Source: Neptunomonas japonica JAMM 1380
GTDB lineage: Bacteria > Pseudomonadota > Gammaproteobacteria > Pseudomonadales > Balneatricaceae
Length of the DNA stretch: 64,000 nucleotides
Direction of reading: 5' to 3'
NCBI RefSeq assembly: GCF_016592555.1
Contig: NZ_AP014546.1
Location: forward strand, 3,358,501 to 3,422,500
The notes under the pieces were generated by a model. That model ran no database searches and had not been told where the DNA came from. It saw nothing but the letters and a program-made list of their open reading frames with translations. Position numbers and translations under genes: made by a program. Within the stretch, counting starts at the first letter, position 1; every line of letters begins with the position of its first letter. This document shows, piece after piece, positions 1 through 64,000 of the stretch.

Positions 1-601
1 TTACCGCTAAATTAAGAACATCATACCCGAAACTCTGGTTTTTCTGTTCAGCCCACAATTGCGTTAACGTGCGACCCGTTAGTTCATAGACTTCTAAGGC
101 TCGCTGCAAGCGCTGAGAGTCGTTAGGCGCTAAGCGCTTAGCGGATTCAGGATCAATAATAGACAACTGCGCATGTAATGCAGGCCAGCCTTCACGCTCA
201 CCCTTTTCTAATAAGCGCTGACGCACCTCTGAATTAGCTTCAGGTAAAGACGCCAACCCTTTTATCAGAGCGTTGTAATACATCATAGTACCGCCTACCA
301 ATAGCGGAATACGACCTTTTGCGGTTATTTCAGCCATTTCACGCAACGCATCAGCTCTAAACTCAGCAGCAGAGTAACTTTGTGAAGGATCTATAATGTC
401 GACTAAGCGATGCGGATATTTTTTCAACATCTGCGCATCGGGTTTGGCTGTACCGATATCCATACCCTTATAAATCAAGGCAGAATCAACACTAATAATA
501 TCGCAAGGCAGCTCTTCAGTAAGGCGCATTGCTAAATCAGTTTTACCTGCGGCGGTCGGCCCCATCAAAAAAATTGCTGGGGGTAAGTTAGTCTTAACCA
601 T
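1..601 (-). CDS. miaA: tRNA dimethylallyltransferase (partial, 3' end off the window)
   Basis: MiaA adds a dimethylallyl group to the N6 of A37 in tRNAs that read codons starting with U. My translation from position 601 gives [13 protein letters not shown] followed by the nucleotide-binding motif [11 protein letters not shown], then [16 protein letters not shown], which is characteristic of MiaA. About 200 codons are present and the C-terminal third lies beyond position 1. The ATG overlaps the mutL stop codon (TAATG), so the two are probably translationally coupled at the end of the nnr-tsaE-amiB-mutL-miaA operon. The visible part is intact. Confidence 0.96.
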
Positions 602-2430
602 TACTGCCCCCTCATAAACAATTTATCCAGTTCGGCCATACTTAACTGAGTCCATGTTGGACGCCCATGATTGCACTGTCCACTACGCTCTGTCGCCTCC
701 ATGTCCCGCAGTAAGCTATTCATTTCAGGAAGAGTCAACTGACGGTTAGCACGAACGGCACCATGACATGCCATCGTGGCTAGTAGCTCATTCATATGCT
801 CTTCTAAACGACGACTACTACCAAACATCAGCATATCGGACAACACATCTCGCAGTAATTGCTCTACATTAGCTTTGGCAAGTGATACGGGTACTTGGCG
901 AATCACTATCGTCTCTTCGCCCATTCGTGCTAATTCAAACCCTAACTTTTCAAACAGCGCATCGAACTCTTCTGCCGCATCTGCCTCGCGCACGCTTAGC
1001 GCCACACTTACAGGCACTAGTAGAGGTTGACTTCTAACACCCTCTGCTTCACAAGCTAACTTTAAGCGCTCATAGACGATACGCTCATGGGCGGCATGCA
1101 TATCCACCAGCACCAAACCTTCTTTATTCTGGGACAATACGTAGATCCCATGCAGTTGCGCTACAGCATATCCCAGCGGCGGGACTTCAGCCATTTCATC
1201 AGATTCAAACGGCATCACAGGCGGACTCATAGAAAAACCACCCGCTGAAGGTTGTGAAAAAGTACGATTCTGATGCAACTGCCCGTAAGAGGCTACCTGC
1301 TCATTAACACCGGACACCTCACGCGGCTGATGCAGCGGCATATATTGCTGATCAAACTTTTGTTCAGTGGTTGCCTCTACTGCGGTTAATTCCTGTAAAG
1401 CAGGCACATTCGAAGCATCAGGGCGAATTTCGCCAATCACTCGATGGATAGATCTAAAAATAAAATCATGAACCAGCCGGCCTTCACGAAAGCGCACCTC
1501 GTGCTTCGTTGGATGCACATTTACATCAACCAAGGCGGGGTCTAGCTCCAAATACAGTACATAAGCAGGGTGGCGCCCATGAAATAATACATCGGCATAG
1601 GCTTGTCGAACCGCATGCGTAACCAACTTATCCCGAATCATTCGTCCATTAACAAAGAAGTACTGCAAATCAGCCTGACTACGAGAAAATGTCGGTAGCC
1701 CAATCCAGCCTCGAAGACTCAAACCAGAAGCTTCCGCGTTCATATCAACGTGTAGCGACTGATCAATAAATGCGGGCCCACAAACCGCAGCAACACGACG
1801 CTCTTGTTCTGCTTTAACGCTGGCAGGCTTTAACTGATGGATGATACGGCCATTGTGTTTTAGCTGAAAAGCCACATCAAAACGGCTCAACGCTAAACGC
1901 TTTACCACTTCCTCGAGGTGTTTAAATTCGGTGTTTTCAGTTTTTAAAAATTTGCGGCGCGCCGGCGTATTAAAGAACAGGTCACGCATTTCCACCGTAG
2001 TCCCCTGCGGGTGTGCTGCAGGGGACAACTGCGCCGACATATCGCGTCCTTCAGTCTGTACCTGCCAAGCATGCTCACTGTCTATACGCCGTGATGTTAA
2101 CGTCAGGCGCGACACAGAACTGATACTGGCTAGCGCCTCTCCCCGAAAGCCTAAACTGGCTACTGCTTCCAAATCTTCAAGTTCATAAATTTTGGAAGTT
2201 GCATGGCGACTCAATGCTAATGGCAGATCATCTTTTTCAATACCATCTCCATCATCACGGATACGAATCAATTTGATTCCCGCTTGCTCAACATCGACTT
2301 CCAGACGAGCAGCACCAGCATCCAGACTATTTTCTAGTAATTCTTTTACAACAGAAGCAGGCCGTTCGACCACCTCTCCTGCTGCTATTTGGTTGGCCAG
2401 ACGAGGAGACAATAAATGAATTTGTGACAT
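601..2430 (-). CDS. mutL: DNA mismatch repair protein MutL
   Basis: MutL couples MutS mismatch recognition to strand incision. The N-terminal GHKL ATPase motifs are clear: [10 protein letters not shown] near residue 35, D-D-G-D-G-I near 58, FRGEAL near 95 and a [20 protein letters not shown] block near 143 (read here as [16 protein letters not shown]). A variable linker (about 340-420) leads to the C-terminal dimerisation domain. That domain carries [12 protein letters not shown], which fits the nuclease motif D-Q-H-A-x2-E-x4-E except for Q to M, as in Pseudomonas MutL. The protein may therefore be a nicking MutL rather than the MutH-dependent E. coli kind. The length (609) is normal. It follows amiB by 38 bp and overlaps miaA by one base. 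Confidence 0.97.
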
Positions 2431-2468
2431 GAAAACTCTAATTAATACTCGAATTAAAACTAAAAAAA

Positions 2469-3815
2469 CTAACTGGTGGGAATACGTAAAACCTGACCAA
2501 TACGGATTTTATCGCCTTTGATGTCATTTGTTTTACGTAAAACATTTAACTTAACACCATGACGCGATGCAATCACTGACAGTGTATCACCGCTGACCAC
2601 TTGATAACGACGCTGACCAGACTGCTTATAGCCACCATTCTTTTTATAAGCAATGTAAGTATAGGCAGGAGGCTTATTCCAGAAGTGGGATTTAATGCCT
2701 GCGTAAATCGCCTTAGCCATTTTACGCTGGTAAGCTGCCGTTTTAAGCAGACGGGCTTCTCCCGGGTTTGAAATAAAACCTGTCTCCACCAAAATTGACG
2801 GAATATCAGGTGATTTCAACACCATAAAACCTGCACTTTCTACTCGAGATTTATGCATTTTAGCGAACTTACCAACATTCCCATGAATTTTGCTGGCGAT
2901 TTGCAGGCTGTCTGAACGGCTAGCCGTCATTGACATATCTAACAGAACCCCCGCCAACACATCATCTTTATCTTCAAGGCTGACACTACCAACACCGCCA
3001 ATCAGATCAGCACTGTTCTCTTTTCGTGCCAACCAACGCCCCACTTCACTGGTCGCCCCTCTACTGGACAATACCCACACTGAGGCACCACGCGCTCTAG
3101 AATCTTTAAACGCATCAGCATGAATAGAAACAAATAAGTCAGCGTTCTTATTACGTGCTTTTTTTGTACGCCCACGTAAGCTGATGTAATAGTCGCCGGA
3201 ACGAATAAGCTCTGCTTTAAATCCTTTTTCTTTATCAATCAGACGCTTAACTTCTTTTGATATACCTAAAACCACATCTTTTTCACGTACTCGACCCGCA
3301 CCAATTGCTCCAGGATCTTCACCACCGTGCCCTGCATCTATCGCAATAACGATATCGCGCAACTTACCTTTTGCGTCACTAGGAGTCGCCTTCTTAACGA
3401 CTGTCTCTTTTGCTGTGTTAAAAAGATCAAGCACCAAACGATGCCCATATTGATCATTGGGTTTTAAGTCAAAACTTCTGGGGCGAATACTTTTATTGAG
3501 ATCCAACACCACACGTAAATTCTTGCCCTTAGTGCTGGTACGCACTTGCTTGATAGGGCTTCCTTTGAGGTTTAACTTTGAAAGACGGGTTTTGACAGCC
3601 GCGTTGTTAATATCTAACACCAAGCGGTCTGGCTTATTCAACGTGAAGATCTTATGTGTCACTGGACCACTTAGGTCGAATACAAGACGAGTATTATCGG
3701 GTGCCAACCACATACGAACATTTTTGATGTCTGCAGCATATACAAAGCCTACTGACAGTACACAACTTAACAGTATTGAAGTGCGTACTATGTATTTAAT
3801 CAAACAAGTCATCAT
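2469..3815 (-). CDS. amiB: N-acetylmuramoyl-L-alanine amidase with AMIN and LysM domains
   Basis: This periplasmic zinc amidase cleaves the peptide stem from septal peptidoglycan during daughter-cell separation. It has a signal peptide (residues about 1-28, ending V-Y-A-A), an AMIN targeting domain (about 30-135), an Amidase_3 catalytic domain (about 155-378) and one C-terminal LysM (404-446). Expected zinc and catalytic residues are visible: H163 in [14 protein letters not shown]178, H232 in SIHADAF and E344 in VETGF. The AmiB/AmiC type with LysM is usual in this operon position in gammaproteobacteria. Two adjacent ATG codons start the frame and no strong ribosome site separates them. It lies between tsaE and mutL with 38-bp gaps. 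Confidence 0.93.
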
Positions 3816-3853
3816 GTCAGGTTAGTCGACGCTCTGTGTTATTAGTTCAGTGA

Positions 3854-4336
3854 TTAGTTTAATGCTTGGTTATCAAGCTGTTGAGACAAGCTATCGGCCG
3901 CAGCCTTACCTTTTTGAGTTTTAGCTTTCCAGCGAATAGAACGCCCCTCTCCTGAGAGATCCAATAATATCTCTAAATCGGCTTTAGGTAATAAGCCTTC
4001 GCCTTTATCTGGCCACTCAATCAAGCATAACGAACTATCAGTAAAGTAGTCTCGAATACCCATATATTCCAGCTCTTCAGGATCCATCAAACGATACAAG
4101 TCAAAATGATAAATAGTACCGCTACCCTGCTCATAAGGCTCCACAAGCGTATAAGTCGGACTTTTAACCGTTCCTTGATGGCCTGCGGCTCGAATAACCC
4201 CACGACTTAGTGTTGTTTTCCCCATGCCCAAATCGCCAACTAGGTTAACCACACCCTGATGCTGCATTGCACGTAATAGCTCAGCACCAAACTGTTCCAT
4301 CGCTGCTTCATCTTTTGCAAAAAATTCTTGTTGCAT
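3854..4336 (-). CDS. tsaE: tRNA threonylcarbamoyladenosine biosynthesis ATPase TsaE
   Basis: TsaE is the small P-loop ATPase that works with TsaB and TsaD to place threonylcarbamoyl on A37 of ANN-decoding tRNAs. The Walker A motif GDLGMGKT spans residues 34-41. The family blocks S-P-T-Y-T-L-V-E-P-Y, I-Y-H-F-D-L-Y-R-L and L-I-E-W-P-D follow in order. At 160 residues it is normal length. It starts 5 bp after the nnr stop, which is the common gammaproteobacterial arrangement and indicates cotranscription. Confidence 0.96.
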   Translation of the reverse strand: MQQEFFAKDEAAMEQFGAELLRAMQHQGVVNLVGDLGMGKTTLSRGVIRAAGHQGTVKSPTYTLVEPYEQGSGTIYHFDLYRLMDPEELEYMGIRDYFTDSSLCLIEWPDKGEGLLPKADLEILLDLSGEGRSIRWKAKTQKGKAAADSLSQQLDNQALN

Positions 4337-4341
4337 TTAGC

Positions 4342-5847
4342 TTACACTTTTCTGTTTAAAATCAATCTAACATAAGGGAAAAGGTCTGTCGCTTTCAAGC
4401 CTCGTTCCCCACTTTGCCGCACACACAAATCTGCGGCCGCCGAGTGAGCATATACGCCAATTCTAGCCGCATCAACTGGACTAAGCTTTTGCGCTAATAA
4501 GCCACCAATAATGCCTGACAAAACATCTCCCATCCCCCCCGATGCCATGCCTGGATTTCCGGCACTGCACAAATGCACTACATCACCATCGGTAATCAGT
4601 GACCCCGCCCCTTTAAGTACAACGGTACCACCCGCTGTGCGTTGCAGCTCCATCACACTAGCAATGCGGTCTTTTTGCAATACATCGATCTCGTTCCTCA
4701 ACAAACGAGCAGCCTCTCCCGGATGAGGCGTTAAGATCCAATTTTTACGTGATAACTGATTAAATTTACCTTTCTTCAATAAACTATTTAAACCATCAGC
4801 ATCAATAACCGCAGGTAGATTGCTTTTCCATACTGCCTGAAGCATCTGATCGGCCCATGCCTGCTGCCCTAGCCCGGGGCCGAATACGATGACATCAGCC
4901 TGTTCAAGTAAAGGCAATAGCTCTAGTCCAGACTCGACAGCACGCACCATGACCTCTGGACACCGGCATAGTGCCGCTGTTATATGCTCAGTTCTTGTTG
5001 CTAAAGTAACTTTTCCCGCGCCACTATACAGCGCCGCTTCAGCAGCCATAATAGCAGCGCCTCCCATACCTTGATCACCTCCAATAACGAGTACATGACC
5101 AAAAGCCCCCTTATGAGCCGCTCTTGAACGCACCGGCAAACACTCAGCCACATCATCAGATCCTAAGCGAAAAGCGCTGACAGAAACCTGCTCATACACT
5201 GATTCAGGTATATGCAAACCGTCAAATAACAGCTCACCTACATGCTCCACGGCTTGGTGCATGAAAAGCCCGAGTTTTAGGCCGATAAAAGTAACAGTAA
5301 CATCAGCTTTAACCGCACAACCTAAAACTCGACCAGTATCCGCGCATAGCCCTGAAGGAATATCAACAGAGATCACCGGGCACATCCCTCGATTCAACTT
5401 ATTGATTGCTAATTGAAACTTCCCTCTAACATTACCCGTTAAGCCAGTACCCAATAATGCATCAACAATTACCTCACCTACAAATGCTTGGTCAACCTGA
5501 ACAGCATCGAACTTAACACCTTCACTGCTTGCCCATAACCACGCTTCTCTAGCTTCTCCTCTAAGCTCGCTAGCAAAATCATCATTGCCAACGTAAAGCG
5601 CTTGTACTGAAAAGCCTTTTTGCCGTGCCAATGCCGCAACAATAAAACCATCACCGCCATTATTTCCACCCCCACATAGCACCGTAAGGCTTTTCATATC
5701 TGGCCAACGCTTTTGAATTTCTAAAAAAACAGCGCGCCCAGCCCGCTTCATTAATGTAAAGCCAGGTATGCCGGCTTCTTCAATAGCGGTTTTATCCAGT
5801 AAACGAGTTTGCTCAGCTGTGTATAATGTACCAGGTAGCTCTTTCAT
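4342..5847 (-). CDS. nnr: bifunctional NAD(P)H-hydrate epimerase/dehydratase
   Basis: This fusion enzyme repairs hydrated NAD(P)H. The N-terminal half (about 1-215) is the NnrE/YjeF_N epimerase, with NNGGDG at residues 62-67. The C-terminal half (about 225-500) is the ADP-dependent NnrD dehydratase of the ribokinase-like fold, with GGDQGMGGAA, T-P-H-P-G-E-A-A-R-L and G-N-P-G-M-A-S-G-G-M-G-D-V-L-S-G. The length (501) matches the E. coli fusion. It is the first gene of the operon that continues into tsaE, amiB, mutL and miaA. It diverges from queG across a 69-bp gap, which must hold both promoters. Confidence 0.95.
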   Translation of the reverse strand: MKELPGTLYTAEQTRLLDKTAIEEAGIPGFTLMKRAGRAVFLEIQKRWPDMKSLTVLCGGGNNGGDGFIVAALARQKGFSVQALYVGNDDFASELRGEAREAWLWASSEGVKFDAVQVDQAFVGEVIVDALLGTGLTGNVRGKFQLAINKLNRGMCPVISVDIPSGLCADTGRVLGCAVKADVTVTFIGLKLGLFMHQAVEHVGELLFDGLHIPESVYEQVSVSAFRLGSDDVAECLPVRSRAAHKGAFGHVLVIGGDQGMGGAAIMAAEAALYSGAGKVTLATRTEHITAALCRCPEVMVRAVESGLELLPLLEQADVIVFGPGLGQQAWADQMLQAVWKSNLPAVIDADGLNSLLKKGKFNQLSRKNWILTPHPGEAARLLRNEIDVLQKDRIASVMELQRTAGGTVVLKGAGSLITDGDVVHLCSAGNPGMASGGMGDVLSGIIGGLLAQKLSPVDAARIGVYAHSAAADLCVRQSGERGLKATDLFPYVRLILNRKV

Positions 5848-5916
5848 AACCTTACGCTTCCAAACACTGGGTGACTTTATTCATTATAGTTGAAGCGATA
5901 GCTAAACAGGCAAGTA

Positions 5917-7068
5917 TTGATCGTGACTGATTCTGTTTCATCCACACCTATTCAACCCGCACAGCCAACTGCTCCAGAGCTGTCTGATAAAAAATTAACG
6001 GCATTAGCAAAACAAGTCCATCTTTGGGCGGCTGAAGCGGGCTTTCAAGAATGTGGCATTGTGGATCCAGATCTTGAAGAAGACGCCAATCAATTACACC
6101 AATGGCTAGAAAAACACTATCACGGAGAAATGAGCTACCTTGCTACAAATACTGACAAACGCCGTGCCCCTTACTTACTCGTCCCAGGAAGCTGCCGCAT
6201 TATCAGCGTAAGAATGGACTATACACCGCCTGCTTTTTCTTCTTTAAAGGTGCTTAATTCCCCAGAAAAAGCCTATATAGCACGCTATACGCTAGGCCGG
6301 GATTATCACAAGATGATGCGTAAACGTCTAACACAGCTAGGAAAACGCATTGCAGAAGCCGCCGGCAATATGGGCTATCGCGCCTTTGTCGATAGCGCCC
6401 CTGTGATGGAACGCCCCATTGCACAACAAGCAGGCATTGGCTGGACAGGAAAACATACTCTCATTCTGAACCGACATGCAGGCTCATGGTTTTTCCTGGG
6501 TGAACTATTTATCGATTTACCACTGCCGACAGATCCTCCTGTAGAAAAGCAACACTGCGGCTCCTGCACAGCCTGCCTCGATATCTGCCCAACTAAGGCT
6601 TTTACCGGGCCCTATGAATTAGACGCTACACGTTGCATCTCTTATCTAACGATCGAGAAAAAAGGCGCCATTCCAGAAGAGCTAAGACCCCTAATGGGTA
6701 ACCGAATTTTTGGCTGTGATGATTGCCAATTGGTATGCCCATGGAACCGCTTTGCTAAACAGACGGAAGAAACAGACTTTCATCCGCGTCACCAGCTGGA
6801 TGATGTCTCTTTGATTGATCTATTCAACTGGAATGAAGCAGCATTTTTGAAACGCACTGAAGGCTCCGCTATTCGCCGCACAGGGTATGATGGCTGGCTA
6901 CGTAACATCGCCGTTGCGTTGGGTAATAGTGGTGGCGGAAAAGAAGTAATCGACGCCTTAGAAGCCAAACGCCCGCACTGTTCAGAGATGGTAACAGAAC
7001 ACATTGATTGGGCTATCAAACGCTTATCCGACGGCGAAACACTGCTATCGCCTATTCAGCTAAAGTGA
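5917..7068 (+). CDS. queG: epoxyqueuosine reductase QueG
   Basis: QueG is the cobalamin- and iron-sulfur-dependent enzyme that makes queuosine from epoxyqueuosine in tRNA. Two 4Fe-4S cluster motifs are seen: Cys214, 217, 220 and 224 (CGSCTACLDICP) and Cys267, 270 and 274 (CDDCQLVCP). The conserved DSAPVMERPIAQQAGIGW-type block is at about residues 159-176. The frame opens with a TTG; a GTG six bases downstream would shorten the protein by two residues, and both are plausible. The location beside nnr is common because queG (yjeS) neighbours yjeF in many gammaproteobacteria. Confidence 0.95.
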   Translation: MIVTDSVSSTPIQPAQPTAPELSDKKLTALAKQVHLWAAEAGFQECGIVDPDLEEDANQLHQWLEKHYHGEMSYLATNTDKRRAPYLLVPGSCRIISVRMDYTPPAFSSLKVLNSPEKAYIARYTLGRDYHKMMRKRLTQLGKRIAEAAGNMGYRAFVDSAPVMERPIAQQAGIGWTGKHTLILNRHAGSWFFLGELFIDLPLPTDPPVEKQHCGSCTACLDICPTKAFTGPYELDATRCISYLTIEKKGAIPEELRPLMGNRIFGCDDCQLVCPWNRFAKQTEETDFHPRHQLDDVSLIDLFNWNEAAFLKRTEGSAIRRTGYDGWLRNIAVALGNSGGGKEVIDALEAKRPHCSEMVTEHIDWAIKRLSDGETLLSPIQLK

Positions 7069-7098
7069 CTTGAATTAGCCCGGCCAGTCAAAGCCTTG

Positions 7099-8940
7099 TT
7101 AAGAAGTAAGGCGCGCATAGAGCTGCGGTAGCTTAGCGGGCAATTCTGCTGCTCGCCTAATCAAGGTGTAATGACCACGACCAAACAGATAAGGTAAATA
7201 GTCTTCTGCTTCTTCATCGATAGTGATACAGAAAGGAATCAGGCCAGCTTTACGCGCTTCAATAATCGCCATTCGCGTATCTTCAATACCGTAGCGGCCC
7301 TCATAATAGTCTAAATCGTTCGGCTTACCATCGGTCAAAATCAGCAGCAGCTTTTGCTTTTGTGGCTGCAAGTTCAATAATTCAGTAGAACGACGTATGG
7401 CAGCCCCCATACGCGTGTAATAACCCGGTTTAATCGCTTCAATTTGCTGACGCGCCTGACGACCATACGCTTGATTAAAACCTTTCAGCATATGAAAACG
7501 TACATGATTACGATAACGCGAAGAGAAGCCACATATTGAGAACTGATCACCCGTTTGCTGTAACGCTTCACTAAACAGGTACAAGCTATCCCGGATAATA
7601 TCGATGACTCTTGCCTGATCACCCACCCAAGCATCGGTAGAAAGCGACAAATCAGCCAATAACAAGCACGCCAGGTCTCTATCTTTTTTCTCTAGAGCAG
7701 AATACAAACGTGGCTCTTCAACCTGTTGGCCAGCAGCACGCTGCCCCCGAAATTTAAGATACGCCTCAAGATCCAGTTCACTACCCTCTTCCTGATGCTT
7801 AACCCAAGTAGACTGGGGGCGTAATGCCATAAATTGACGACGCAAACGCCGTGCTGCTGGCCTGAGTCTTTCGGGCAGTTCTCCTGCATCTGTTACTGCG
7901 GCTTTAATGGTCAAAAGACTACAGTGATCCTTCACTAATATTTGTTTTCTAAAATCCCACTCTGGTAATAAGTGCCCCTCACCTAGAATGACCTCCTCCT
8001 CTTCAGCTGAGGGTAGGTCTAAATCAAAGCGAACGCTTTTAGCCGTCGTATTATTATCACGAGTGATGGTAAGTTCATCCATCTCATTGGCATTATTTTC
8101 AGCGTCTTGCAGATCATCGTCTTCATCTTCGGAACGATCAAGATTGGCCATTTCAGCGACACTAAACAAACTAGTTTCATGACGTAACGTCAGTAAGCCA
8201 CCTTTGTTATTATCCGCCTTTTTCCGCTTCGCTTTTCGCTTACGCTGCTGCTCAGACTGCTTAGTCTCTCCTTGCGAGGAAGGCTCTTGCTGACTAGCCG
8301 ACTGGCAAACTTCACTAGCAATAGCGCTTTGAGGAGGTGATGGATGCAACCACAAGAGCACTGGCAACGGGTCACGTGGACATTCACTCAAATGCGCCAC
8401 GGTACCAGGAGAGTACAAAGCTTTTTGAATGTCTCGTTCTTGAGCACTTTCTTCTGCATTCAACTTGTCCACATTTGGCCGTAAGCTAATAGCCGCTGTC
8501 ACTAAACGATGATAACGATCAACCAAACCTGGGTAACGTTGCAGGATAAACAACACTTGTTGCTGGCTACGGGAAATCCAACCGAGGTCATCAAAAGCGG
8601 GGGCTGTCGCCATTGCGGCTAACCAGTAATAAAGTTCTCTATTGAGGTCAGCCTTAGGAAATAAATTAATACGATCGGGAAGGTGTAACGTCTCAGCGCT
8701 ACGCCACGCCAGTGAGATACGTTTACCGCTACCGGCTACTCGTTGTAACCAGTGACGCCGCTGTGAGGACTCTGTTTGCACAGAAGCACGAATACTCAAC
8801 CCGCCATCGCCGCCTAAAGTACGAAAGAAAATGGAGAGCGGCTTGCGAACACTATCGAGGGTAACCGCTTCATGCTCCCAGGCAGGATCAGCCATTCGCC
8901 TAATCAACCGATCCCAATACTTACCAACCTGCTCTTCCAT
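7099..8940 (-). CDS. norD: nitric oxide reductase activation protein NorD
   Basis: NorD acts with the AAA+ protein NorQ in the maturation of the NorCB nitric oxide reductase, probably in insertion of the non-haem iron. The C-terminal third (from about residue 425) is a von Willebrand A domain with a D-L-S-L-S MIDAS motif (inside LLADLSLSTD) and a later L-T-D-G-K-P-N-D. The middle section, about residues 215-310, is very charged and low in complexity (K/R-rich, then D/E-rich) and is probably a flexible linker. The length (613) is typical of NorD. It is last in norCBQD, 75 bp after norQ. Confidence 0.93.
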   Translation of the reverse strand: MEEQVGKYWDRLIRRMADPAWEHEAVTLDSVRKPLSIFFRTLGGDGGLSIRASVQTESSQRRHWLQRVAGSGKRISLAWRSAETLHLPDRINLFPKADLNRELYYWLAAMATAPAFDDLGWISRSQQQVLFILQRYPGLVDRYHRLVTAAISLRPNVDKLNAEESAQERDIQKALYSPGTVAHLSECPRDPLPVLLWLHPSPPQSAIASEVCQSASQQEPSSQGETKQSEQQRKRKAKRKKADNNKGGLLTLRHETSLFSVAEMANLDRSEDEDDDLQDAENNANEMDELTITRDNNTTAKSVRFDLDLPSAEEEEVILGEGHLLPEWDFRKQILVKDHCSLLTIKAAVTDAGELPERLRPAARRLRRQFMALRPQSTWVKHQEEGSELDLEAYLKFRGQRAAGQQVEEPRLYSALEKKDRDLACLLLADLSLSTDAWVGDQARVIDIIRDSLYLFSEALQQTGDQFSICGFSSRYRNHVRFHMLKGFNQAYGRQARQQIEAIKPGYYTRMGAAIRRSTELLNLQPQKQKLLLILTDGKPNDLDYYEGRYGIEDTRMAIIEARKAGLIPFCITIDEEAEDYLPYLFGRGHYTLIRRAAELPAKLPQLYARLTS

Positions 8941-9015
8941 CGGATGACCTCATTAATAATACTCACAGCGCAATAAAAGAAGCCGCTGCCAAAAAAAGTG
9001 CTTATCAGCAATCAT

Positions 9016-9834
9016 TTAAAAGTTAGCTTTTACCACTTCCATCAACGCAGTAATGGTATCTTCATCATCAGTGAGCGATTCAACCAAGCCTGCTCTACAT
9101 GCCTCTACAGGATCAAATCCTGCTTTTATTAAGGTAGCGGCATACACCAAAAGACGTGTACTAGCGCCCTCCTCTAAATCCATATCTTTTAAGCCACGCA
9201 AGCCGGTAGCTAAGTTAATAAGCCGCTGTGCATTGGCTGAATCCAAACCCGTTTCGGCTTCAAGAACGCGTCTCTCTTCTTCAGGTTTTAAATAATTAAA
9301 ACTCATTGAAATAAAACGCTGTCGCGTGCTGGGTTTAAGGCCTTTCATCAGGTTTTGATAACCCGGGTTATAAGAAACCACTAACATGAAATTTTTAGGT
9401 GCATGCAGCAGCTCATTAGTACGGTCTATTGGTAAAATTCGTCGATCATCCGTGAGTGGGTGAATAACCACAGTCGTATCTTTACGTGCTTCAACCACTT
9501 CATCCAAATAGCAGATACCACCCTCACGAACAGCCCTCGTTAAAGGACCATCATGCCACTGGGTCATACCATCACCGATAAGGTAACGACCCACTAGATC
9601 AGAGGCAGTTAAGTCGTCATGACAGGAAACCGTATGTAAGGGCAGCCCCAAACGCTCGGCCATATGACTAATGAAACGAGTTTTACCACAGCCTGTTGGG
9701 CCTTTAATCAAGACTGGTAACTGGTTCTCATAGGCATGAGTAAACAGCTCTACTTCGTTATGTTGTGGCAGGTAAAAAGGCGCGGCTTCATTGTCGACAC
9801 CAAGATTCAGCTCAACTGTATTAGCAGTAGACAT
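9016..9834 (-). CDS. norQ: MoxR-type AAA+ ATPase NorQ
   Basis: NorQ is the AAA+ partner of NorD. Starting at the ATG at 9834, the 272-residue protein has Walker A GPTGCGKT (45-52) and Walker B G-G-I-C-Y-L-D-E-V (105-113), followed by sensor and arginine regions typical of CbbQ/NirQ/NorQ. An upstream in-frame ATG would add 18 residues (M-A-D-K-A-K...), but those codons run through the terminator-like hairpin at 9867-9893. The ATG at 9834 is preceded at good spacing by ACGGAG, so I choose it. It sits between norB and norD. Confidence 0.94.
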   Translation of the reverse strand: MSTANTVELNLGVDNEAAPFYLPQHNEVELFTHAYENQLPVLIKGPTGCGKTRFISHMAERLGLPLHTVSCHDDLTASDLVGRYLIGDGMTQWHDGPLTRAVREGGICYLDEVVEARKDTTVVIHPLTDDRRILPIDRTNELLHAPKNFMLVVSYNPGYQNLMKGLKPSTRQRFISMSFNYLKPEEERRVLEAETGLDSANAQRLINLATGLRGLKDMDLEEGASTRLLVYAATLIKAGFDPVEACRAGLVESLTDDEDTITALMEVVKANF

Positions 9835-9854
9835 AAGAATCTCCGTAAGAATTT

Positions 9855-9893
9855 TTAAAAAAAGAAGCGCTTTGGCTTTATCAGCCAAAGCGC
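9855..9893 (-). terminator. strong hairpin with U-rich tail between norB and norQ
   Basis: Two perfect 11-base arms (9867-9877 and 9883-9893) enclose a 5-base loop. On the minus strand they are followed by a T-rich run (complement of 9857-9866). This has the form of an intrinsic terminator just after the norB stop at 9903 and just before the norQ ribosome site. Since norQ and norD have no obvious promoter of their own here, it is more likely a partial terminator or an mRNA-stabilising 3' end that keeps NorQD below NorCB. Confidence 0.75.
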
Positions 9894-9902
9894 CATATGA
9901 GC

Positions 9903-11803
<1,901 letters not shown>

Positions 11804-11861
11804 AGAAAGCTCCGTCACCCAAGAGAGGGCCAGATTGCACAGTTAAGATTCAGGTGTGGCT

Positions 11862-11867
11862 ATTATG
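11862..11867 (-). promoter_or_regulatory. -10 element of the predicted norC promoter
   Basis: The minus strand reads CATAAT here (plus ATTATG). It places a predicted transcript start near 11855, about 52 bases before the norC ATG. The distance from this start to the centre of the box at 11890-11903 is 41.5 bases, the classic spacing for a class II FNR/DNR-activated promoter. Confidence 0.65.
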
Positions 11868-11889
11868 GAAAGTTGTGAGCAGGAAACAA

Positions 11890-11903
11890 TTGATCAATAT
11901 CAA
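11890..11903. promoter_or_regulatory. FNR/ANR/DNR-type operator upstream of norC
   Basis: TTGATCAATATCAA matches the FNR-family consensus TTGAT-N4-ATCAA at all ten defined positions. FNR, ANR and the NO-sensing DNR/NNR proteins share this site, so the sequence alone cannot say which one acts. Control of norCB by a DNR/NNR-type NO sensor is well known in denitrifiers. No such regulator gene is present in the window. Confidence 0.85.
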
Positions 11904-11987
11904 GTAAAACCAAAAAATATATTAAAAATACATCTTATTGATTAAAGAGCTCCATTTTCTCATTTAAATAGTCATTTATCGTGGACG

Positions 11988-12890
11988 TTATCTCTGTGAT
12001 TGAAGCTTGCTTAGATCCATTTTCTTCGCAACTTGAATAAATGCCAACGCCGCTGGGGAAGCTCTCTTTTTACTATGAATAGCTAACCCTACATGCCTAA
12101 AAGCAGGTGGAGATAATGGTTTTACTAAATATGCTTGCTCCGCCTTTAACTGCTCACCCTCGGGCAAAGCAAGTTCGGCTAATATAGTGACGCCCTCACC
12201 TCTGCCCACCAACGCGAGAGTACTCATCACTTGGGCACTGCGAAAATGTACATTGGGAAGTAGATTTTTGGCATGAAACAAGGATGTGACAATTTCTGCT
12301 GAGCCCGCCTCTGTCATAATAAACGGATCACTACATAATTCACCTAAGCGAATGCTCACCTGTCTTGCTAACAAATGCTTTGGAGGCAGTAACGCCACCA
12401 TCTGATCTTTTACAAGCTCATATGTTTCAAAGCGCTCTTCAGGCAAAACAACGAAACCGATATCAATACGTCTATCAAGAATCCATTGTTTTACGTCCTG
12501 GTCAGGCCCTTCATCAATATGCACTTCTATCATTGGGTATTGACGACGATATTCATGGAGTAACGCGGGCAACAACCTTAAAGAGGAGCTCGGCCCAAAA
12601 GAACCAATACGCAATGTTCCTGTTTTTAAACCCTGCGCATCTGCTGCCTCTTGACGGATAGTTTCGTATAAACCCATCATTTCTCGCGCACGCAGCAATA
12701 ATCGAGCGCCTACTTCAGTCAACTCAGCATCCGCTTTTAAACGTATGAATAGCTGTACACCTAGTTCTTTTTCAAGCGAACGAATTGCATGAGACACTGC
12801 AGACTGACTTATACCAAGATGCAATGCGGCCGCTGTAAACCCACGATAATCAGCAACCATCACAAACGCTTCTAACTGGTTATTAGTCAT
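11988..12890 (-). CDS. LysR-family transcriptional regulator
   Basis: The N-terminal winged helix-turn-helix (residues 1-60, with A-A-L-H-L-G-I-S-Q-S-A-V-S-H-A-I-R-S-L-E) is followed by a LysR substrate-binding domain (about 88-292, beginning G-T-L-R-I-G-S-F-G-P). The length (300) is standard. It is divergent from an EamA-type transporter with 74 bp between starts, the usual layout in which a LysR protein controls the neighbouring transporter. The effector cannot be told from sequence. It lies upstream of norC on the same strand, but norC has its own promoter. Confidence 0.93.
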   Translation of the reverse strand: MTNNQLEAFVMVADYRGFTAAALHLGISQSAVSHAIRSLEKELGVQLFIRLKADAELTEVGARLLLRAREMMGLYETIRQEAADAQGLKTGTLRIGSFGPSSSLRLLPALLHEYRRQYPMIEVHIDEGPDQDVKQWILDRRIDIGFVVLPEERFETYELVKDQMVALLPPKHLLARQVSIRLGELCSDPFIMTEAGSAEIVTSLFHAKNLLPNVHFRSAQVMSTLALVGRGEGVTILAELALPEGEQLKAEQAYLVKPLSPPAFRHVGLAIHSKKRASPAALAFIQVAKKMDLSKLQSQR

Positions 12891-12964
12891 GAGTAATCGC
12901 TCATTTTACTATGAAATCACATGAAGTAGATTATGCAGCTTATTTCATCTCAGGATACTTTTCC

Positions 12965-13888
12965 ATGTCAACAGCTCTATCAGCCGAGCTAACAACGCCG
13001 CCATTAATAGGTATTTATCTGAAGCTAACAGCCGTCGCTTTTGTATGGGGAGGTACATTTGTTGCTGGGCACTCTTTGATGCAAACACTACCACCTATTA
13101 CTGCTGCTACAGCAAGATTTTTTGTAGCTGTTATATTACTTATCGCTTGGGCTTACAAAACAGAAGGCGGGCTACCTAAGCTAACGGCTCAACAACTATT
13201 AGTGACTTTCTGCTTAGGTGCTACCGGTGTATTTCTCTACAACTTATGCTTTTTTGCAGCACTCTCAACACTTCCTGCAGGGCGAACAGCCTTACTTGTT
13301 TCACTTAATCCAATTACCACCGCATTAATTCTCGGCCTCCTATTTGGTGAACGTCTAGGAATAACTCGCTGGCTGGGAATCACACTCGCTTTCATAGGAG
13401 CCGCTATTATTGTCACTCAAGGAGACCTTTCTGGCGCAGCGCATGACTTGTCGAGCGCCTTTGGCCAAGGAGAGATTTATATGTTGTGTGCTGTCATGAG
13501 TTGGGCAACATATACCATCATTGGTCGTTACGCCCTTAAAGGCCTTAGCGCTCTTGTAGCGACTACGTATGCGGCTCTCTGGGGATTACTTCTGCTAACT
13601 GCTGCGATGCTATTTAACCCTCCTCAAATAAATTTCGCTCAACTCTCTTGGCTATCTATTGGGGCGATCATTTATTTGGGAGCATTTGGCACTGTCATCT
13701 GTTTTGTCTGGTATTACCAAGGCGTCAAAGCCATTGGTGCTTCAAGAACAGTAGTCTTTACCAATCTAGTGCCCGTTTTTGGTGTGTTACTGGCCATGTT
13801 GCTATTAGGCGAGCCAATATTAATATCTATGTTACTAGGGGGGGCATTGGTGATTGGCGGCGTTACGCTCACCAATCGGTCGCCATAA
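12965..13888 (+). CDS. EamA/DMT-family inner-membrane transporter
   Basis: About ten membrane segments form two EamA repeats (about residues 13-145 and 170-305), the architecture of drug/metabolite exporters such as RhtA and YdcZ-type proteins. Typical motifs are F-V-W-G-G-T-F-V-A-G-H near the start and the L-F-G-E-R-L-G / L-L-G-E-P-I ends of each repeat. I use the ATG at 12965, preceded by AGGA at nine bases; an upstream in-frame start at 12911 would add 18 unrelated residues and crowd the promoter. Substrate is unknown. The divergent LysR gene is its likely regulator. Confidence 0.9.
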   Translation: MSTALSAELTTPPLIGIYLKLTAVAFVWGGTFVAGHSLMQTLPPITAATARFFVAVILLIAWAYKTEGGLPKLTAQQLLVTFCLGATGVFLYNLCFFAALSTLPAGRTALLVSLNPITTALILGLLFGERLGITRWLGITLAFIGAAIIVTQGDLSGAAHDLSSAFGQGEIYMLCAVMSWATYTIIGRYALKGLSALVATTYAALWGLLLLTAAMLFNPPQINFAQLSWLSIGAIIYLGAFGTVICFVWYYQGVKAIGASRTVVFTNLVPVFGVLLAMLLLGEPILISMLLGGALVIGGVTLTNRSP

Positions 13889-13922
13889 ATGGATACATGG
13901 CTACCAAGAACACTCAATACTT

Positions 13923-14162
13923 TTATAACAATAAAAGTGCTATCAAAAGAACAAGTACTGGTGAATAAAGCATCAAGCCTCGCTGAATCAGGTGCTTCAC
14001 ACCAGCTAACTCCATAAATCCTGCAACAATCAGCAAGCCCTTTATGGCGGATATCATTAATACCAACATGATAACTTCTGAACTTGGCTGTACTTCACCT
14101 AACATAAACATAGTTAAGGTCAGGAGAATTAATATCAACCAGATCGTGAAAGGATGTTTCAT
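13923..14162 (-). CDS. norF: small cytochrome oxidase subunit IV-like protein, NorF-like
   Basis: A 79-residue protein with three hydrophobic segments, of the prokaryotic cytochrome c oxidase subunit IV type. It directly follows a NorE-type subunit III protein, and that pair is the norEF arrangement of denitrifiers, where NorE and NorF support full NO reductase activity. The ATG at 14162 overlaps the norE stop (TGATG), so translation is coupled. A longer frame open to 14201 reads backwards into norE and is not needed. Assignment rests mainly on context, because sequence identity in this small family is low. Confidence 0.75.
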   Translation of the reverse strand: MKHPFTIWLILILLTLTMFMLGEVQPSSEVIMLVLMISAIKGLLIVAGFMELAGVKHLIQRGLMLYSPVLVLLIALLLL

Positions 14163-14773
14163 CAGTGAATCACATAAATCAGTGGAAAAAGGATAACCCA
14201 AACTAGATCAACCATATGCCAGTAACACGCACCACTTTCCAAACCGCTCATGTTCTCTGGTGAATATGCGCCACGCCATAAACGTACCGACATAAATGCC
14301 AAAATCACGATACCCAAAACAACATGCAACAAGTGAAAACCTGTTAACAAAAAGTACCCTGTATAGAAATGGTTGGTATCAAGGTCGTAACCTTGCTGTG
14401 CTAACTGCTGGTATTCCCATAATTTAACGACAATATAAATGGAGCCTACAGGAATACTTAGCAATAACCACCACAGCGCACTAGCTTGGCGTTGGCGAAT
14501 GACATGCACAGCCTGAGCAACACACGCACTCGACGTGAGTAGCGCTAGCGTATTCAGCAAACCAGCTTGAGGGTGTAGTGTTTGCTGCCCTGCTAGAAAA
14601 AGATCTGCATTACTGCTTCGCATATAGCTAAACAATAGAAACAACAGTGCAAATACAGAAAGCTCAGCAATGATAAAAATCCACATCGCTAGGTCGCCGG
14701 GCATATACGGGCCACGAACGTTATCTAATGGCGCGTTCACTGGCACAACAGAGTCTGAAGGAAGTAAGGACAT
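14162..14773 (-). CDS. norE: cytochrome c oxidase subunit III-like protein NorE
   Basis: The 203-residue membrane protein has about five helices and subunit III features: G-D-L-A-M-W-I-F-I-I-A-E-L near residue 27, Y-F-L-L-T-G-F-H-L-L-H-V near 142 and Y-W-H-M-V-D-L-V-W near 186. Stand-alone short subunit III proteins beside nor genes are NorE. No cytochrome oxidase subunit I or II gene is near, which argues against an oxidase operon. The ATG overlaps the orn stop (TAATG) and the stop overlaps the norF start. It is therefore transcribed with orn, separately from norCBQD 3 kb away. Confidence 0.85.
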   Translation of the reverse strand: MSLLPSDSVVPVNAPLDNVRGPYMPGDLAMWIFIIAELSVFALLFLLFSYMRSSNADLFLAGQQTLHPQAGLLNTLALLTSSACVAQAVHVIRQRQASALWWLLLSIPVGSIYIVVKLWEYQQLAQQGYDLDTNHFYTGYFLLTGFHLLHVVLGIVILAFMSVRLWRGAYSPENMSGLESGACYWHMVDLVWVILFPLIYVIH

Positions 14774-15315
14774 TATTCTTTAAAAAAGTTAGCTCTATAG
14801 TGTTGTAGTTCGGCAATTGAATCACGGATATCATCCATGGCCAAGTGCGACCCTTGTTTAGTGAAATGGCTTAATAATTCGGGTTTCCAACGACGCGCTA
14901 ACTCTTTTATGGTACTGACATCTAAGTTGCGATAATGGAAGTAATTTTCCAGTTCAGGCATATAACGGTTTAAAAAACGTCTGTCTTGACCAATACTGTT
15001 ACCGCAAATCGGAGATGCACCTTTATCCACATACTCAGCAATAAAAGCGATGGTTTGTTGCTCAGCTTCACGCTCACTAACATTGCTTTGGTGTACTCGC
15101 TGAGTCAAACCAGATTTACCATGCTGCTTAACGCACCACTCATTCATATTATCCATTACCGCTTCCGGCTGATGAATAACCAACGAAGGCCCCTCAGCCA
15201 GAACATTTAGATTAGCATCCGTCACAATCGTTGCTATCTCGATAATATAATCAGTATCAGGATCCAAACCGGTCATTTCCAGATCGATCCAGATGAGATT
15301 ATCTTTACGCGACAT
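14773..15315 (-). CDS. orn: oligoribonuclease
   Basis: Orn is the essential DEDDh 3'-5' exonuclease that degrades 2-5 nt RNAs and linear pGpG. The catalytic blocks are seen: [10 protein letters not shown] at the N-terminus, [10 protein letters not shown] in the middle and the [10 protein letters not shown] block with the catalytic His and Asp near residue 157. The length (180) is standard. Divergence from rsgA is the conserved gammaproteobacterial arrangement. What is unusual is that its stop overlaps norE, making it head of an orn-norE-norF transcript. Confidence 0.97.
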
Positions 15316-15422
15316 ATATATTCCTCTTAATTAAATTGATAGCACTCTATAATGGTTCACAATTCAGAATACCTTACCACGAAGCACTATATTTCGGTGA
15401 GATGACTAGGTAGTTATTTTTA

Positions 15423-16448
15423 ATGGCAAAACGTAAAGTTAATCGCCGTCAGGCATGGCGTATAGAAAAAGTACAACAAGAACGTGCCGACCGTGCAGCA
15501 CGGAAAGACAGCAAGGTAGAAAAACAACTAGAAGGGGGGGATCTGGGCCCAGAAGAAGAAGGGCTGATTATTTCCCACTTCGGTAAACAGGTTGATGTAG
15601 AAGCTCGTGATGGCGATAAAGCCGGCCAGATCTATCGCTGTCACCTACGGACCCACTTAGGCCAACTCGTCACAGGTGATAGAGTTGTCTGGAGAGCAGG
15701 GCTTGAACACGGCGTTGTTGTTGCCGCCCTCCCCCGTAGCAGTGAACTAATTCGCCCGACCAACCACGGAGAACTTAAACCTGTAGCGGCTAATATCGAT
15801 CGACTTATTATCACTTTTGCGGTGGAACCAACACCCTTCGCTAACCTGATCGACCGCTATTTAGTTGCTGCTGAGCTCAGTGAGATAGAACCCGTTTTGT
15901 TATTAAACAAAGCTGATTTAATTACTGATGAAAATAAACAGGAAATGGATGATCTCTTAGCTAGGTACCGTAAAATTGGTTACAGGGTACTCATGGCGTC
16001 TACAACGCTTGAGCAAGGACTCGATCCCTTACTCGCCGAACTAGATGGGAAAACCAGCGTATTTGTTGGCCAATCAGGGGTAGGAAAATCATCTTTAATT
16101 AATGTATTACTACCAGGTGTCGACATAAAGGTAGGTGAATTGTCAGAACTATCCCGTAAAGGAAAGCATACGACAACCACAGCACGCTTATTCCACTTCC
16201 CTAAAGGGGGGGACCTTATTGATTCTCCTGGAATAAGAGAGTTTGCACTGTGGCACATTAAGCCCGAAAAACTGCTCGATGGCTTTGTCGAGTTTCGTCC
16301 TTTCATAGGGCACTGCAAATTCAGAGACTGTAAACATGACCAAGAGCCGGGATGCGCTATACTGGGAGCTATTGAGAACGGTGACGTCAGTGCTAGCCGT
16401 ATGGAAAGTTACCAACGTATTTTAGGGTCGCTGTTGGAGCAGGGGTAA
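15423..16448 (+). CDS. rsgA: small ribosomal subunit biogenesis GTPase RsgA
   Basis: RsgA is the circularly permuted GTPase that helps the 30S subunit mature. The order of G motifs is permuted as expected: N-K-A-D near residue 163, then [10 protein letters not shown] near 217 and D-S-P-G-I-R near 265. An OB domain precedes it (about 40-115). A zinc-knuckle C-K-F-R-D-C-K-H...C follows near 300. The N-terminus is basic. The length (341) is normal. It diverges from orn and is followed at a distance by psd, as in E. coli, with two extra genes inserted here. Confidence 0.97.
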
Positions 16449-16514
16449 ATGCTGCCGATCTTGAAGCATCATTTTAAGTAGCACTATATTTAAGTACCAA
16501 CAAAGAGAGTTGTA

Positions 16515-18173
16515 ATGGAAGAGCAGGCACAGATTCAGGAAACTGAAGAAGGGAGCAATATCCTCTATGGCGTTGATGCTTGGGTAGACTACCTCAAAGA
16601 CAAACCCTTCCCTGTGCGTGCCAGCAGCCTCAAACGCTTAAAAATACTGCTTAGCAAAGATTCGACCATGATCAGCCATCTAACAGCACTGGTGCGATCT
16701 GACCCTGTATTATGCCTACATGTGGTAAGGGCTGCTGAAAAAAAACATGCGGCAAAAGGCTCTCATGTAACCAGTATCGAACATGCTGTTTCCTCTCTTG
16801 GTATGGATCCTTTAACTCAACTAGCCAAAACTCTCCAGCCGGTTAAACTGAACCCGTCAAGTGTGCAGCAAAAGCAATATTTACGTACCGTCGCTAACAG
16901 CCACCATGCAGCAGTGCAAGCACGTACTTGGCAACAAATGAAGCAACTTCCGTTTACCGAAGAGGTCTATCTAGCCTCTCTATTTTATAGCATCGGCTTG
17001 TGGGCTTTATGGCTAAATGCCCCGCTACACATGCACAAAGTACGTGTGAAAATATGGGAAGAGAATATTGATCCAACCTTAGCCGAGCACGATATTTTGG
17101 GTTGCACCATGCAGCAGATATCCATGGGTTTATCTGAACACTGGGGGTTTTCTGAGCTTACATTACAAGCACAAGACCCAGATACCTCACCCTCTAAAGG
17201 CCTACTGAACAAGCTACATCAAAGAGCCTTAAGTGACCCACGCCTTAGCGAAGAAGAGCTGCGTGAGCTTAACCACTTGACGCAAGAACGTCACTTTCCA
17301 ATAAAGCTCGCTAACTGGCTTTCCTTAATCGTTAGTCGGGGCTGGCGCACGACTCGTAATATCAAAACAACAGATATCATAAGCGATTACCTTGGCTTAG
17401 ATACTGATAAAACGTTGGCACTGCTACATACCTTGTGTGCAGAAGCATCAAGAGAGTACCACGCACCAGGAACACTTGCCCCTGCCGCTGAAATGTTGAT
17501 GATTTCATCGTCATACCCAAACAACTACAAACTGGGTAAACGTGAACTTGAACTTCTTACACCTAAGTACCCAATACCTGAAAAGCCAAAGCCAAAACCT
17601 AAAAAGAAAAAAACACCAACCCTAGCAAAACCTAAAGAACAAGTACTCACACACATACCTGAGACATTGCTGGATGAAGTTATCTACAAGCAAATTGTTG
17701 AACGCTTTGTGAAGGACTACCACTTGTATACAAAGCCTGCACATATTATTCAAGGGCTGATGCAAGGTTTGGTGCAAGGCTTAGGTTTACAACGTATCGC
17801 ACTCAACTTAGTGAATACTAAAAGTCATAAAATGAAAGCCGCACAAGTTGTTGGTATAGAGAAAGATCATCCTTTTGCTAGCTACCAAATAGATTTGCAA
17901 ATCCCGAGTATCTTTAAAAAGCTATGTGACAAACCTGCATGTACCTGGATCACAAACGAAAACAAACAACAATATACAAAGTTAATGCCAGATGCCTATA
18001 GCAGCCAACTTCCTGAAAATGATTGTCTAATGATGTCAATTTTCCGTGACAAGGTGCCCGTCGCCATTATATATGCTGATGCAGGTGAAACCGGTTTACC
18101 CTTTACTGCCTTTCATCATCAACGCTTTCGTTACCTATGCTCTGCGGCAACACTGGCATTAAAACGCATGTAA
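16515..18173 (+). CDS. HDOD-domain signalling protein
   Basis: Residues about 20-250 form an HDOD domain: S-S-L-K-R-L-K, a long helical core with S-D-P-V-L-C-L-H-V-V-R-A and S-L-F-Y-S-I-G-L-W-A-L-W. HDOD proteins are degenerate HD domains without metal catalysis and usually act in signalling or cell-cycle control. A basic proline/lysine-rich linker sits near 355-372. The C-terminal part (about 390-552) looks like a GAF-type sensor (G-L-G-L-Q-R-I-A-L-N-L-V-N). The HDOD-plus-GAF-like layout is seen in marine gammaproteobacteria next to rsgA. Function is unknown. Confidence 0.82.
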   Translation: MEEQAQIQETEEGSNILYGVDAWVDYLKDKPFPVRASSLKRLKILLSKDSTMISHLTALVRSDPVLCLHVVRAAEKKHAAKGSHVTSIEHAVSSLGMDPLTQLAKTLQPVKLNPSSVQQKQYLRTVANSHHAAVQARTWQQMKQLPFTEEVYLASLFYSIGLWALWLNAPLHMHKVRVKIWEENIDPTLAEHDILGCTMQQISMGLSEHWGFSELTLQAQDPDTSPSKGLLNKLHQRALSDPRLSEEELRELNHLTQERHFPIKLANWLSLIVSRGWRTTRNIKTTDIISDYLGLDTDKTLALLHTLCAEASREYHAPGTLAPAAEMLMISSSYPNNYKLGKRELELLTPKYPIPEKPKPKPKKKKTPTLAKPKEQVLTHIPETLLDEVIYKQIVERFVKDYHLYTKPAHIIQGLMQGLVQGLGLQRIALNLVNTKSHKMKAAQVVGIEKDHPFASYQIDLQIPSIFKKLCDKPACTWITNENKQQYTKLMPDAYSSQLPENDCLMMSIFRDKVPVAIIYADAGETGLPFTAFHHQRFRYLCSAATLALKRM

Positions 18174-18247
18174 AAGAAGCTTTTCAGATTGAGCCATCAC
18201 TCACAAATCGTTATGATCGATTTCCGGCATTCATGTGAGAGACAAAC

Positions 18248-19060
18248 ATGCTTCTCCCTCTGGTTATTAATCCAACCCAGCTTTTTTCCGTTATTAGCGA
18301 AGAAGATCTGATTATTCTTGATCTTTCTTCGCCAGATAACTACACGCAACAACACATCTGCGGTGCTATTTGGGCTGATGCTAACCGCTTGTTATGCGGT
18401 ACAGCACCTGTTGCCAACAAACTGCCTAATAACCAACAGCTATCCCAACTTTTTTCTGATATTGGTATCACACCCGATAGCCATGTCGCTGTATATGATG
18501 ATCAAAATGGAGCGTTAGCTGGGCGCTTTATCTGGACAATGCACTGTGTGGGACTAAAAAATGCCTCGTTTCTCAATGGGCACTTACCTGCATGGACTGA
18601 TGCGGGCTATCTAACAGAACAAACCCACAATACGCCTACCCCCTCTACACTGGCAGTATCAGCTTCTGGCGAGCTTATTGCTGATAAAGACTATTTATTA
18701 GCGCATATAAAGACGAGCGACATCTCCATTTGGGATGCAAGGTCACATGCGGAATATACCGGAGAGAGAGTTGTTAACGCCGTTAAAGGGGGGCATATCC
18801 CTGGTGCGCACTGGTTAGAGTGGACCGACACATTAGCGCAGCAACAGCCTCCATTATTAGCTTCTCCCGAAGTACTAATGAAAATGATCACAACCGCAGG
18901 TATTAACCCTGAAAAAACAGTTATCACTCATTGCCAAACTCACCGCCGCTCAGGCCTCACCTACATTGCTGCGCTCCATGCCGGGCTTAGTAAGGTGAAA
19001 TGCTATGACGGCTCTTGGTTTGAATGGGGAAATGCACAAGACACGCCCGTCGAAACATAA
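18248..19060 (+). CDS. sulfurtransferase with two rhodanese domains
   Basis: Two tandem rhodanese domains span about residues 8-130 and 150-265. The second carries the likely persulfide cysteine in H-C-Q-T-H-R-R-S-G, while the equivalent loop of the first lacks a cysteine, the usual active/inactive arrangement of thiosulfate or 3-mercaptopyruvate sulfurtransferases. The loop C-Q-T-H-R-R differs from the C-R-x-G-x-R of rhodanese and C-G-S-G-V-T of SseA, so the natural sulfur donor is unclear. It ends 32 bp before the psd start; the pair is probably cotranscribed. Confidence 0.87.
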   Translation: MLLPLVINPTQLFSVISEEDLIILDLSSPDNYTQQHICGAIWADANRLLCGTAPVANKLPNNQQLSQLFSDIGITPDSHVAVYDDQNGALAGRFIWTMHCVGLKNASFLNGHLPAWTDAGYLTEQTHNTPTPSTLAVSASGELIADKDYLLAHIKTSDISIWDARSHAEYTGERVVNAVKGGHIPGAHWLEWTDTLAQQQPPLLASPEVLMKMITTAGINPEKTVITHCQTHRRSGLTYIAALHAGLSKVKCYDGSWFEWGNAQDTPVET

Positions 19061-19092
19061 ATACATACTTTCGTTACTTTTTGGAGTTTTTG

Positions 19093-19950
19093 GTGAAGCA
19101 GCAACTTTTTATTCTTTTTCAACACGTGGTTCCACAACACTTACTTTCTCGCTTGGCTGGCCGCCTTGCTGACTGCACAAACCCTTGGGTTAAAAATCGC
19201 TTTATCAGCTGGTTTGCGAAAAAGTATCGTATCAATATGACAGAAGCCTTAGTAGAAGAGCCAACAGCATACCCCTCTTTCAATGCCTTCTTTACCCGTG
19301 AATTAAAACCAGGAATCCGCGAGATCGATCAAGATGCTGCTGCCATTGTATCTCCGGCAGATGGTGCTATCAGCCAAATGGGCGCCATTGAACACGGTAG
19401 AATTTTTCAAGCAAAAGGACGAGGTTATGGCCTAACAACATTACTAGGCGGCTATGAAGAACTCGCTACCCCCTTTAAAAACGGTTATTTTGCCACCATA
19501 TACCTATCACCAAGAGACTACCACCGAGTACATATGCCATGTAAAGGCACACTACGTGAAACCGTTTATGTACCCGGCGACCTATTCTCAGTAAACCAAA
19601 CAACCGCGGAAAATGTAGATCAGTTGTTCGCCCGTAATGAACGCCTAGTAGCTATATTTGATACAGAGGCCGGACCAATGGCGATGATATTAGTCGGCGC
19701 AATGATTGTCGCTGGTATCGAAACAGTATGGGATGGACAAGTAGCACCCGTATTAAGACAAACGGTGCGAACCCCCTACTCCTCTGAGCCTAAAGCCCCT
19801 ATCACACTCGAAAAAGGTGAAGAGATGGGACGTTTCAAACTAGGCTCTACTGTTGTTTTATTATTTGGCCCTAATGCCATTGAATGGATAGATACATTAA
19901 AAGCTGAGTCTGCAGTAAAACTTGGCGAAAAGATGGCTACTCACCAATAG
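19093..19950 (+). CDS. psd: phosphatidylserine decarboxylase proenzyme
   Basis: Psd makes phosphatidylethanolamine at the inner membrane. It is a self-cleaving pyruvoyl enzyme; the L-G-S-T cleavage motif is at residues 250-253, with Ser252 the expected pyruvoyl precursor. Other family blocks are F-N-A-F-F-T-R-E-L, S-P-A-D-G and Y-L-S-P-R-D-Y-H-R-V-H-M-P. I place the start at the GTG at 19093, six bases after GGAG, giving 285 residues. An upstream ATG at 19024 lies inside the preceding gene and would add 23 unrelated residues. Confidence 0.95.
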   Translation: MKQQLFILFQHVVPQHLLSRLAGRLADCTNPWVKNRFISWFAKKYRINMTEALVEEPTAYPSFNAFFTRELKPGIREIDQDAAAIVSPADGAISQMGAIEHGRIFQAKGRGYGLTTLLGGYEELATPFKNGYFATIYLSPRDYHRVHMPCKGTLRETVYVPGDLFSVNQTTAENVDQLFARNERLVAIFDTEAGPMAMILVGAMIVAGIETVWDGQVAPVLRQTVRTPYSSEPKAPITLEKGEEMGRFKLGSTVVLLFGPNAIEWIDTLKAESAVKLGEKMATHQ

Positions 19951-19977
19951 CGCACCCGATTACACAGGATAGATACA

Positions 19978-21008
19978 ATGAGCCAATGGCAAACACTATT
20001 GCACACATATCAAGCCACACTTTCTGAGCAGGGCGACGAAGTAATCACGGTTGCAGAGCATGATAGTCAAACATGCATAGTCCCACTTGTTCATAACAAA
20101 GCCATCAGTATTTTAGGCCCCGAAGCAGAAAAATTTCTCCAAGGCCAGCTAAGCTGCGACATGAAAGATGTTAGTGATTTAGGAAGCCGCTTAGGCGCCC
20201 ACTGTAATATTAAAGGCGGCATGTTAGCGTTGTACCGCGTCATTTCTACAGAAGGTGGTTTCTGGCTACGCACGCATCAAGATATGCTAGAAGGCGGACT
20301 AAAAACCTTAAAAAGTACATCATGTTCTCTAAGGCTGAAGCCGAAGATCAAAGCGAGAGCATCATTGGATTTGGGCTTATAGGACCAGGCGCTAGTAGCT
20401 TAGTTGAGAAGCTATTCGATAAAGTGCCTTCTGAAACCGACAAAGCCATTCACGCCGGTAATATGATCGCCATCAAAGTACCTGGCGACCGTTACGAACT
20501 TTGGCTTCCCGCAGCAGAGGCAGAAGAAGCATTAACACAGCTCACACGTCTTGCTCCCCTGGGCACCACTCAAAAATGGGTTCTTGCAGAGATTCAGGCA
20601 GGCATTCCTGATTTGCGTAGCGCTACATTAGAAGCTTTCATCCCACAAATGACTAACCTACAGGCACTGAAAGGAGTTAGCTTTACAAAAGGATGCTACA
20701 CCGGTCAGGAGATAGTTACGCGCCTACAACATCGCGGAAAGCTAACCAAACCCATGTACCTCGCACAGGTAAAAACAGACAAATTACCCAACGCAGGTGA
20801 TCAGCTTCATAGTATTAATAAGAACAATGTTGGGCAGGTTGTTTTAGCCAGCTGGTCTGATGAAGGCGAAGCAACCTTATTAGCTGTTATCAATAAGGCG
20901 CAAGCTGATGAGCTCGCTATTCACCTTACCGACACTCTAGGTCCTGAATTGCAGCTACAACCCCTACCTTATAAGCTAGACCCCGAGCTATTCGAATCTA
21001 AGCGATAA
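19978..21008 (+). pseudogene. ygfZ: ygfZ/gcvT-like folate-binding protein interrupted by a -1 frameshift
   Basis: YgfZ is a tetrahydrofolate-binding protein that helps maintain some iron-sulfur enzymes. Two overlapping frames each encode half of it. The first (19978-20382) covers the N-terminal folate-binding part, including F-L-Q-G-Q-L-S-C-D; its last ~25 residues are out of frame. The second (open from 20322 to 21008) resumes the family sequence and holds the signature K-G-C-Y-T-G-Q-E. Adding one A to the five-A run at 20310-20314 would join them as L-K-T-L-K-K-Y-I-M-F-S-K-A-E-A-E. This could be a true null mutation, a sequencing error in a homopolymer, or slippage; the otherwise clean downstream frame favours a very recent change or an error. 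Confidence 0.88.
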
Positions 21009-21015
21009 AAAACAC

Positions 21016-21037
21016 AAGCCGCTTCTAGCGGCTTTTC
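21016..21037 (+). terminator. intrinsic terminator after ygfZ
   Basis: A 7-bp GC-rich stem (21016-21022 with 21028-21034) with a 5-base loop is followed by a short T run. It lies just 7 bases after the ygfZ stop and fits termination of the plus-strand psd/ygfZ transcript. Confidence 0.75.
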
Positions 21038-21333
21038 CCTTCCCCGCATTCACGATTTTTAAAACAAATAATAATTTAAACTTATCAAACATACCAAAGA
21101 CCAACGTTTAATTATTAATAATTGATATTTATCAATGACAAAAAAATAAACCTTATAAATTTCTTTAATTGCTAATTTAAATATAAGTAAATAACGAATA
21201 AGCCTGTATAAAAAAAGCATTATGCAATATTTACGGCTATAGTTTTTCTTATACACCATATTAGAAACATGATTTTTCTAATTAATAATTAAGCGTAAGG
21301 AATACGGAGCACCGATTTCATAAGGCCACTCTA
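21038..21333. other. AT-rich intergenic region
   Basis: This stretch is visibly richer in A and T than its flanks. A minus-strand open frame (21059-21259) is made mostly of Y, L, I and K and looks like chance in AT-rich DNA. The only clear motif is the FNR-type box at 21122-21135. Confidence 0.6.
21122..21135. promoter_or_regulatory. FNR-type box in AT-rich intergenic DNA
   Basis: TTGATATTTATCAA fits TTGAT-N4-ATCAA at all ten defined positions. No well-placed -10 element lies 41.5 bases away on either strand, and the surrounding DNA is AT-rich enough that a chance match is possible. Confidence 0.4.
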
Positions 21334-21723
21334 ATGAATATTGTGAAAAGGTTTAGTTGTTGTATTATCTACCCTTCCCTCATGCCCCCTTTAATGCCTA
21401 TAACATCTGTGAATGCCCAAACCGCTCAACCTACTCCAGACAAAAACAACACAAAATACTTCTCATATTCCGATGCTGGATCTCCTGAGAAGTGGGGGAT
21501 TATTTCAAAATACTTAGCCCTCTTCCCAAACGCAAAACCAGCTACTATTGATACTAAACTTGATAATAATCAAATAATTAAAGACTACCAAATAATACAT
21601 CTTGTAGTAAAAATAAGGCAGTGCTTGCATTATATACACGTCTCAATGCTTCAATCTTTTTACTGCGAACTATGCAGTACCACAGAGATTCATACACCGC
21701 GCCTTCTTAGAGCGCAAATATAA
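21334..21723 (+). pseudogene. possible remnant of an exported alpha-type carbonic anhydrase
   Basis: The 129-codon frame begins with a signal-like segment (about residues 1-28, ending V-N-A-Q). It then has Y-F-S-Y-S-D-A-G-S-P-E-K-W-G near residues 42-55, which resembles the N-terminal Y-S-x-x-x-G-P-E-x-W-G block of bacterial alpha-carbonic anhydrases. After about residue 90 the sequence no longer looks like that family, and no zinc histidine triplet (H-x-H...H) is present. Full enzymes have 230-260 residues. I read it as a truncated or decayed copy; a small unrelated exported protein remains possible. Confidence 0.4.
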
Positions 21724-21869
21724 AACAGATAATTATGACCGTCACACCCGAAGCATTCAATAAGTAGTAAAACGTTTTCCCTAATTAATTGGTAAAACGC
21801 AGACAATTACATGGAATCAATTGGCGTGCCATTAATACTTTTCAATAACGCCAGATAAAGGGTAATCAA

Positions 21870-23552
21870 ATGAATCAATTTTTCAGAAATTTATCACTAA
21901 AGACAAAGATAATGGGTAATGCCATTATTCTAATTTTACTTTTGTCATTATGCGCAGGGTATGCAATTTACTCGATGTATATTATCGGCAAAGAATTACA
22001 TGAGATTGCTACTGAAGATATTGTTTTAATAGACCATCTCACTCGTATTGGAGCCCTCCATTCTGAACAAGCCATTGATTTTGAGCGAATCATACATACG
22101 GGTACAAGGCTTAACTCAAAAGACAGCGATTTAGAACAATTTAATCAAGGAATTAAAAAATTTGATGCCGAATCTCCTAATATTGAGGAGGAAATTCTAG
22201 CAGCTAAAACCCTAACTAGAGAAACAATAAATCTAGTTAACGATAACGATACAAAAACAAAATTTGAGAGCGTTCTTAATCAACTTAAAATAATCGACAG
22301 TGGACATAAAGCATTTATAGAGCATGCTCATTCAACGTTTATCTCATTTACCGGAGGTGATTTCCATATTGCTGAAGCATCGGCACTAAAAGTAGAGCAT
22401 GAAGCGTTCGCAATAAAACACCAGTTAGAATCACTTTCACAAGAGATTACAACCTTTACCCGCAATAGCGCACTCGCTGCTGAAGAGCATGAACATCACG
22501 CCTTAATTGTTCTCAGCATTATTGTAATTATTAGCATAGTGTTGGGATTGCTCATCAGTTGGCTTATAGCGAATTCGATACTTGTCTCATTAAGAAAAGC
22601 CATCGTTACCGCATCGGGCGACCTAACCCAAGCTATTGAAACCAACAGCACTGATGAAGTTGGCGAATTACTCGTTGCAACTGAAAATTTAAGAAAACGC
22701 TTAATAGAAATGCTCTCGAAAATATCTGGCACAACGGTGCAACTATCTGCTGCGGCAGAAGAGATGTCAGTAATTACAGCACAAACTAGCTTAATTACCG
22801 AAGAGCAGTCGGCAGAAACTCAGCAAGCATCTATTGCCATGAATGAAATGGCATCAGCATCACACGAAGTAGCCATTAACATAGCGGAAACAGCACAACT
22901 TGCCACAGGAGCGAATGAACAAACAAGCAGTGGTAATCAGGTCGTTCATCAAGCAATTAAACAAATCAACAAACTCGCAAACCAAATTGAGAACTCCTCC
23001 AAAACAGTAAACGAAGTTCAACAGAACAGCGACACCATCAGCTCAGTACTAGACGTCATTAAAACCATCGCTGAGCAAACAAACTTGTTAGCGCTCAATG
23101 CAGCCATAGAAGCTGCAAGAGCGGGTGATCAAGGGCGCGGGTTTGCCGTGGTTGCCGACGAAGTACGCACACTTGCTCAACGTACGCAGACCTCAACCAG
23201 TGAAATTAACCAAATGATTGAAAAGCTACAAACCGGAGCCAGTCAGGCAGTGAAAGTAATGGAATTAAGTAAAGAGGAAGCTAATATCGCTGTTAACTAC
23301 GCTGTAGGAGCGGGAGAAGCTCTGGAAAGCATATCGGAATCTGTAGATAAGATAAGCGGTAAAGCAACACAGATCTCCAGCGCTGCAGAAGAGCAAGGTT
23401 CCGTTATAGAAGAGATCAATGCCAACATCTCAAGAATTAATGAAATGTCTAATCAAACAGCAGTTGGAGCTGAAGAAACAGCAACCTCTAGCCAAGCCCT
23501 CACACGTATGGCGACTGAACTTCAGTCAATTGTTTACGAGTTTAAAACGTAA
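21870..23552 (+). CDS. methyl-accepting chemotaxis protein
   Basis: A transmembrane chemoreceptor: first membrane segment about residues 14-36, a periplasmic four-helix-type sensor (about 37-208), second membrane segment about 211-236, a HAMP region, then a cytoplasmic signalling domain. The hairpin tip reads [20 protein letters not shown], the CheA/CheW contact site. There is no C-terminal pentapeptide for CheR binding (the end is V-Y-E-F-K-T). The gene stands alone between the AT-rich stretch and ung, away from the che operon. The ligand is unknown. Confidence 0.94.
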
Positions 23553-23632
23553 ATCAAACTCCACGCCAATGTTAATTCAAACACAGGAGTAAAGTGGAGA
23601 AGTCATAAAAATAGGTTGCTTAAGCTAACAAA

Positions 23633-23662
23633 GAAAGAGCTGCGAGCACTCGCAGCTCTTTC
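23633..23662. terminator. 12-bp perfect hairpin between convergent genes
   Basis: Arms GAAAGAGCTGCG and its reverse complement (23633-23644 and 23651-23662) with a 6-base loop lie between the end of the chemoreceptor gene and the end of ung. There is little T tract on either side, but placement between convergent genes suggests a bidirectional terminator. Confidence 0.6.
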
Positions 23663-23693
23663 AACGCGCTCCTACAAACGCCTTTAACCCAAC

Positions 23694-24380
23694 TCATATC
23701 TTTTCATCGGGTAAAGACCAATTTATTTCTCCTCGGCCTTCCTTCAATAAATAAGTATTAGCCAGGCTGAAGTGATGGCACCCAAAAAAACCTCGATACG
23801 CGGCCAGTGGTGATGGATGAGGCGCTCTTAAAACTAAATGGCGCTCCTCATCAATCACTGCTCCTTTTTTCTGGGCATAACTGCCCCAAAGCAGAAACAC
23901 AACCTGCTCGCACTCCTTATTGACCACCTCAATCACTTTGTCAGTAAACTCCTCCCAGCCTTTCCCTTGATGAGAAGCAGCACTAGATTTTTCGACGGTT
24001 AGCACCGCATTGAGCAGCAAAACCCCTTGCTGCGCCCAACTTTCTAAACAGCCGTGGTTAGCACGAGGAATTGCCAAATCACTCTCTAACTCTTTATAGA
24101 TATTGAGCAACGAAGGCGGTATTTTGACACCGGATTTAACCGAAAAGCTGAGCCCATGCGCCTGTCCCGGCTGATGGTAGGGATCCTGCCCAAGAATCAC
24201 GACTTTTACGCTATCTAAAGGTGTCGCTTGCAGTGCATGAAACCACTGCTCTTCTGGCGGGAAAATATCTTTGTGGTTCATTTTTTCTTGCTTCAAAAAC
24301 AGCTGTAACGCTTTCATATATGGCGCTTCAAACTCGCCAGCCAAATACGCTTGCCAACTGTTTGCGGCGTCTAAGTTCAT
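23694..24380 (-). CDS. ung: uracil-DNA glycosylase, family 1
   Basis: Ung removes uracil from DNA. The water-activating motif G-Q-D-P-Y-H is followed by [11 protein letters not shown] (near residues 63-78), and the DNA-intercalation loop [18 protein letters not shown] is near 188-205. The length (228) is standard. A gene for a four-helix membrane protein sits 15 bp upstream on the same strand, so the two may be cotranscribed. Confidence 0.97.
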
Positions 24381-24395
24381 ACCATTTCCACCTAT

Positions 24396-24830
24396 TTATT
24401 TATGACTATTATCAATATCAGCATTTCTTAACATCTCATGCGTTATAACGCCACGATGCCAAAGCGAATAATAGCGTAGCTTGCCTGGCGCATGCGCAAT
24501 AATGCCAGAAGCCACTATGATGACTAAAAAAATTAACGGGTCCAGCTCAGGAAAATAAACTGCTGCCAAACCTAATAACGCGATTTTTAATAGAATCACT
24601 TGCCCACGCAACTGCAACAGCCAGATGCCATCAAGGTAAACCGCTTTCAACACCATCAAACCGCCACTCACCAGTGTTACCAACAGGTATCCGTACCACT
24701 CAGATTCAGGTAGGGAAAACAGGTAGCCACCCGAAAGGCCGCAAATACCAATCAAGTGCAGACACCTAAGCCCAATACCTAACCAACGTTTGCCAGGGAG
24801 GCTACGTTGTTGAATGAAAAAACTATGCAT
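24396..24830 (-). CDS. small four-helix inner-membrane protein, unknown function
   Basis: The 144-residue protein has about four hydrophobic helices (roughly 18-38, 45-64, 75-95 and 98-118) with short loops and a charged C-terminus (I-T-H-E-M-L-R-N-A-D-I-D-N-S-H-K). I do not recognise the family with confidence. A longer frame beginning at 24866 would add 12 residues rich in Cys and Ser; the ATG at 24830 gives a better N-terminus (M-H-S-F-F-I-Q-Q-R) and has a G-rich stretch upstream. It is followed closely by ung. Confidence 0.7.
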   Translation of the reverse strand: MHSFFIQQRSLPGKRWLGIGLRCLHLIGICGLSGGYLFSLPESEWYGYLLVTLVSGGLMVLKAVYLDGIWLLQLRGQVILLKIALLGLAAVYFPELDPLIFLVIIVASGIIAHAPGKLRYYSLWHRGVITHEMLRNADIDNSHK

Positions 24831-24885
24831 GGATGTTCCCGAATAGCTGATACAACACAATAGCATTTTTCAAAATAACGCTCAT

Positions 24886-24912
24886 AAAAAAAGCTGCCAA
24901 GGCAGCTTTTTT
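24886..24912 (-). terminator. intrinsic terminator after lysS
   Basis: An A-run, GCTGCC/GGCAGC inverted repeat and T-run lie 15 bases after the lysS stop. The symmetrical A and T runs allow it to work on both strands, which would also insulate the divergently placed membrane protein gene. Confidence 0.8.
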
Positions 24913-24926
24913 AAGATCAATGCTTC

Positions 24927-26441
24927 CTAAGCACGCGGACGCATAGCTGGGAAGAAAATGACATCACGAATAGAAGGTGAGTCAGTAAATAGCATTACTA
25001 AACGGTCAATACCAATACCTTCACCGGCTGTTGGCGGCAAGCCATATTCGAGCGCGTTTATGTAGTCCGCATCGTAATGCATGGCTTCATCATCACCCGC
25101 TTCCATCTCCGCTACCTGCGCTTTAAAACGTTCGGCCTGGTCTTCAGAATCATTTAACTCCGAGAAACCATTCGCTAGCTCACGTCCTGCTACGAAGAAC
25201 TCAAAACGGTCCGTCACAAATGGGTTGTTATCACTACGACGTGCCAGCGGAGAAACTTCTGTTGGATACTCAGTGATAAACGTTGGCTGCTGCAACAAGT
25301 GCTCAACCGTTTTCTCAAAGATTTCGATCTGCACTTTACCTAAGCCCCAACCATCTTTGACATCAATATCCAAACGCTGTGCAATCTGACGCGCAGCATG
25401 ATCATCCGCCAACGCTTCAGCTGTGATATCTGGGTTGTACTGCAAAATTGAATCAAAAACACTTAAACGCGCAAACGGCTGTGATAAGTCGTACTCGAAA
25501 GTCTCAAGTACTTCGCCCTCGTCGTTACGCACCGTATTTACGATGGTCGTAGTACCCAACACATCTTGAGCTACTTGGCGCAACATGTTTTCTGTCAAAT
25601 CCATCAGATCTTTGTAATCAGAATACGCCTGATAAAACTCGATCATGGTAAATTCAGGGTTATGGCGCGTTGAAAGGCCTTCGTTACGAAAGCTACGGTT
25701 AATTTCGAAAACACTCTCAAAACCACCCACAACCAAGCGCTTTAGATAAAGCTCAGGAGCGATACGCAGATACATATCACGATCCAGCGCATTATGATGC
25801 GTTATAAACGGACGTGCCGTCGCACCACCAGGAATAACCTGTAGCATCGGTGTTTCCACTTCGATAAAGCGACGTTCAGTCAGAAATTTACGAATACCTG
25901 AGACAATTTTAGAACGTGCTTCGAACACTTTACGAGACTGCTCATTCGTGATCAGATCAACATAACGCTGACGGTAACGCATCTCAGTATCCTGTAGGCC
26001 TTTGTGCTTATCAGGTAACGGACGCAAATTTTTTGTCAGTAGTTGATACTCACCCAAGTCTACATACAAGTCGCCTTTGCCTGACTTGTGAAGAACACCG
26101 GTTACACCAATGATGTCACCTAGATCCAGACTTTTGGCAAAAGGACGTGCGGCTTTATTGACGTAAAACTGGATACGTCCACTCACATCCTGAATAACAC
26201 CAAACGCTCCACGGTTAAGCACAACACGCCCGGCAATACTAACGGTATGGCCTGCGGCTTCTAGCTCTTCTTTCGTCTGCTCACCGTACTGCTCTTGCAG
26301 GTCTTGTGCGTAGCTGTCTCGGCGGAAGCTATTTGGAAAAGCATTTCCCGCTTCACGCAAGGCATTCAGTTTTTCCCGACGCTCTGCAACCAGTCGGTTT
26401 TCATCTTGTTTCTGATCTTGCTTCTGATTGTTGTCAGACAT
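24927..26441 (-). CDS. lysS: lysyl-tRNA synthetase, class II
   Basis: LysS charges tRNA-Lys. The N-terminal OB anticodon-binding domain (about 60-150, with [12 protein letters not shown]) is followed by the class II core with motif 1 ([14 protein letters not shown]), motif 2 ([11 protein letters not shown]) and motif 3 ([11 protein letters not shown]). The length (504) is normal. It starts 30 bp after prfB, the conserved prfB-lysS operon of gammaproteobacteria. Confidence 0.98.
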
Positions 26442-26471
26442 GGGTGTGGTGAACCTTTAAGTTAATAGTTT

Positions 26472-27566
26472 TTACAAACCAGCTTTTAAGCTAGCTTCAA
26501 TAAATAGATCGAGATCGCCGTCCAGTACCTTGTCACAATTGGAAGACTGCACATTGGTACGTAGATCTTTAATACGCTGATCATCCAGAACGTAAGAGCG
26601 AATCTGGCTTCCCCAGCCGATATCCGCTTTGGAGTCTTCTAGCTCTTGTGCCGCTTCGCTACGCTTGAGCATTTCCATCTCGTACAATTTGGCCCGTAGC
26701 TGCTTCATACAGGTATCTTTGTTCTGATGCTGTGAACGCTGACTTTGACTCTGCACCACAACCCCAGAAGGTCCGTGGGTAATACGTACGGCGGATTCAG
26801 TACGGTTAACGTGCTGACCGCCCGCCCCCGAAGCACGGTAAACATCAACGCGTAAGTCCGCTGGGTTAATATCGACTTCGATGTTATCGTCAATCTCAGG
26901 CGATACAAATACCGAGCAAAATGAGGTATGACGACGGCCGCCAGAATCAAAGGGAGATTTACGCACAAGGCGATGCACGCCTGTTTCGGTACGCAGCCAA
27001 CCAAAAGCATATTCACCTTCAAAGCGAATAGTCGCTGATTTAATACCCGCAACATCACCATCAGAGGCTTCAACCAGCTCGGTTTTAAAGCCTTTATCCT
27101 CACCCCACCGCAGGTACATTCGCAGCACCATATTGGCCCAATCCTGCGCTTCTGTACCGCCAGAACCCGATTGAATATCCAAAAAGGCATTATTCGGGTC
27201 AACTTCACCCGAAAACATACGGCGAAACTCAAGTGTTTCGAGCTTCGCCATTAAACCACTGACTTCGATGATGACCTCTTCGACTGTTTCTTCATCGTCT
27301 TCTTCAACCGCCATATCCAACAACTCGCGAGTATCGGTTGCGCCATGCTTTAGCGCATCCAGAGTACTGACGATAGCATCTAATGCCGAGCGCTCTTTAC
27401 CGAGCTTCTGAGCATTGTCAGGGTCATTCCAGACGGCCGGGTCTTCAAGCTCTCGTTCTACTTCTTCCAGGCGCTCTTTGGTTCCTGGATAATCCAGATA
27501 GCTATAAAGCGATGCCGTTCGCTCACCGATATCCTTCAAGTCATTTATGATCGGATTGACTTCCAT
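26472..27566 (-). CDS. prfB: peptide chain release factor 2, in one open frame
   Basis: RF2 reads UGA and UAA stop codons. The tripeptide anticodon S-P-F lies in [14 protein letters not shown], and the hydrolysis motif G-G-Q in [11 protein letters not shown]. Most bacteria carry an in-frame UGA near codon 26 and need a +1 frameshift to make RF2. Here the matching place reads S-Y-L-D-Y with codons AGC TAT CTG GAT TAT and no stop, so the autoregulatory frameshift is absent. The start gives M-E-V-N-P-I-I-N, aligning with the known N-terminus. It is followed by lysS. Confidence 0.97.
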
Positions 27567-27715
27567 CGTTAATGCCCAACACTCGCAAATTCAAAAGGGG
27601 AAGTATTTTAACCGATACGCGCCCGGCTTTAAATCTTTGTAACAGTTATCTGTTAATTGTATTTTTTTGCAGCGCACAATTCGACTTTTTAACTGATATA
27701 TATGAAAATAATTTG

Positions 27716-29206
27716 ATGAAAAAACTTCTAACCCAACATAACTACATCTCTCTACTCGTACTAGCTCTCATGCTAGTTCTGTTGGCATCAATGCTGTATA
27801 CACCTGCATGGGCTTTTACTGTCAATAAAGAGCAACAGGATATAGACCTTACTGGTTCAATATTTGGCTATTTATCACTACTTATTTTTTTCGTGGGTTA
27901 TCTATTTGTATTAGGTGAAGAGTTTACGCGCCTGCGAAAATCAAAACCGATCATCATTGCGGCAGGGCTCATATGGCTTATTGTAGGTATTGGCTATGCG
28001 GTGCATGGAGACACCGAAACCGCGGGTATTGCCGTTCGTCACAACATCCTTGAATACGCCGAACTATTTTTATTTTTGCTCGCTGCGATGACATTTATCA
28101 ACATGATGGAGGAGCGCAATGTTTTTGCTGCATTACGCAGTTGGCTTGTGCTTAAAAACTTCTCTATTTTGCAAATTTACTGGATTACCGGCACGCTGGC
28201 ATTTTTTATCTCACCACTAGCGGACAATCTATCCACAGCCTTATTAATGGGCGCTGTCGTCTTAGCGGTAGGTAACAATTACACTAAGTTTGTAACCGTC
28301 GGTTGTATCAATGTTGTCGTCGCCGCTAATGCTGGCGGTGCGTTTAGCCCTTTTGGTGACATCACCACACTAATGGTGTGGCAAAAAGGCACTGTACAAT
28401 TTGAGGAGTTCTTTAACTTATTTATCCCCTCCTTGGTTAACTGGCTTGTCCCTGCACTCATTATGTCATTTGTGATTGAAAAAGCTCCGCCAGCACTTAA
28501 CAAAGAACAGCAACAAAATATGAAACGCGGCGGCAGTACTGTTATTTTACTCTTTCTTATGACAATTGCCGTGTCGGTAAGCGCTCATAGCATCTTAAAT
28601 TTACCGCCGGTGCTGGGCATGATGACAGGGTTAGGTGTACTAAAACTCTATGGGTATTATTTATGCCAGCATGAGTCACCAATCATTGACCATGGTCACA
28701 TACACCATCATCACAAAGACAATATCCAAGACATGCGCAACGTACGTGGTGACCATACCGATGTTATACGCCGTTTTGATATTTTTAATGTCGTAGAGCG
28801 AGCTTCATGGGATACCTTGATGTTTTTCTATGGCGTTGTTTTATGTGTTGGCGGGCTCTCGACACTAGGGTACCTTGCATTATTATCTGACAAGCTATAC
28901 GGCTCATTAGGTACACTCTGGGCTAACTCTTTGATAGGTGTTCTCTCTGCTGTTATCGACAATATACCCGTGATGTTTGCCGTACTTACCATGAATCCTG
29001 TGATGAACACTAATGAGTGGCTTTTGGTAACACTCACCACTGGCGTTGGCGGCTCTTTGCTTTCAGTAGGTTCTGCAGCGGGAATCGCCTTAATGGGCCA
29101 AGCCCAAGGAACTTATACCTTTATAAGCCATCTGAAATGGAGCTGGGCCATTGCCTTAGGTTATGTACTCAGCATCTTCACTCATTTATGGATAAATGGA
29201 ACATAG
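27716..29206 (+). CDS. nhaD: NhaD-type sodium/proton antiporter
   Basis: NhaD is an inner-membrane Na+(Li+)/H+ antiporter typical of marine and halophilic bacteria. About 12 membrane segments are visible, with the ion-transporter blocks S-P-L-A-D-N-L-S-T-A-L and N-A-G-G-A-F-S-P-F-G-D-I-T-T and the late V-I-D-N-I-P-V-M-F-A-V. The N-terminus is signal-like (T-P-A-W-A-F). A cytoplasmic or periplasmic loop near residues 323-350 is unusually rich in histidine (H-G-H-I-H-H-H-H). I use the ATG at 27716 (496 residues); the frame is open to 27572, but that extension is not membrane-protein-like. Confidence 0.92.
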   Translation: MKKLLTQHNYISLLVLALMLVLLASMLYTPAWAFTVNKEQQDIDLTGSIFGYLSLLIFFVGYLFVLGEEFTRLRKSKPIIIAAGLIWLIVGIGYAVHGDTETAGIAVRHNILEYAELFLFLLAAMTFINMMEERNVFAALRSWLVLKNFSILQIYWITGTLAFFISPLADNLSTALLMGAVVLAVGNNYTKFVTVGCINVVVAANAGGAFSPFGDITTLMVWQKGTVQFEEFFNLFIPSLVNWLVPALIMSFVIEKAPPALNKEQQQNMKRGGSTVILLFLMTIAVSVSAHSILNLPPVLGMMTGLGVLKLYGYYLCQHESPIIDHGHIHHHHKDNIQDMRNVRGDHTDVIRRFDIFNVVERASWDTLMFFYGVVLCVGGLSTLGYLALLSDKLYGSLGTLWANSLIGVLSAVIDNIPVMFAVLTMNPVMNTNEWLLVTLTTGVGGSLLSVGSAAGIALMGQAQGTYTFISHLKWSWAIALGYVLSIFTHLWINGT

Positions 29207-29207
29207 C

Positions 29208-29903
29208 ATGCTCAACCTTCTTAGCGCCCACATGAGTACCACAAAAAAACACGCCATTAAGGTATGGGATATTTCCATTCGTATTTTTCACTGGTCGCTG
29301 GTCGCTGGTATTGGTTTCTTATGGTTTTCAGGGGAAGAAGGCGGCAATATCATGACCTGGCACATCTATATCGGCTGCGCCATGCTGGGACTCATTGTAT
29401 ATCGACTTTTTTGGGGGGTTATCGGAAGCCCTTATGCACGCTTCTCAGAGTTTATAAAAGGGCCATCCCACACCTTTGCTTACTTAAAAAGCATCCTAAA
29501 AGGAGAGAAAACAGATTACCTAGGGCACAATCCGCTTGGTGGCTGGATGGTCATCATACTTATGGTTTTGATATTTATTCAAGCATTCAGCGGATTATTC
29601 AGCAGTGATGACATTTTTACAGAGGGACCTTTTTATGCTCTCGTTAGCAGCAAAACCAGTGAGCTATTTACATCCATTCATCACCTTACCTTTAACATCC
29701 TTCTTGCGGCCATCGCTCTACACATTAGTGCTGTTGCTTATCATGTAGTTATCAAGAAAGAAGTATTAATTAAAAGTATGCTAACAGGAAAAAAGCATGC
29801 TCTTCAGCCAAGTCGTGTTAATACACGCCCTAACTACTTTTTTATGCTACTTTGCGCTAGTGTTGCAGCAACCGGGGTTTATCTACTGATCAGCCAGGCC
29901 TAA
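29208..29903 (+). CDS. cytochrome b561-family membrane protein
   Basis: A di-haem b-type membrane protein of the bacterial cytochrome b561 family. It has four or five helices and histidines in I-R-I-F-H-W-S, M-T-W-H-I-Y-I-G, I-H-H-L-T-F and A-L-H-I-S-A-V-A-Y-H, fitting haem ligation within the membrane. Partners of this family pass electrons between quinones and periplasmic c-type haem proteins or metal reductases. Start choice is uncertain: ATG at 29208 immediately follows the nhaD stop and has GGA eight bases upstream; ATG at 29232 (M-S-T-T-K-K-H) gives a more typical N-terminus but has no clear ribosome site. Probably cotranscribed with nhaD. Confidence 0.87.
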   Translation: MLNLLSAHMSTTKKHAIKVWDISIRIFHWSLVAGIGFLWFSGEEGGNIMTWHIYIGCAMLGLIVYRLFWGVIGSPYARFSEFIKGPSHTFAYLKSILKGEKTDYLGHNPLGGWMVIILMVLIFIQAFSGLFSSDDIFTEGPFYALVSSKTSELFTSIHHLTFNILLAAIALHISAVAYHVVIKKEVLIKSMLTGKKHALQPSRVNTRPNYFFMLLCASVAATGVYLLISQA

Positions 29904-29909
29904 CCCTTC

Positions 29910-30398
29910 CTAGCTATCATGTATTTTTTGCAACTCCAACCAAATCTCTTCGCACATATTCTCACGATAAGCTGACTGCTTAAAAATAGGAAACTCAGAC
30001 TTATATACCCCCATCAAGCGATGGTTTTTCCCCGCAACGCAAGACCTTACATTGGCTAAACGATCTGCGGCCTTAACCAGTAAAGCAAGCTCCTCTGCTC
30101 CGTGGACATGAGCCATCTTTTCATATGTTTTAGCTTTTCGCTCTTTTCTTGTTTTGCCAGGCTCGTCCGTCACAATCGCTACGCATTCCGAGACAAAAGC
30201 ACCGAATTCACTAGTAATGATATCTAATGCCACATCTGTATCTTCAACAACATCGTGTAAGTAAGCGATAACTTCAGCAGTTTCTCCGTGCTGCTTCACT
30301 AAAGATGCAACAGCGTCAAGATGCACTGAGTACGGCTTCTCACCATACATTTGTGTGCCATGAGCATTAATCGCAAAATTACGCGCTTTCTCTTTCAT
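29910..30398 (-). CDS. stand-alone HD-domain hydrolase, small alarmone hydrolase-like
   Basis: The 162-residue protein is an HD-domain phosphohydrolase resembling the hydrolase half of RelA/SpoT and Mesh1: A-H-G-T-Q-M-Y-G-E-K-P-Y-S-V-H-L, then Y-L-H-D-V-V-E-D-T-D, and later K-A-A-D-R-L-A-N-V-R. These give the expected metal and catalytic residues (His, His-Asp, Glu-Asp, Asp...Asn). No synthetase or TGS domain is present. A (p)ppGpp hydrolase role is likely but unproven. The ATG at 30398 follows AGGTGG; the longer frame to 30482 has an unlikely N-terminus. Confidence 0.82.
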   Translation of the reverse strand: MKEKARNFAINAHGTQMYGEKPYSVHLDAVASLVKQHGETAEVIAYLHDVVEDTDVALDIITSEFGAFVSECVAIVTDEPGKTRKERKAKTYEKMAHVHGAEELALLVKAADRLANVRSCVAGKNHRLMGVYKSEFPIFKQSAYRENMCEEIWLELQKIHDS

Positions 30399-30497
30399 AT
30401 CACCACCTGCCAAACCTATATAACCATGACAGTTCATAACAAGCCTTAGTTCGATAATACTCCTGAGGGTATATCTAAGCAAAAAGTGTCAACCCAT

Positions 30498-30528
30498 AAA
30501 AAAACGAAGCTAAGTGCTTCGTTTTTTT
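30498..30528 (-). terminator. intrinsic terminator after cytochrome c' gene
   Basis: ACGAAGC/GCTTCGT arms around a 5-base loop (30504-30522) are flanked by an A-run on one side and a T-run on the other. It follows the cytochrome c' stop by about 20 bases on the minus strand and could act in both directions. Confidence 0.8.
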
Positions 30529-30543
30529 GTATCAAGATTCGCG

Positions 30544-30993
30544 TTACTCTTTCTCACGAAAATCATCATGACACCCTTTACAGGTTTTGCCTAGTTGACC
30601 AAATGCCGGTTTAATAACACTCATATCACCAGATTGTGCCGCCACAGCCAGTGCTGCAGCATTTTCTGCTAAAGCGTCCATTCCTTTATCAAACTCAGCT
30701 TTGTTTTCCCATATTTCAGATTTAGCATCAGTATCGCCCATATCTGAACCCTCAATAAAACCTTCGCCGGGCATTTTTGCCAAAACAGCCACTAAGTCAG
30801 CTCGACGAGAAAAATCAGCTGCATCAAAGTCAATCTTTCCTTTGACCATGCCAACCATCGGCCCAAAGTTCCACTTTATCGTTTTGAAAACACCTTGGCG
30901 GTATTCAATAGCATCTTCGACTTTGTCGGCCACCGCTAGGTTACTTCCCATTAAGACTGCTGCGGCCAAACCAATTGCATAAATCTTTTTCAT
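30544..30993 (-). CDS. cytochrome c'
   Basis: Periplasmic four-helix cytochrome c' binds NO at a five-coordinate haem and protects against nitrosative stress. A signal peptide (residues 1-22, ending L-A-V-A) is followed by a helical domain (with E-D-A-I-E-Y-R-Q-G near the start) and the C-terminal haem motif C138-K-G-C141-H142 followed by D-D-F-R. The length (149) is standard. It lies well away from the nor genes but would complement NO reductase. No FNR-type box is visible in the 63 bases upstream. Confidence 0.93.
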   Translation of the reverse strand: MKKIYAIGLAAAVLMGSNLAVADKVEDAIEYRQGVFKTIKWNFGPMVGMVKGKIDFDAADFSRRADLVAVLAKMPGEGFIEGSDMGDTDAKSEIWENKAEFDKGMDALAENAAALAVAAQSGDMSVIKPAFGQLGKTCKGCHDDFREKE

Positions 30994-31056
30994 TACGACC
31001 TTCCTTTGATTGCTCAGTAATATTAGTTGGAACTAATTTATACTATCAGCGGATTT

Positions 31057-31572
31057 TTACAATTCAAACACAGGTTTTAACTGCTCCAACCATATGCTAA
31101 TACGCTCATCTGTTTCTGAAAATTGGCAATCATCATCCAACGCTAGGCCTACAAAAAACTTCCCATCTTCGGTTAACGCTTTAGAAGCCTCAAACTTATA
31201 GCCTTCTATTGACCACTGCCCATGTACGTTGGCACCTGCTTGTTTCAATAGGTCATGAAGTAAGCCCATCGCATCTAGAAACCATTCCCCGTAACCAATC
31301 TGATCCCCTAAACCAAACAAGGCACACGGCTTCCCTTGTAAGTTTAAGTGGGCAACCTCATCCCAAACATCTTGCCAATCTTCCTGTAGCTCACCAAAAT
31401 CCCATGTAGGCATGCCAAAAATACAAATATCATAATCTGTAACACCTTCTAGGCCTAAATCTACAATGTTGTGCAATACAGCCTGCGACCCTAGTTGCTC
31501 AACTATTAACTCTGCAGCACGCTCAGTATTGCCTGTTGTCGATCCATAAATAACGCCGACCTGCTTATTCAT
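31057..31572 (-). CDS. fldB: flavodoxin, long-chain
   Basis: A 171-residue FMN electron carrier. The phosphate loop is G-S-T-T-G-N-T-E (residues 10-17), and the two isoalloxazine-flanking segments are P-T-W-D-F-G-E-L-Q-E-D-W and G-L-G-D-Q-I-G-Y-G-E-W-F. The length marks it as a long-chain flavodoxin of the FldA/FldB group. FldB is favoured by overall resemblance, but the choice between the two is not certain. It is a single gene between the phasin gene and the cytochrome c' gene. Confidence 0.9.
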   Translation of the reverse strand: MNKQVGVIYGSTTGNTERAAELIVEQLGSQAVLHNIVDLGLEGVTDYDICIFGMPTWDFGELQEDWQDVWDEVAHLNLQGKPCALFGLGDQIGYGEWFLDAMGLLHDLLKQAGANVHGQWSIEGYKFEASKALTEDGKFFVGLALDDDCQFSETDERISIWLEQLKPVFEL

Positions 31573-31633
31573 AACTACCCCACATTCAACACAGACACCT
31601 ATTATAAGGGTGATAACCGTTTTATATAGGCAT

Positions 31634-31658
31634 TAAAAAAGCAGCCAAAGCTGCTTTT
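31634..31658 (-). terminator. intrinsic terminator after phasin gene
   Basis: GCAGC/GCTGC arms (31641-31645 and 31651-31655) with flanking A- and T-runs sit 20 bases after the phasin stop on the minus strand, just upstream of the flavodoxin gene. Confidence 0.78.
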
Positions 31659-31676
31659 ATCTATAAAACTTAAAAA

Positions 31677-32003
31677 CTATTCAGTAGCAAAAGCGTTAAA
31701 TGCGTCTTTAGTTATCTTCTCTATCTCATCGCGGGCATCGTGCAGTGACTTTAGGTTTTCATCACTGGCTTCTTTCAATGTATCTTCTAATTCTTGTGCA
31801 TAAGATTGCTGTAGAACCAATAAGTCATTAGCTGATTTACACTGTTGAAGTTGCTTAGTTTGCGCAAGGGTCGCATTGATACAGGACTTAGTACACTCCA
31901 TTTGTTGGCGGGTCAGGTCTTCGAGCATACGTGTTTGAATATTGACTAACTCTTTAAAAGGCTCAATAGATTCATTCATTTTTTTTGTCATATCTTGAAA
32001 CAT
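31677..32003 (-). CDS. phasin-family granule protein
   Basis: The 108-residue protein is entirely helical and amphipathic (M-T-K-K-M-N-E-S-I-E-P-F-K-E-L-V-N at the start, later K-S-L-H-D-A-R-D-E-I-E-K-I-T-K-D-A-F-N), like phasins that coat polyhydroxyalkanoate granules. No PHA synthase is in the window. The ATG at 32003 follows AAGGA; the frame open to 32033 would add ten unlikely residues. Other small coiled-coil proteins can look similar, so the family call is good but not certain. Confidence 0.78.
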   Translation of the reverse strand: MFQDMTKKMNESIEPFKELVNIQTRMLEDLTRQQMECTKSCINATLAQTKQLQQCKSANDLLVLQQSYAQELEDTLKEASDENLKSLHDARDEIEKITKDAFNAFATE

Positions 32004-32130
32004 TGGCTTGTCCTTCCGTAAAGCACATGACATTGATAACTGTGCATAGGATATACTTACATTCTAAAAGGCTTTCAGCAACTTTGTTAGGTCCAATTTC
32101 TGAGATTTAGCGGCCACCCGGGAGAGGTTT

Positions 32131-32529
32131 ATGCGCCTGTTACACACCATGTTACGTGTAACTGATTTAAACAAATCAGTCGACTTTTACACAAAGACAC
32201 TAGAGATGAAACTATTACGCCAACAAGACTATCCACAAGGGCGATTCACATTAGCCTTTCTGGGGTATGGCGATGAGTCTCAGCATACCGCACTTGAACT
32301 AACTCATAACTGGGATACCGACCACTACGAATTAGGTAATGCCTATGGTCATATTGCCATTGAAGTAGAGGATGTTTATCAAGCATGTGAAACGATTAAA
32401 GTAAAAGGTGGCGAAGTTGTACGCGAAGCTGGGCCAATGAAAAGTAGCACTTCCGGTACTATTTTAGCTTTTGTAAAGGACCCCGATGGCTACATGATTG
32501 AACTTCTCAGCCCAAAACGCTTAGACTAA
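32131..32529 (+). CDS. gloA: lactoylglutathione lyase (glyoxalase I)
   Basis: GloA converts the methylglyoxal-glutathione hemithioacetal to S-lactoylglutathione. The 132-residue protein has two beta-alpha-beta-beta-beta modules with metal ligands His5 in L-L-H-T-M-L-R-V, the Glu of A-L-E-L-T-H-N-W, the His of Y-G-H-I-A-I-E-V and the final Glu in P-D-G-Y-M-I-E-L. It has a good ribosome site (GGGAGAGG) six bases before the ATG. It is a single gene divergent from the phasin gene. Confidence 0.96.
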   Translation: MRLLHTMLRVTDLNKSVDFYTKTLEMKLLRQQDYPQGRFTLAFLGYGDESQHTALELTHNWDTDHYELGNAYGHIAIEVEDVYQACETIKVKGGEVVREAGPMKSSTSGTILAFVKDPDGYMIELLSPKRLD

Positions 32530-32677
32530 AATCATTAACCTTCTTCAGAAAATTAATCGATATCAAAATTTCAGCGTTTTTTTTGCTGCAGCACAGCATA
32601 TGATCCGTTAAAATATCCAATATTAGAAACTTCTAATCCATTATCGTTCTTATTCTAAGTGCTAACGGATTAGCAAT

Positions 32678-32706
32678 TTCATATAGCGACCGTGCATCTG
32701 TATAAT
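32678..32706 (+). promoter_or_regulatory. predicted sigma70 promoter for the Sel1-repeat gene
   Basis: TATAAT at 32701-32706 has a TTCATA element 17 bases upstream (32678-32683). It lies about 45 bases before the ATG at 32751. The -10 is a perfect match and the -35 is weak. Confidence 0.55.
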
Positions 32707-32750
32707 GATGGCACTTTTAATCCCATAAAACCGTTGGGGCATGACCAGAT

Positions 32751-33560
32751 ATGAGCAAGAAAATGTTATTGGCCGCTGCAGGCCTTATTTTGGGGCTGCA
32801 ATCTATGAGTATTATGGCAGCAAGTATATCCGCTGCTAATGAGGCTATTCAAAAACAGGACTATGCGACTGCACTGGATAACCTTAAAGACTTAGCAAAA
32901 GAAGGCAATGCTGATGCTACCAATCTCTTAGGCCAGCTCTATGAAAATGGTTGGGGTGTTGACCAAGACATCAAAAAAGCACAATCCCTTTATGACCAAG
33001 GCGCCCGACAGGGGAACCTCAATAGCGTTAATAGCCTTAGAAAGCTAAAAAACAAAAAATACAAAGTCGAACTAGATGCACTATTACCAAAAGCAAAAGC
33101 AGGTGATGCTTCTGCACAAAACCGTGCTGGAGAGATGTATGAATTTGGTTATGGCGCAGAACGCAATGGTAGTTTAGCTTTTGAGCTATACCAACAGGCA
33201 GCTGACCAAGGCTTAGTTGCCGCTCAACATAACGTAGGCCGTAGCTATAATTTTGGTACCGGTGTAGAACAAAACTTTGAAGAAGCCGAGCGCTGGTATC
33301 GTATGGCAGCCAAGCAAGGTTATACCAATTCCATGTTTTTCTTAGGCACCTTGTACTCAAACGGTTATGGTCAAGACAATAGCCACCCCGCTGATGTCAT
33401 CGCTTATGCATGGATGCACAATGCTGCAGCTTTAGGTAATGGTACTGCCTCATCTATTGAAAGCCGCCTTCTAATGAAGCTTCAAGACAATCAGATGGAT
33501 GAAGCTAAATCACTGGCTTCTGATTACGAAGAAAGCTATGTGAAGCCTTTCAAAAACTAA
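32751..33560 (+). CDS. secreted Sel1/TPR-like repeat protein
   Basis: The 269-residue protein has a signal peptide (residues 1-23, ending I-M-A) and at least three or four Sel1-like helical repeats: A-T-N-L-L-G-Q-L-Y-E-N-G-W-G-V-D-Q-D, A-Q-N-R-A-G-E-M-Y-E-F-G-Y-G, A-Q-H-N-V-G-R-S-Y-N-F-G-T-G-V and S-M-F-F-L-G-T-L-Y-S-N-G-Y-G. Sel1 repeats mediate protein-protein contacts, and exported bacterial versions serve in envelope homeostasis or signalling. No further function can be assigned. It is a single gene with its own promoter and a hairpin after its stop. Confidence 0.88.
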   Translation: MSKKMLLAAAGLILGLQSMSIMAASISAANEAIQKQDYATALDNLKDLAKEGNADATNLLGQLYENGWGVDQDIKKAQSLYDQGARQGNLNSVNSLRKLKNKKYKVELDALLPKAKAGDASAQNRAGEMYEFGYGAERNGSLAFELYQQAADQGLVAAQHNVGRSYNFGTGVEQNFEEAERWYRMAAKQGYTNSMFFLGTLYSNGYGQDNSHPADVIAYAWMHNAAALGNGTASSIESRLLMKLQDNQMDEAKSLASDYEESYVKPFKN

Positions 33561-33581
33561 TCAGTTTAATGAAAAACATAT

Positions 33582-33613
33582 AATAGTCTGGCGTACTGTC
33601 GTCAGACTATTTT
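33582..33613 (+). terminator. hairpin after the Sel1-repeat gene
   Basis: Arms AATAGTCTG (33582-33590) and CAGACTATT (33603-33611) with a 12-base loop are followed by a short T run. It is placed about 20 bases after the stop. Confidence 0.6.
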
Positions 33614-33718
33614 CCTAACGCTTCCTCCTCTCCTCTCGCAGTTATCACTTAACGAAGTCATCAACTGGTGATATATTAGCCAACTTTTTTAGTTCCTGCA
33701 TTTATCTGGCTTTCAACT

Positions 33719-34966
33719 ATGTCCACCCATATCCGCTATAACACTGACACTAACACTGTTACATCAAAGCTGACTGCACGCTATATTATTCCTCTGACTG
33801 CAACGATATTGCTTTTCATTGGTGGTGTTTTTTGGCTTGCTAATATTGAATCATGGCATGAAGCAAACTTATTAATACTAGGCGCAGCTCTTGGTCTTGC
33901 GCTCTACCATGCTGCTTTTGGCTTCACGACCGCATGGCGAACCTTTATTACTCATGGGTATGGCAAAGGTCTTAGAGCACAGATGCTGATGCTGGCTGTG
34001 GCTGTCTGCTTATTTTTTCCTGCATTAGCATCAGGGGATCTCTTTGGGTCACCGGTTTCAGGCTTTGTCCGTCCGCTAGGGTGGTCTATCGTGGTAGGTG
34101 CTTTTATTTTTGGTATAGGTATGCAGCTAGGAAATGGTTGCGCATCGGGTAACCTTTACCATGCAGGAGGCGGGCAATTTCGTGCGATCCCAAGCATGAT
34201 CGGTTTTACTATCGGCGCACTCTGGGCAACAAAAGACTACGAGTGGTGGACTACGCTTCCTCAGTTAGCACCCTACTCTTTCATCGAAGAGTTTGGTGTC
34301 ATGCCAGCTCTGATGATTAATTTAACCGTATTTGCATTAATTACGCTAACCACACTGATTATAGAGAAACGTCGACACGGCTATATTGATAAAGATACTC
34401 ACAATACATCTCTGCCGCTTTCTCAGCAGCTAATTTCAGGCCCTTGGCCGTTTATCTGGGGAGCCGTGGCATTAGCAATACTTAACTTTGTAACTCTTGC
34501 CATGATTGGCCGTCCATGGGCAGTCGCTCTTGCGTACCCTTTATGGGGGGCTAAAGCAGCCGAGTGGCTAAATCTCGATCTTGAATTAGATTTTTGGACT
34601 TATTGGTTGCAACCAGCACGTGAGTCCGCATTAATGGAGCCGCTGACATCAGATTCTGGCACTTTGATGAACATAGGTATTATCATGGGCGCTTTATTAG
34701 CGGCGGCAGTAGCAGGCAAACTCACTATACAGTGGCGTATGCCATGGCAGCACGGGGTTGCAGCTATTATTGGCGGTCTAATGCTAGGATACGGCGCGAC
34801 CATCGCTTTTGGCTGTAATATCGGAGCTTATTTTAGCGGCATAGCATCAGGCAGCTTACACGGCTGGTTATGGCTCGTTGCCGCTTTTATAGGCACTATA
34901 ATTGGCACATGGATCCGGCCACTCTTCAAATTGAGCAACCTAACTGCCACCAATACTCACTGTTAA
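33719..34966 (+). CDS. YeeE/YedE-family sulfur transporter
   Basis: The 415-residue membrane protein has about ten helices in two related halves. It shows the two glycine/cysteine signatures of YeeE/YedE proteins: G-N-G-C-A-S-G-N-L-Y-H-A-G-G-G near residues 138-152 and F-G-C-N-I-G-A-Y-F-S-G-I-A-S-G near 363-377. Members such as TsuA take up thiosulfate through a relay of cysteines, so sulfur-compound import is the likely role. No TusA-like gene follows; an RDD-family gene does, 23 bases later. Confidence 0.87.
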   Translation: MSTHIRYNTDTNTVTSKLTARYIIPLTATILLFIGGVFWLANIESWHEANLLILGAALGLALYHAAFGFTTAWRTFITHGYGKGLRAQMLMLAVAVCLFFPALASGDLFGSPVSGFVRPLGWSIVVGAFIFGIGMQLGNGCASGNLYHAGGGQFRAIPSMIGFTIGALWATKDYEWWTTLPQLAPYSFIEEFGVMPALMINLTVFALITLTTLIIEKRRHGYIDKDTHNTSLPLSQQLISGPWPFIWGAVALAILNFVTLAMIGRPWAVALAYPLWGAKAAEWLNLDLELDFWTYWLQPARESALMEPLTSDSGTLMNIGIIMGALLAAAVAGKLTIQWRMPWQHGVAAIIGGLMLGYGATIAFGCNIGAYFSGIASGSLHGWLWLVAAFIGTIIGTWIRPLFKLSNLTATNTHC

Positions 34967-34989
34967 GATTTTTCAAACAAAGGACCACT

Positions 34990-35445
34990 ATGCCAAAAGT
35001 TTATGACCAAACTCAAGTTCTACAGACCTCCCTATTACGCAGGCTTGCAGCACTGGTTTATGACGTCCTTATTGTGATTGCTATCTTATTTATAGTGAGC
35101 GGAGTAGGTGTCGCCATGAATGACGGTGAGCCTGTATCTGGCCCGCTCTACAAGTCACTTTTATTAGTTGCTATGTTTCTATTTTTTGGGTATTTCTGGA
35201 CACGTTCAGGCCAAACAATTGGCATGATGGCATGGCGAATTAGAGTACAAACGGCGGAGGGGTACAGCCTGAGCTGGGTCCACTCACTGATCCGCTTCTT
35301 TATGGCAGGCGTGTCTATTGCGTGTCTTGGGTTAGGCTATTTATGGATGCTATTTTCAGACCAAAAACTTACCTGGCACGATCAAGTTTCTGGTACACGA
35401 GTCGTTCAGTTACCTGCGAAAAAGAAACAGAAAAAAGCCAACTAA
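34990..35445 (+). CDS. RDD-family membrane protein
   Basis: The 151-residue protein has three or four helices and the conserved R-R-L-A-A-L-V-Y-D (RDD-like) entry near residues 17-25, with later W-T-R-S-G-Q-T-I-G-M-M-A-W-R-I-R-V. It ends in a basic tail, K-K-K-Q-K-K-A. RDD proteins have mostly unknown functions; some are implicated in ion transport. The ATG at 34990 follows AAGGA; the frame open to 34870 overlaps the YeeE gene and its extra N-terminus is not plausible. The stop overlaps the convergent lptG stop by 4 bases. Confidence 0.87.
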   Translation: MPKVYDQTQVLQTSLLRRLAALVYDVLIVIAILFIVSGVGVAMNDGEPVSGPLYKSLLLVAMFLFFGYFWTRSGQTIGMMAWRIRVQTAEGYSLSWVHSLIRFFMAGVSIACLGLGYLWMLFSDQKLTWHDQVSGTRVVQLPAKKKQKKAN

Positions 35446-36503
35446 GCGGCTTTTCTCAATAAGAACAGTCCGGCAATTAAACAGATAACAATAGGAATAG
35501 CGGTTGCCAGTAGCGGTGTAAAGCCTATCACTGTACTGGCGGGCCCCAGCAGATCTTGAGAGAACTTAAAGACTAGGCCAACTATCACTCCGGCAATAAT
35601 TCGTTGCCCTACAGTAACGCTCCTTAATGGTCCAAAAATAAAAGAGATAGCCACCAGTACCAAAGCAAAAATACCAGCAGGCTGTAAAACTTTACTCCAA
35701 AAAGCCAATAAATACTGATTAGAGTCCAGTCCCTGCTCCCCGAGATAGCTTGAATAAGACCATAAACCACTGATTGAAAGATCCATTGGGTCAACCACAA
35801 TAACCGATAACAAAGTAGGCGTTAAACCAGACTTCCAGCTTTCTTGGTCAGCCTGCTCCGTTTGTGTACGGTCACCCAAAAACAGGGTACTCACCACGTC
35901 TTCAAGCAGCCAACCGTCAGTACTATACACACCACTTTTTGCGAAGCTCGATGCCACCATCTGACGTTGATCATTAAATGAATAACGGGTCACCCCGTGT
36001 ATTTTTCCGCCGGGTTCTACCGCATTAATATGGATAAATTGATTATTCTCACGGTGCCATACACCATGCTTAGAGCGTAGAGCCTGCCCTGCCGACTGCG
36101 CTAAAGCACGCGAGCTTTGTGCTTTTTGCTCTGTCACAGGAACAACATACTCTCCCAGAATCAGCGCACATACAGCCAACAACATAGCCGGTTTCATAAC
36201 CGCTAATACAATCCGCTGTATAGAGATACCTGCTGCACGCATGACTGTTAGCTCGCTATTACTTGCCAGCATTCCTAACCCAACCAAGCAGCCAACTAAG
36301 CTTGCCAAAGGCAAAAACTCATATAAACGGCTAGGTATTCTGAGCATTAAATAGCTCAATACATCAACAAAACGGTAGCGATCATTAATTTCACCGGTTT
36401 GTTCGACAAACTCAAAAACCAGGTCTAGGCCAACAACAACTAATAAAATAACAAAAACAGCACCGAGCACCTGATAAGCGATATACCGATCTAAACATTT
36501 CAT
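35442..36503 (-). CDS. lptG: LPS export permease LptG
   Basis: LptG and LptF form the membrane part of the LptB2FG ABC transporter that extracts LPS from the inner membrane. The 353-residue protein has three N-terminal helices, a periplasmic beta-jellyroll (about 130-250) and three C-terminal helices, with G-L-D-L-V-F-E-F and S-R-L-Y-E-F-L-P-L-A-S-L near the start. The ATG at 36503 overlaps the lptF stop (TGATG); an adjacent GTG one codon earlier could also start. It is second in the lptFG operon. Confidence 0.95.
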   Translation of the reverse strand: MKCLDRYIAYQVLGAVFVILLVVVGLDLVFEFVEQTGEINDRYRFVDVLSYLMLRIPSRLYEFLPLASLVGCLVGLGMLASNSELTVMRAAGISIQRIVLAVMKPAMLLAVCALILGEYVVPVTEQKAQSSRALAQSAGQALRSKHGVWHRENNQFIHINAVEPGGKIHGVTRYSFNDQRQMVASSFAKSGVYSTDGWLLEDVVSTLFLGDRTQTEQADQESWKSGLTPTLLSVIVVDPMDLSISGLWSYSSYLGEQGLDSNQYLLAFWSKVLQPAGIFALVLVAISFIFGPLRSVTVGQRIIAGVIVGLVFKFSQDLLGPASTVIGFTPLLATAIPIVICLIAGLFLLRKAA

Positions 36504-37618
36504 CACGCACTACCTCGCTTAGGAATAGACGGCAACACACTGAACAGCCGCTCCCAAACACCGGAGGAAAATATCAAACTTATGGCCAGTAAAAAGAAGC
36601 CCGCATGAATCATCCACAATAGACCAACTGAAGCATCCCCATCATCAATCATGCCTTTAGCACTAGTGAGAAGCGTGAGATACAACATATAAAGCAGTAT
36701 GGATGGAATAAGTTTGGCATAGCGCCCCTGGCGAGGGTTAGTTTTACTCATTGGCACGGCAATTAAAGTAATAATGAGGGCCAAAAGGGGCATAGATAAA
36801 CGCCAATGCAGCTCAGCTTTAAAGCGCGGCTCTGAACGACCAAGAAGTTCGGTTAGAGTCATTGCTTCAATTTCAGGGCCTCGTAAGTTAGCGCCTGATC
36901 TAGGCATCAAGAAGCCATATTCCGCATATTTTATCTCTTGATAGTCCGCTTGCCCTGGCACACCTGAGTAGCGGTACCCATTTCTCAGCACTACAAAGCG
37001 CTCACCGGTTCTAGGATCTGTAATTACCTGTTTACCTGACTCTGCCAATACAACTCGTAACTCTCCGGTCTTGCTGTCGCGCTCTGAAACAAAAATAAGA
37101 TCTAGCTCTTTACCACCCTCTTTTACTCCATTGATATAAGTAGTGCGCCCCCCGCCTTTACCAAGGTTCTGAAACCTACCAGGAGTCAGGCTATCTAGCT
37201 CACTCTTTGCACTTTGCTTATCATAAATTATTTCCACCTGTTTCCAGCACAAAGGTGATATATACAAGCTCAATAATGCCACTAGCAAAGCCACGCCAGC
37301 AGCAGGCCCTAAAGCAAACGCGGCTAATCGCCGGCCGCTTACACCACTGGAATTAAGAACGACCATTTCGCTTTCTAAATACATTCGTCCGTAGGCTAAT
37401 AACACCCCCAAAAATAAGCCTAATGGGATAATCAACACCAACATACCCGGGATACGATACATGACTGATTGAAATACAAATTCTGGTGATAGCTTTCCTG
37501 CCGCCGCATAAGAGAGGTACTTAACAAAGCGACCGCTGACAATTAACAGCGTAAGTACAGTACTAACAGCCAGCGTACTCATCATTATCTGACGAGACAG
37601 GTAGCGAAAAATAATCAA
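36503..37618 (-). CDS. lptF: LPS export permease LptF
   Basis: LptF is the partner permease of LptG. The 371-residue protein has the same six-helix plus periplasmic beta-domain plan, with R-Y-L-S-R-Q-I-M near the start, Y-R-I-P-G-M-L-V-L-I-I-P-L-G-L-F-L-G in the second helix and V-P-M-S-K-T-N-P-R-Q-G-R-Y-A-K in the C-terminal loop. It diverges from pepA, the conserved lptFG/pepA-holC-valS arrangement of gammaproteobacteria. Confidence 0.96.
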   Translation of the reverse strand: MIIFRYLSRQIMMSTLAVSTVLTLLIVSGRFVKYLSYAAAGKLSPEFVFQSVMYRIPGMLVLIIPLGLFLGVLLAYGRMYLESEMVVLNSSGVSGRRLAAFALGPAAGVALLVALLSLYISPLCWKQVEIIYDKQSAKSELDSLTPGRFQNLGKGGGRTTYINGVKEGGKELDLIFVSERDSKTGELRVVLAESGKQVITDPRTGERFVVLRNGYRYSGVPGQADYQEIKYAEYGFLMPRSGANLRGPEIEAMTLTELLGRSEPRFKAELHWRLSMPLLALIITLIAVPMSKTNPRQGRYAKLIPSILLYMLYLTLLTSAKGMIDDGDASVGLLWMIHAGFFLLAISLIFSSGVWERLFSVLPSIPKRGSA

Positions 37619-37752
37619 AGTAAACCAACCTAGAAGCTAAAGGGTTTATGTATATCAAAGAAAAATAGTTTATAGTGCCAAACAATTATAGATGTCGGAA
37701 ACTACACGGCATTATCTATCAAACCAGCTTTAATGTCTTGTTTGGAGCCATC

Positions 37753-39261
37753 ATGGATTTTGAAATTGTAAACGGTGCCGTTGCATCTCTAGAAACTGAA
37801 TGCCTAGTTATTGGCATAGAAGATGGGGCAACGCTTAGCCCGTCAGCACTCGCATTGGATCAGGCCTCACAAGGCTACATTAGCAACCTTATTAATAGCG
37901 GCGATATCAAAGGTAAAACCGCTGAATCATTATTGTTACAGAAAATTAACGGTGTTGCTGCTAAACGTATTTTATTGATTGGCCTAGGTAAAGCAGATAG
38001 CCGCCATGACCGTAATTACAAAAAAATCGTCACTACGATTAGCACTGCGATTAAATCGGGTAATTTATCAGAGGCGACCATTGCTCTTGATGGCCTTGCT
38101 TCAAAAACAGCCGATACCTACCGCCAAGTCCGCCACCTAACTGAGTGGGTTACTGCCGATCTTTATCAGTACGACCAAACCAAAAGCAAAAAGGCAGATC
38201 CTCACCCTATCAAGAAACTCAGTGTCCATTTGCAAGAAGCTGACACTGAAGAAGGCGAAGGTGCTTTGGTTGACGGTACTGCCATTGCCAATGGTATGAA
38301 TGTCGCCCGTGATCTAGGCAACCTTCCAGGAAATATTTGTACCCCTAGCTACCTAGCAGAGCAAGCCATAGAACTTGCCAACGAATACGACTCTGTCACG
38401 TGCGAAATTCTCGATGAAGACGCAATGGAACAGCTCGGCATGGGCTCATTACTATCAGTGGGTCGTGGCAGTGAACAGCCTTCACGCTTAATCGTTATGA
38501 AATACAACGGTGGCGAAACAGATGCACAACCACATGTCATTGTTGGTAAGGGCGTAACGTTTGATACTGGCGGCATATCTCTCAAGCCCGGCGCTAAAAT
38601 GGACGAGATGAAATTCGACATGTGTGGTTCAGCGTCCGTTATGGGCACCATGCACGCTGTCGCTGAAATGGACCTACCGATCAATGTTATTGGGGTTATA
38701 GCTGCTGCAGAGAATATGCCCGGCAGTAAAGCGACTAAACCGGGTGATATTGTTACAACACTCTCGGGACAAACCGTTGAAATACTCAACACGGATGCCG
38801 AAGGTCGTTTAGTACTCTGTGATGCACTCACCTACGTCGAACGTTTCAACCCTAAAACCGTAGTCGATATTGCAACCTTAACGGGAGCCGTTATCGTCGC
38901 CCTGGGTAATAGCGTTTGTGGTCTACTTACCAACGACGAAGAGCTCGCTGGCGAATTAAGCATCGCGGGTGATTACGCGAATGATCGTGCATGGCGCTTA
39001 CCATTATGGGATGACTATCAAGAACTACTCGATAGCAACTTTGCAGATATCGCCAATATTGGTGGACCCGCCGCTGGAACCATTACAGCTGCCTGCTTCT
39101 TGTCTCGTTTTACCAAGTCATATCGCTGGGCACATTTAGATATCGCAGGGACGGCTTGGAACAGTGCAGGAAAAGCCAAAGGCGCTACTGGCCGTTGTGT
39201 ACCTCTACTCACTCAATACCTGCTTAACCAAGCAGCCGACGAGATGCTAGACGACGAGTAA
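37753..39261 (+). CDS. pepA: leucyl aminopeptidase PepA
   Basis: PepA is the hexameric di-metal M17 aminopeptidase; in some bacteria it also acts as a DNA-binding protein in site-specific recombination. The 502-residue protein has the signature N-T-D-A-E-G-R-L and the metal-binding V-G-K-G-V-T-F-D-T-G-G-I-S-L-K-P, with the catalytic Lys and Arg in place. I take the ATG at 37753, preceded by GGAG; the frame is open upstream to 37675, but the added 26 residues do not look like the family. The holC ATG overlaps its stop (TAATG). Confidence 0.97.
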   Translation: MDFEIVNGAVASLETECLVIGIEDGATLSPSALALDQASQGYISNLINSGDIKGKTAESLLLQKINGVAAKRILLIGLGKADSRHDRNYKKIVTTISTAIKSGNLSEATIALDGLASKTADTYRQVRHLTEWVTADLYQYDQTKSKKADPHPIKKLSVHLQEADTEEGEGALVDGTAIANGMNVARDLGNLPGNICTPSYLAEQAIELANEYDSVTCEILDEDAMEQLGMGSLLSVGRGSEQPSRLIVMKYNGGETDAQPHVIVGKGVTFDTGGISLKPGAKMDEMKFDMCGSASVMGTMHAVAEMDLPINVIGVIAAAENMPGSKATKPGDIVTTLSGQTVEILNTDAEGRLVLCDALTYVERFNPKTVVDIATLTGAVIVALGNSVCGLLTNDEELAGELSIAGDYANDRAWRLPLWDDYQELLDSNFADIANIGGPAAGTITAACFLSRFTKSYRWAHLDIAGTAWNSAGKAKGATGRCVPLLTQYLLNQAADEMLDDE

Positions 39262-39698
39262 TGCCTCAAGCCGACTTTTACATTCTGCCTAGTGCAGATG
39301 AGGACAGCCGCTACCAGTTTCTAGGTAAACTGGCGACCCGTGCGATCAGCGCGGGTCACTGGCTGTACATTCACACAGATTCTGAGCATCTAGCAGAGCG
39401 TATCAGCGAGCGTTTGTGGCAATCGTCACCCGAAAGCTTTTTAGCCAACAGCTTACCTACAGAAAAACTGCATGCACCTATTTTGATCGGCTGGCAGCCA
39501 GATCACATCCCTAACACACCCGATATGCTGGTCAACCTTTCGACTATTTTCCCGAGTCAAACAGTAGAGTTTAGCCGCATCGCCGAAATTGTTATTCAAT
39601 CTGATGAGATACTCGCACTCACACGAGGACGCTTTAAAGAATACCAAGGCGCCGGAATCCAGCCCCGCATGCACGATATGCGTAAACGATCCTCCTAA
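39261..39698 (+). CDS. holC: DNA polymerase III subunit chi
   Basis: Chi links the clamp loader to SSB through its interaction with psi. The 145-residue protein has chi features: F-Y-I-L-P-S-A-D-E at the start, the helical A-I-S-A-G-H-W-L-Y-I-H-T-D-S segment, the L-W-Q-S-S-P-E-S-F-L-A-N block and I-L-I-G-W-Q-P. It is coupled to pepA by a one-base stop/start overlap and lies upstream of valS, as in E. coli. Confidence 0.93.
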   Translation: MPQADFYILPSADEDSRYQFLGKLATRAISAGHWLYIHTDSEHLAERISERLWQSSPESFLANSLPTEKLHAPILIGWQPDHIPNTPDMLVNLSTIFPSQTVEFSRIAEIVIQSDEILALTRGRFKEYQGAGIQPRMHDMRKRSS

Positions 39699-39703
39699 AC
39701 GCC

Positions 39704-39732
39704 TTCATTGATACCGTCTCTACAGGTATAAT
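39704..39732 (+). promoter_or_regulatory. possible promoter for valS
   Basis: TATAAT at 39727-39732 has TTCATT 17 bases upstream (39704-39709). The -10 is perfect and the -35 poor. It lies about 140 bases before the valS ATG, leaving a long leader in which I see no riboswitch-like structure. Confidence 0.4.
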
Positions 39733-39871
39733 TCTCTGCTTTACTGGCTACACTTGTATCTATTTGCACCGCACGTACTTCTTAAAGAACGTCCGGTATG
39801 CCGCCAGTCCTTAACTAAGCAGCCCTAAACACGCAGCCTTACACAAACAGTGCCAAGAGACGCAGACCACG

Positions 39872-42742
39872 ATGGATAAGACCTACCAGCCACACGAGAT
39901 TGAAAAATCCTGGTACAAAACCTGGGAAGACAACGGTTACTTCGCCCCCGCAGGCGAAGGCGAATCATATAGCATCATGATTCCACCGCCGAATGTTACC
40001 GGCAGCCTGCACATGGGCCACGCATTCCAGCACACCATCATGGACGCACTCACTCGCTACCATCGAATGAAAGGTAAAAATACCTTATGGCAAGTAGGTA
40101 CCGACCACGCCGGTATCGCAACCCAAATGGTAGTAGAGCGTAAACTGGCAGCAGAAGAGCAAAAGACCCGTCACGATTTAGGCCGTGAAGCCTTCATCGA
40201 AAAAATCTGGGAATGGAAAGAAGAGTCTGGCGATACTATTACACGCCAAATGCGCCGTCTAGGCGATTCTGTTGACTGGCCAACTGAACGCTTCACTATG
40301 GATGCAGGTTTTTACAGTGCCGTACAAGAAGCTTTTATCAGCATGTACGACGATAAACTCATCTATCGTGGTAAGCGCTTGGTCAACTGGGACCCTAAAC
40401 TACATACGGCTATATCTGATCTTGAAGTAGAGAATCGCGAAGTCCAAGGTAAGATGTGGTACTTACGCTACCCTCTCGCCGATGGCGTTACTACAGCCGA
40501 GGGTAAAAACTATTTAGTCGTGGGTACGACACGCCCTGAGACGATGCTTGGTGATACGGCTGTAGCCATAAATCCAGAAGATGAGCGCTTTCAAAGCATC
40601 GTTGGTAAGTTTATTGAACTGCCTTTGGTAGGCCGCCGTATTCCTATTATCAGCGATGAGTACGCTGATATGGAGAAAGGTACGGGTTGTGTAAAAATAA
40701 CACCTGCTCACGATTTTAACGATAACGAAGTCGGTAAACGCTGCAAACTACCGATGATCAATATATTCACACTCAACGGCGACATTCGAGACGAAGCACA
40801 AACGTTTACTTCTGATGGGCGTGAAAGCAACGACCTCGATAAAACACTACCCGAAAAATACCGCGGTATGGAACGCTTTGCGGCACGCAAGGCTATTGTT
40901 GCAGACTTTGAAGCTCTTGGGTTACTCGTTAAAGTAGAAGAAAACGCCATGACCGTGCCTTACGGTGACCGTGGCGGTGTTGTCATTGAGCCGATGCTAA
41001 CAGATCAATGGTTTGCTGATGCGAAAACATTAGCAAAACCTGCCATTGAAGCTGTTGAGAATGGCGATATTAAATTTGTCCCTAAACAGTACGAAAATAT
41101 GTACTTTGCTTGGATGAACGATATTCAGGACTGGTGTATCTCTCGTCAGCTATGGTGGGGCCACCGTATCCCGGCGTTTTATGATAACCAAGGCAATGTT
41201 TACGTCGCTAAAGATGCCGACGCAGCACGTGCGAAGTATGGTTTAGATCTTGAGACAGAACTACGCCAAGACGATGATGTTTTGGATACATGGTTTAGCT
41301 CAGGCCTATGGACATTCGCCACACTTGGCTGGCCTGAAAACACCGAACGTCTGAAAACATTCCACCCAACGGATGTTCTCGTCACAGGCTTTGATATCAT
41401 CTTCTTCTGGGTTGCCCGTATGATGATGATGACGATGCACCTGGTCAAAGATGACGATGGAAAACCACAAATACCATTCAAAACCGTTTATGTCACGGGC
41501 CTTATTCGTGACGAAAATGGCGACAAAATGTCAAAATCTAAGGGGAACGTCCTTGATCCTCTAGATATGATCGACGGAATAGAACTTAAAGACTTACTGG
41601 AAAAGCGCACCGGTAACATGATGCAGCCACAACTGGCTGAGAAGATTGGTAAGCGTACTGAGAAGCAGTTCCCAGAAGGCATCGCCGCACATGGTACTGA
41701 TGCACTGCGCTTTACACTGGCAGCATTGGCCTCTACTGGCCGTGATATCAACTGGGATGTAAAACGCTTAGAAGGTTACCGCAACTTTTGTAATAAAATC
41801 TGGAACGCTGCACGTTACGTACAGATGAATACTGAAGGCGAAGATTGCGGCCAAATTCTAGTTAATGGCAAGACAGGCGATGTAGAGCTGTCTCTGGCTG
41901 ATCGATGGATCGCTAGCCGCTTGCAGCAAGTGGAAACTGACGTCAGTAAGCACTTTGAAGAGTATCGCTTCGATCTAGCGTCACAAACCCTATATGACTT
42001 CATCTGGAACGAGTACTGTGGTTGGTACCTAGAACTATCCAAGCCTGTGCTATGGGACGAAAACGCATCTGCACAAGCCAAGCGTGGTACGCGTCGCACA
42101 CTAGTACGTGCACTCGAAGTGATCCTACGATTGACTCACCCAATCATGCCGTACATCACCGAAGAGATTTGGCAGTCTATCAAGACTGAAGCAGGTGTTG
42201 AAGGAGACACCATCATGCTACAGGGCTTCCCTATTGCCAATGAAGCTAAAATCGATACAGCAGCAGAAACTGATATCGAATGGCTAAAAGGTGTTATTTC
42301 AGGGGTACGTAACATCCGTGGTGAGATGGGTATATCTCCTGCTAAAGAGCTAGATATCCTGCTACAAAACGGCAGCGATGAAGATAAAGCACGTTTGGAT
42401 GCAAACCAAACTTTCCTATCAAAACTCGCCTCTCTTGCTTCTATCACTTGGCTTAAAGAAGGCGATAAAGCACCGATGTCGGCAACGCAGCTAGTTGGAG
42501 ACATGCAGGTATTGGTGCCAATGGCAGGCTTAATCGATAAAGATGCGGAACTAGGACGTCTCAAAAAAGAGATGGATAAGCTGCAAAAAGAGATTAGCCG
42601 TGTAGAAGGTAAACTAGGAAACGAAAAATTCGTCTCCAACGCGCCTGATGCTGTTATCACTAAAGAGAAAGAAAAACTCGATACTGCCAAGTCAGCACAA
42701 AGCCAGCTGACAGAACAGTATGGGAAAATCGAAGCGCTTTAA
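39872..42742 (+). CDS. valS: valyl-tRNA synthetase
   Basis: ValS charges tRNA-Val. The class I signatures are G-S-L-H-M-G-H-A-F (HIGH-type, near residues 44-52) and K-M-S-K-S-K-G-N (KMSKS). The editing domain lies between them ([13 protein letters not shown]). The C-terminal ~70 residues form the coiled-coil tRNA arm ([18 protein letters not shown]). The length (956) is typical. It is last in the pepA-holC-valS group and is followed by a terminator. Confidence 0.98.
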
Positions 42743-42774
42743 ATCGCGCTTCCAGTTTTGCTTAAGTAGAAATA

Positions 42775-42801
42775 AAAATCCCGACATTCGTCGGGATTTT
42801 T
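42775..42801 (+). terminator. intrinsic terminator after valS
   Basis: AAAATCCCGAC/GTCGGGATTTT arms with a 4-base loop and a closing T run lie about 35 bases after the valS stop. A strong, canonical structure. Confidence 0.88.
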
Positions 42802-43172
42802 ACGTGAGAGATTAAAAGTTAGAACCTTACTAATGTGAAAGATAGACTTCTGATAATACTGATCAAACAGCACCCAAGTGAGCTACTTACAAATGCCATC
42901 CAAGCTTAGAAATAATGGCCTTGAGGCTATCACAATAAGCGCAAGCTCTCTTACTAACGTTATCTCACCACTCAGCCAGAAACAAAATTCCACCATTAAA
43001 AAATGGCCTAATTCTTTCTATCCGAAAAGTTCCCATTTATTCGCATTGATAGCATTCGCTTGAAATGACTTATTTAGATACATAGTTAAAAAATGTCTTA
43101 ATACAGCAACGATACAAGATATAATAACCCAGATTATATCTATCGCTAGCTCGCATTATTGGAACAAATAAG
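42802..43172. other. intergenic region upstream of the diguanylate cyclase gene
   Basis: No supported gene is present. A 61-codon plus-strand frame (42878-43063) has no ribosome site and a composition unlike neighbouring proteins. It presumably holds the promoter and leader of the following gene, but I see no convincing -35/-10 pair. Confidence 0.55.
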
Positions 43173-44891
43173 ATGTCTGCAACCAAAACAAGTTTCCGGT
43201 CGCTGAAAGCAACACTGATTTTTCCATATGTCTTTCTGATCACTCTTCTTACAATCACCATTGGCCTTCTTTCCTATTGGGCTGGTAGCAATACCGTTTC
43301 ACGCCTTTCAGAACGCCTTTCTTTAGAAATGGTAGAGCGCATTGGCCAAGCAGTAGATCATCACATGTACGGCTCTAGCGCTGTTTTAGAAGCAGCCTTC
43401 CCCGTTGGTTTAGCCGCTTCCGATGATATTAGTACTGAGCTCGATGCAATGCGGACCCGCTTTTGGACAGCCACGACATTACACACCGACCCAAACGACT
43501 ATGTTTATTATGGCAATATTGCAGGCCAATCTTATGGGCTGAAACGACTAAATAATGAAGAAGCAGAAATTCGTATTAAGACAGACCCTATGGAGCCTCG
43601 CCGCTATTTACGTTTAAGTAGTATCAATGGAGAAACAACTCAAGTTTCAACTGAAAGCGGCATTTTTGACCCGCGCACACGCCCATGGTTCAGCTCTAGA
43701 GAGAAAAGCACCAACCGACATATTTGGACATCTGTTTATGTGGACTTTTCGACCCAAGACTTAGTCGTGACGCGTGCCCGTCAAGTGCTCTCACCTGAAG
43801 ACAGCTTTACTGGTGTAGTGGCCACCGATGTTTCATTATTAAAGCTAAACCGCTTTATTTCTGACTTAGAAGTAAGTGAACATGGGTTAGCATTTCTGGT
43901 AGAGAGCAATGGTGACCTGCTCGCTGCGTCCAATGTGCCTAATGTGCAAAAAACTAATGACGGGCAGATGACCCGAATGGATGTAAATGACTCAGGTAAT
44001 GCCATGATCAAATCCACTTACCAAGTACTCATCCCAGAAATAGCTAAAAAAGAGAATCGTTCATCAGTGGGCACCCTTACGTTTACAGATGAGTTTAACG
44101 AAAAAATTAATGTGGCTTATAAGCACATTACAGATAATGCCGGATTAGACTGGATCGCAGTGATTGCAGTCCCTAATAGCGATATTCTCACCGGCGTTAC
44201 ACAGCAGGTTTACATGGTATTGATACTAGGCACAGTCGCCGTGGTACTAGCTATGTTACTCGGGCTAATGATTCTGATGAGGTTTACTCGTGATATAACC
44301 TCCATGGCTCATGCCGTCATGGAAAGAGGAGAACCTGAGCTATCCAGTATCACATTACAACGGACTGATGAAATTGGTGTATTGGCACGCTCCCTAATGG
44401 AAATGCGCCGTGATCTACTCACTGATTCATTAACAAATACTGCTAACCGTGCGGCCCTTGAGTTATTTGTTTCAAAGTTGCTCAAGCCAGATGATCAGTG
44501 TCCAGCGCCTTCTTTCGCATTGCTGTTTATTGATTTGGATAATTTTAAGCAACTTAATGACAAACACGGCCATGATAAAGGTGATGAGGCACTAATAGAA
44601 GTGGCACAACGCTTTGCAATGCTGATGAGACCACACGACTTATTAGCGCGCATTGGCGGTGATGAGTTTGTTGTTGTTTTAACCGATAATATTAACCTAT
44701 CTTCAGCAGAAATTATTAAAGACCGCTTTGAAGCATCACTAACTCAACCTCTAAATTGCTTACTCCCTAATAATACTCTGCAGTTAAATGCCTCTGTTGG
44801 GGTCGCTATTTACCCAGAGGATGGGCGTAATCTTAAGTCATTAATCAAAGCTGCTGACATGCAGATGTACAAAGCTAAAAGTGACCGATAG
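43173..44891 (+). CDS. membrane-bound diguanylate cyclase with periplasmic Cache sensor
   Basis: The 572-residue protein makes cyclic di-GMP in response to an external signal. First membrane segment about residues 14-36, a periplasmic dCache-type domain (about 45-330, with D-P-R-T-R-P-W-F and W-T-S-V-Y-V-D), second membrane segment about 344-366, a HAMP-like stretch, then a GGDEF domain. The active-site motif G-G-D-E-F is at 495-499, and the inhibitory-site R-x-x-D at 486-489, five residues before it, so feedback inhibition is expected. No EAL domain is attached. Its end overlaps the convergent TauE-family gene by 17 bases. Confidence 0.94.
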   Translation: MSATKTSFRSLKATLIFPYVFLITLLTITIGLLSYWAGSNTVSRLSERLSLEMVERIGQAVDHHMYGSSAVLEAAFPVGLAASDDISTELDAMRTRFWTATTLHTDPNDYVYYGNIAGQSYGLKRLNNEEAEIRIKTDPMEPRRYLRLSSINGETTQVSTESGIFDPRTRPWFSSREKSTNRHIWTSVYVDFSTQDLVVTRARQVLSPEDSFTGVVATDVSLLKLNRFISDLEVSEHGLAFLVESNGDLLAASNVPNVQKTNDGQMTRMDVNDSGNAMIKSTYQVLIPEIAKKENRSSVGTLTFTDEFNEKINVAYKHITDNAGLDWIAVIAVPNSDILTGVTQQVYMVLILGTVAVVLAMLLGLMILMRFTRDITSMAHAVMERGEPELSSITLQRTDEIGVLARSLMEMRRDLLTDSLTNTANRAALELFVSKLLKPDDQCPAPSFALLFIDLDNFKQLNDKHGHDKGDEALIEVAQRFAMLMRPHDLLARIGGDEFVVVLTDNINLSSAEIIKDRFEASLTQPLNCLLPNNTLQLNASVGVAIYPEDGRNLKSLIKAADMQMYKAKSDR

Positions 44892-45615
44892 CAGCACGTA
44901 TTAGACCTATCAGTGACAGCAGTATCAGCAAGCAAATAACCCCGGATCTCAAACGTTGCTCGGGAACGATTGTAAATAGTTTCCCTCCAAAATGAACACC
45001 CAACGTCATAGGGATTATCATCAAAGCACTCATCATTAGTAACGATTGAGAGAACAACCCGTGACCCGATGCACTGAGTATAAAAACAATATCTGTTCCA
45101 AAAAAGAACAACACCAATGTAGCGCGCAAAGACGCCATACTCAAATTCATCGCTGTTAGAAAAGTCGCAACAGGCAGGCCCCCTACTGCCGCCGCACCGT
45201 TACAAACACCTGACAGCAAACCAAGAGAAAAAAACGTTACTGGTCCACGTCGGCCACGGTACTGCCAGCCGCGGGCTAACAAGCCGCTTAGTATTAATAT
45301 CATAAGTGACAGTAATAGGCGTATGCTGTCAGCGGGTAGTATAACGAGTGCATAAACACCTAGCGGCGTGGCCATTGTTGCGCCAATCATGAGATAGATA
45401 AGTATCTTACGTTCTGCATCACGCCATGTTGTGATAGCCATATGAATACTAGCTACGATCTCAAGTATTGCCAACATAGGGACGACGATTGCTGGATCAA
45501 GAAATAGTGTCGATGAGGCAACCACTAAAGCAGAAAAACCAAATCCAATACAACCACGAACTACCCCAGCAATAGCAATAATTACTGTCAGCAACAGCCA
45601 TTCTACCGGCGTCAT
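44875..45615 (-). CDS. TauE/SafE-family membrane permease
   Basis: The 246-residue protein has seven or eight helices with the family entry G-C-I-G-F-G-F-S-A-L-V-V-A-S near residues 21-34 and L-G-L-L-S-G-V-C-N-G-A-A-A-V-G-G in the second half. TauE/SafE proteins export sulfite, sulfoacetate or related anions. The substrate cannot be told here. A YeeE sulfur transporter lies elsewhere in the window, but the two are not linked. Confidence 0.87.
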   Translation of the reverse strand: MTPVEWLLLTVIIAIAGVVRGCIGFGFSALVVASSTLFLDPAIVVPMLAILEIVASIHMAITTWRDAERKILIYLMIGATMATPLGVYALVILPADSIRLLLSLMILILSGLLARGWQYRGRRGPVTFFSLGLLSGVCNGAAAVGGLPVATFLTAMNLSMASLRATLVLFFFGTDIVFILSASGHGLFSQSLLMMSALMIIPMTLGVHFGGKLFTIVPEQRLRSGVICLLILLSLIGLIRAAIGHF

Positions 45616-45786
45616 AAAGGCTACTCCAGATCCCAGAAAGTATGTGTCTACTCTTCTGTTTTTATTGTTATTTTTTGATCAGTGTTAACAATATAAGGAT
45701 GAGGAGGAAGATCCAGCCAAGCTCGAGATATAGAGCCACATTTTGGCCAAGATTAAAGTGAGAAATTTATTAGCGACCGCAACGAG

Positions 45787-46380
45787 TTAGTGAGGTGCTT
45801 TTAACATTTGAAAGGTATTTTCAATCAACTGTTCTACCGCAACAACATCATTACTAGTACGTAAATAAGTACGCAAGCCTATAAGTTGAACCTGTATATA
45901 TTTAGCCAAGGACTGTGGGTCTGCACTAAGAGAAAGTTCACCCTGAACCTGCGCTTCTTGTAGCACCCTAGCAAAACTTAGCTCTCCTTTTTTCATCAAG
46001 CTTTGGCTTTCTTGTAATAGCTCTGGGTTGCTATCAGTTAGCTCCGCCACCGCTTTAACTAGCATGCACATATCGCTGGGTGCAGAGCTACGGTTGCGAA
46101 CCACTACGCAGTGAATAAATGCCTGCAGCCCAGATAAAGGAGAACCTTGCTGCTGAATTTTTTCCTGCAGTAATGCGTGTGTATTGGTTGAATAGCAACG
46201 CAGTGCTTCTTTAAACAAACCGTCTTTGCTGCCAAATGCACTATAAATACTACCCGGGCGAAGATCCACGGCCTGCTGAAGATCACGCGTGGAGGTGCCA
46301 TTAAAGCCTTTTTCCCAGAAAAGTAGCATCGCTTTTTTTATTACATCATCACGATCGTATTTAGCAACATTAGCCATCAT
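45787..46380 (-). CDS. TetR-family transcriptional repressor
   Basis: The 197-residue protein has an N-terminal TetR helix-turn-helix (about 6-55, with F-N-G-T-S-T-R-D-L-Q-Q-A-V-D-L-R-P-G-S-I-Y-S in the recognition part) and a ligand-binding helical C-terminus of the AcrR-like type. It diverges from a CMD/AhpD-like gene; three copies of a 16-bp palindromic sequence lie in the 99 bp between them, so it very probably represses itself and its neighbour. The start is one of two adjacent ATGs (46380 or 46377), with TTGGA upstream; an in-frame TTG at 46389 is less likely. Confidence 0.9.
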   Translation of the reverse strand: MMANVAKYDRDDVIKKAMLLFWEKGFNGTSTRDLQQAVDLRPGSIYSAFGSKDGLFKEALRCYSTNTHALLQEKIQQQGSPLSGLQAFIHCVVVRNRSSAPSDMCMLVKAVAELTDSNPELLQESQSLMKKGELSFARVLQEAQVQGELSLSADPQSLAKYIQVQLIGLRTYLRTSNDVVAVEQLIENTFQMLKAPH

Positions 46381-46391
46381 TAGTTCCAACC

Positions 46392-46429
46392 TGAGCAGTT
46401 GTTCAATTTTAACTTGAACAACTGCTCAA
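46392..46429. promoter_or_regulatory. inverted pair of TetR-type operators
   Basis: TGAGCAGTTGTTCAA (46392-46406) and its exact reverse complement TTGAACAACTGCTCA (46414-46428) are separated by 7 bases. Each is itself close to a palindrome of the form TTGANCANNTGNTCAA, a typical TetR operator. They cover the start-proximal part of the tetR gene's leader. Confidence 0.75.
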
Positions 46430-46449
46430 AATCAAATAACCTTTAATTA

Positions 46450-46465
46450 TTGAACAGTTGATCAA
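46450..46465. promoter_or_regulatory. third TetR-type operator before the CMD-family gene
   Basis: TTGAACAGTTGATCAA is a third copy of the palindrome found at 46392-46429. It lies 14 bases upstream of the ATG at 46480, overlapping the ribosome-site side of that gene's leader. Confidence 0.75.
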
Positions 46466-46479
46466 AATAGGAAATACTC

Positions 46480-47019
46480 ATGAACAACCTGACCGTACAC
46501 ACACGCGAAACCGCTCCAGAACAAAGTAAACCTCTACTAGATAACTCGGTTAAAGCATTTGGCTCTATTCCCAGCCTACACGGTGTTATGGCGGAATCAC
46601 CTGAAGCGCTGGAAGCCTACCAGTTGCTGCACAAGCTTTTTCAATCAACTTCTTTAAATGCAGAAGAACTTACTGTCGTATGGCAAACGATTAACGTTGA
46701 ACACGGCTGCCATTATTGTGTACCTGCTCATGCTGCCATTGCAAAAATGATGAAGGTAGATGATGCACTTACTGCTGCGCTGCGTAACTGTGGCCCGATG
46801 CCTACTCCTAAGCTACAGGCTTTGCATGACACAACCCTAGCCATCGTTCGCAACCGTGGTTTAATTTCTCAAGCACAAGTACAAAGCTTCTACGATGCGG
46901 GTTATACCCAGAAGCAGTTACTAGAAATCGTTCTAGGTTTAGCTCAGAAGATTATGAGCAACTACATTAATCACTTGGCAGATACGCCAATTGATGAGCG
47001 CTTTGCTGCTTTTCTATAA
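46480..47019 (+). CDS. carboxymuconolactone decarboxylase/AhpD-like protein
   Basis: The 179-residue helical protein carries the AhpD-type active site E74-x2-C77-x2-C80-x3-H84 (E-H-G-C-H-Y-C-V-P-A-H). Proteins with this motif act as thiol-dependent peroxidase or alkylhydroperoxidase partners. The divergent TetR gene and three operators imply induction by a small molecule or oxidant. No peroxiredoxin or lactone pathway gene is next to it, so the substrate is unknown. Confidence 0.9.
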   Translation: MNNLTVHTRETAPEQSKPLLDNSVKAFGSIPSLHGVMAESPEALEAYQLLHKLFQSTSLNAEELTVVWQTINVEHGCHYCVPAHAAIAKMMKVDDALTAALRNCGPMPTPKLQALHDTTLAIVRNRGLISQAQVQSFYDAGYTQKQLLEIVLGLAQKIMSNYINHLADTPIDERFAAFL

Positions 47020-47048
47020 TCTTTAAAGCATATACAACAACACATAAT

Positions 47049-47077
47049 AAAAACCGGTAATTTCAGCCGGTTTTTTT
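47049..47077. terminator. terminator between convergent genes
   Basis: AAACCGG/CCGGTTT arms with a 9-base loop and a T-run follow the CMD-family gene on the plus strand by about 30 bases. The A-run on the other side allows it to serve the convergent GlxA-type gene too. Confidence 0.75.
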
Positions 47078-47081
47078 ATGC

Positions 47082-48044
47082 TCAGTGCGCAAAGCGATGT
47101 CTAAACTCACGCGGAGTTAGTCCCATTGTTTTAATAAAGACCTTACGGAACGCACTCACATCTTCATAACCCACTTTTGTAGCGATAAGTTCTACACTGT
47201 CGTGACTGCTTTCAATCCGGTCACAGGCTTTTTGTATACGTAATTGCTGTAAGTATTGGCTGGGTTTTAGCTCTGTTGCTTTAACAAAACGTCGTAAAAA
47301 AGTACGTTCACCTAAACAACTTAATGCCGCTAAATCACGCATCGAAATATTTTTAGCAAAGTTAACCTGCAAGTGATGCTGCACAGTAAGTACAGCTTGA
47401 TCACCATGGTTTAACGCTGGCACAAAACTGCGATAATAGCGCTGCTCGCGTGAGCCTGTATCAACAATCAAATACTTCCCTAGTAATCGCATTATGCGCG
47501 CTTGGGTAAACTGAGCCACCAGCTCCAGACCCAAATCCAACCACGCCATCAACCCACCGGCTGTCATAAGGTCAGTATCATTTATCAATATTTTATTGCT
47601 GTCTAAATGTACCTTGGGATAAGTCTTATTAAAGCGCTCCGTCAAACCCCAATGTGTCGTCGCCGGACGATGATCCAATAACCCACAAGCAGCCAGAATA
47701 AAAGCCCCTGCGCATACTGAACAAAGTATCACTCCTTGCGAGCGCTGCTCTAATAACCACGCTTTAAGGTGCTGATCTGGACAAATGTAATACTCGCCCT
47801 CCAGACAAGGGGGAAGGATAACAACATGTAATGAGTTACTTTGCTGTTTATCCTTTAAAAATGTCTTATTTGAAAATGTTGCGACCTGTTCAACATTGTA
47901 TATCTCTATATCAAAAGCAATATTCAGGTTTTGTTGTACACAGATACGGTTTGCCGCAACAAACATCTCCCTAAGACCTTGAACCGCAGATTGCAGTGCA
48001 CCTGGGTAATCAATAATTCCTATGAAAATCCGACTAATTGTCAT
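47082..48044 (-). CDS. GlxA-type AraC-family transcriptional regulator
   Basis: The 320-residue protein joins an N-terminal DJ-1/PfpI-like domain (about 1-195, with the nucleophile-elbow-like C-S-V-C-A-G-A-F-I-L-A-A-C-G near residue 105) to a C-terminal AraC DNA-binding domain (about 220-318, containing L-S-C-L-G-E-R-T-F-L-R-R-F and a second helix-turn-helix ending F-R-K-V-F). This is the GlxA family of regulators. It diverges from an isochorismatase-like hydrolase with 108 bp between starts, which is its likely target. Confidence 0.92.
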   Translation of the reverse strand: MTISRIFIGIIDYPGALQSAVQGLREMFVAANRICVQQNLNIAFDIEIYNVEQVATFSNKTFLKDKQQSNSLHVVILPPCLEGEYYICPDQHLKAWLLEQRSQGVILCSVCAGAFILAACGLLDHRPATTHWGLTERFNKTYPKVHLDSNKILINDTDLMTAGGLMAWLDLGLELVAQFTQARIMRLLGKYLIVDTGSREQRYYRSFVPALNHGDQAVLTVQHHLQVNFAKNISMRDLAALSCLGERTFLRRFVKATELKPSQYLQQLRIQKACDRIESSHDSVELIATKVGYEDVSAFRKVFIKTMGLTPREFRHRFAH

Positions 48045-48152
48045 TTTTAACCTTTTATATGCCTATTATGACTCCAGTATATCAACCTGCTTTTTAAGAC
48101 AATAGTCACAACACCTCAAGACAAACCTGACAAAAGAATAGGAAGAGTACTT

Positions 48153-48710
48153 ATGTCCCAAACAGCATTATTATTAATCGACTTTCAAAACGACTATTTT
48201 TCAGAGGGAAAATGGCCACTCAGTGGCACTGAAGCAGCAGCAGGGCAAGGCGCAAAACTACTGGCAGCATTTCGTAACCAAGGTTTGCCTATCGTGCATG
48301 TTCGCCATGAATTTTTAACAGCTGACGCACCATTTTTTTTACAGGGCTCAGAGGGTGCGAAAATTCATCACTCAGTAACCCCACTAAAAAATGAGGCCAT
48401 TATTCTCAAGCATAAACCTAATAGCTTTCGTGACACCGAGCTTCAAGAGGTACTTAAAAAACTAAAAGTAGAGAAACTAATTATTGTTGGTGCGATGAGC
48501 CATATGTGTATCGATGCAGGCGTTCGTGCTGCCGTAGACTTAGGCTATGAGGTATCGGTGGCACATGATGCTTGTGCTGCACGTGATCTGGAATTTAATG
48601 GAACAACGGTACCAGCGACTCATGTACACGCAGCATTTATGGCGGCTCTTAGCCCATCATATGCCAATGTAAGCAGCACAACAGAGCTATTAGAAAACCT
48701 CAATATGTAA
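48153..48710 (+). CDS. isochorismatase-family cysteine hydrolase
   Basis: The 185-residue protein has the family catalytic triad D10 (L-L-I-D-F-Q-N-D-Y), K88 (K-H-K-P-N-S-F) and C119 (G-A-M-S-H-M-C-I-D-A), fitting cysteine hydrolases such as nicotinamidase-like or ureidoacrylate-type enzymes. The S-H-M-C-I motif is of the type seen in proteins paired with GlxA-family regulators. The substrate is unknown. It has an AGGAAGAG ribosome site. Regulation by the divergent GlxA-type gene is likely. Confidence 0.9.
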   Translation: MSQTALLLIDFQNDYFSEGKWPLSGTEAAAGQGAKLLAAFRNQGLPIVHVRHEFLTADAPFFLQGSEGAKIHHSVTPLKNEAIILKHKPNSFRDTELQEVLKKLKVEKLIIVGAMSHMCIDAGVRAAVDLGYEVSVAHDACAARDLEFNGTTVPATHVHAAFMAALSPSYANVSSTTELLENLNM

Positions 48711-49012
48711 TATCGCAAACACGTACTCATTTAACTAACCTCAATTAAGCAGATGAGTATTAAAAGACATGGTTGGGCAAAAAACTCCAACCATGCATTC
48801 ATCACGATTAGCAGCCTATTTTTCTTCTGTACGACTTAGGCAATACAAACGCTTATATATAGGATACAACCAATCGTTCTTATTGAGATGATTTGTAAGT
48901 TGCCTACAGGTTTCTTTAAACAAGCGTCACATTTGATATTAGTAACTTACAGGCTGGCCTTTCCTTTGACAGGGGGGGCTAAAAACATAATTTATTATTT
49001 GATGAAGATACT

Positions 49013-49107
49013 CACATTTCTTGTGGATAAGTAAGTAGGTTTCAGCTTAACATCTCACTTAAAGCCCCGTATCAATGGGCCTCAAACCATGCCTGTTTTT
49101 TGATCAA
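49013..49107. repeat. diverged direct repeat, copy A, with a DnaA-box-like sequence
   Basis: About 95 bases clearly resemble 51437-51532 in the same orientation. Shared blocks in order include TGTGGATAAG, GTTTCA, ACATCT, TAAAGCCC, GGGCCT, AAAC and TGTTTTTT followed by ATCAA. The block TGTGGATAA is the reverse complement of the DnaA box TTATCCACA. It lies about 60 bases beyond the protease stop. Confidence 0.8.
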
Positions 49108-49114
49108 TTAATAT

Positions 49115-49136
49115 CAGGCTCTTAATTTAGAGCCTG
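49115..49136 (-). terminator. hairpin after the serine protease gene
   Basis: CAGGCTCT (49115-49122) and AGAGCCTG (49129-49136) form a perfect 8-bp stem with a 6-base loop, 33 bases after the protease stop on the minus strand. The following bases on that strand (ATATTAATT) are only moderately T-rich, so terminator activity is plausible but not sure. Confidence 0.5.
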
Positions 49137-49169
49137 TTTAGGATACTACCCCCTCCCTCCATCTAATAA

Positions 49170-50618
49170 TTACTGCATTTGATGTTGAGGAAAACTAGCA
49201 AACTGCACACCTAAAACCATTTGTGCCCATAATTTTCTTGATGCAGCAACTTGTTCACATTCATTATGAAAACCGCCTTGGCTGCACCACATTTCAAGCT
49301 GAACCATTTCAGGGCTGTTATCATGATTAACAGCCGCAACCGCAAGTAAAGTTGAGCCGTTGGTTGCCAACGTTTCGAAGTAGTATTTATCTGTTTGCCA
49401 CATCATGCCATTAAAAACATTGCGATAAATAGCTTTGCGATTTACCGTTACCCCAAACTGAGATATTGGAGTTAAATAACTCCAATATGGATCCGGAAAT
49501 ACTTGCGAATAGTGATCTAACTCCGTCAATGTATTTTCAAATTCGATAGAATAATATTGTGCTTCATTTAAGTTCTGAACGCGCCAAATATCAAATACCA
49601 TTTCCATACGCTCATCGCCAAATTCAATAATCGTCAGTTCATCCTCTTCACTGATTTCGGCTCCCATAGGAACAACGATCATCGCCCCTGAGTCCATATC
49701 CTGATAAATATCATAGTTAAAGGCATACGGGTTAAATCCATTAAATAACGTAGCAAGCTGATTAAGGCCTAATTTATCATCCGCGGTTTCAGCTAGCTGC
49801 TGAAAAGAACGGCTTCGTAACTTAGTTAAACGAATATCCCCCACCAGCTGCGTCTGCCCTACATTGGCGTCCAAATCAGCAGCGAACAGCTCAGTAATAC
49901 CTGAAGCATTAGGTACTTTTCTATCTGTTGACTGAGCCAGCAGTTGTAATTCACTCGCAGGTATTCCCCAACTTATACCTATGGCGCCACTCTCTAAGCC
50001 TCCATCAACAATACCCACCACTTGGCCTTTATTATCAACAATAGGGCCACCTGATAGCCCAGGCACCAAATTACCTTCTAGATTTAATATTTTTAGCGTG
50101 ATGCTTGGGTACTCGCCTATCTTTTGTAATACTTTGGAGGGCAAGATGGATCGCAGCTGGTCTCCCCCAAAGCGTACCTTAACTTCAGTGCTACTATATC
50201 CCGCAATATTGAGAGGAAACCCCACTGCATCAAGGGACTGTTTAATTTTTAAGGGAGATAAACCAACCTTTAATACTGGCCTATTTAGTGGGTTATCAAG
50301 ACGCAACATAACCAAATCAGATTTTTTCAACACTCGCTCAACAGTCGCCGCAGAAGAGGCAACAATCTGCCCATTCGCGTTAACATAGTTCGCTGTAATA
50401 TTCTGCTGCCCATCGACCACATGCAAAGAAGTCACAACAAACTGAGTATCTTGCCAAATAAATCCGGTAGCAGATGATGTTCCTGTTTCTATCTTAACAA
50501 CCGATTGACTCACTCGCTCTAGTACCTGTCGAGCTGGCTGTGCCATAGCGTCAGATGAACATATTAATATAAAGAAAAACACATAGCCCCTAAGAAAGTG
50601 AGCTATGCAGGTACACAT
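49170..50618 (-). CDS. secreted trypsin-like serine protease with unknown C-terminal domain
   Basis: The 482-residue protein has a signal peptide (about 1-26, ending A-M-A-Q) and a DegP-like S1 protease domain (about 28-230) with a full triad: H66 in T-S-L-H-V-V-D-G, D101 in S-D-L-V-M-L-R-L and S189 in G-L-S-G-G-P-I-V-D. There is no PDZ domain; the C-terminal ~250 residues resemble nothing I recognise and contain many aromatic residues and two cysteines (in W-C-S-Q-G-G-F-H-N-E-C) that may form a disulfide. The start overlaps the end of the upstream membrane-protein gene by 16 bases, so the two are coupled. Confidence 0.82.
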   Translation of the reverse strand: MCTCIAHFLRGYVFFFILICSSDAMAQPARQVLERVSQSVVKIETGTSSATGFIWQDTQFVVTSLHVVDGQQNITANYVNANGQIVASSAATVERVLKKSDLVMLRLDNPLNRPVLKVGLSPLKIKQSLDAVGFPLNIAGYSSTEVKVRFGGDQLRSILPSKVLQKIGEYPSITLKILNLEGNLVPGLSGGPIVDNKGQVVGIVDGGLESGAIGISWGIPASELQLLAQSTDRKVPNASGITELFAADLDANVGQTQLVGDIRLTKLRSRSFQQLAETADDKLGLNQLATLFNGFNPYAFNYDIYQDMDSGAMIVVPMGAEISEEDELTIIEFGDERMEMVFDIWRVQNLNEAQYYSIEFENTLTELDHYSQVFPDPYWSYLTPISQFGVTVNRKAIYRNVFNGMMWQTDKYYFETLATNGSTLLAVAAVNHDNSPEMVQLEMWCSQGGFHNECEQVAASRKLWAQMVLGVQFASFPQHQMQ

Positions 50619-51253
50619 ATACCAGCCAGTGTGGATTTCATAATAGCCATCCTTGTATCGTCATCACTTACATGCTGATTAATTGCTACCGCCATCGCTG
50701 AAAGTTCGTTTAACTCTAATGAGTGATAAAAGCTCATCAAGGCAGCAAAGCTTTCAAAACGGTCAACGGCAATCTTTGCACATAACGTAGAATCAGTTGC
50801 GAACAGTACTGTTTTCTCCAACGATTGCATTGTGGCTGAACCTTCACCTTCCTGTGCAGTACTGTTATTACCAAATCTTGTGATAACCAATAAGTCTCTC
50901 GCTTCTTTTGGGCTAAAGCCAATTTGAGTCAACTCATTAAACTGAATTTCAAGAGTCGGCTCTACTGGCGAAAGCACATTATGCGTTCGCATATAAATAC
51001 CAACGACAATACCCAGTACACAGGCAAGTCCGAAGGAGCCCGTACGTATACCCGCTAATTTAAGTTGAGAGCTTGTTAAAACCTGAGAAGCTGAATCATC
51101 ATCTGTTGCGGGAGTTTTTAAGCCAATTAAAGATGCTAGTAGTGCTGTAATGGAACCAACGACCAAGCCAACAACAGGCGAGCTAGACAAGCCCAATAGA
51201 ATACCTATCAAAGAACCAATGCCAACGCTCGAGAAAATTTGCGATGCTATCAT
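50603..51253 (-). CDS. inner-membrane protein coupled to the serine protease, unknown function
   Basis: The 216-residue protein has two close glycine-rich hydrophobic segments (about 9-27 and 28-46), a polar loop and a third segment (about 70-90), then a soluble C-terminal region (about 95-216) with F-N-E-L-T-Q-I-G-F-S-P-K-E-A-R-D-L-L and three cysteines in the full protein outside the membrane or near its end. I do not recognise the family. It overlaps the protease start by 16 bases, implying a functional pair. A good GGAGG-like site (complement of acctcc) precedes its ATG. About 180 bases upstream is repeat copy B. Confidence 0.75.
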   Translation of the reverse strand: MIASQIFSSVGIGSLIGILLGLSSSPVVGLVVGSITALLASLIGLKTPATDDDSASQVLTSSQLKLAGIRTGSFGLACVLGIVVGIYMRTHNVLSPVEPTLEIQFNELTQIGFSPKEARDLLVITRFGNNSTAQEGEGSATMQSLEKTVLFATDSTLCAKIAVDRFESFAALMSFYHSLELNELSAMAVAINQHVSDDDTRMAIMKSTLAGICVPA

Positions 51254-51759
51254 CGTAACGACCTCCCTTCGTGTGTAGCTTCTTTAATATTGCACCTTGT
51301 TTGTTTTTTGTACAAGTGCTCAAAAAAAGCATTCAACAAATAACGTACAAAACTAGGTCTCAATAACTAATGAGGCCTTACTAAAAATCCGATAAATAGC
51401 ACTGAACCTAGAGAGTCCCTCGCTCATTAAAATGCACACACTTTCTGTGGATAAGCATGTCAGTTTCAATTGCACATCTATCCTAAAGCCCATTATTTAG
51501 GGGCCTGAAACAACAGAGTGTTTTTTAATCAAAAAAATCCAGCCTGCATGCTCAACTCTATATATTCACACCACCGCCTTCACTTTTACTGCAAGCTAGG
51601 GAGCCTATTACTCTATATAGATCAGGCTTTTACTTGTTTCCAGCCTATATAACTTGCTACATTCTGATCATAACGAAAGTTAAGAATACAAACGCATGTA
51701 ACATAAAGCTGCTAGAAATAAATTATGGTGTGCATCGACATACAGCAACGGAGGATACA
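51254..51759. other. 506-bp intergenic region with repeat copy B
   Basis: It separates the minus-strand membrane-protein gene from the plus-strand gene at 51760 and must hold both promoters. It contains repeat copy B (51437-51532). The open frame continues upstream of 51760 to 51634, but the well-placed GGAGG before 51760 marks the real start. Confidence 0.55.
51437..51532. repeat. diverged direct repeat, copy B, with a DnaA-box-like sequence
   Basis: Same orientation as copy A (49013-49107) and similar over about 96 bases, with the shared TGTGGATAAG at 51446-51455. The two copies bracket the protease/membrane-protein pair. Divergence is substantial, so the duplication is not recent. Confidence 0.8.
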
Positions 51760-52458
51760 ATGGCTTTTAAAAAACGCTTTTGGATAACCCTATCATCACT
51801 CATCATTCTGCCTGCTATTGTCATCATTATGGGTATCTACCAATTCAATTACAGCAACGCAGATATTTATATCGAGTTAGCCGATGGTGAAATAGTGCAG
51901 TACGATAAGTTGATGCGCGAAGCGGAAACCAAGGGTTATTCAAAAGTAATGCTGTCATTGTTCAGCATCCGTACCTTAGAAGACTTTACAATATTTCTTC
52001 CAGAGCAAAATAGTACGCCAATTTCTGTAGCATTAAGGGAGATAAAAAAACAGGAGATGCAACGCTGGGCTACAGGCCAATATTCTATCGGCGAAGAGTA
52101 CGGTAGCATTTCTCTTAATTTCGATACGATCAGAACGATTAATGCAGAGACTAAGGACAAGCAGATAATTTTCGCGGCCCCCTTTAGCGTTTCCAACCAA
52201 GGGTCTGGAGTATTTTTTTATTTGGGGCTATTTTTACAAGATACTCAAAAAAATACGATCAAGCACATCGATAGTACTTTCATTGGCGATAGGATAAAAA
52301 TCATCAGTATTGAACCTAATAACCAAGGCCGATTCATTGCTATTAATTACACGGAGCGCGCTACAGACAGCGAAACCAAACAAGCAACAGCGTTGCCGCT
52401 TACTGTTGAGTTTTCTCTAAATACTGAGCCTGTAAGTTTTTCACCTAAGCCTAAATAA
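51760..52458 (+). CDS. single-pass membrane protein, unknown function
   Basis: The 232-residue protein has a basic start (M-A-F-K-K-R), one membrane segment (about 7-28) and a soluble, presumably periplasmic region with mixed alpha/beta character and no cysteines. I recognise no family. The start is set by GGAGG six bases before the ATG; a longer frame from 51634 would add 42 residues without such a site. It is a single gene between repeat copy B and a GNAT gene. Confidence 0.75.
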   Translation: MAFKKRFWITLSSLIILPAIVIIMGIYQFNYSNADIYIELADGEIVQYDKLMREAETKGYSKVMLSLFSIRTLEDFTIFLPEQNSTPISVALREIKKQEMQRWATGQYSIGEEYGSISLNFDTIRTINAETKDKQIIFAAPFSVSNQGSGVFFYLGLFLQDTQKNTIKHIDSTFIGDRIKIISIEPNNQGRFIAINYTERATDSETKQATALPLTVEFSLNTEPVSFSPKPK

Positions 52459-52488
52459 CAGCTCTTCAAATAAGCATTATTTGTATAA

Positions 52489-52908
52489 CTATGCCTGTTG
52501 AAGCATTAGTAGAACTTGTGCGTTTTTTCGGTTATAGCGCTCTAATGTTGACTTTAATACAGCAGGCGCCGACTTCACTTTCTTGAAGCCATATCTGGAA
52601 TAGAATGTTTCGAGGTGAAGATAGGGAAAACAATAACAATCATCGAGTTCACCTTTACATTGTAAGTGATGTAATAGCTGATGCCCCAAACCGCGGCTGC
52701 GTAGCTCTCTTTCAATCCAAACACCACGTAATACCCTACAACCCGCTTGCTGACAAAAGCGTGCGGCTCCCACGACTTTACCCGGTTGAGCCATGACCCA
52801 AACCCTATCAGTCTCTTTTAATTTACCTTTGTATTGATTCCGCTTATAGAACTTAGAAAGCGCTATTTTTTGCGCTGGACACAGCAGTTGTATTTGATAA
52901 TCTTCCAT
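52489..52908 (-). CDS. GNAT-family N-acetyltransferase
   Basis: The 139-residue protein has the GNAT acetyl-CoA-binding block R-S-R-G-L-G-H-Q-L-L (near residues 70-79) preceded by the V-V-G-A-A-R-F strand and followed by the C-terminal F-Y-S-R-Y-G-F-K segment. The N-terminal region (I-A-L-S-K-F-Y-K-R-N-Q-Y) fits the E. coli YjaB/ElaA type of small acetyltransferase. The acceptor is unknown. Confidence 0.87.
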   Translation of the reverse strand: MEDYQIQLLCPAQKIALSKFYKRNQYKGKLKETDRVWVMAQPGKVVGAARFCQQAGCRVLRGVWIERELRSRGLGHQLLHHLQCKGELDDCYCFPYLHLETFYSRYGFKKVKSAPAVLKSTLERYNRKNAQVLLMLQQA

Positions 52909-53047
52909 TTTCCCTCTAATAACCCATATCGATCACAAGAAGAAAAGTGAATTTTCACTATGATACATTTCACATCTAGCCTAGTTAATATACGTACATT
53001 ATACCTAGTGCCTTAATAAGAAGAGCTAAAAAGGTGTAAAGATAAAA

Positions 53048-53077
53048 TAAAAAAACCCGCAAAGGCGGGTTTTTTTA
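53048..53077 (-). terminator. terminator after the 44-residue membrane protein
   Basis: AACCCGC/GCGGGTT arms with a 4-base loop, an A-run on one side and a T-run on the other. It lies about 15 bases beyond the small gene's stop on the minus strand, supporting that gene as a real transcription unit. Confidence 0.85.
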
Positions 53078-53088
53078 GAAGACTCAAA

Positions 53089-53223
53089 CTATTTTCCAGA
53101 TTGGTCATCGTTCATCAGATGACGAATTTTGATGAAACCCCATACCATTGCACCTGCCATTGCAGCTACACCCACTAAGCTGGGTATAAGAGTTTCCATA
53201 ACATAGGGATCAATACCAAACAT
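53089..53223 (-). CDS. 44-residue single-span membrane protein behind FNR-like sites
   Basis: The frame reads M-F-G-I-D-P-Y-V-M-E-T-L-I-P-S-L-V-G-V-A then A-M-A-G-A-M-V-W-G-F-I-K-I-R-H-L-M-N-D-D-Q-S-G-K and stops. One hydrophobic helix spans residues about 11-31, followed by a positive patch and an acidic tail, suggesting a type with the N-terminus outside. A GAGG site lies eight bases before the ATG; an upstream in-frame ATG at 53229 would add two residues. A canonical terminator follows. Size and topology resemble small accessory subunits of respiratory enzymes. I recognise no family. Three FNR-type boxes lie upstream. Confidence 0.75.
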   Translation of the reverse strand: MFGIDPYVMETLIPSLVGVAAMAGAMVWGFIKIRHLMNDDQSGK

Positions 53224-53289
53224 AACCATCACCTCATAGAGAATGCTTTATCATTAATGATAGGTTACACGGCTACACATTAGAAAAAA

Positions 53290-53303
53290 TTGATATAGCT
53301 CAA
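53290..53303. promoter_or_regulatory. FNR-like box, proximal
   Basis: TTGATATAGCTCAA matches nine of ten defined positions of TTGAT-N4-ATCAA. It is the closest of three such sites upstream of the 44-residue gene. Confidence 0.5.
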
Positions 53304-53340
53304 TCTTTGTGTTCAGATCTATTATAATAATCCTAGCTTA

Positions 53341-53354
53341 TTGATATTCATCAA
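53341..53354. promoter_or_regulatory. FNR-like box, middle, perfect match
   Basis: TTGATATTCATCAA matches all ten defined positions. Its centre is about 124 bases upstream of the small gene's ATG and 51 bases from the centre of the proximal site. Confidence 0.75.
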
Positions 53355-53392
53355 TATTTAAAATCATCAAGTTTTACGTCAAACGATAAACA

Positions 53393-53406
53393 CTGATCTA
53401 GATCAA
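53393..53406. promoter_or_regulatory. FNR-like box, distal
   Basis: CTGATCTAGATCAA matches nine of ten defined positions. Its centre is 52 bases from that of the middle site, so the three sites are spaced about five helical turns apart. Confidence 0.55.
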
Positions 53407-53488
53407 TAGTTTCAAGTACTCTTGCATCACTTCATGCATTTCAAGGATTAATCGCGGTCCTCATTAAGGATACCCTGCTAAATTTTGC

Positions 53489-54238
53489 TTAGAAAATTTC
53501 AACGTCCCCCGCTTGCATCCCCACTTGGGTAACTGGGCGCTTAACGGCTATCGACTGCTGTAGCTTTATTGCACGGCAGCTGTGTAATAAATTATCTAGC
53601 TGTGTTTGTATTTGTGTAGCATCATGAAATGATATCAACTTTAGCTGTTCAGCGACTTGAGTCAGTAAATGAGTATTCTGATTTAGTGCAGTTAATGCCT
53701 GTGAAGATAAGTCCTCAAACTGTAACGAGCTAACAGCATCACTCAGTGCACCTTCGAGTTGCTCTCCTAAAGCGTCTATTACCTGAGCATGTTCGCTAAC
53801 ATACCTATAATTGGTAGCAGCTATAGAAGGATTATTGGCTTTATTAAAGAGTTCAATTGAAAGCTCTCTGTGCTGACTAGAAAGTAAATTGACGGCTTTA
53901 AAGCTGTCGCCTAATACCTGAACAGCTTCTTTAATAATCCCATCAGTACGTGCCACTTCCTGTTTAATAATCAATGCTTCATGGGTTATTATCTGCTCTA
54001 TTTGATCAAATATAGGGGCCAAAACCTCTTTTTCCAGTACTGATGGCGGTTGCTGAGCAGCACCAGAAGGCGACTTGTTACCTCTAATACCCGGTAACCC
54101 CACCAGCAAAATCCCAAAAAACAAACCCATTTCAGCAGCCCAACGAACACTAGAGGTTGTCATACTTTCGGCGACAATAAGTGCTAAGAATGAAATAACT
54201 AAAATAATGATCCCTATGTCTTTATTCATCATTAACAT
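53489..54238 (-). CDS. membrane-anchored helical chemotaxis protein with CheZ-like D-x-x-x-Q motif
   Basis: The 249-residue protein ends the chemotaxis operon, 16 bp after cheB. Two membrane segments (about 8-24 and 36-50) are followed by a long helical region. Residues 174-180 read F-E-D-L-S-S-Q, which resembles the CheZ active site F-Q-D-L-T-G-Q, where the Asp and the Gln four residues later carry out CheY-P dephosphorylation; here they would be D176 and Q180. The C-terminus is G-D-V-E-I-F, nearly the same as the end of CheD (G-D-V-E-L-F). No CheZ, CheC or CheX gene is in the cluster. I infer a CheY phosphatase or adaptor anchored in the membrane; it is not an annotated CheZ. The start may be the first (54238) or third codon. 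Confidence 0.72.
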   Translation of the reverse strand: MLMMNKDIGIIILVISFLALIVAESMTTSSVRWAAEMGLFFGILLVGLPGIRGNKSPSGAAQQPPSVLEKEVLAPIFDQIEQIITHEALIIKQEVARTDGIIKEAVQVLGDSFKAVNLLSSQHRELSIELFNKANNPSIAATNYRYVSEHAQVIDALGEQLEGALSDAVSSLQFEDLSSQALTALNQNTHLLTQVAEQLKLISFHDATQIQTQLDNLLHSCRAIKLQQSIAVKRPVTQVGMQAGDVEIF

Positions 54239-54254
54239 CCGTTCTTTAGCACTA

Positions 54255-55313
54255 TTATGTTTTTAGTTTTTTAACTAATGCTTGAGATACTTTATCGAGT
54301 GGCAAGATATCTACCGCTGCTCCCAATTTTACAGCCGAACCAGGCATCCCCCATATCAAACTACTTTCTTCATTTTGGGCAATTGTATAAGCCCCCTCCT
54401 TCTTTAAGCGAAGCATTGCCTCAGCACCATCACTCCCCATGCCGGTTAATAAGACAGCGATAGCTACCTCTACGTTTACTGCATTCAGTGAGTCAAACAA
54501 CACATCAACAGAAGGTTTATGCCGATTTACTAAAGCACTATCTTCCACTCTACATATTAACCTTGTGCCATGGCGCTCTATTTTAAGGTGACGTCCTCCC
54601 GGTGCAAAATAAGCAACACCTTGCTCTAACGCTAAACCGTCAGTCGCTTCGACGACAGAGATCACACTTTTTAGGTCGATACGTTTTGCCAGACGAGCAC
54701 TAAATGAAGCTGAGATGTGCTGAGCTATAACAATAGGAGGAATATCCTTAGGTAAAACAGAGAGAATTTCCTGTAATGCTTCTGTTCCTCCCGTTGATGC
54801 GCCAATAGCAATGACGCTCTGCCCTATATTATTTTCTAAGTTCAGCGGTTTAAGTACGGGCGAAGAGTGTTGACGCGATGCAGGTGGAAGACTCATTACT
54901 ATTTTATTTTTTACACTGGCCGCCGCTTTTAATTTTCCTTTTAACTCTTCAGCAAAGTCACTCATCGCCATATCTTGCGCACCCGATCGAGGTTTGGGCA
55001 TATAATCAATCGCGCCAATGGCTAATGCCGTCAAAGTTTCATCAGTACCTTTTGCAGTAAAAGTCGATAACATAATGACTGGTAAAGGGTGTAGCCTCAT
55101 CAAGTTACGTAAAAAAGTAATGCCATCCATTTTGGGCATTTCAATATCAAGGGTAAGCACATCGGGTTTAAGCTCTTTTATCATTGCCCTCGCTTCATAA
55201 GGGTCATGGGCAGCCCCCACAACCTCAAAAGCACTATCTGCAGATAAAACTTCTGTTATCACATGACATATCAGAGTGGAGTCATCAATAATCAATACCT
55301 TAATACGTTCCAT
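54255..55313 (-). CDS. cheB: chemotaxis protein-glutamate methylesterase CheB
   Basis: CheB removes methyl groups from chemoreceptors. The N-terminal receiver domain has phosphorylation site D56 (L-T-L-D-I-E-M-P-K-M-D-G). The C-terminal esterase has the triad S173 (G-A-S-T-G-G-T-E-A-L), H199 (I-A-Q-H-I) and D295 (G-M-G-S-D-G-A-E-A-M). The length (352) is normal. It lies between cheD and the terminal gene of the operon. Confidence 0.97.
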   Translation of the reverse strand: MERIKVLIIDDSTLICHVITEVLSADSAFEVVGAAHDPYEARAMIKELKPDVLTLDIEMPKMDGITFLRNLMRLHPLPVIMLSTFTAKGTDETLTALAIGAIDYMPKPRSGAQDMAMSDFAEELKGKLKAAASVKNKIVMSLPPASRQHSSPVLKPLNLENNIGQSVIAIGASTGGTEALQEILSVLPKDIPPIVIAQHISASFSARLAKRIDLKSVISVVEATDGLALEQGVAYFAPGGRHLKIERHGTRLICRVEDSALVNRHKPSVDVLFDSLNAVNVEVAIAVLLTGMGSDGAEAMLRLKKEGAYTIAQNEESSLIWGMPGSAVKLGAAVDILPLDKVSQALVKKLKT

Positions 55314-55335
55314 GTACTACTCCTCCTTATCTCGC

Positions 55336-55962
55336 TCAAAACAACTCAACATCGCCACCTATTGGCTCAGCAGCCAATCTATTTTTAAAGTTGCTTTCTG
55401 CTGCCAACAATTTCTTATTATGTAAAGTAGCTAGTTTTTTTACTAACATGCGCCCTTGCTGAGGCAAATAAACAACATTACGCGGTTGATCACCACCTAT
55501 ATCCGCTGAGAGCATATCTAACCCTTCATCCAGTAAGTATTGAGTAACAAACCTCGTATTCTGCCCTCCAATATCACTCATTCCTTGGACCATGCGACCA
55601 CCGCCTGTAATTTTTATCTCTAAGCGTTCTTTAACACCACCAAATTTCATAACGGCATTAATCAATGTCTCCATGGCATAGGCTCCATACCGTGAAGAAT
55701 CAGACCAGTCGGTTGCTCGACTACTTTCAGCGAAGGGTAAAATAAAATGATTCATTCCGCCAACGCCTATAACAGGATCTCTCACACAGGCGGCAACACA
55801 CGAACCGAGAGTAGTAGTAATAGCTTCATTATTTTGAGTAACATAGAACTCACCAGGTTTGATTTTTACGGCGAAACAACCTCGTGACTCAAGCCAATAT
55901 TGATTGAAATTTTCGAAGCCAGGCAATACGCGTTGTGGCGGATCCAAGCAACTTACGACCAT
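55336..55962 (-). CDS. cheD: chemoreceptor glutamine deamidase CheD
   Basis: CheD deamidates receptor glutamines. The catalytic C55 is in T-L-G-S-C-V-A-A-C-V and H72 in G-M-N-H-F-I-L-P. The end reads I-G-G-D-V-E-L-F, matching the tail of the last protein in the operon (G-D-V-E-I-F). It starts one base after the cheR stop (TGATATG), so translation is coupled. The length (208) is slightly above the family norm because of an N-terminal extension of about 30 residues. Confidence 0.94.
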   Translation of the reverse strand: MVVSCLDPPQRVLPGFENFNQYWLESRGCFAVKIKPGEFYVTQNNEAITTTLGSCVAACVRDPVIGVGGMNHFILPFAESSRATDWSDSSRYGAYAMETLINAVMKFGGVKERLEIKITGGGRMVQGMSDIGGQNTRFVTQYLLDEGLDMLSADIGGDQPRNVVYLPQQGRMLVKKLATLHNKKLLAAESNFKNRLAAEPIGGDVELF

Positions 55963-55963
55963 A

Positions 55964-56836
55964 TCAATAGTCCTTTTGATAAATCGTATTACCGATCAAT
56001 TTAAACCTGTCCGTTAACCGAAAGGGGGATTCTGAATGCCCTACAAAAAGAAACCCACCTGGTTTTAATAAATCCGCCATACGATTTAACAGTAGCTTTT
56101 GGGTTTCTTTGTCGAAATAGATCATAACGTTACGACAAAAAATCGCATCTAAGGGCCCTTTCATTGGCCAGGAATGCATTAAATTCAGCTCTTTGAACGT
56201 AATCATTTCCTTAAGCTCATCTGCAATTTTAACCATGCCTGAATACTGACCTCGCCCTTTTCTAAAGAAACGCGTTTTAAATACCGGCGGCATAGCATCA
56301 ATGCGATCTACCCCATACATGCCTGTTTGAGCAATTTCTAGCACATCAGAATCAATATCAGTCGCTAATATTTTGATATCCCATTCACGCAAATCAATAT
56401 CCGTCGTTCTAAGGGCCATCGCCAAACTGTATGGCTCTTCTCCCATAGAGCAGCCTGCTGACCAAATTCGAATTCGCTGTAAACCACCGGCGTCAACATC
56501 AGGTATCACTACTTGTTTTAGAAATTCAAAATGATGGCTTTCTCTAAAAAACGCAGTCAAATTAGTCGTCAATGCGTTTATAAAAAGTGGAAACTCTCCT
56601 ACATTGCTGGCCAAATAAGAAAAATAAGCGCTAAAGCTACCCAATGATAATACTCTGATACGCCGCACTAGGCGGTTATAAACCATATCTTTTTTATAAT
56701 CAGACAAGGCAATACCGGCATGTTTATATAACTGACTTCGTATGGTTTCAAAATCCTGGTCAGTAAAAACAAATTCCCGCTCTGGAGATACGTTCATTCC
56801 AATCACAGCCATTTTTTCAAGATTCTTATGAATCAA
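55964..56836 (-). CDS. cheR: chemotaxis protein methyltransferase CheR
   Basis: CheR uses S-adenosylmethionine to methylate chemoreceptor glutamates. The N-terminal helical domain (about 15-85) is followed by T-N-L-T-A-F-F-R-E-S-H-H-F and the SAM-binding W-S-A-G-C-S-M-G-E-E-P-Y-S-L-A-M, with I-F-C-R-N-V-M-I-Y-F later. The length (290) is normal. The upstream receptor ends in a pentapeptide of the CheR-tethering kind. Confidence 0.96.
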   Translation of the reverse strand: MIHKNLEKMAVIGMNVSPEREFVFTDQDFETIRSQLYKHAGIALSDYKKDMVYNRLVRRIRVLSLGSFSAYFSYLASNVGEFPLFINALTTNLTAFFRESHHFEFLKQVVIPDVDAGGLQRIRIWSAGCSMGEEPYSLAMALRTTDIDLREWDIKILATDIDSDVLEIAQTGMYGVDRIDAMPPVFKTRFFRKGRGQYSGMVKIADELKEMITFKELNLMHSWPMKGPLDAIFCRNVMIYFDKETQKLLLNRMADLLKPGGFLFVGHSESPFRLTDRFKLIGNTIYQKDY

Positions 56837-56851
56837 ACTACAGCACTCTCA

Positions 56852-59209
56852 CTAAAACTCTTCCCACTCAGTATCATCAGGAGTTTCCTTCATAAGAATG
56901 GTTTCACTTTTATATGAACCTGTTGCAGGAATTCGCGCTGCTTGCTCCGAATTTAAGTGCTTTGTTTTCCATCCGTGATTCTTAATATTGATAGCCGGCA
57001 GATGAGTAACATTTGATGGTGTAATAATGCTCACCTTGAATACATTTACTAGATGTTGCAGCTGCTGAGCTTGCTCATCCATCGATTCAGAAGCGGCGGC
57101 AACTTCTTCGACAAGCGCAGCATTTTGTTGTGTACCTTCATCCATCGCCGTGACAGCTGAGTTAACTTGCTCAATACCATTGGCCTGCTCTCGGCTAGCT
57201 TCTGCAATCTCGTTAATAATCGAAGATACCTTGGAGACTCCTTGCATTATTTCATTCAATGCACGCCCTGATTCATCGACATAGTGGCCACCTTCTTCCA
57301 CTTTTTCTACACTATCGCTAATCAGGTGCTTAATCTCTTTTGCGGCACTAGCACTTCGCTGTGCAAGGTTACGAACCTCAGCAGCGACTACTGCAAATCC
57401 TCGGCCTTGCTCTCCCGCTCTTGCTGCTTCAACTGCGGCATTGAGCGCTAATAAGTTAGTCTGAAAAGCAATTTCATCAATCACACCAATAATTTCTGCG
57501 ATCTTTTTAGAACTCTTGCTGATATCACCCATAGAGCTAACAACTTTCTCAGATATCACACGACCATCATCCGCTAACACCTTGGCTTGCTCTGCCAACC
57601 GGCTAGCTTCTTGAGCACTCACCGCATTTTGCTTCACTGTTCCTGTCATCTCTTCCATGCTCGCAGATGTTTCCTGCAAGCTAGTAGCTTGGCTTTCAGT
57701 TCTCTGACTCAGTGTTGCATTGCCATGAGCAATTTCAGATGCCCCCGTAGTAATGTTGGAGCCAGCTGAGCGGATTTCACTCACCATATCTTGAAGCTTA
57801 TTCATCGAAGTGTTCAATGCATCATTTAACTCTGCGTACTCACCAGAGAAATTCCCCTGCATATTCTGTGTTAAATCGCCATCTGCCAAAGCCACTAATA
57901 CGCGCTTAGCTTCTCGTACCGGCTCAACAACAGCATCCAGCATCTCATTAACTCCCGATGCTATATTTTTCATAAAACCGTCATAAACAGTATCGTCTAA
58001 GCGCTGGCTCAGATTGCCGTTAGATGCATCCTGAATTAGTCTTTCTACGGCCTTCTCTGCTTGCAACTGATCCGTCAAATCTTTCCACTCAACTACCGTG
58101 CCTAAACGCTCTTTATCAGGTGAAAATACTGGGTTAGCTAATAGAATAAAAGTGCGACCGCCTATACAAACCTGACTCTCTAAGCCCGACTTTAATGCAT
58201 CCTTTAACTCTTCTTTATAAGCAATATCAGTATGAAATTCATCGATATTGCTTCCCAGTAATAGCTTATTATCAAACGTTGGCAAATCGGTACAAATATC
58301 ATCCTGAGCAATACTAAACATTTTCAGGATGGCACCATTCACATAAATAATTCGACCCATGGGGTCTACCATCATCACGCTGGATGAAACACTATCGAGC
58401 GCTTGTGTGATTCGGCTTGAACGCAGTGCTTCCAAATGAGATTCATTAATTTCGAAACCGAGCTTAATGGCTAATGATTTCGCAGCACGATTAAGGCTGC
58501 CAATTTCACCCTCTTGCTCTACCTCTATATCTGTATGGTAATCTCCTTCACTGACACGTTTAAGTGTGGCAATAGTTTCAAATAATGGTTGCTTCACATA
58601 TGTCCTGATACAACTTACTGCTCCAAAAAGCATAATAAGAAAAGCAGCAAATGGAGCAAGCGCAATAAGTGAGGTCTGCCCTGAACTATAGAGCCCGCTG
58701 GCAACTAACAGCATCACAATTAAAGCTATTGCGGCCCAGTTATATAGTTTTTTATCAAGTATTTGTGTGGGGATTTTGGACGGATCAGATAACCGAGCTT
58801 CTTTATTACGTAACTGTGTATAAAAAATTTCAGCAGACTGTCTTTCAGCATCAGTGGGGGCGGTCCGTACTGACATATAACCAACAATTTGTCCTTTTTT
58901 ATATACCGGTGTTACATTCGCTTTTACCCAATAAAAATCACCATTATTACAGCGATTTTTTACCATTTTGCACCAAGGCCGATCAAGTTTTAATGTTGAC
59001 CACAAATCTTCAAACGCTTCCTGAGGCATATCGGGGTGTCGGACAACATTATGATTCTGCCCGACCAGCTCCTCTTCACTAAAACCGCTAACCTGAATAA
59101 AGGCCGGGTTTACATAAGTTATCCGCCCCTTAAGATCCGTTTGAGTCACTAACTCCTGTCCAGGTGTTACGTGTCTTTCGTGATCAGTCACTGGCATGTT
59201 AACTTTCAT
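56852..59209 (-). CDS. PAS-containing chemoreceptor with C-terminal tethering pentapeptide
   Basis: The 785-residue receptor begins with an Aer-like PAS domain (about 20-125: [20 protein letters not shown]), then two membrane segments (about 165-205), HAMP, a second PAS domain (about 268-385), a second HAMP-like segment with D-G-D-L-T-Q-N-M and the signalling domain with [20 protein letters not shown]. It ends D-T-E-W-E-E-F, a W-x-x-F pentapeptide for CheR/CheB tethering. PAS domains suggest redox, haem or flavin sensing. Its place between cheW and cheR matches Aer2/McpB in the Pseudomonas che2 cluster, but the domain order is different. Confidence 0.93.
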
Positions 59210-59285
59210 TTAACTTTCTCCTCAGACAGGCTATTGCTTGACCAATTCCTGCCTGATAAATATTCAAATTAATTCACTATTGCAA

Positions 59286-59774
59286 TCAGTCGAGATCAGC
59301 ACCGCTTTGCTCACCCGAGTTCATCAAATAATCCAAATCTAATAGAACAACCATTTTTTCGTTCATTGTTGCCAACGCTTCAAAGTACTGTGGATCTATA
59401 CCGTTTCTTATCAAAGGAGCAGACTGGATATCATCACTAGATACGTCATAGGTATCGGCTACCGCATCGACGACAACGCCCATGCAATGTTCACTTTCAG
59501 GACCATGTACCCATACAACGATCACCACTGTTGTAGCTCCATACTCTAGGCTAGGGAAGCCAAAGCGAATGCGTAAATCTATAATTGGAATTATTTCCCC
59601 GCGTAAGTTGAGCACGCCTTTCATGTAATCAGGCGAATTGGGTATGCGCGTCACAGGAACCCACCCACGAATTTCCTGTACACGTAAAATATCTACCCCG
59701 TATTCTTCATCAGCTAAAATAAAGGTGAGAAATTGACGCATTTTTAAGAGTAAAGGCTCTACTATTTCCGTCAT
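59286..59774 (-). CDS. cheW: chemotaxis coupling protein CheW
   Basis: CheW bridges receptors and CheA. The 162-residue SH3-like protein has the usual Q-F-L-T-F-I-L-A-D-E-E-Y-G-V-D-I-L start, V-Q-E-I-R-G-W and the V-L-N-L-R-G-E-I-I-P-I-I-D-L-R block. The ATG overlaps the cheA stop by four bases (ATGA). Confidence 0.96.
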   Translation of the reverse strand: MTEIVEPLLLKMRQFLTFILADEEYGVDILRVQEIRGWVPVTRIPNSPDYMKGVLNLRGEIIPIIDLRIRFGFPSLEYGATTVVIVVWVHGPESEHCMGVVVDAVADTYDVSSDDIQSAPLIRNGIDPQYFEALATMNEKMVVLLDLDYLMNSGEQSGADLD

Positions 59775-61945
59775 ATGTTCGCCTTTGCCAATAGGTGGCC
59801 ATTATCCTTAGTTGCCGCATGTGGATACCGACTTGTTGATGAGTCCAACCCCATTTTAATGACACCTGCCACATCAAGAATCAAAGCCACTTGCCCTGTA
59901 CCTAAAATCGTTGCGCCAGAAAAACCTTCTACTCGCTTATAATTTGTTTCTAAGCTCTTAATCACTACCTGCTGCTGACCTTGCAGCTCATCTACAATTA
60001 AGCCAGCCCTTTTACCTCCTCCCTCAACAATCACCATCAAACTATTAGTAAAGTTTTTAGGCGTTTCACTCAAACCAAAAACATCGCTGAGGCTAATAAC
60101 TGGAATGTACTCATCTCTAAATGAAAATAAACACCCGCGACCTACAACAGCATTAAGGGATCCGGTCGATACCCAAATGGATTCGATAATAGACAGTAAC
60201 GGGATGATATAAATTTCGTGATGCGCTTGTATTAGCTGCCCATCAAGAATAGCTAACGTCAACGGCAAACTAACAGTAAAAGTAGAGCCTTCACCCTCCT
60301 CAGATACCACCGCAACATATCCACCTAAGGCTTCAATATTTCGACGCACCACATCCATACCAACGCCTCTACCAGAAAGATCATTAACTTCGGCTACAGT
60401 GGAAAAACCAGGTACGAATATTAAGTCATGGATATCTGTATCGTTAAGTAATTGATCAGTAGTAATGAGGCCGCTGGACAAAGCTTTTTCTCGTATTTTA
60501 TCGGTGTCTAATCCTCGCCCATCATCCTTAATTTGGATGATAATAAAACCACCTTGATGAGAAGCATTTAGGTGGACAGTCCCGCTCTCCGTTTTTCCCG
60601 CAGCAATACGTTCTTGTGGTGTTTCCAAACCATGATCTAGAGCGTTGCGTATTAAATGTAATAATGGATCCCCTATTTTCTCCATCACTGTTTTATCCAG
60701 CTCGGTTTGCTCTCCAGACAGCTTCAACTCAACCAGTTTCCCCAGCTTGCTGCTAATATCATGCACCATTCTTGGAAAACGATTAAAGACAAAACTTATC
60801 GGTAACATTCTAATTCTCATGACCTCCTCTTGAAGGTCACGAGTGTTTCTTTCTAATTGAACTAAACCGTCATTTAAGCGCTCAACCCCAGGGTGATCAC
60901 AGTCAGACATTTCTAAACCAACCTGTCCCAACATAGACTGTGTAATAACGAGTTCACCGACCCTATTAATGAGCCCATCAATTTTATCAATACCGACACG
61001 AATAGAGCCTTGGTCAGCTTGATTTTTTCTTGAATTTTGCGCTGGAGCAGCAGGAGAGTCACTACTAATTTTAGGGCTGAGTGTTTCAAAACTGGCACTG
61101 GCTGGCTCTACACTTTCGGCATTAGCAGGCTGCTCCGTTGCTTTCTCAAAAGTCATCTCAGGAGCAACTGGATCATTCGTCACACTCTCTTCAGAAGTCA
61201 CATCTGCCGACTTCTGCAAAGGGAAAACGGATAATGAGCAATCACCCTCGACCCATTCAAAGATCTCACGTACAGCAAGTTCACTGCAGTCACTATAAAG
61301 GTTAATTTTCCAATGTAGGAATAACTCCTCAGGATTCAACTCATCCAGACTAGGCACCAGACCTATCGCTGCATTAGTAACTAGTTGTCCTAGGTCCGCT
61401 AGTGCAGACATCAATAAGATAGGCTCATTTCCTGTCATCAGTAAATGAGGAGCCGGAGCAAAATCAATCACCCAACCTAGAGTCTCCATGACTGGAACAT
61501 GAGAAGAAGACAGATCTATTATCTCAAGCTCATTTGAGACTATTGCTACCTTATCTTCATTATCACAAGATAACTCTGCTTCTAATTGCTGAAGTACCTG
61601 CTTTATTTGAGGTTCATCACATGCAGTACCATCTCTTGCCGCTTCTAGTAATAAACGTATGCAATCGACAGATGATAGTAAGACACTTTTTAACGAATCG
61701 CTGCATGACCTACGCCCTGCACGTAGTTCATCCATGAGTGTTTCAACTACATGGGTAAAATCTGTAATATTCGAAAAACCAAAAGTCCCTGCTCCGCCTT
61801 TAATTGAATGCGCGGCTCGAAAAATAGCATTGATGGCTTCAGCATCATTTTCTTCAAGATTTAAAAGACCAGACTCCATTACCTCAAGCCCTTCAAAGCT
61901 TTCTTCAAGAAAAACCGGAATAAACTGGGATAGATCAATGCTCAT
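59771..61945 (-). CDS. cheA: chemotaxis histidine kinase CheA
   Basis: CheA phosphorylates CheY and CheB. P1 (about 1-110) has phosphorylation site H46 in R-A-A-H-S-I-K-G-G-A-G-T-F-G-F. A linker rich in Ser, Glu and Pro (about 235-310) leads to the P3 dimerisation helices (V-G-E-L-V-I-T-Q-S), the P4 ATPase with H-L-I-R-N-A-L-D-H-G-L-E and the G-box G-R-G-V-G-M-D-V-V, and the P5 CheW-like domain. The length (724) is within the usual range. It follows cheY by 6 bp and overlaps cheW. Confidence 0.97.
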   Translation of the reverse strand: MSIDLSQFIPVFLEESFEGLEVMESGLLNLEENDAEAINAIFRAAHSIKGGAGTFGFSNITDFTHVVETLMDELRAGRRSCSDSLKSVLLSSVDCIRLLLEAARDGTACDEPQIKQVLQQLEAELSCDNEDKVAIVSNELEIIDLSSSHVPVMETLGWVIDFAPAPHLLMTGNEPILLMSALADLGQLVTNAAIGLVPSLDELNPEELFLHWKINLYSDCSELAVREIFEWVEGDCSLSVFPLQKSADVTSEESVTNDPVAPEMTFEKATEQPANAESVEPASASFETLSPKISSDSPAAPAQNSRKNQADQGSIRVGIDKIDGLINRVGELVITQSMLGQVGLEMSDCDHPGVERLNDGLVQLERNTRDLQEEVMRIRMLPISFVFNRFPRMVHDISSKLGKLVELKLSGEQTELDKTVMEKIGDPLLHLIRNALDHGLETPQERIAAGKTESGTVHLNASHQGGFIIIQIKDDGRGLDTDKIREKALSSGLITTDQLLNDTDIHDLIFVPGFSTVAEVNDLSGRGVGMDVVRRNIEALGGYVAVVSEEGEGSTFTVSLPLTLAILDGQLIQAHHEIYIIPLLSIIESIWVSTGSLNAVVGRGCLFSFRDEYIPVISLSDVFGLSETPKNFTNSLMVIVEGGGKRAGLIVDELQGQQQVVIKSLETNYKRVEGFSGATILGTGQVALILDVAGVIKMGLDSSTSRYPHAATKDNGHLLAKANI

Positions 61946-61951
61946 ATGAGA

Positions 61952-62314
61952 TTACCGCACAACACGCTTTAAAGTGGACAACAACGTTTCGGGGTTAAAC
62001 GGCTTTACCAACCACCCCGTAGCACCAGCAGCTTTACCTTTATACTTCATTTCCTGAGAGTTCTCAGTGGTCAAAATTAAGATTGGCGTAAATTTAAACG
62101 ACTCTAATTTACGCAATTCAGTACATAAAGAAATACCGTCCATTTTTGGCATATTGACGTCAGTTAAAACTAGATCGCATACAATATGTTTGGCTTTATT
62201 AAAGGCGTCTTCCCCATCTTCAGCCTCAACAACATCGTAGCCTTGTTTTGTTAATGTAAAAGTCACCATACTGCGTAACGATACTGAGTCATCAACAACT
62301 AAAACTGTTGCCAT
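61952..62314 (-). CDS. cheY: chemotaxis response regulator CheY
   Basis: A 120-residue single-domain receiver: acidic pair D8-D9, phosphorylation site D52 in L-T-D-V-N-M-P-K-M-D-G, the conserved Thr in I-L-T-T-E-N and the Lys of W-L-V-K-P-F. It is placed directly upstream of cheA and downstream of the STAS gene by 18 bp. In che2-type clusters this CheY need not be the flagellar-motor regulator. Confidence 0.95.
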   Translation of the reverse strand: MATVLVVDDSVSLRSMVTFTLTKQGYDVVEAEDGEDAFNKAKHIVCDLVLTDVNMPKMDGISLCTELRKLESFKFTPILILTTENSQEMKYKGKAAGATGWLVKPFNPETLLSTLKRVVR

Positions 62315-62332
62315 TTACAATCTCCAAAGAAC

Positions 62333-62596
62333 CTACCAAGTGATACCTAAGGCATCGCTCATACCTAACCATTGTGCACTTTTTGACAAAACAGCCGAAT
62401 TACCCGACCAGTGTATATCTCCCTCTTTTGCTTTAAGCGCTTGTTTCACAGCAAACAATAGCTGAATACCCGCCGAGTCAATTTTCTTAAGAGTAGATGT
62501 ATCGATATAAAGGACAGAAGCCTCGCTGATTTGAGAGATAAATTCCTCTTTCCACTGCGCAATTTCAATGATGGTCAGGTGTTCAGGCAAAACCAT
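62333..62596 (-). CDS. STAS-domain protein at the head of the chemotaxis operon
   Basis: The 87-residue protein is a STAS domain, with the central block Y-I-D-T-S-T-L-K-K-I-D-S-A-G-I-Q-L-L containing the serine typical of sulfate-transporter/anti-sigma-antagonist folds. In sigma-regulatory systems that Ser is phosphorylated; here the partner is unknown. The ATG at 62596 follows AAGGAG at good spacing. The longer frame to 62668 would add 24 residues without a domain match. STAS proteins are found with che clusters of Vibrio and Pseudomonas types. Confidence 0.88.
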   Translation of the reverse strand: MVLPEHLTIIEIAQWKEEFISQISEASVLYIDTSTLKKIDSAGIQLLFAVKQALKAKEGDIHWSGNSAVLSKSAQWLGMSDALGITW

Positions 62597-62658
62597 AGTG
62601 GAACATCTCCTTAGCAAACTAATTACAAGATAGTCTAAATACTGTCCTGTAGAGAGAT

Positions 62659-62686
62659 TCATCGGCATTTATTATTAAAACCTTTG
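62659..62686 (-). promoter_or_regulatory. possible sigma28 (FliA) promoter for the chemotaxis operon
   Basis: The minus strand reads CAAAGGTT (62686-62679), 12 bases, then GCCGATGA (62666-62659), close to the flagellar sigma28 form TAAAGTTT-N11-GCCGATAA. Spacing is one base longer and there are three or four mismatches. It would start the transcript about 50 bases before the STAS ATG. Confidence 0.4.
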
Positions 62687-63043
62687 TTTTTTCTTAATTG
62701 AAAATGCTTCCAACCCCAATGTCAGCAATAGTCCTGCACTTTGACAACATACTTTCTGGATATGATTCAAATAATCAAAAACTAAAAAAGAAAAGTCGTA
62801 TATTAATTTTGATTATTTATTTCTCCATAATATCCTCATAAAATTAATGTCAAAAAAATCCTTTATAATCAGATACTTAAATAATAAAACTGGCAATCGA
62901 AATATCAAGAAAATATTTATTAAAAACTCTTTAAAAACAAAGACTTACAGAGGGTTTTTTATTGATATTTATTTGCGATAAATCAATATATATTTTATAC
63001 TTATCATAAGTTATTAAAGACTAATCATTAAGAGAATAAGACA
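62687..63043. other. AT-rich intergenic region upstream of the small unknown gene
   Basis: This divergent region is visibly AT-rich and holds no supported gene. A 25-base imperfect palindrome (62962-62986) overlaps the predicted -35 of the plus-strand promoter for the gene at 63044. Confidence 0.55.
62973..63001 (+). promoter_or_regulatory. predicted promoter for the 85-residue gene, overlapped by an inverted repeat
   Basis: TTGCGA (62973-62978), a 17-base spacer and TATACT (62996-63001) form a fair sigma70 promoter with the start near 63008. An inverted repeat with ends TTGAT and ATCAA (62962-62986) overlaps the -35 and could bind a repressor. Confidence 0.5.
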
Positions 63044-63301
63044 ATGCAAGAGAAAGAAATTAAGCTTCTTTTTAATGCCGGTGTATTTGAATCTTGTCAG
63101 GCAACACCTATTGCTATGTCACGAGGATGGACACTTAAATTCATCGCAAAAGACAACAATGTCATTACGTTGGACCTACAGCGCAGCAAGAAAGAAAGGG
63201 AATTTAAAAGTTTGGACGGCGCAGCGGCTGTCGCAAGAAAGATTGGCTTCGAGTGGTTAAATGTGCATATCGGAGAACTGGAATGGCGGGAAAAAGTCTA
63301 A
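63044..63301 (+). CDS. 85-residue protein, unknown function
   Basis: Small, charged protein (starts M-Q-E-K-E-I-K-L-L-F-N-A-G-V-F, ends L-E-W-R-E-K-V) with a predicted beta-rich middle (W-T-L-K-F-I-A-K, V-I-T-L-D-L-Q-R) and a helix near the C-terminus (G-A-A-A-V-A-R-K-I-G-F). No cysteine ligands, signal or membrane segment is clear. I do not recognise the family. A shadow frame overlaps it in another frame but has no ribosome site. Confidence 0.75.
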   Translation: MQEKEIKLLFNAGVFESCQATPIAMSRGWTLKFIAKDNNVITLDLQRSKKEREFKSLDGAAAVARKIGFEWLNVHIGELEWREKV

Positions 63302-63341
63302 CGGCGCTTGAGACATCAAACGCCGTAGGTAATCGAGGTTG

Positions 63342-63815
63342 TTACACAGGATTAGCAGCCTGGCCAGCTTGAATTTCTTGTGCTGTTGCCTCTCGTATTG
63401 ATACGATTTCGACATCAAATGTAAGGCTTTCGCCAGCGTATGGATGATTAGCATCTACAGTAACGACGTCGTCCTCGATTTCAATAACGCTGACAACTTC
63501 ATCTTCGCCTGACTCGTTAGTCATATGGCACATCAACCCGACGGCCAATTCTGGCATATCGGCAAATAGTGCTCGCTCAACGTCGTAGATTTTTTCTTCA
63601 TCTATTTCGCCATAAGCTTCTAATGGCGTCAGTGATACACGAAAGTGATCGTTAACAGATCGACCAGCCATCGCTTTTTCCAGACCGGGTACAATATTAT
63701 GATACCCATGAAGATAGGGAATAGCGTCCCCTCCCTTAGAGCCATCTAACACTTCGCCCTGATCATTGATCAATGCGTAATGAAAACAAACCACAGCATT
63801 ATCAGTTATTTGCAT
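63342..63815 (-). CDS. slyD: FKBP-type peptidyl-prolyl isomerase, SlyD-like
   Basis: The 157-residue protein is an FKBP-type isomerase/chaperone of the SlyD group: V-L-D-G-S-K-G-G-D, the Y-L-H-G-Y-H-N-I-V-P-G-L-E-K-A-M-A-G block and an IF (chaperone) domain inserted near residues 70-120, with the C-terminal A-N-H-P-Y-A-G-E-S-L-T-F-D-V-E-I. The histidine-rich metal tail of E. coli SlyD is missing, so it may not serve in nickel delivery. Confidence 0.92.
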   Translation of the reverse strand: MQITDNAVVCFHYALINDQGEVLDGSKGGDAIPYLHGYHNIVPGLEKAMAGRSVNDHFRVSLTPLEAYGEIDEEKIYDVERALFADMPELAVGLMCHMTNESGEDEVVSVIEIEDDVVTVDANHPYAGESLTFDVEIVSIREATAQEIQAGQAANPV

Positions 63816-63826
63816 TAAAAAACCCT

Positions 63827-64000
63827 CTATTTACTTAATCGTTCAGTTATCCAGCGCCCTAAAACCGTCAGCGACTCTATGGATACTTCATGAGCCATCG
63901 AGAATGTCTGCCAATCTGGATGGTAACCTTTCATTTGTAACTGCTTAACCGCGTTTTCGCCCAAGCTCAATGGAACGACATCATCTTGCTTTCCGTGAAT
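63827..64000 (-). CDS. carboxylesterase/phospholipase-family hydrolase (C-terminal part)
   Basis: The 57 visible residues read from the window edge I-H-G-K-Q-D-D-V-V-P-L to the end. They carry the catalytic Asp in Q-D-D-V-V-P and His in S-M-A-H-E-V of the alpha/beta-hydrolase phospholipase/carboxylesterase (EstB-like) family. The N-terminal part, with the nucleophile serine, lies beyond position 64000. The stop TAG is at 63827-63829, 12 bases upstream of the slyD start, so it may be cotranscribed with it. Confidence 0.87.
   Translation of the reverse strand: MHGKQDDVVPLSLGENAVKQLQMKGYHPDWQTFSMAHEVSIESLTVLGRWITERLSK

Follow-up and report, generated by a model that had tools for sequence, protein, structure and literature searches.

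An F7-like che operon of Neptunomonas japonica JAMM 1380 ends with a gene whose product is, by sequence comparison, a McpA-like receptor without the MCP signalling hairpin ("headless"), about 150 residues of the full-length form being missing. The probability that this headless protein is a stalk-borne CheZ-type phosphatase of the cognate F7 CheY is put at about 0.5. Without such a role, it is hard to account for the exact conservation of an Asp and a Gln in proteins that have no receptor tip and adjoin cheY or cheB. The odds are limited by the absence of a family-level link to CheZ, by a missing contact residue on CheY and by the many CheD-bearing genomes that are free of the tail.

The headless gene and its che operon

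The window, by which the whole analysed stretch of 64,000 nt is meant, comes from a genome assembled as a single 4.1-Mb contig. The gene is a 249-aa ORF on the minus strand (53489-54238). The database copy of the protein (P0001) has 246 aa and begins with MNKDIG, where the ORF has its third Met, and the true start perhaps lies at Met3 or Met4. The features referred to below are the following.

53048..53077, minus strand: terminator-like hairpin 3' of the headless gene (sequence)
53489..54238, minus strand: headless McpA-like protein, 249 aa; aligns with both halves of the 396-398 aa receptors
53492..53509, minus strand: C-terminal GDVEIF, residues 244-249 (G244 in 96/98, F249 in 98/98)
53639..53821, minus strand: predicted second long helix, residues 140-200, bearing SLQFEDLSSQAL (AlphaFold2, conservation)
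53699..53701, minus strand: Q180, CheZ-type glutamine (107/108 in the set collected without a motif pattern)
53711..53713, minus strand: D176, CheZ-type acidic residue (108/108 in the same set)
53813..53836, minus strand: junction, approximately residues 135-142, the site of the MCP signalling hairpin in full-length relatives (alignment)
53837..54040, minus strand: predicted first long helix, residues 67-134 (AlphaFold2; conserved E94 and R97)
54089..54229, minus strand: predicted N-terminal membrane hairpin, residues 4-50 (hydropathy, AlphaFold2)
54255..55313, minus strand: cheB (by eye; served as reference for locus comparison)
55336..55962, minus strand: cheD, product ending in GGDVELF (PF03975)
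55964..56836, minus strand: cheR (by eye)
56852..59209, minus strand: MCP with a PAS-like start and an Aer2-like position, ending in EWEEF (PF00015; PAS by eye)
59286..59774, minus strand: cheW (by eye)
59771..61945, minus strand: cheA (by eye)
61952..62314, minus strand: cheY, the likely substrate, with N59 and E89 present and Gln at 92 (alignment)
62333..62668, minus strand: STAS-like protein, first gene of the operon (by eye)

The genes are arranged in the order STAS-cheY-cheA-cheW-PAS/MCP-cheR-cheD-cheB-headless gene, with names given by eye and with CheD and the MCP recognised also by profile. The operon appears to be F7-like, a class assigned from gene order against the clusters described in the accessible text of PMC7184735. 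A gap of 16 bases separates the end of cheB from the headless gene, the next same-strand ORF downstream (139 aa, acetyltransferase-like by eye) starts 580 bases past it, and the terminator-like hairpin lies on its 3' side. The sequence-only reading, which had placed this gene last in a che operon devoid of cheZ, cheC and cheX, is borne out on both counts: none of the three was found among the ORFs of the cluster, and the single CheZ of the genome lies outside it, as does the one CheC-domain match over the cut-off (E 3.4e-4). No CheX was matched in this genome. The CheC-domain match (L254, G000 C1:113059-113172) is located near the MCP gene L245, well away from the F7 cluster.

Pfam, NCBIfam and PDB sequence searches with the window protein gave nothing above chance, and a PDB profile match to a designed propeller was rejected as a chance repeat match. 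A protein search returned seven relatives. Four are short, namely its own entry of 246 aa and three others (239-248 aa, identity 56-71%), and the remaining three, with lengths of 396-398 aa, contain an MCP domain. The latter match the query at both ends and carry about 152 extra residues between, around the tip of the MCP hairpin. In one of them, P0005, the extra segment consists of about 83 residues before the tip and about 70 after it, the hairpin spanning approximately residues 137-288. A search with P0005 yielded at least 8000 matches, as expected of any MCP; the 120 matches listed were short MCPs of 317-412 aa, and those with names came mostly from Neptunomonas, Neptuniibacter and their kin. 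The homology of the window protein to McpA-like receptors spans the membrane part, the first helix and the tail. The PF00015 signalling domain is absent from it, and the 23 MCP places counted in the genome do not include it. Its position behind cheB, its membrane start and its conserved C-terminus with Val also fit McpA-like receptors as portrayed in the accessible text of PMC7184735, which supports the headless McpA-like identity.

Two membrane segments had been proposed from the letters alone, and both hydropathy (residues 8-26 and 33-51) and AlphaFold2 (helices 4-26 and 29-50) agree with this. Further helices are predicted at 67-134, 140-200 and 207-231, followed by a loose tail, with a mean pLDDT of 78.6, a pTM of 0.54 and a block of pLDDT 80-89 over residues 71-200. 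The motif FEDLSSQ at residues 174-180 had been assigned to a long helical region; the codons of D176 and Q180 were verified on the DNA, and AlphaFold2 puts both residues in helix 140-200. Among the relatives listed, E94 is kept in 125/125 and R97 in 124/125.

The headless gene is constrained but relaxed. Compared with N. japonica G001, its dN/dS (Nei-Gojobori script) is 0.43 over the whole gene and 0.07-0.13 in four neighbours; by part, the value rises from 0.21 for the C-terminal tail to 0.31 for the first helix, 0.40 for the second and 0.85 for the membrane part. Identity to G001 amounts to 69% for the headless protein versus 86-90% for CheR, CheD, CheB and CheW. The receptors of six hairpin-bearing pairs are nearer to their che genes, the hairpin itself raising those figures. 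The low identity, the dN/dS of the whole gene and that of the membrane part would suit a truncated McpA that is functionless and being lost. Such degeneration is nevertheless very improbable, given that the frame is open and the motif retained in all four short proteins, of which three are 56-71% identical to the window one, that dN/dS is lower in the tail and the first helix, and that similar forms occur elsewhere, many from Nitrosomonas.

The motif and headless forms in other lineages

DxxxQ alone is uninformative, being found in 59% of shuffles of the window protein and in 23/47 window ORFs, while F[EQ]DxxxQ occurs in 0.4% of shuffles and 1/47 ORFs. Among 369 genomes of the class to which the window belongs, 87 had a match to the tail profile. 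Conservation was counted on 108 unique tails obtained from the profile with no motif pattern required; tails with identical last 130 residues were collapsed to one, and loci L070-L149 were excluded because their scan had required QFED. D176 and Q173 are kept in 108/108, Q180 in 107/108 and F174 in 102/108 of these tails. The profile includes the motif columns and favours them somewhat, yet residue 175 inside the motif varies (E in 88/108, otherwise G, Q, D, A or H), unlike the Asp and Gln. Conservation of D176 and Q180 in relatives had been set beforehand as a condition for the catalytic proposal, and these counts provide it; a chance motif, which had also been considered, is ruled out by them. 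Ser or Ala stands five residues before the Asp in 92/108 tails, Ser in the window protein, and QFED...Q is kept in 125/125 relatives listed, all close kin. With six residue kinds tried before the Asp, the genome's 23 MCP places yielded no [FY]-x-D-x-x-x-Q after the tip. The single tail with Arg replacing Gln (SEDVVRR; L155, 666-1529, plus strand) is otherwise similar and forms a natural test case.

As judged from sequence, headless forms exist in several lineages. Among 178 unique tail proteins, a match to the MCP hairpin is missing from 11, of which L219 and L086 run off a contig end and L157 is a divergent 369-aa protein. The remaining eight are those of the window, N. japonica G001, L125, L150, L151, L152, L153 and L154. 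L125 (256 aa) has a membrane hairpin and derives from a different order, in one metagenome assembly, and L150-L154 have no clear membrane segment. L150 (191 aa) adjoins cheY, L154 (150 aa, with one borderline hydrophobic stretch) directly precedes cheY-cheA-cheW-cheR-cheD-cheB, L151 and L152 lie directly behind cheB, and L153 (155 aa) has no che neighbours. AlphaFold2 predicts helices at residues 14-59 and 69-113 of L154 (pLDDT 73.0, pTM 0.53). A profile of ten headless forms retrieved 205 proteins, and the 120 listed of these have 156-266 aa except for one full MCP (P0232), many being named from Nitrosomonas. Among the matches listed, QFxDxxxQ is present in 120/120, an end of the type [VI]x[LIV]F in 116/120 and a predicted membrane stretch in 8/120. 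P0235 and P0242 (Nitrosomonas ureae) bear the UniRef name "Chemotaxis protein CheZ", which is a label only.

In a tail tree of 136 hand-picked rows (24 headless) and 114 columns, six changes of hairpin state are seen, and starred branches force three or more of them; 60/128 inner branches are open, the placement of L153 and L154 on long branches is unsure, and the tree by itself does not separate gain from loss. The window clade falls among hairpin-bearing Neptunomonas (99, starred) and L125 among hairpin-bearing Alteromonadales (98, starred). Since headless clades are nested among hairpin-bearing ones, stalk and tail appear to have been kept without the receptor tip.

In the set collected without a motif pattern, cheB is the nearest che neighbour for 21 of the 40 tail genes that have one, and for 20/57 tail genes on loci of at least 14 kb, the flanking 9 kb contain no recognised core che gene. 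The frequency of cheB would suit a target other than CheY, be it the CheB receiver, the long CheY-domain proteins found near some mcpA-like genes (close to tail genes in L158, L167 and L169) or the STAS branch, and stage 1 clusters contain STAS proteins and a serine phosphatase according to the accessible text of PMC7184735. This seems quite unlikely, however, as no long regulator of this kind is encoded in the window operon and the soluble L150 and L154 adjoin cheY. The long CheY-domain proteins (L158, 9738-11468; L167, 2112-3815; L169, 7081-8748) have 555-576 aa and, by eye, may correspond to the regulator/serine phosphatase of the STAS branch. Near the divergent tail gene of L156, cheR- and cheA-like sequence extends over several ORFs (2396-13430), a decaying cluster or assembly frameshifts.

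C-terminal peptide, the putative CheY partner and the proposed role

The CheD of the operon ends in GDVELF, like the GDVEIF of the headless protein. The C-terminal pattern G-x-[VIA]-[EDTVS]-[LIVF]-F was found in 170/180 tail proteins and 55/98 CheD, and in none of 77 CheA, 90 CheW, 113 other MCP, 98 CheR, 124 CheB, 72 CheY and 4 STAS proteins; among other ORFs it occurred in 1/10422, a piece of a CheD. The same end prevails among 30 further CheD loci, in some cases extended by one or two residues past the Phe, and the CheD of G279 ends otherwise. In the clusters of loci L070-L285, CheD and the McpA-like and headless proteins share the end G-x-[VI]-E-[LI]-F. CheD accompanies the tail in 77/81 tail genomes versus 39/258 others (raw counts with kin genomes included, genomes up to G393, taking all as searched), and a tail match is absent in 39/116 CheD-bearing genomes. 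Since the CheD of tail-negative genomes has the exact peptide end in 7/8 cases and an end two residues longer in 1/8, the peptide is independent of the tail gene. The peptide shared by CheD and the headless and McpA-like proteins is likely a docking signal for one common partner. Within genomes, CheD and tail hexapeptides were identical in 12/89 cases (random mean 6.3; 34/2000 shuffles as high); this matching was set aside, kinship being a sufficient explanation.

The same end could instead tether the F7 CheR through its E/D-V-E-x-F and bring it to neighbouring receptors, DxxxQ then being structural. A 2025 review, in its accessible part, assigns Mlp44 (VCA1088), Mlp1 and Mlp45 to V. cholerae system III and describes their common E-W/V-E-X-F end as a possible CheR3 site (PMC11940527). 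This suggested site disagrees with the report on P. aeruginosa McpA, whose Val blocks interaction with any of four CheR in the text available (PMC7184735); Val in place of the pentapeptide aromatic also occurs in the window GDVEIF. A methylation helper is thus unlikely, the more so as CheD carries the same peptide, also in tail-negative genomes, the peptide persists where the receptor hairpin is lost, and the Asp and Gln would be left unexplained.

The CheY partner was considered with a set of 47 unique F7-type CheY (at most 1.5 kb from a cheA and above 100 bits to the window CheY; loci L070-L149 included). D57, N59, T87 and E89 are invariant in 47/47; at CheZ loci, N59 is present in 13/14 and E89 in 14/14 CheY. 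Position 92 is Arg or Lys in 14/14 at CheZ loci versus 0/47 in the F7 type, with Gln in the window. Gln147 of CheZ acts at N59/E89 of CheY, and Asp143 of CheZ pairs with Lys92. With N59 and E89 kept and residue 92 changed in F7 CheY, the Gln part of the chemistry seems feasible, and the contact of the Asp has to be a different one. The latter would also be compatible with a docking site or sink for CheY or CheY-P, in which the DxxxQ face and the C-terminal peptide hold CheY at the membrane or receptor and decay of the phosphate is intrinsic. Such a sink would account equally for the Asp/Gln conservation and the adjacency to cheY and cheB, and for a C-terminal peptide in common with CheD, which is no phosphatase. 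It is nevertheless rather unlikely, because the Gln four residues past the Asp (107/108) is not obviously needed for docking and N59/E89 are kept in every F7-type CheY.

Other phosphatases are common in the same genomes, CheZ being present in 28/30 tail-bearing genomes tested. Two drafts of one genus, G301 and G189, each 97-98% complete, lack any match to CheZ, CheC or CheX and carry a soluble headless protein behind cheB, and G279, which bears L154, has both CheZ and CheX.

For the preferred phosphatase reading, the headless stalk would follow the CheZ plan, with a membrane hairpin, an antiparallel two-helix stalk in a putative dimer, D176 and Q180 on the returning helix and a C-terminal peptide, an anatomy taken from prediction. 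The stalk would dock the phosphorylated F7 CheY of its own operon, Q180 would orient water and D176 assist, and the aspartyl phosphate would be hydrolysed. In full-length McpA-like receptors, the stalk would have this activity as well, the headless protein being an enzyme freed from the receptor, and the off-reaction would be located at the membrane. Counted in favour were the conserved Asp and Gln, the repeated change of hairpin state in the tail tree, the siting of soluble forms beside cheY or behind cheB, the varying residue 175, the absence of the motif from all 23 MCP places, the invariant N59/E89, the local profile signal with CheZ (below), the two genomes without CheZ, CheC and CheX, the co-occurrence of tail and CheD, and the F7 clusters with cheY and no cheZ. 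Counted against, besides the three limits named at the start, were the global-mode result, the response of a CheZ HMM to ordinary MCPs and the generic fold matches (below), the association of Shewanella McpA with CheA3 of F6, the lack of a CheZ-type C-terminal peptide, the fast evolution of the window copy, the prevalence of CheZ in tail genomes, the tail genes without che neighbours and the Shewanellaceae without McpA-like genes.

According to the accessible text of PMC7184735, the F7 cluster of stage 1-2 organisms has its own cheY, with cheZ only in the F6 cluster; in stage 3, mcpA-like genes are lost and the F6 cheY/cheZ pair is kept; and McpA-like genes are absent from some Shewanellaceae. 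These Shewanellaceae and the 39/116 CheD-bearing genomes without a tail indicate that F7-like systems can dispense with the tail gene. The full-length McpA of Shewanella goes with CheA3 of F6, not F7, and swimming is unaffected by its absence, as given in the accessible part of PMC9855816. The sequence-only reading would put signal termination beside the receptor array; in view of this F6 association and of the hairpin lost from the headless form, such a placement is at most a possibility. A wider model is advanced tentatively, at somewhat lower confidence than the phosphatase reading itself. McpA-like receptors may be receptor-phosphatases whose stalk evolved apart from CheZ as the F7 CheY-P phosphatase; repeated loss of the tip may have given free membrane-bound and soluble look-alikes; recruitment of CheZ in later F7 stages may have made the receptor dispensable; and the peptide shared with CheD may be a docking signal for a common core component.

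Ortega et al. (2020), in the text accessible, regard as unclear both the role of McpA-like receptors for F7 while in the F6 array and that of their conserved C-terminus, which is considered important (PMC7184735). A CheZ-type site on the stalk would be a concrete answer to this question, and the stalk would provide F7 clusters with a CheY phosphatase, which they otherwise appear to be without. The headless and soluble natural forms are small proteins that separate stalk from receptor. In the open-licence literature (subscription papers on P. aeruginosa Che2 being outside its scope), no report joining McpA-like receptors to a CheZ-type motif or activity was found.

Relation to CheZ and comparison with known systems

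The sequence-only reading had expected an unrecognised membrane-anchored CheZ-type enzyme or a distant CheZ relative. Its membrane anchor and its motif, near-invariant and in a predicted helical hairpin, stand; recognisable membership in the CheZ family does not. The window protein does not reach the curated cut-off of PF04344 (Pfam, NCBIfam), its relatives are McpA-like chemoreceptors, and the idea of a plain CheZ was dropped for want of a family match. PF04344 is not among the 25 families listed for 43 McpA-like proteins, nor for 42 mostly headless ones, and NCBIfam Phos_CheZ matched 1/42 of the latter (E 0.011). A weak signal came from comparing the tail profile (104/108 tails) with a profile of 15 CheZ: in local mode, Asp and Gln are in register (Prob 54%, P 1.3e-4), versus Prob 11-13% and P 2.3e-3 to 2.7e-3 for reversed controls. 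In global mode, the Prob of 8.6 hardly differs from the 7.2 and 6.1 of reversed controls. Fold searches found generic helical hairpins, receptor stalks included, with CheZ outside the rows listed. Since an antiparallel pair of helices makes up receptor stalk and CheZ alike, common descent and convergence are not separable.

A home-made CheZ HMM was discarded as evidence, because ordinary tail-less MCPs score with it as well. Three short MCPs (L037, 1357-2541, minus strand; L039, 745-1956, plus strand; L038, 697-2022, plus strand) have QFQDxxxQ tails and end in VLFF, VKFF and IELF, respectively. Their E values against PF04344 of 3e-6 to 4e-4, under the cut-off, were set aside as proof, given that the CheZ HMM also rings on ordinary MCPs. 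They perhaps belong to a broader set of receptors whose tails resemble CheZ.

CheC, CheX and FliY phosphatases differ in fold from CheZ-type proteins, and the DxxxQ of HisKA_3 kinases sits on a helical-hairpin dimer. The role of the former would be the same as that proposed here, with the motif ExxN in CheX (accessible text of PMC3510030), and none is encoded in the cluster. Kinases of the HisKA_3 type such as NarX likewise need a DxxxQ to dephosphorylate a receiver domain, as the same text has it (PMC3510030), whereas the window protein has no His kinase parts.

CheZ itself has the motif AxxFQ-DxxxQ, and its hairpins dimerise into a four-helix bundle, which is followed by a linker and a C-terminal helix, according to the accessible part of PMC7750401. 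Like CheZ, the window protein has DxxxQ with [AS]xxF before it in the second helix of a predicted hairpin, and then a C-terminal acidic/hydrophobic peptide; the soluble L150 and L154 resemble it also in siting, adjoining cheY. Unlike CheZ, the window protein has a membrane hairpin, no significant family match and a CheY partner without Arg/Lys92, and it ends in GDVEIF, not in the VDDLLxxLGF type (ends of 15 CheZ checked).

The window protein differs from CttP/PA0180, VCA1088/Mlp44 and McpAso/SO_2117 in having no MCP signalling hairpin. It resembles these McpA-like receptors, by their published description, in lying beside or behind an F7 cluster, in its N-terminal membrane region and in its conserved C-terminus with Val second in the pentapeptide position, and the full-length relatives found here share its QFED...Q tail.
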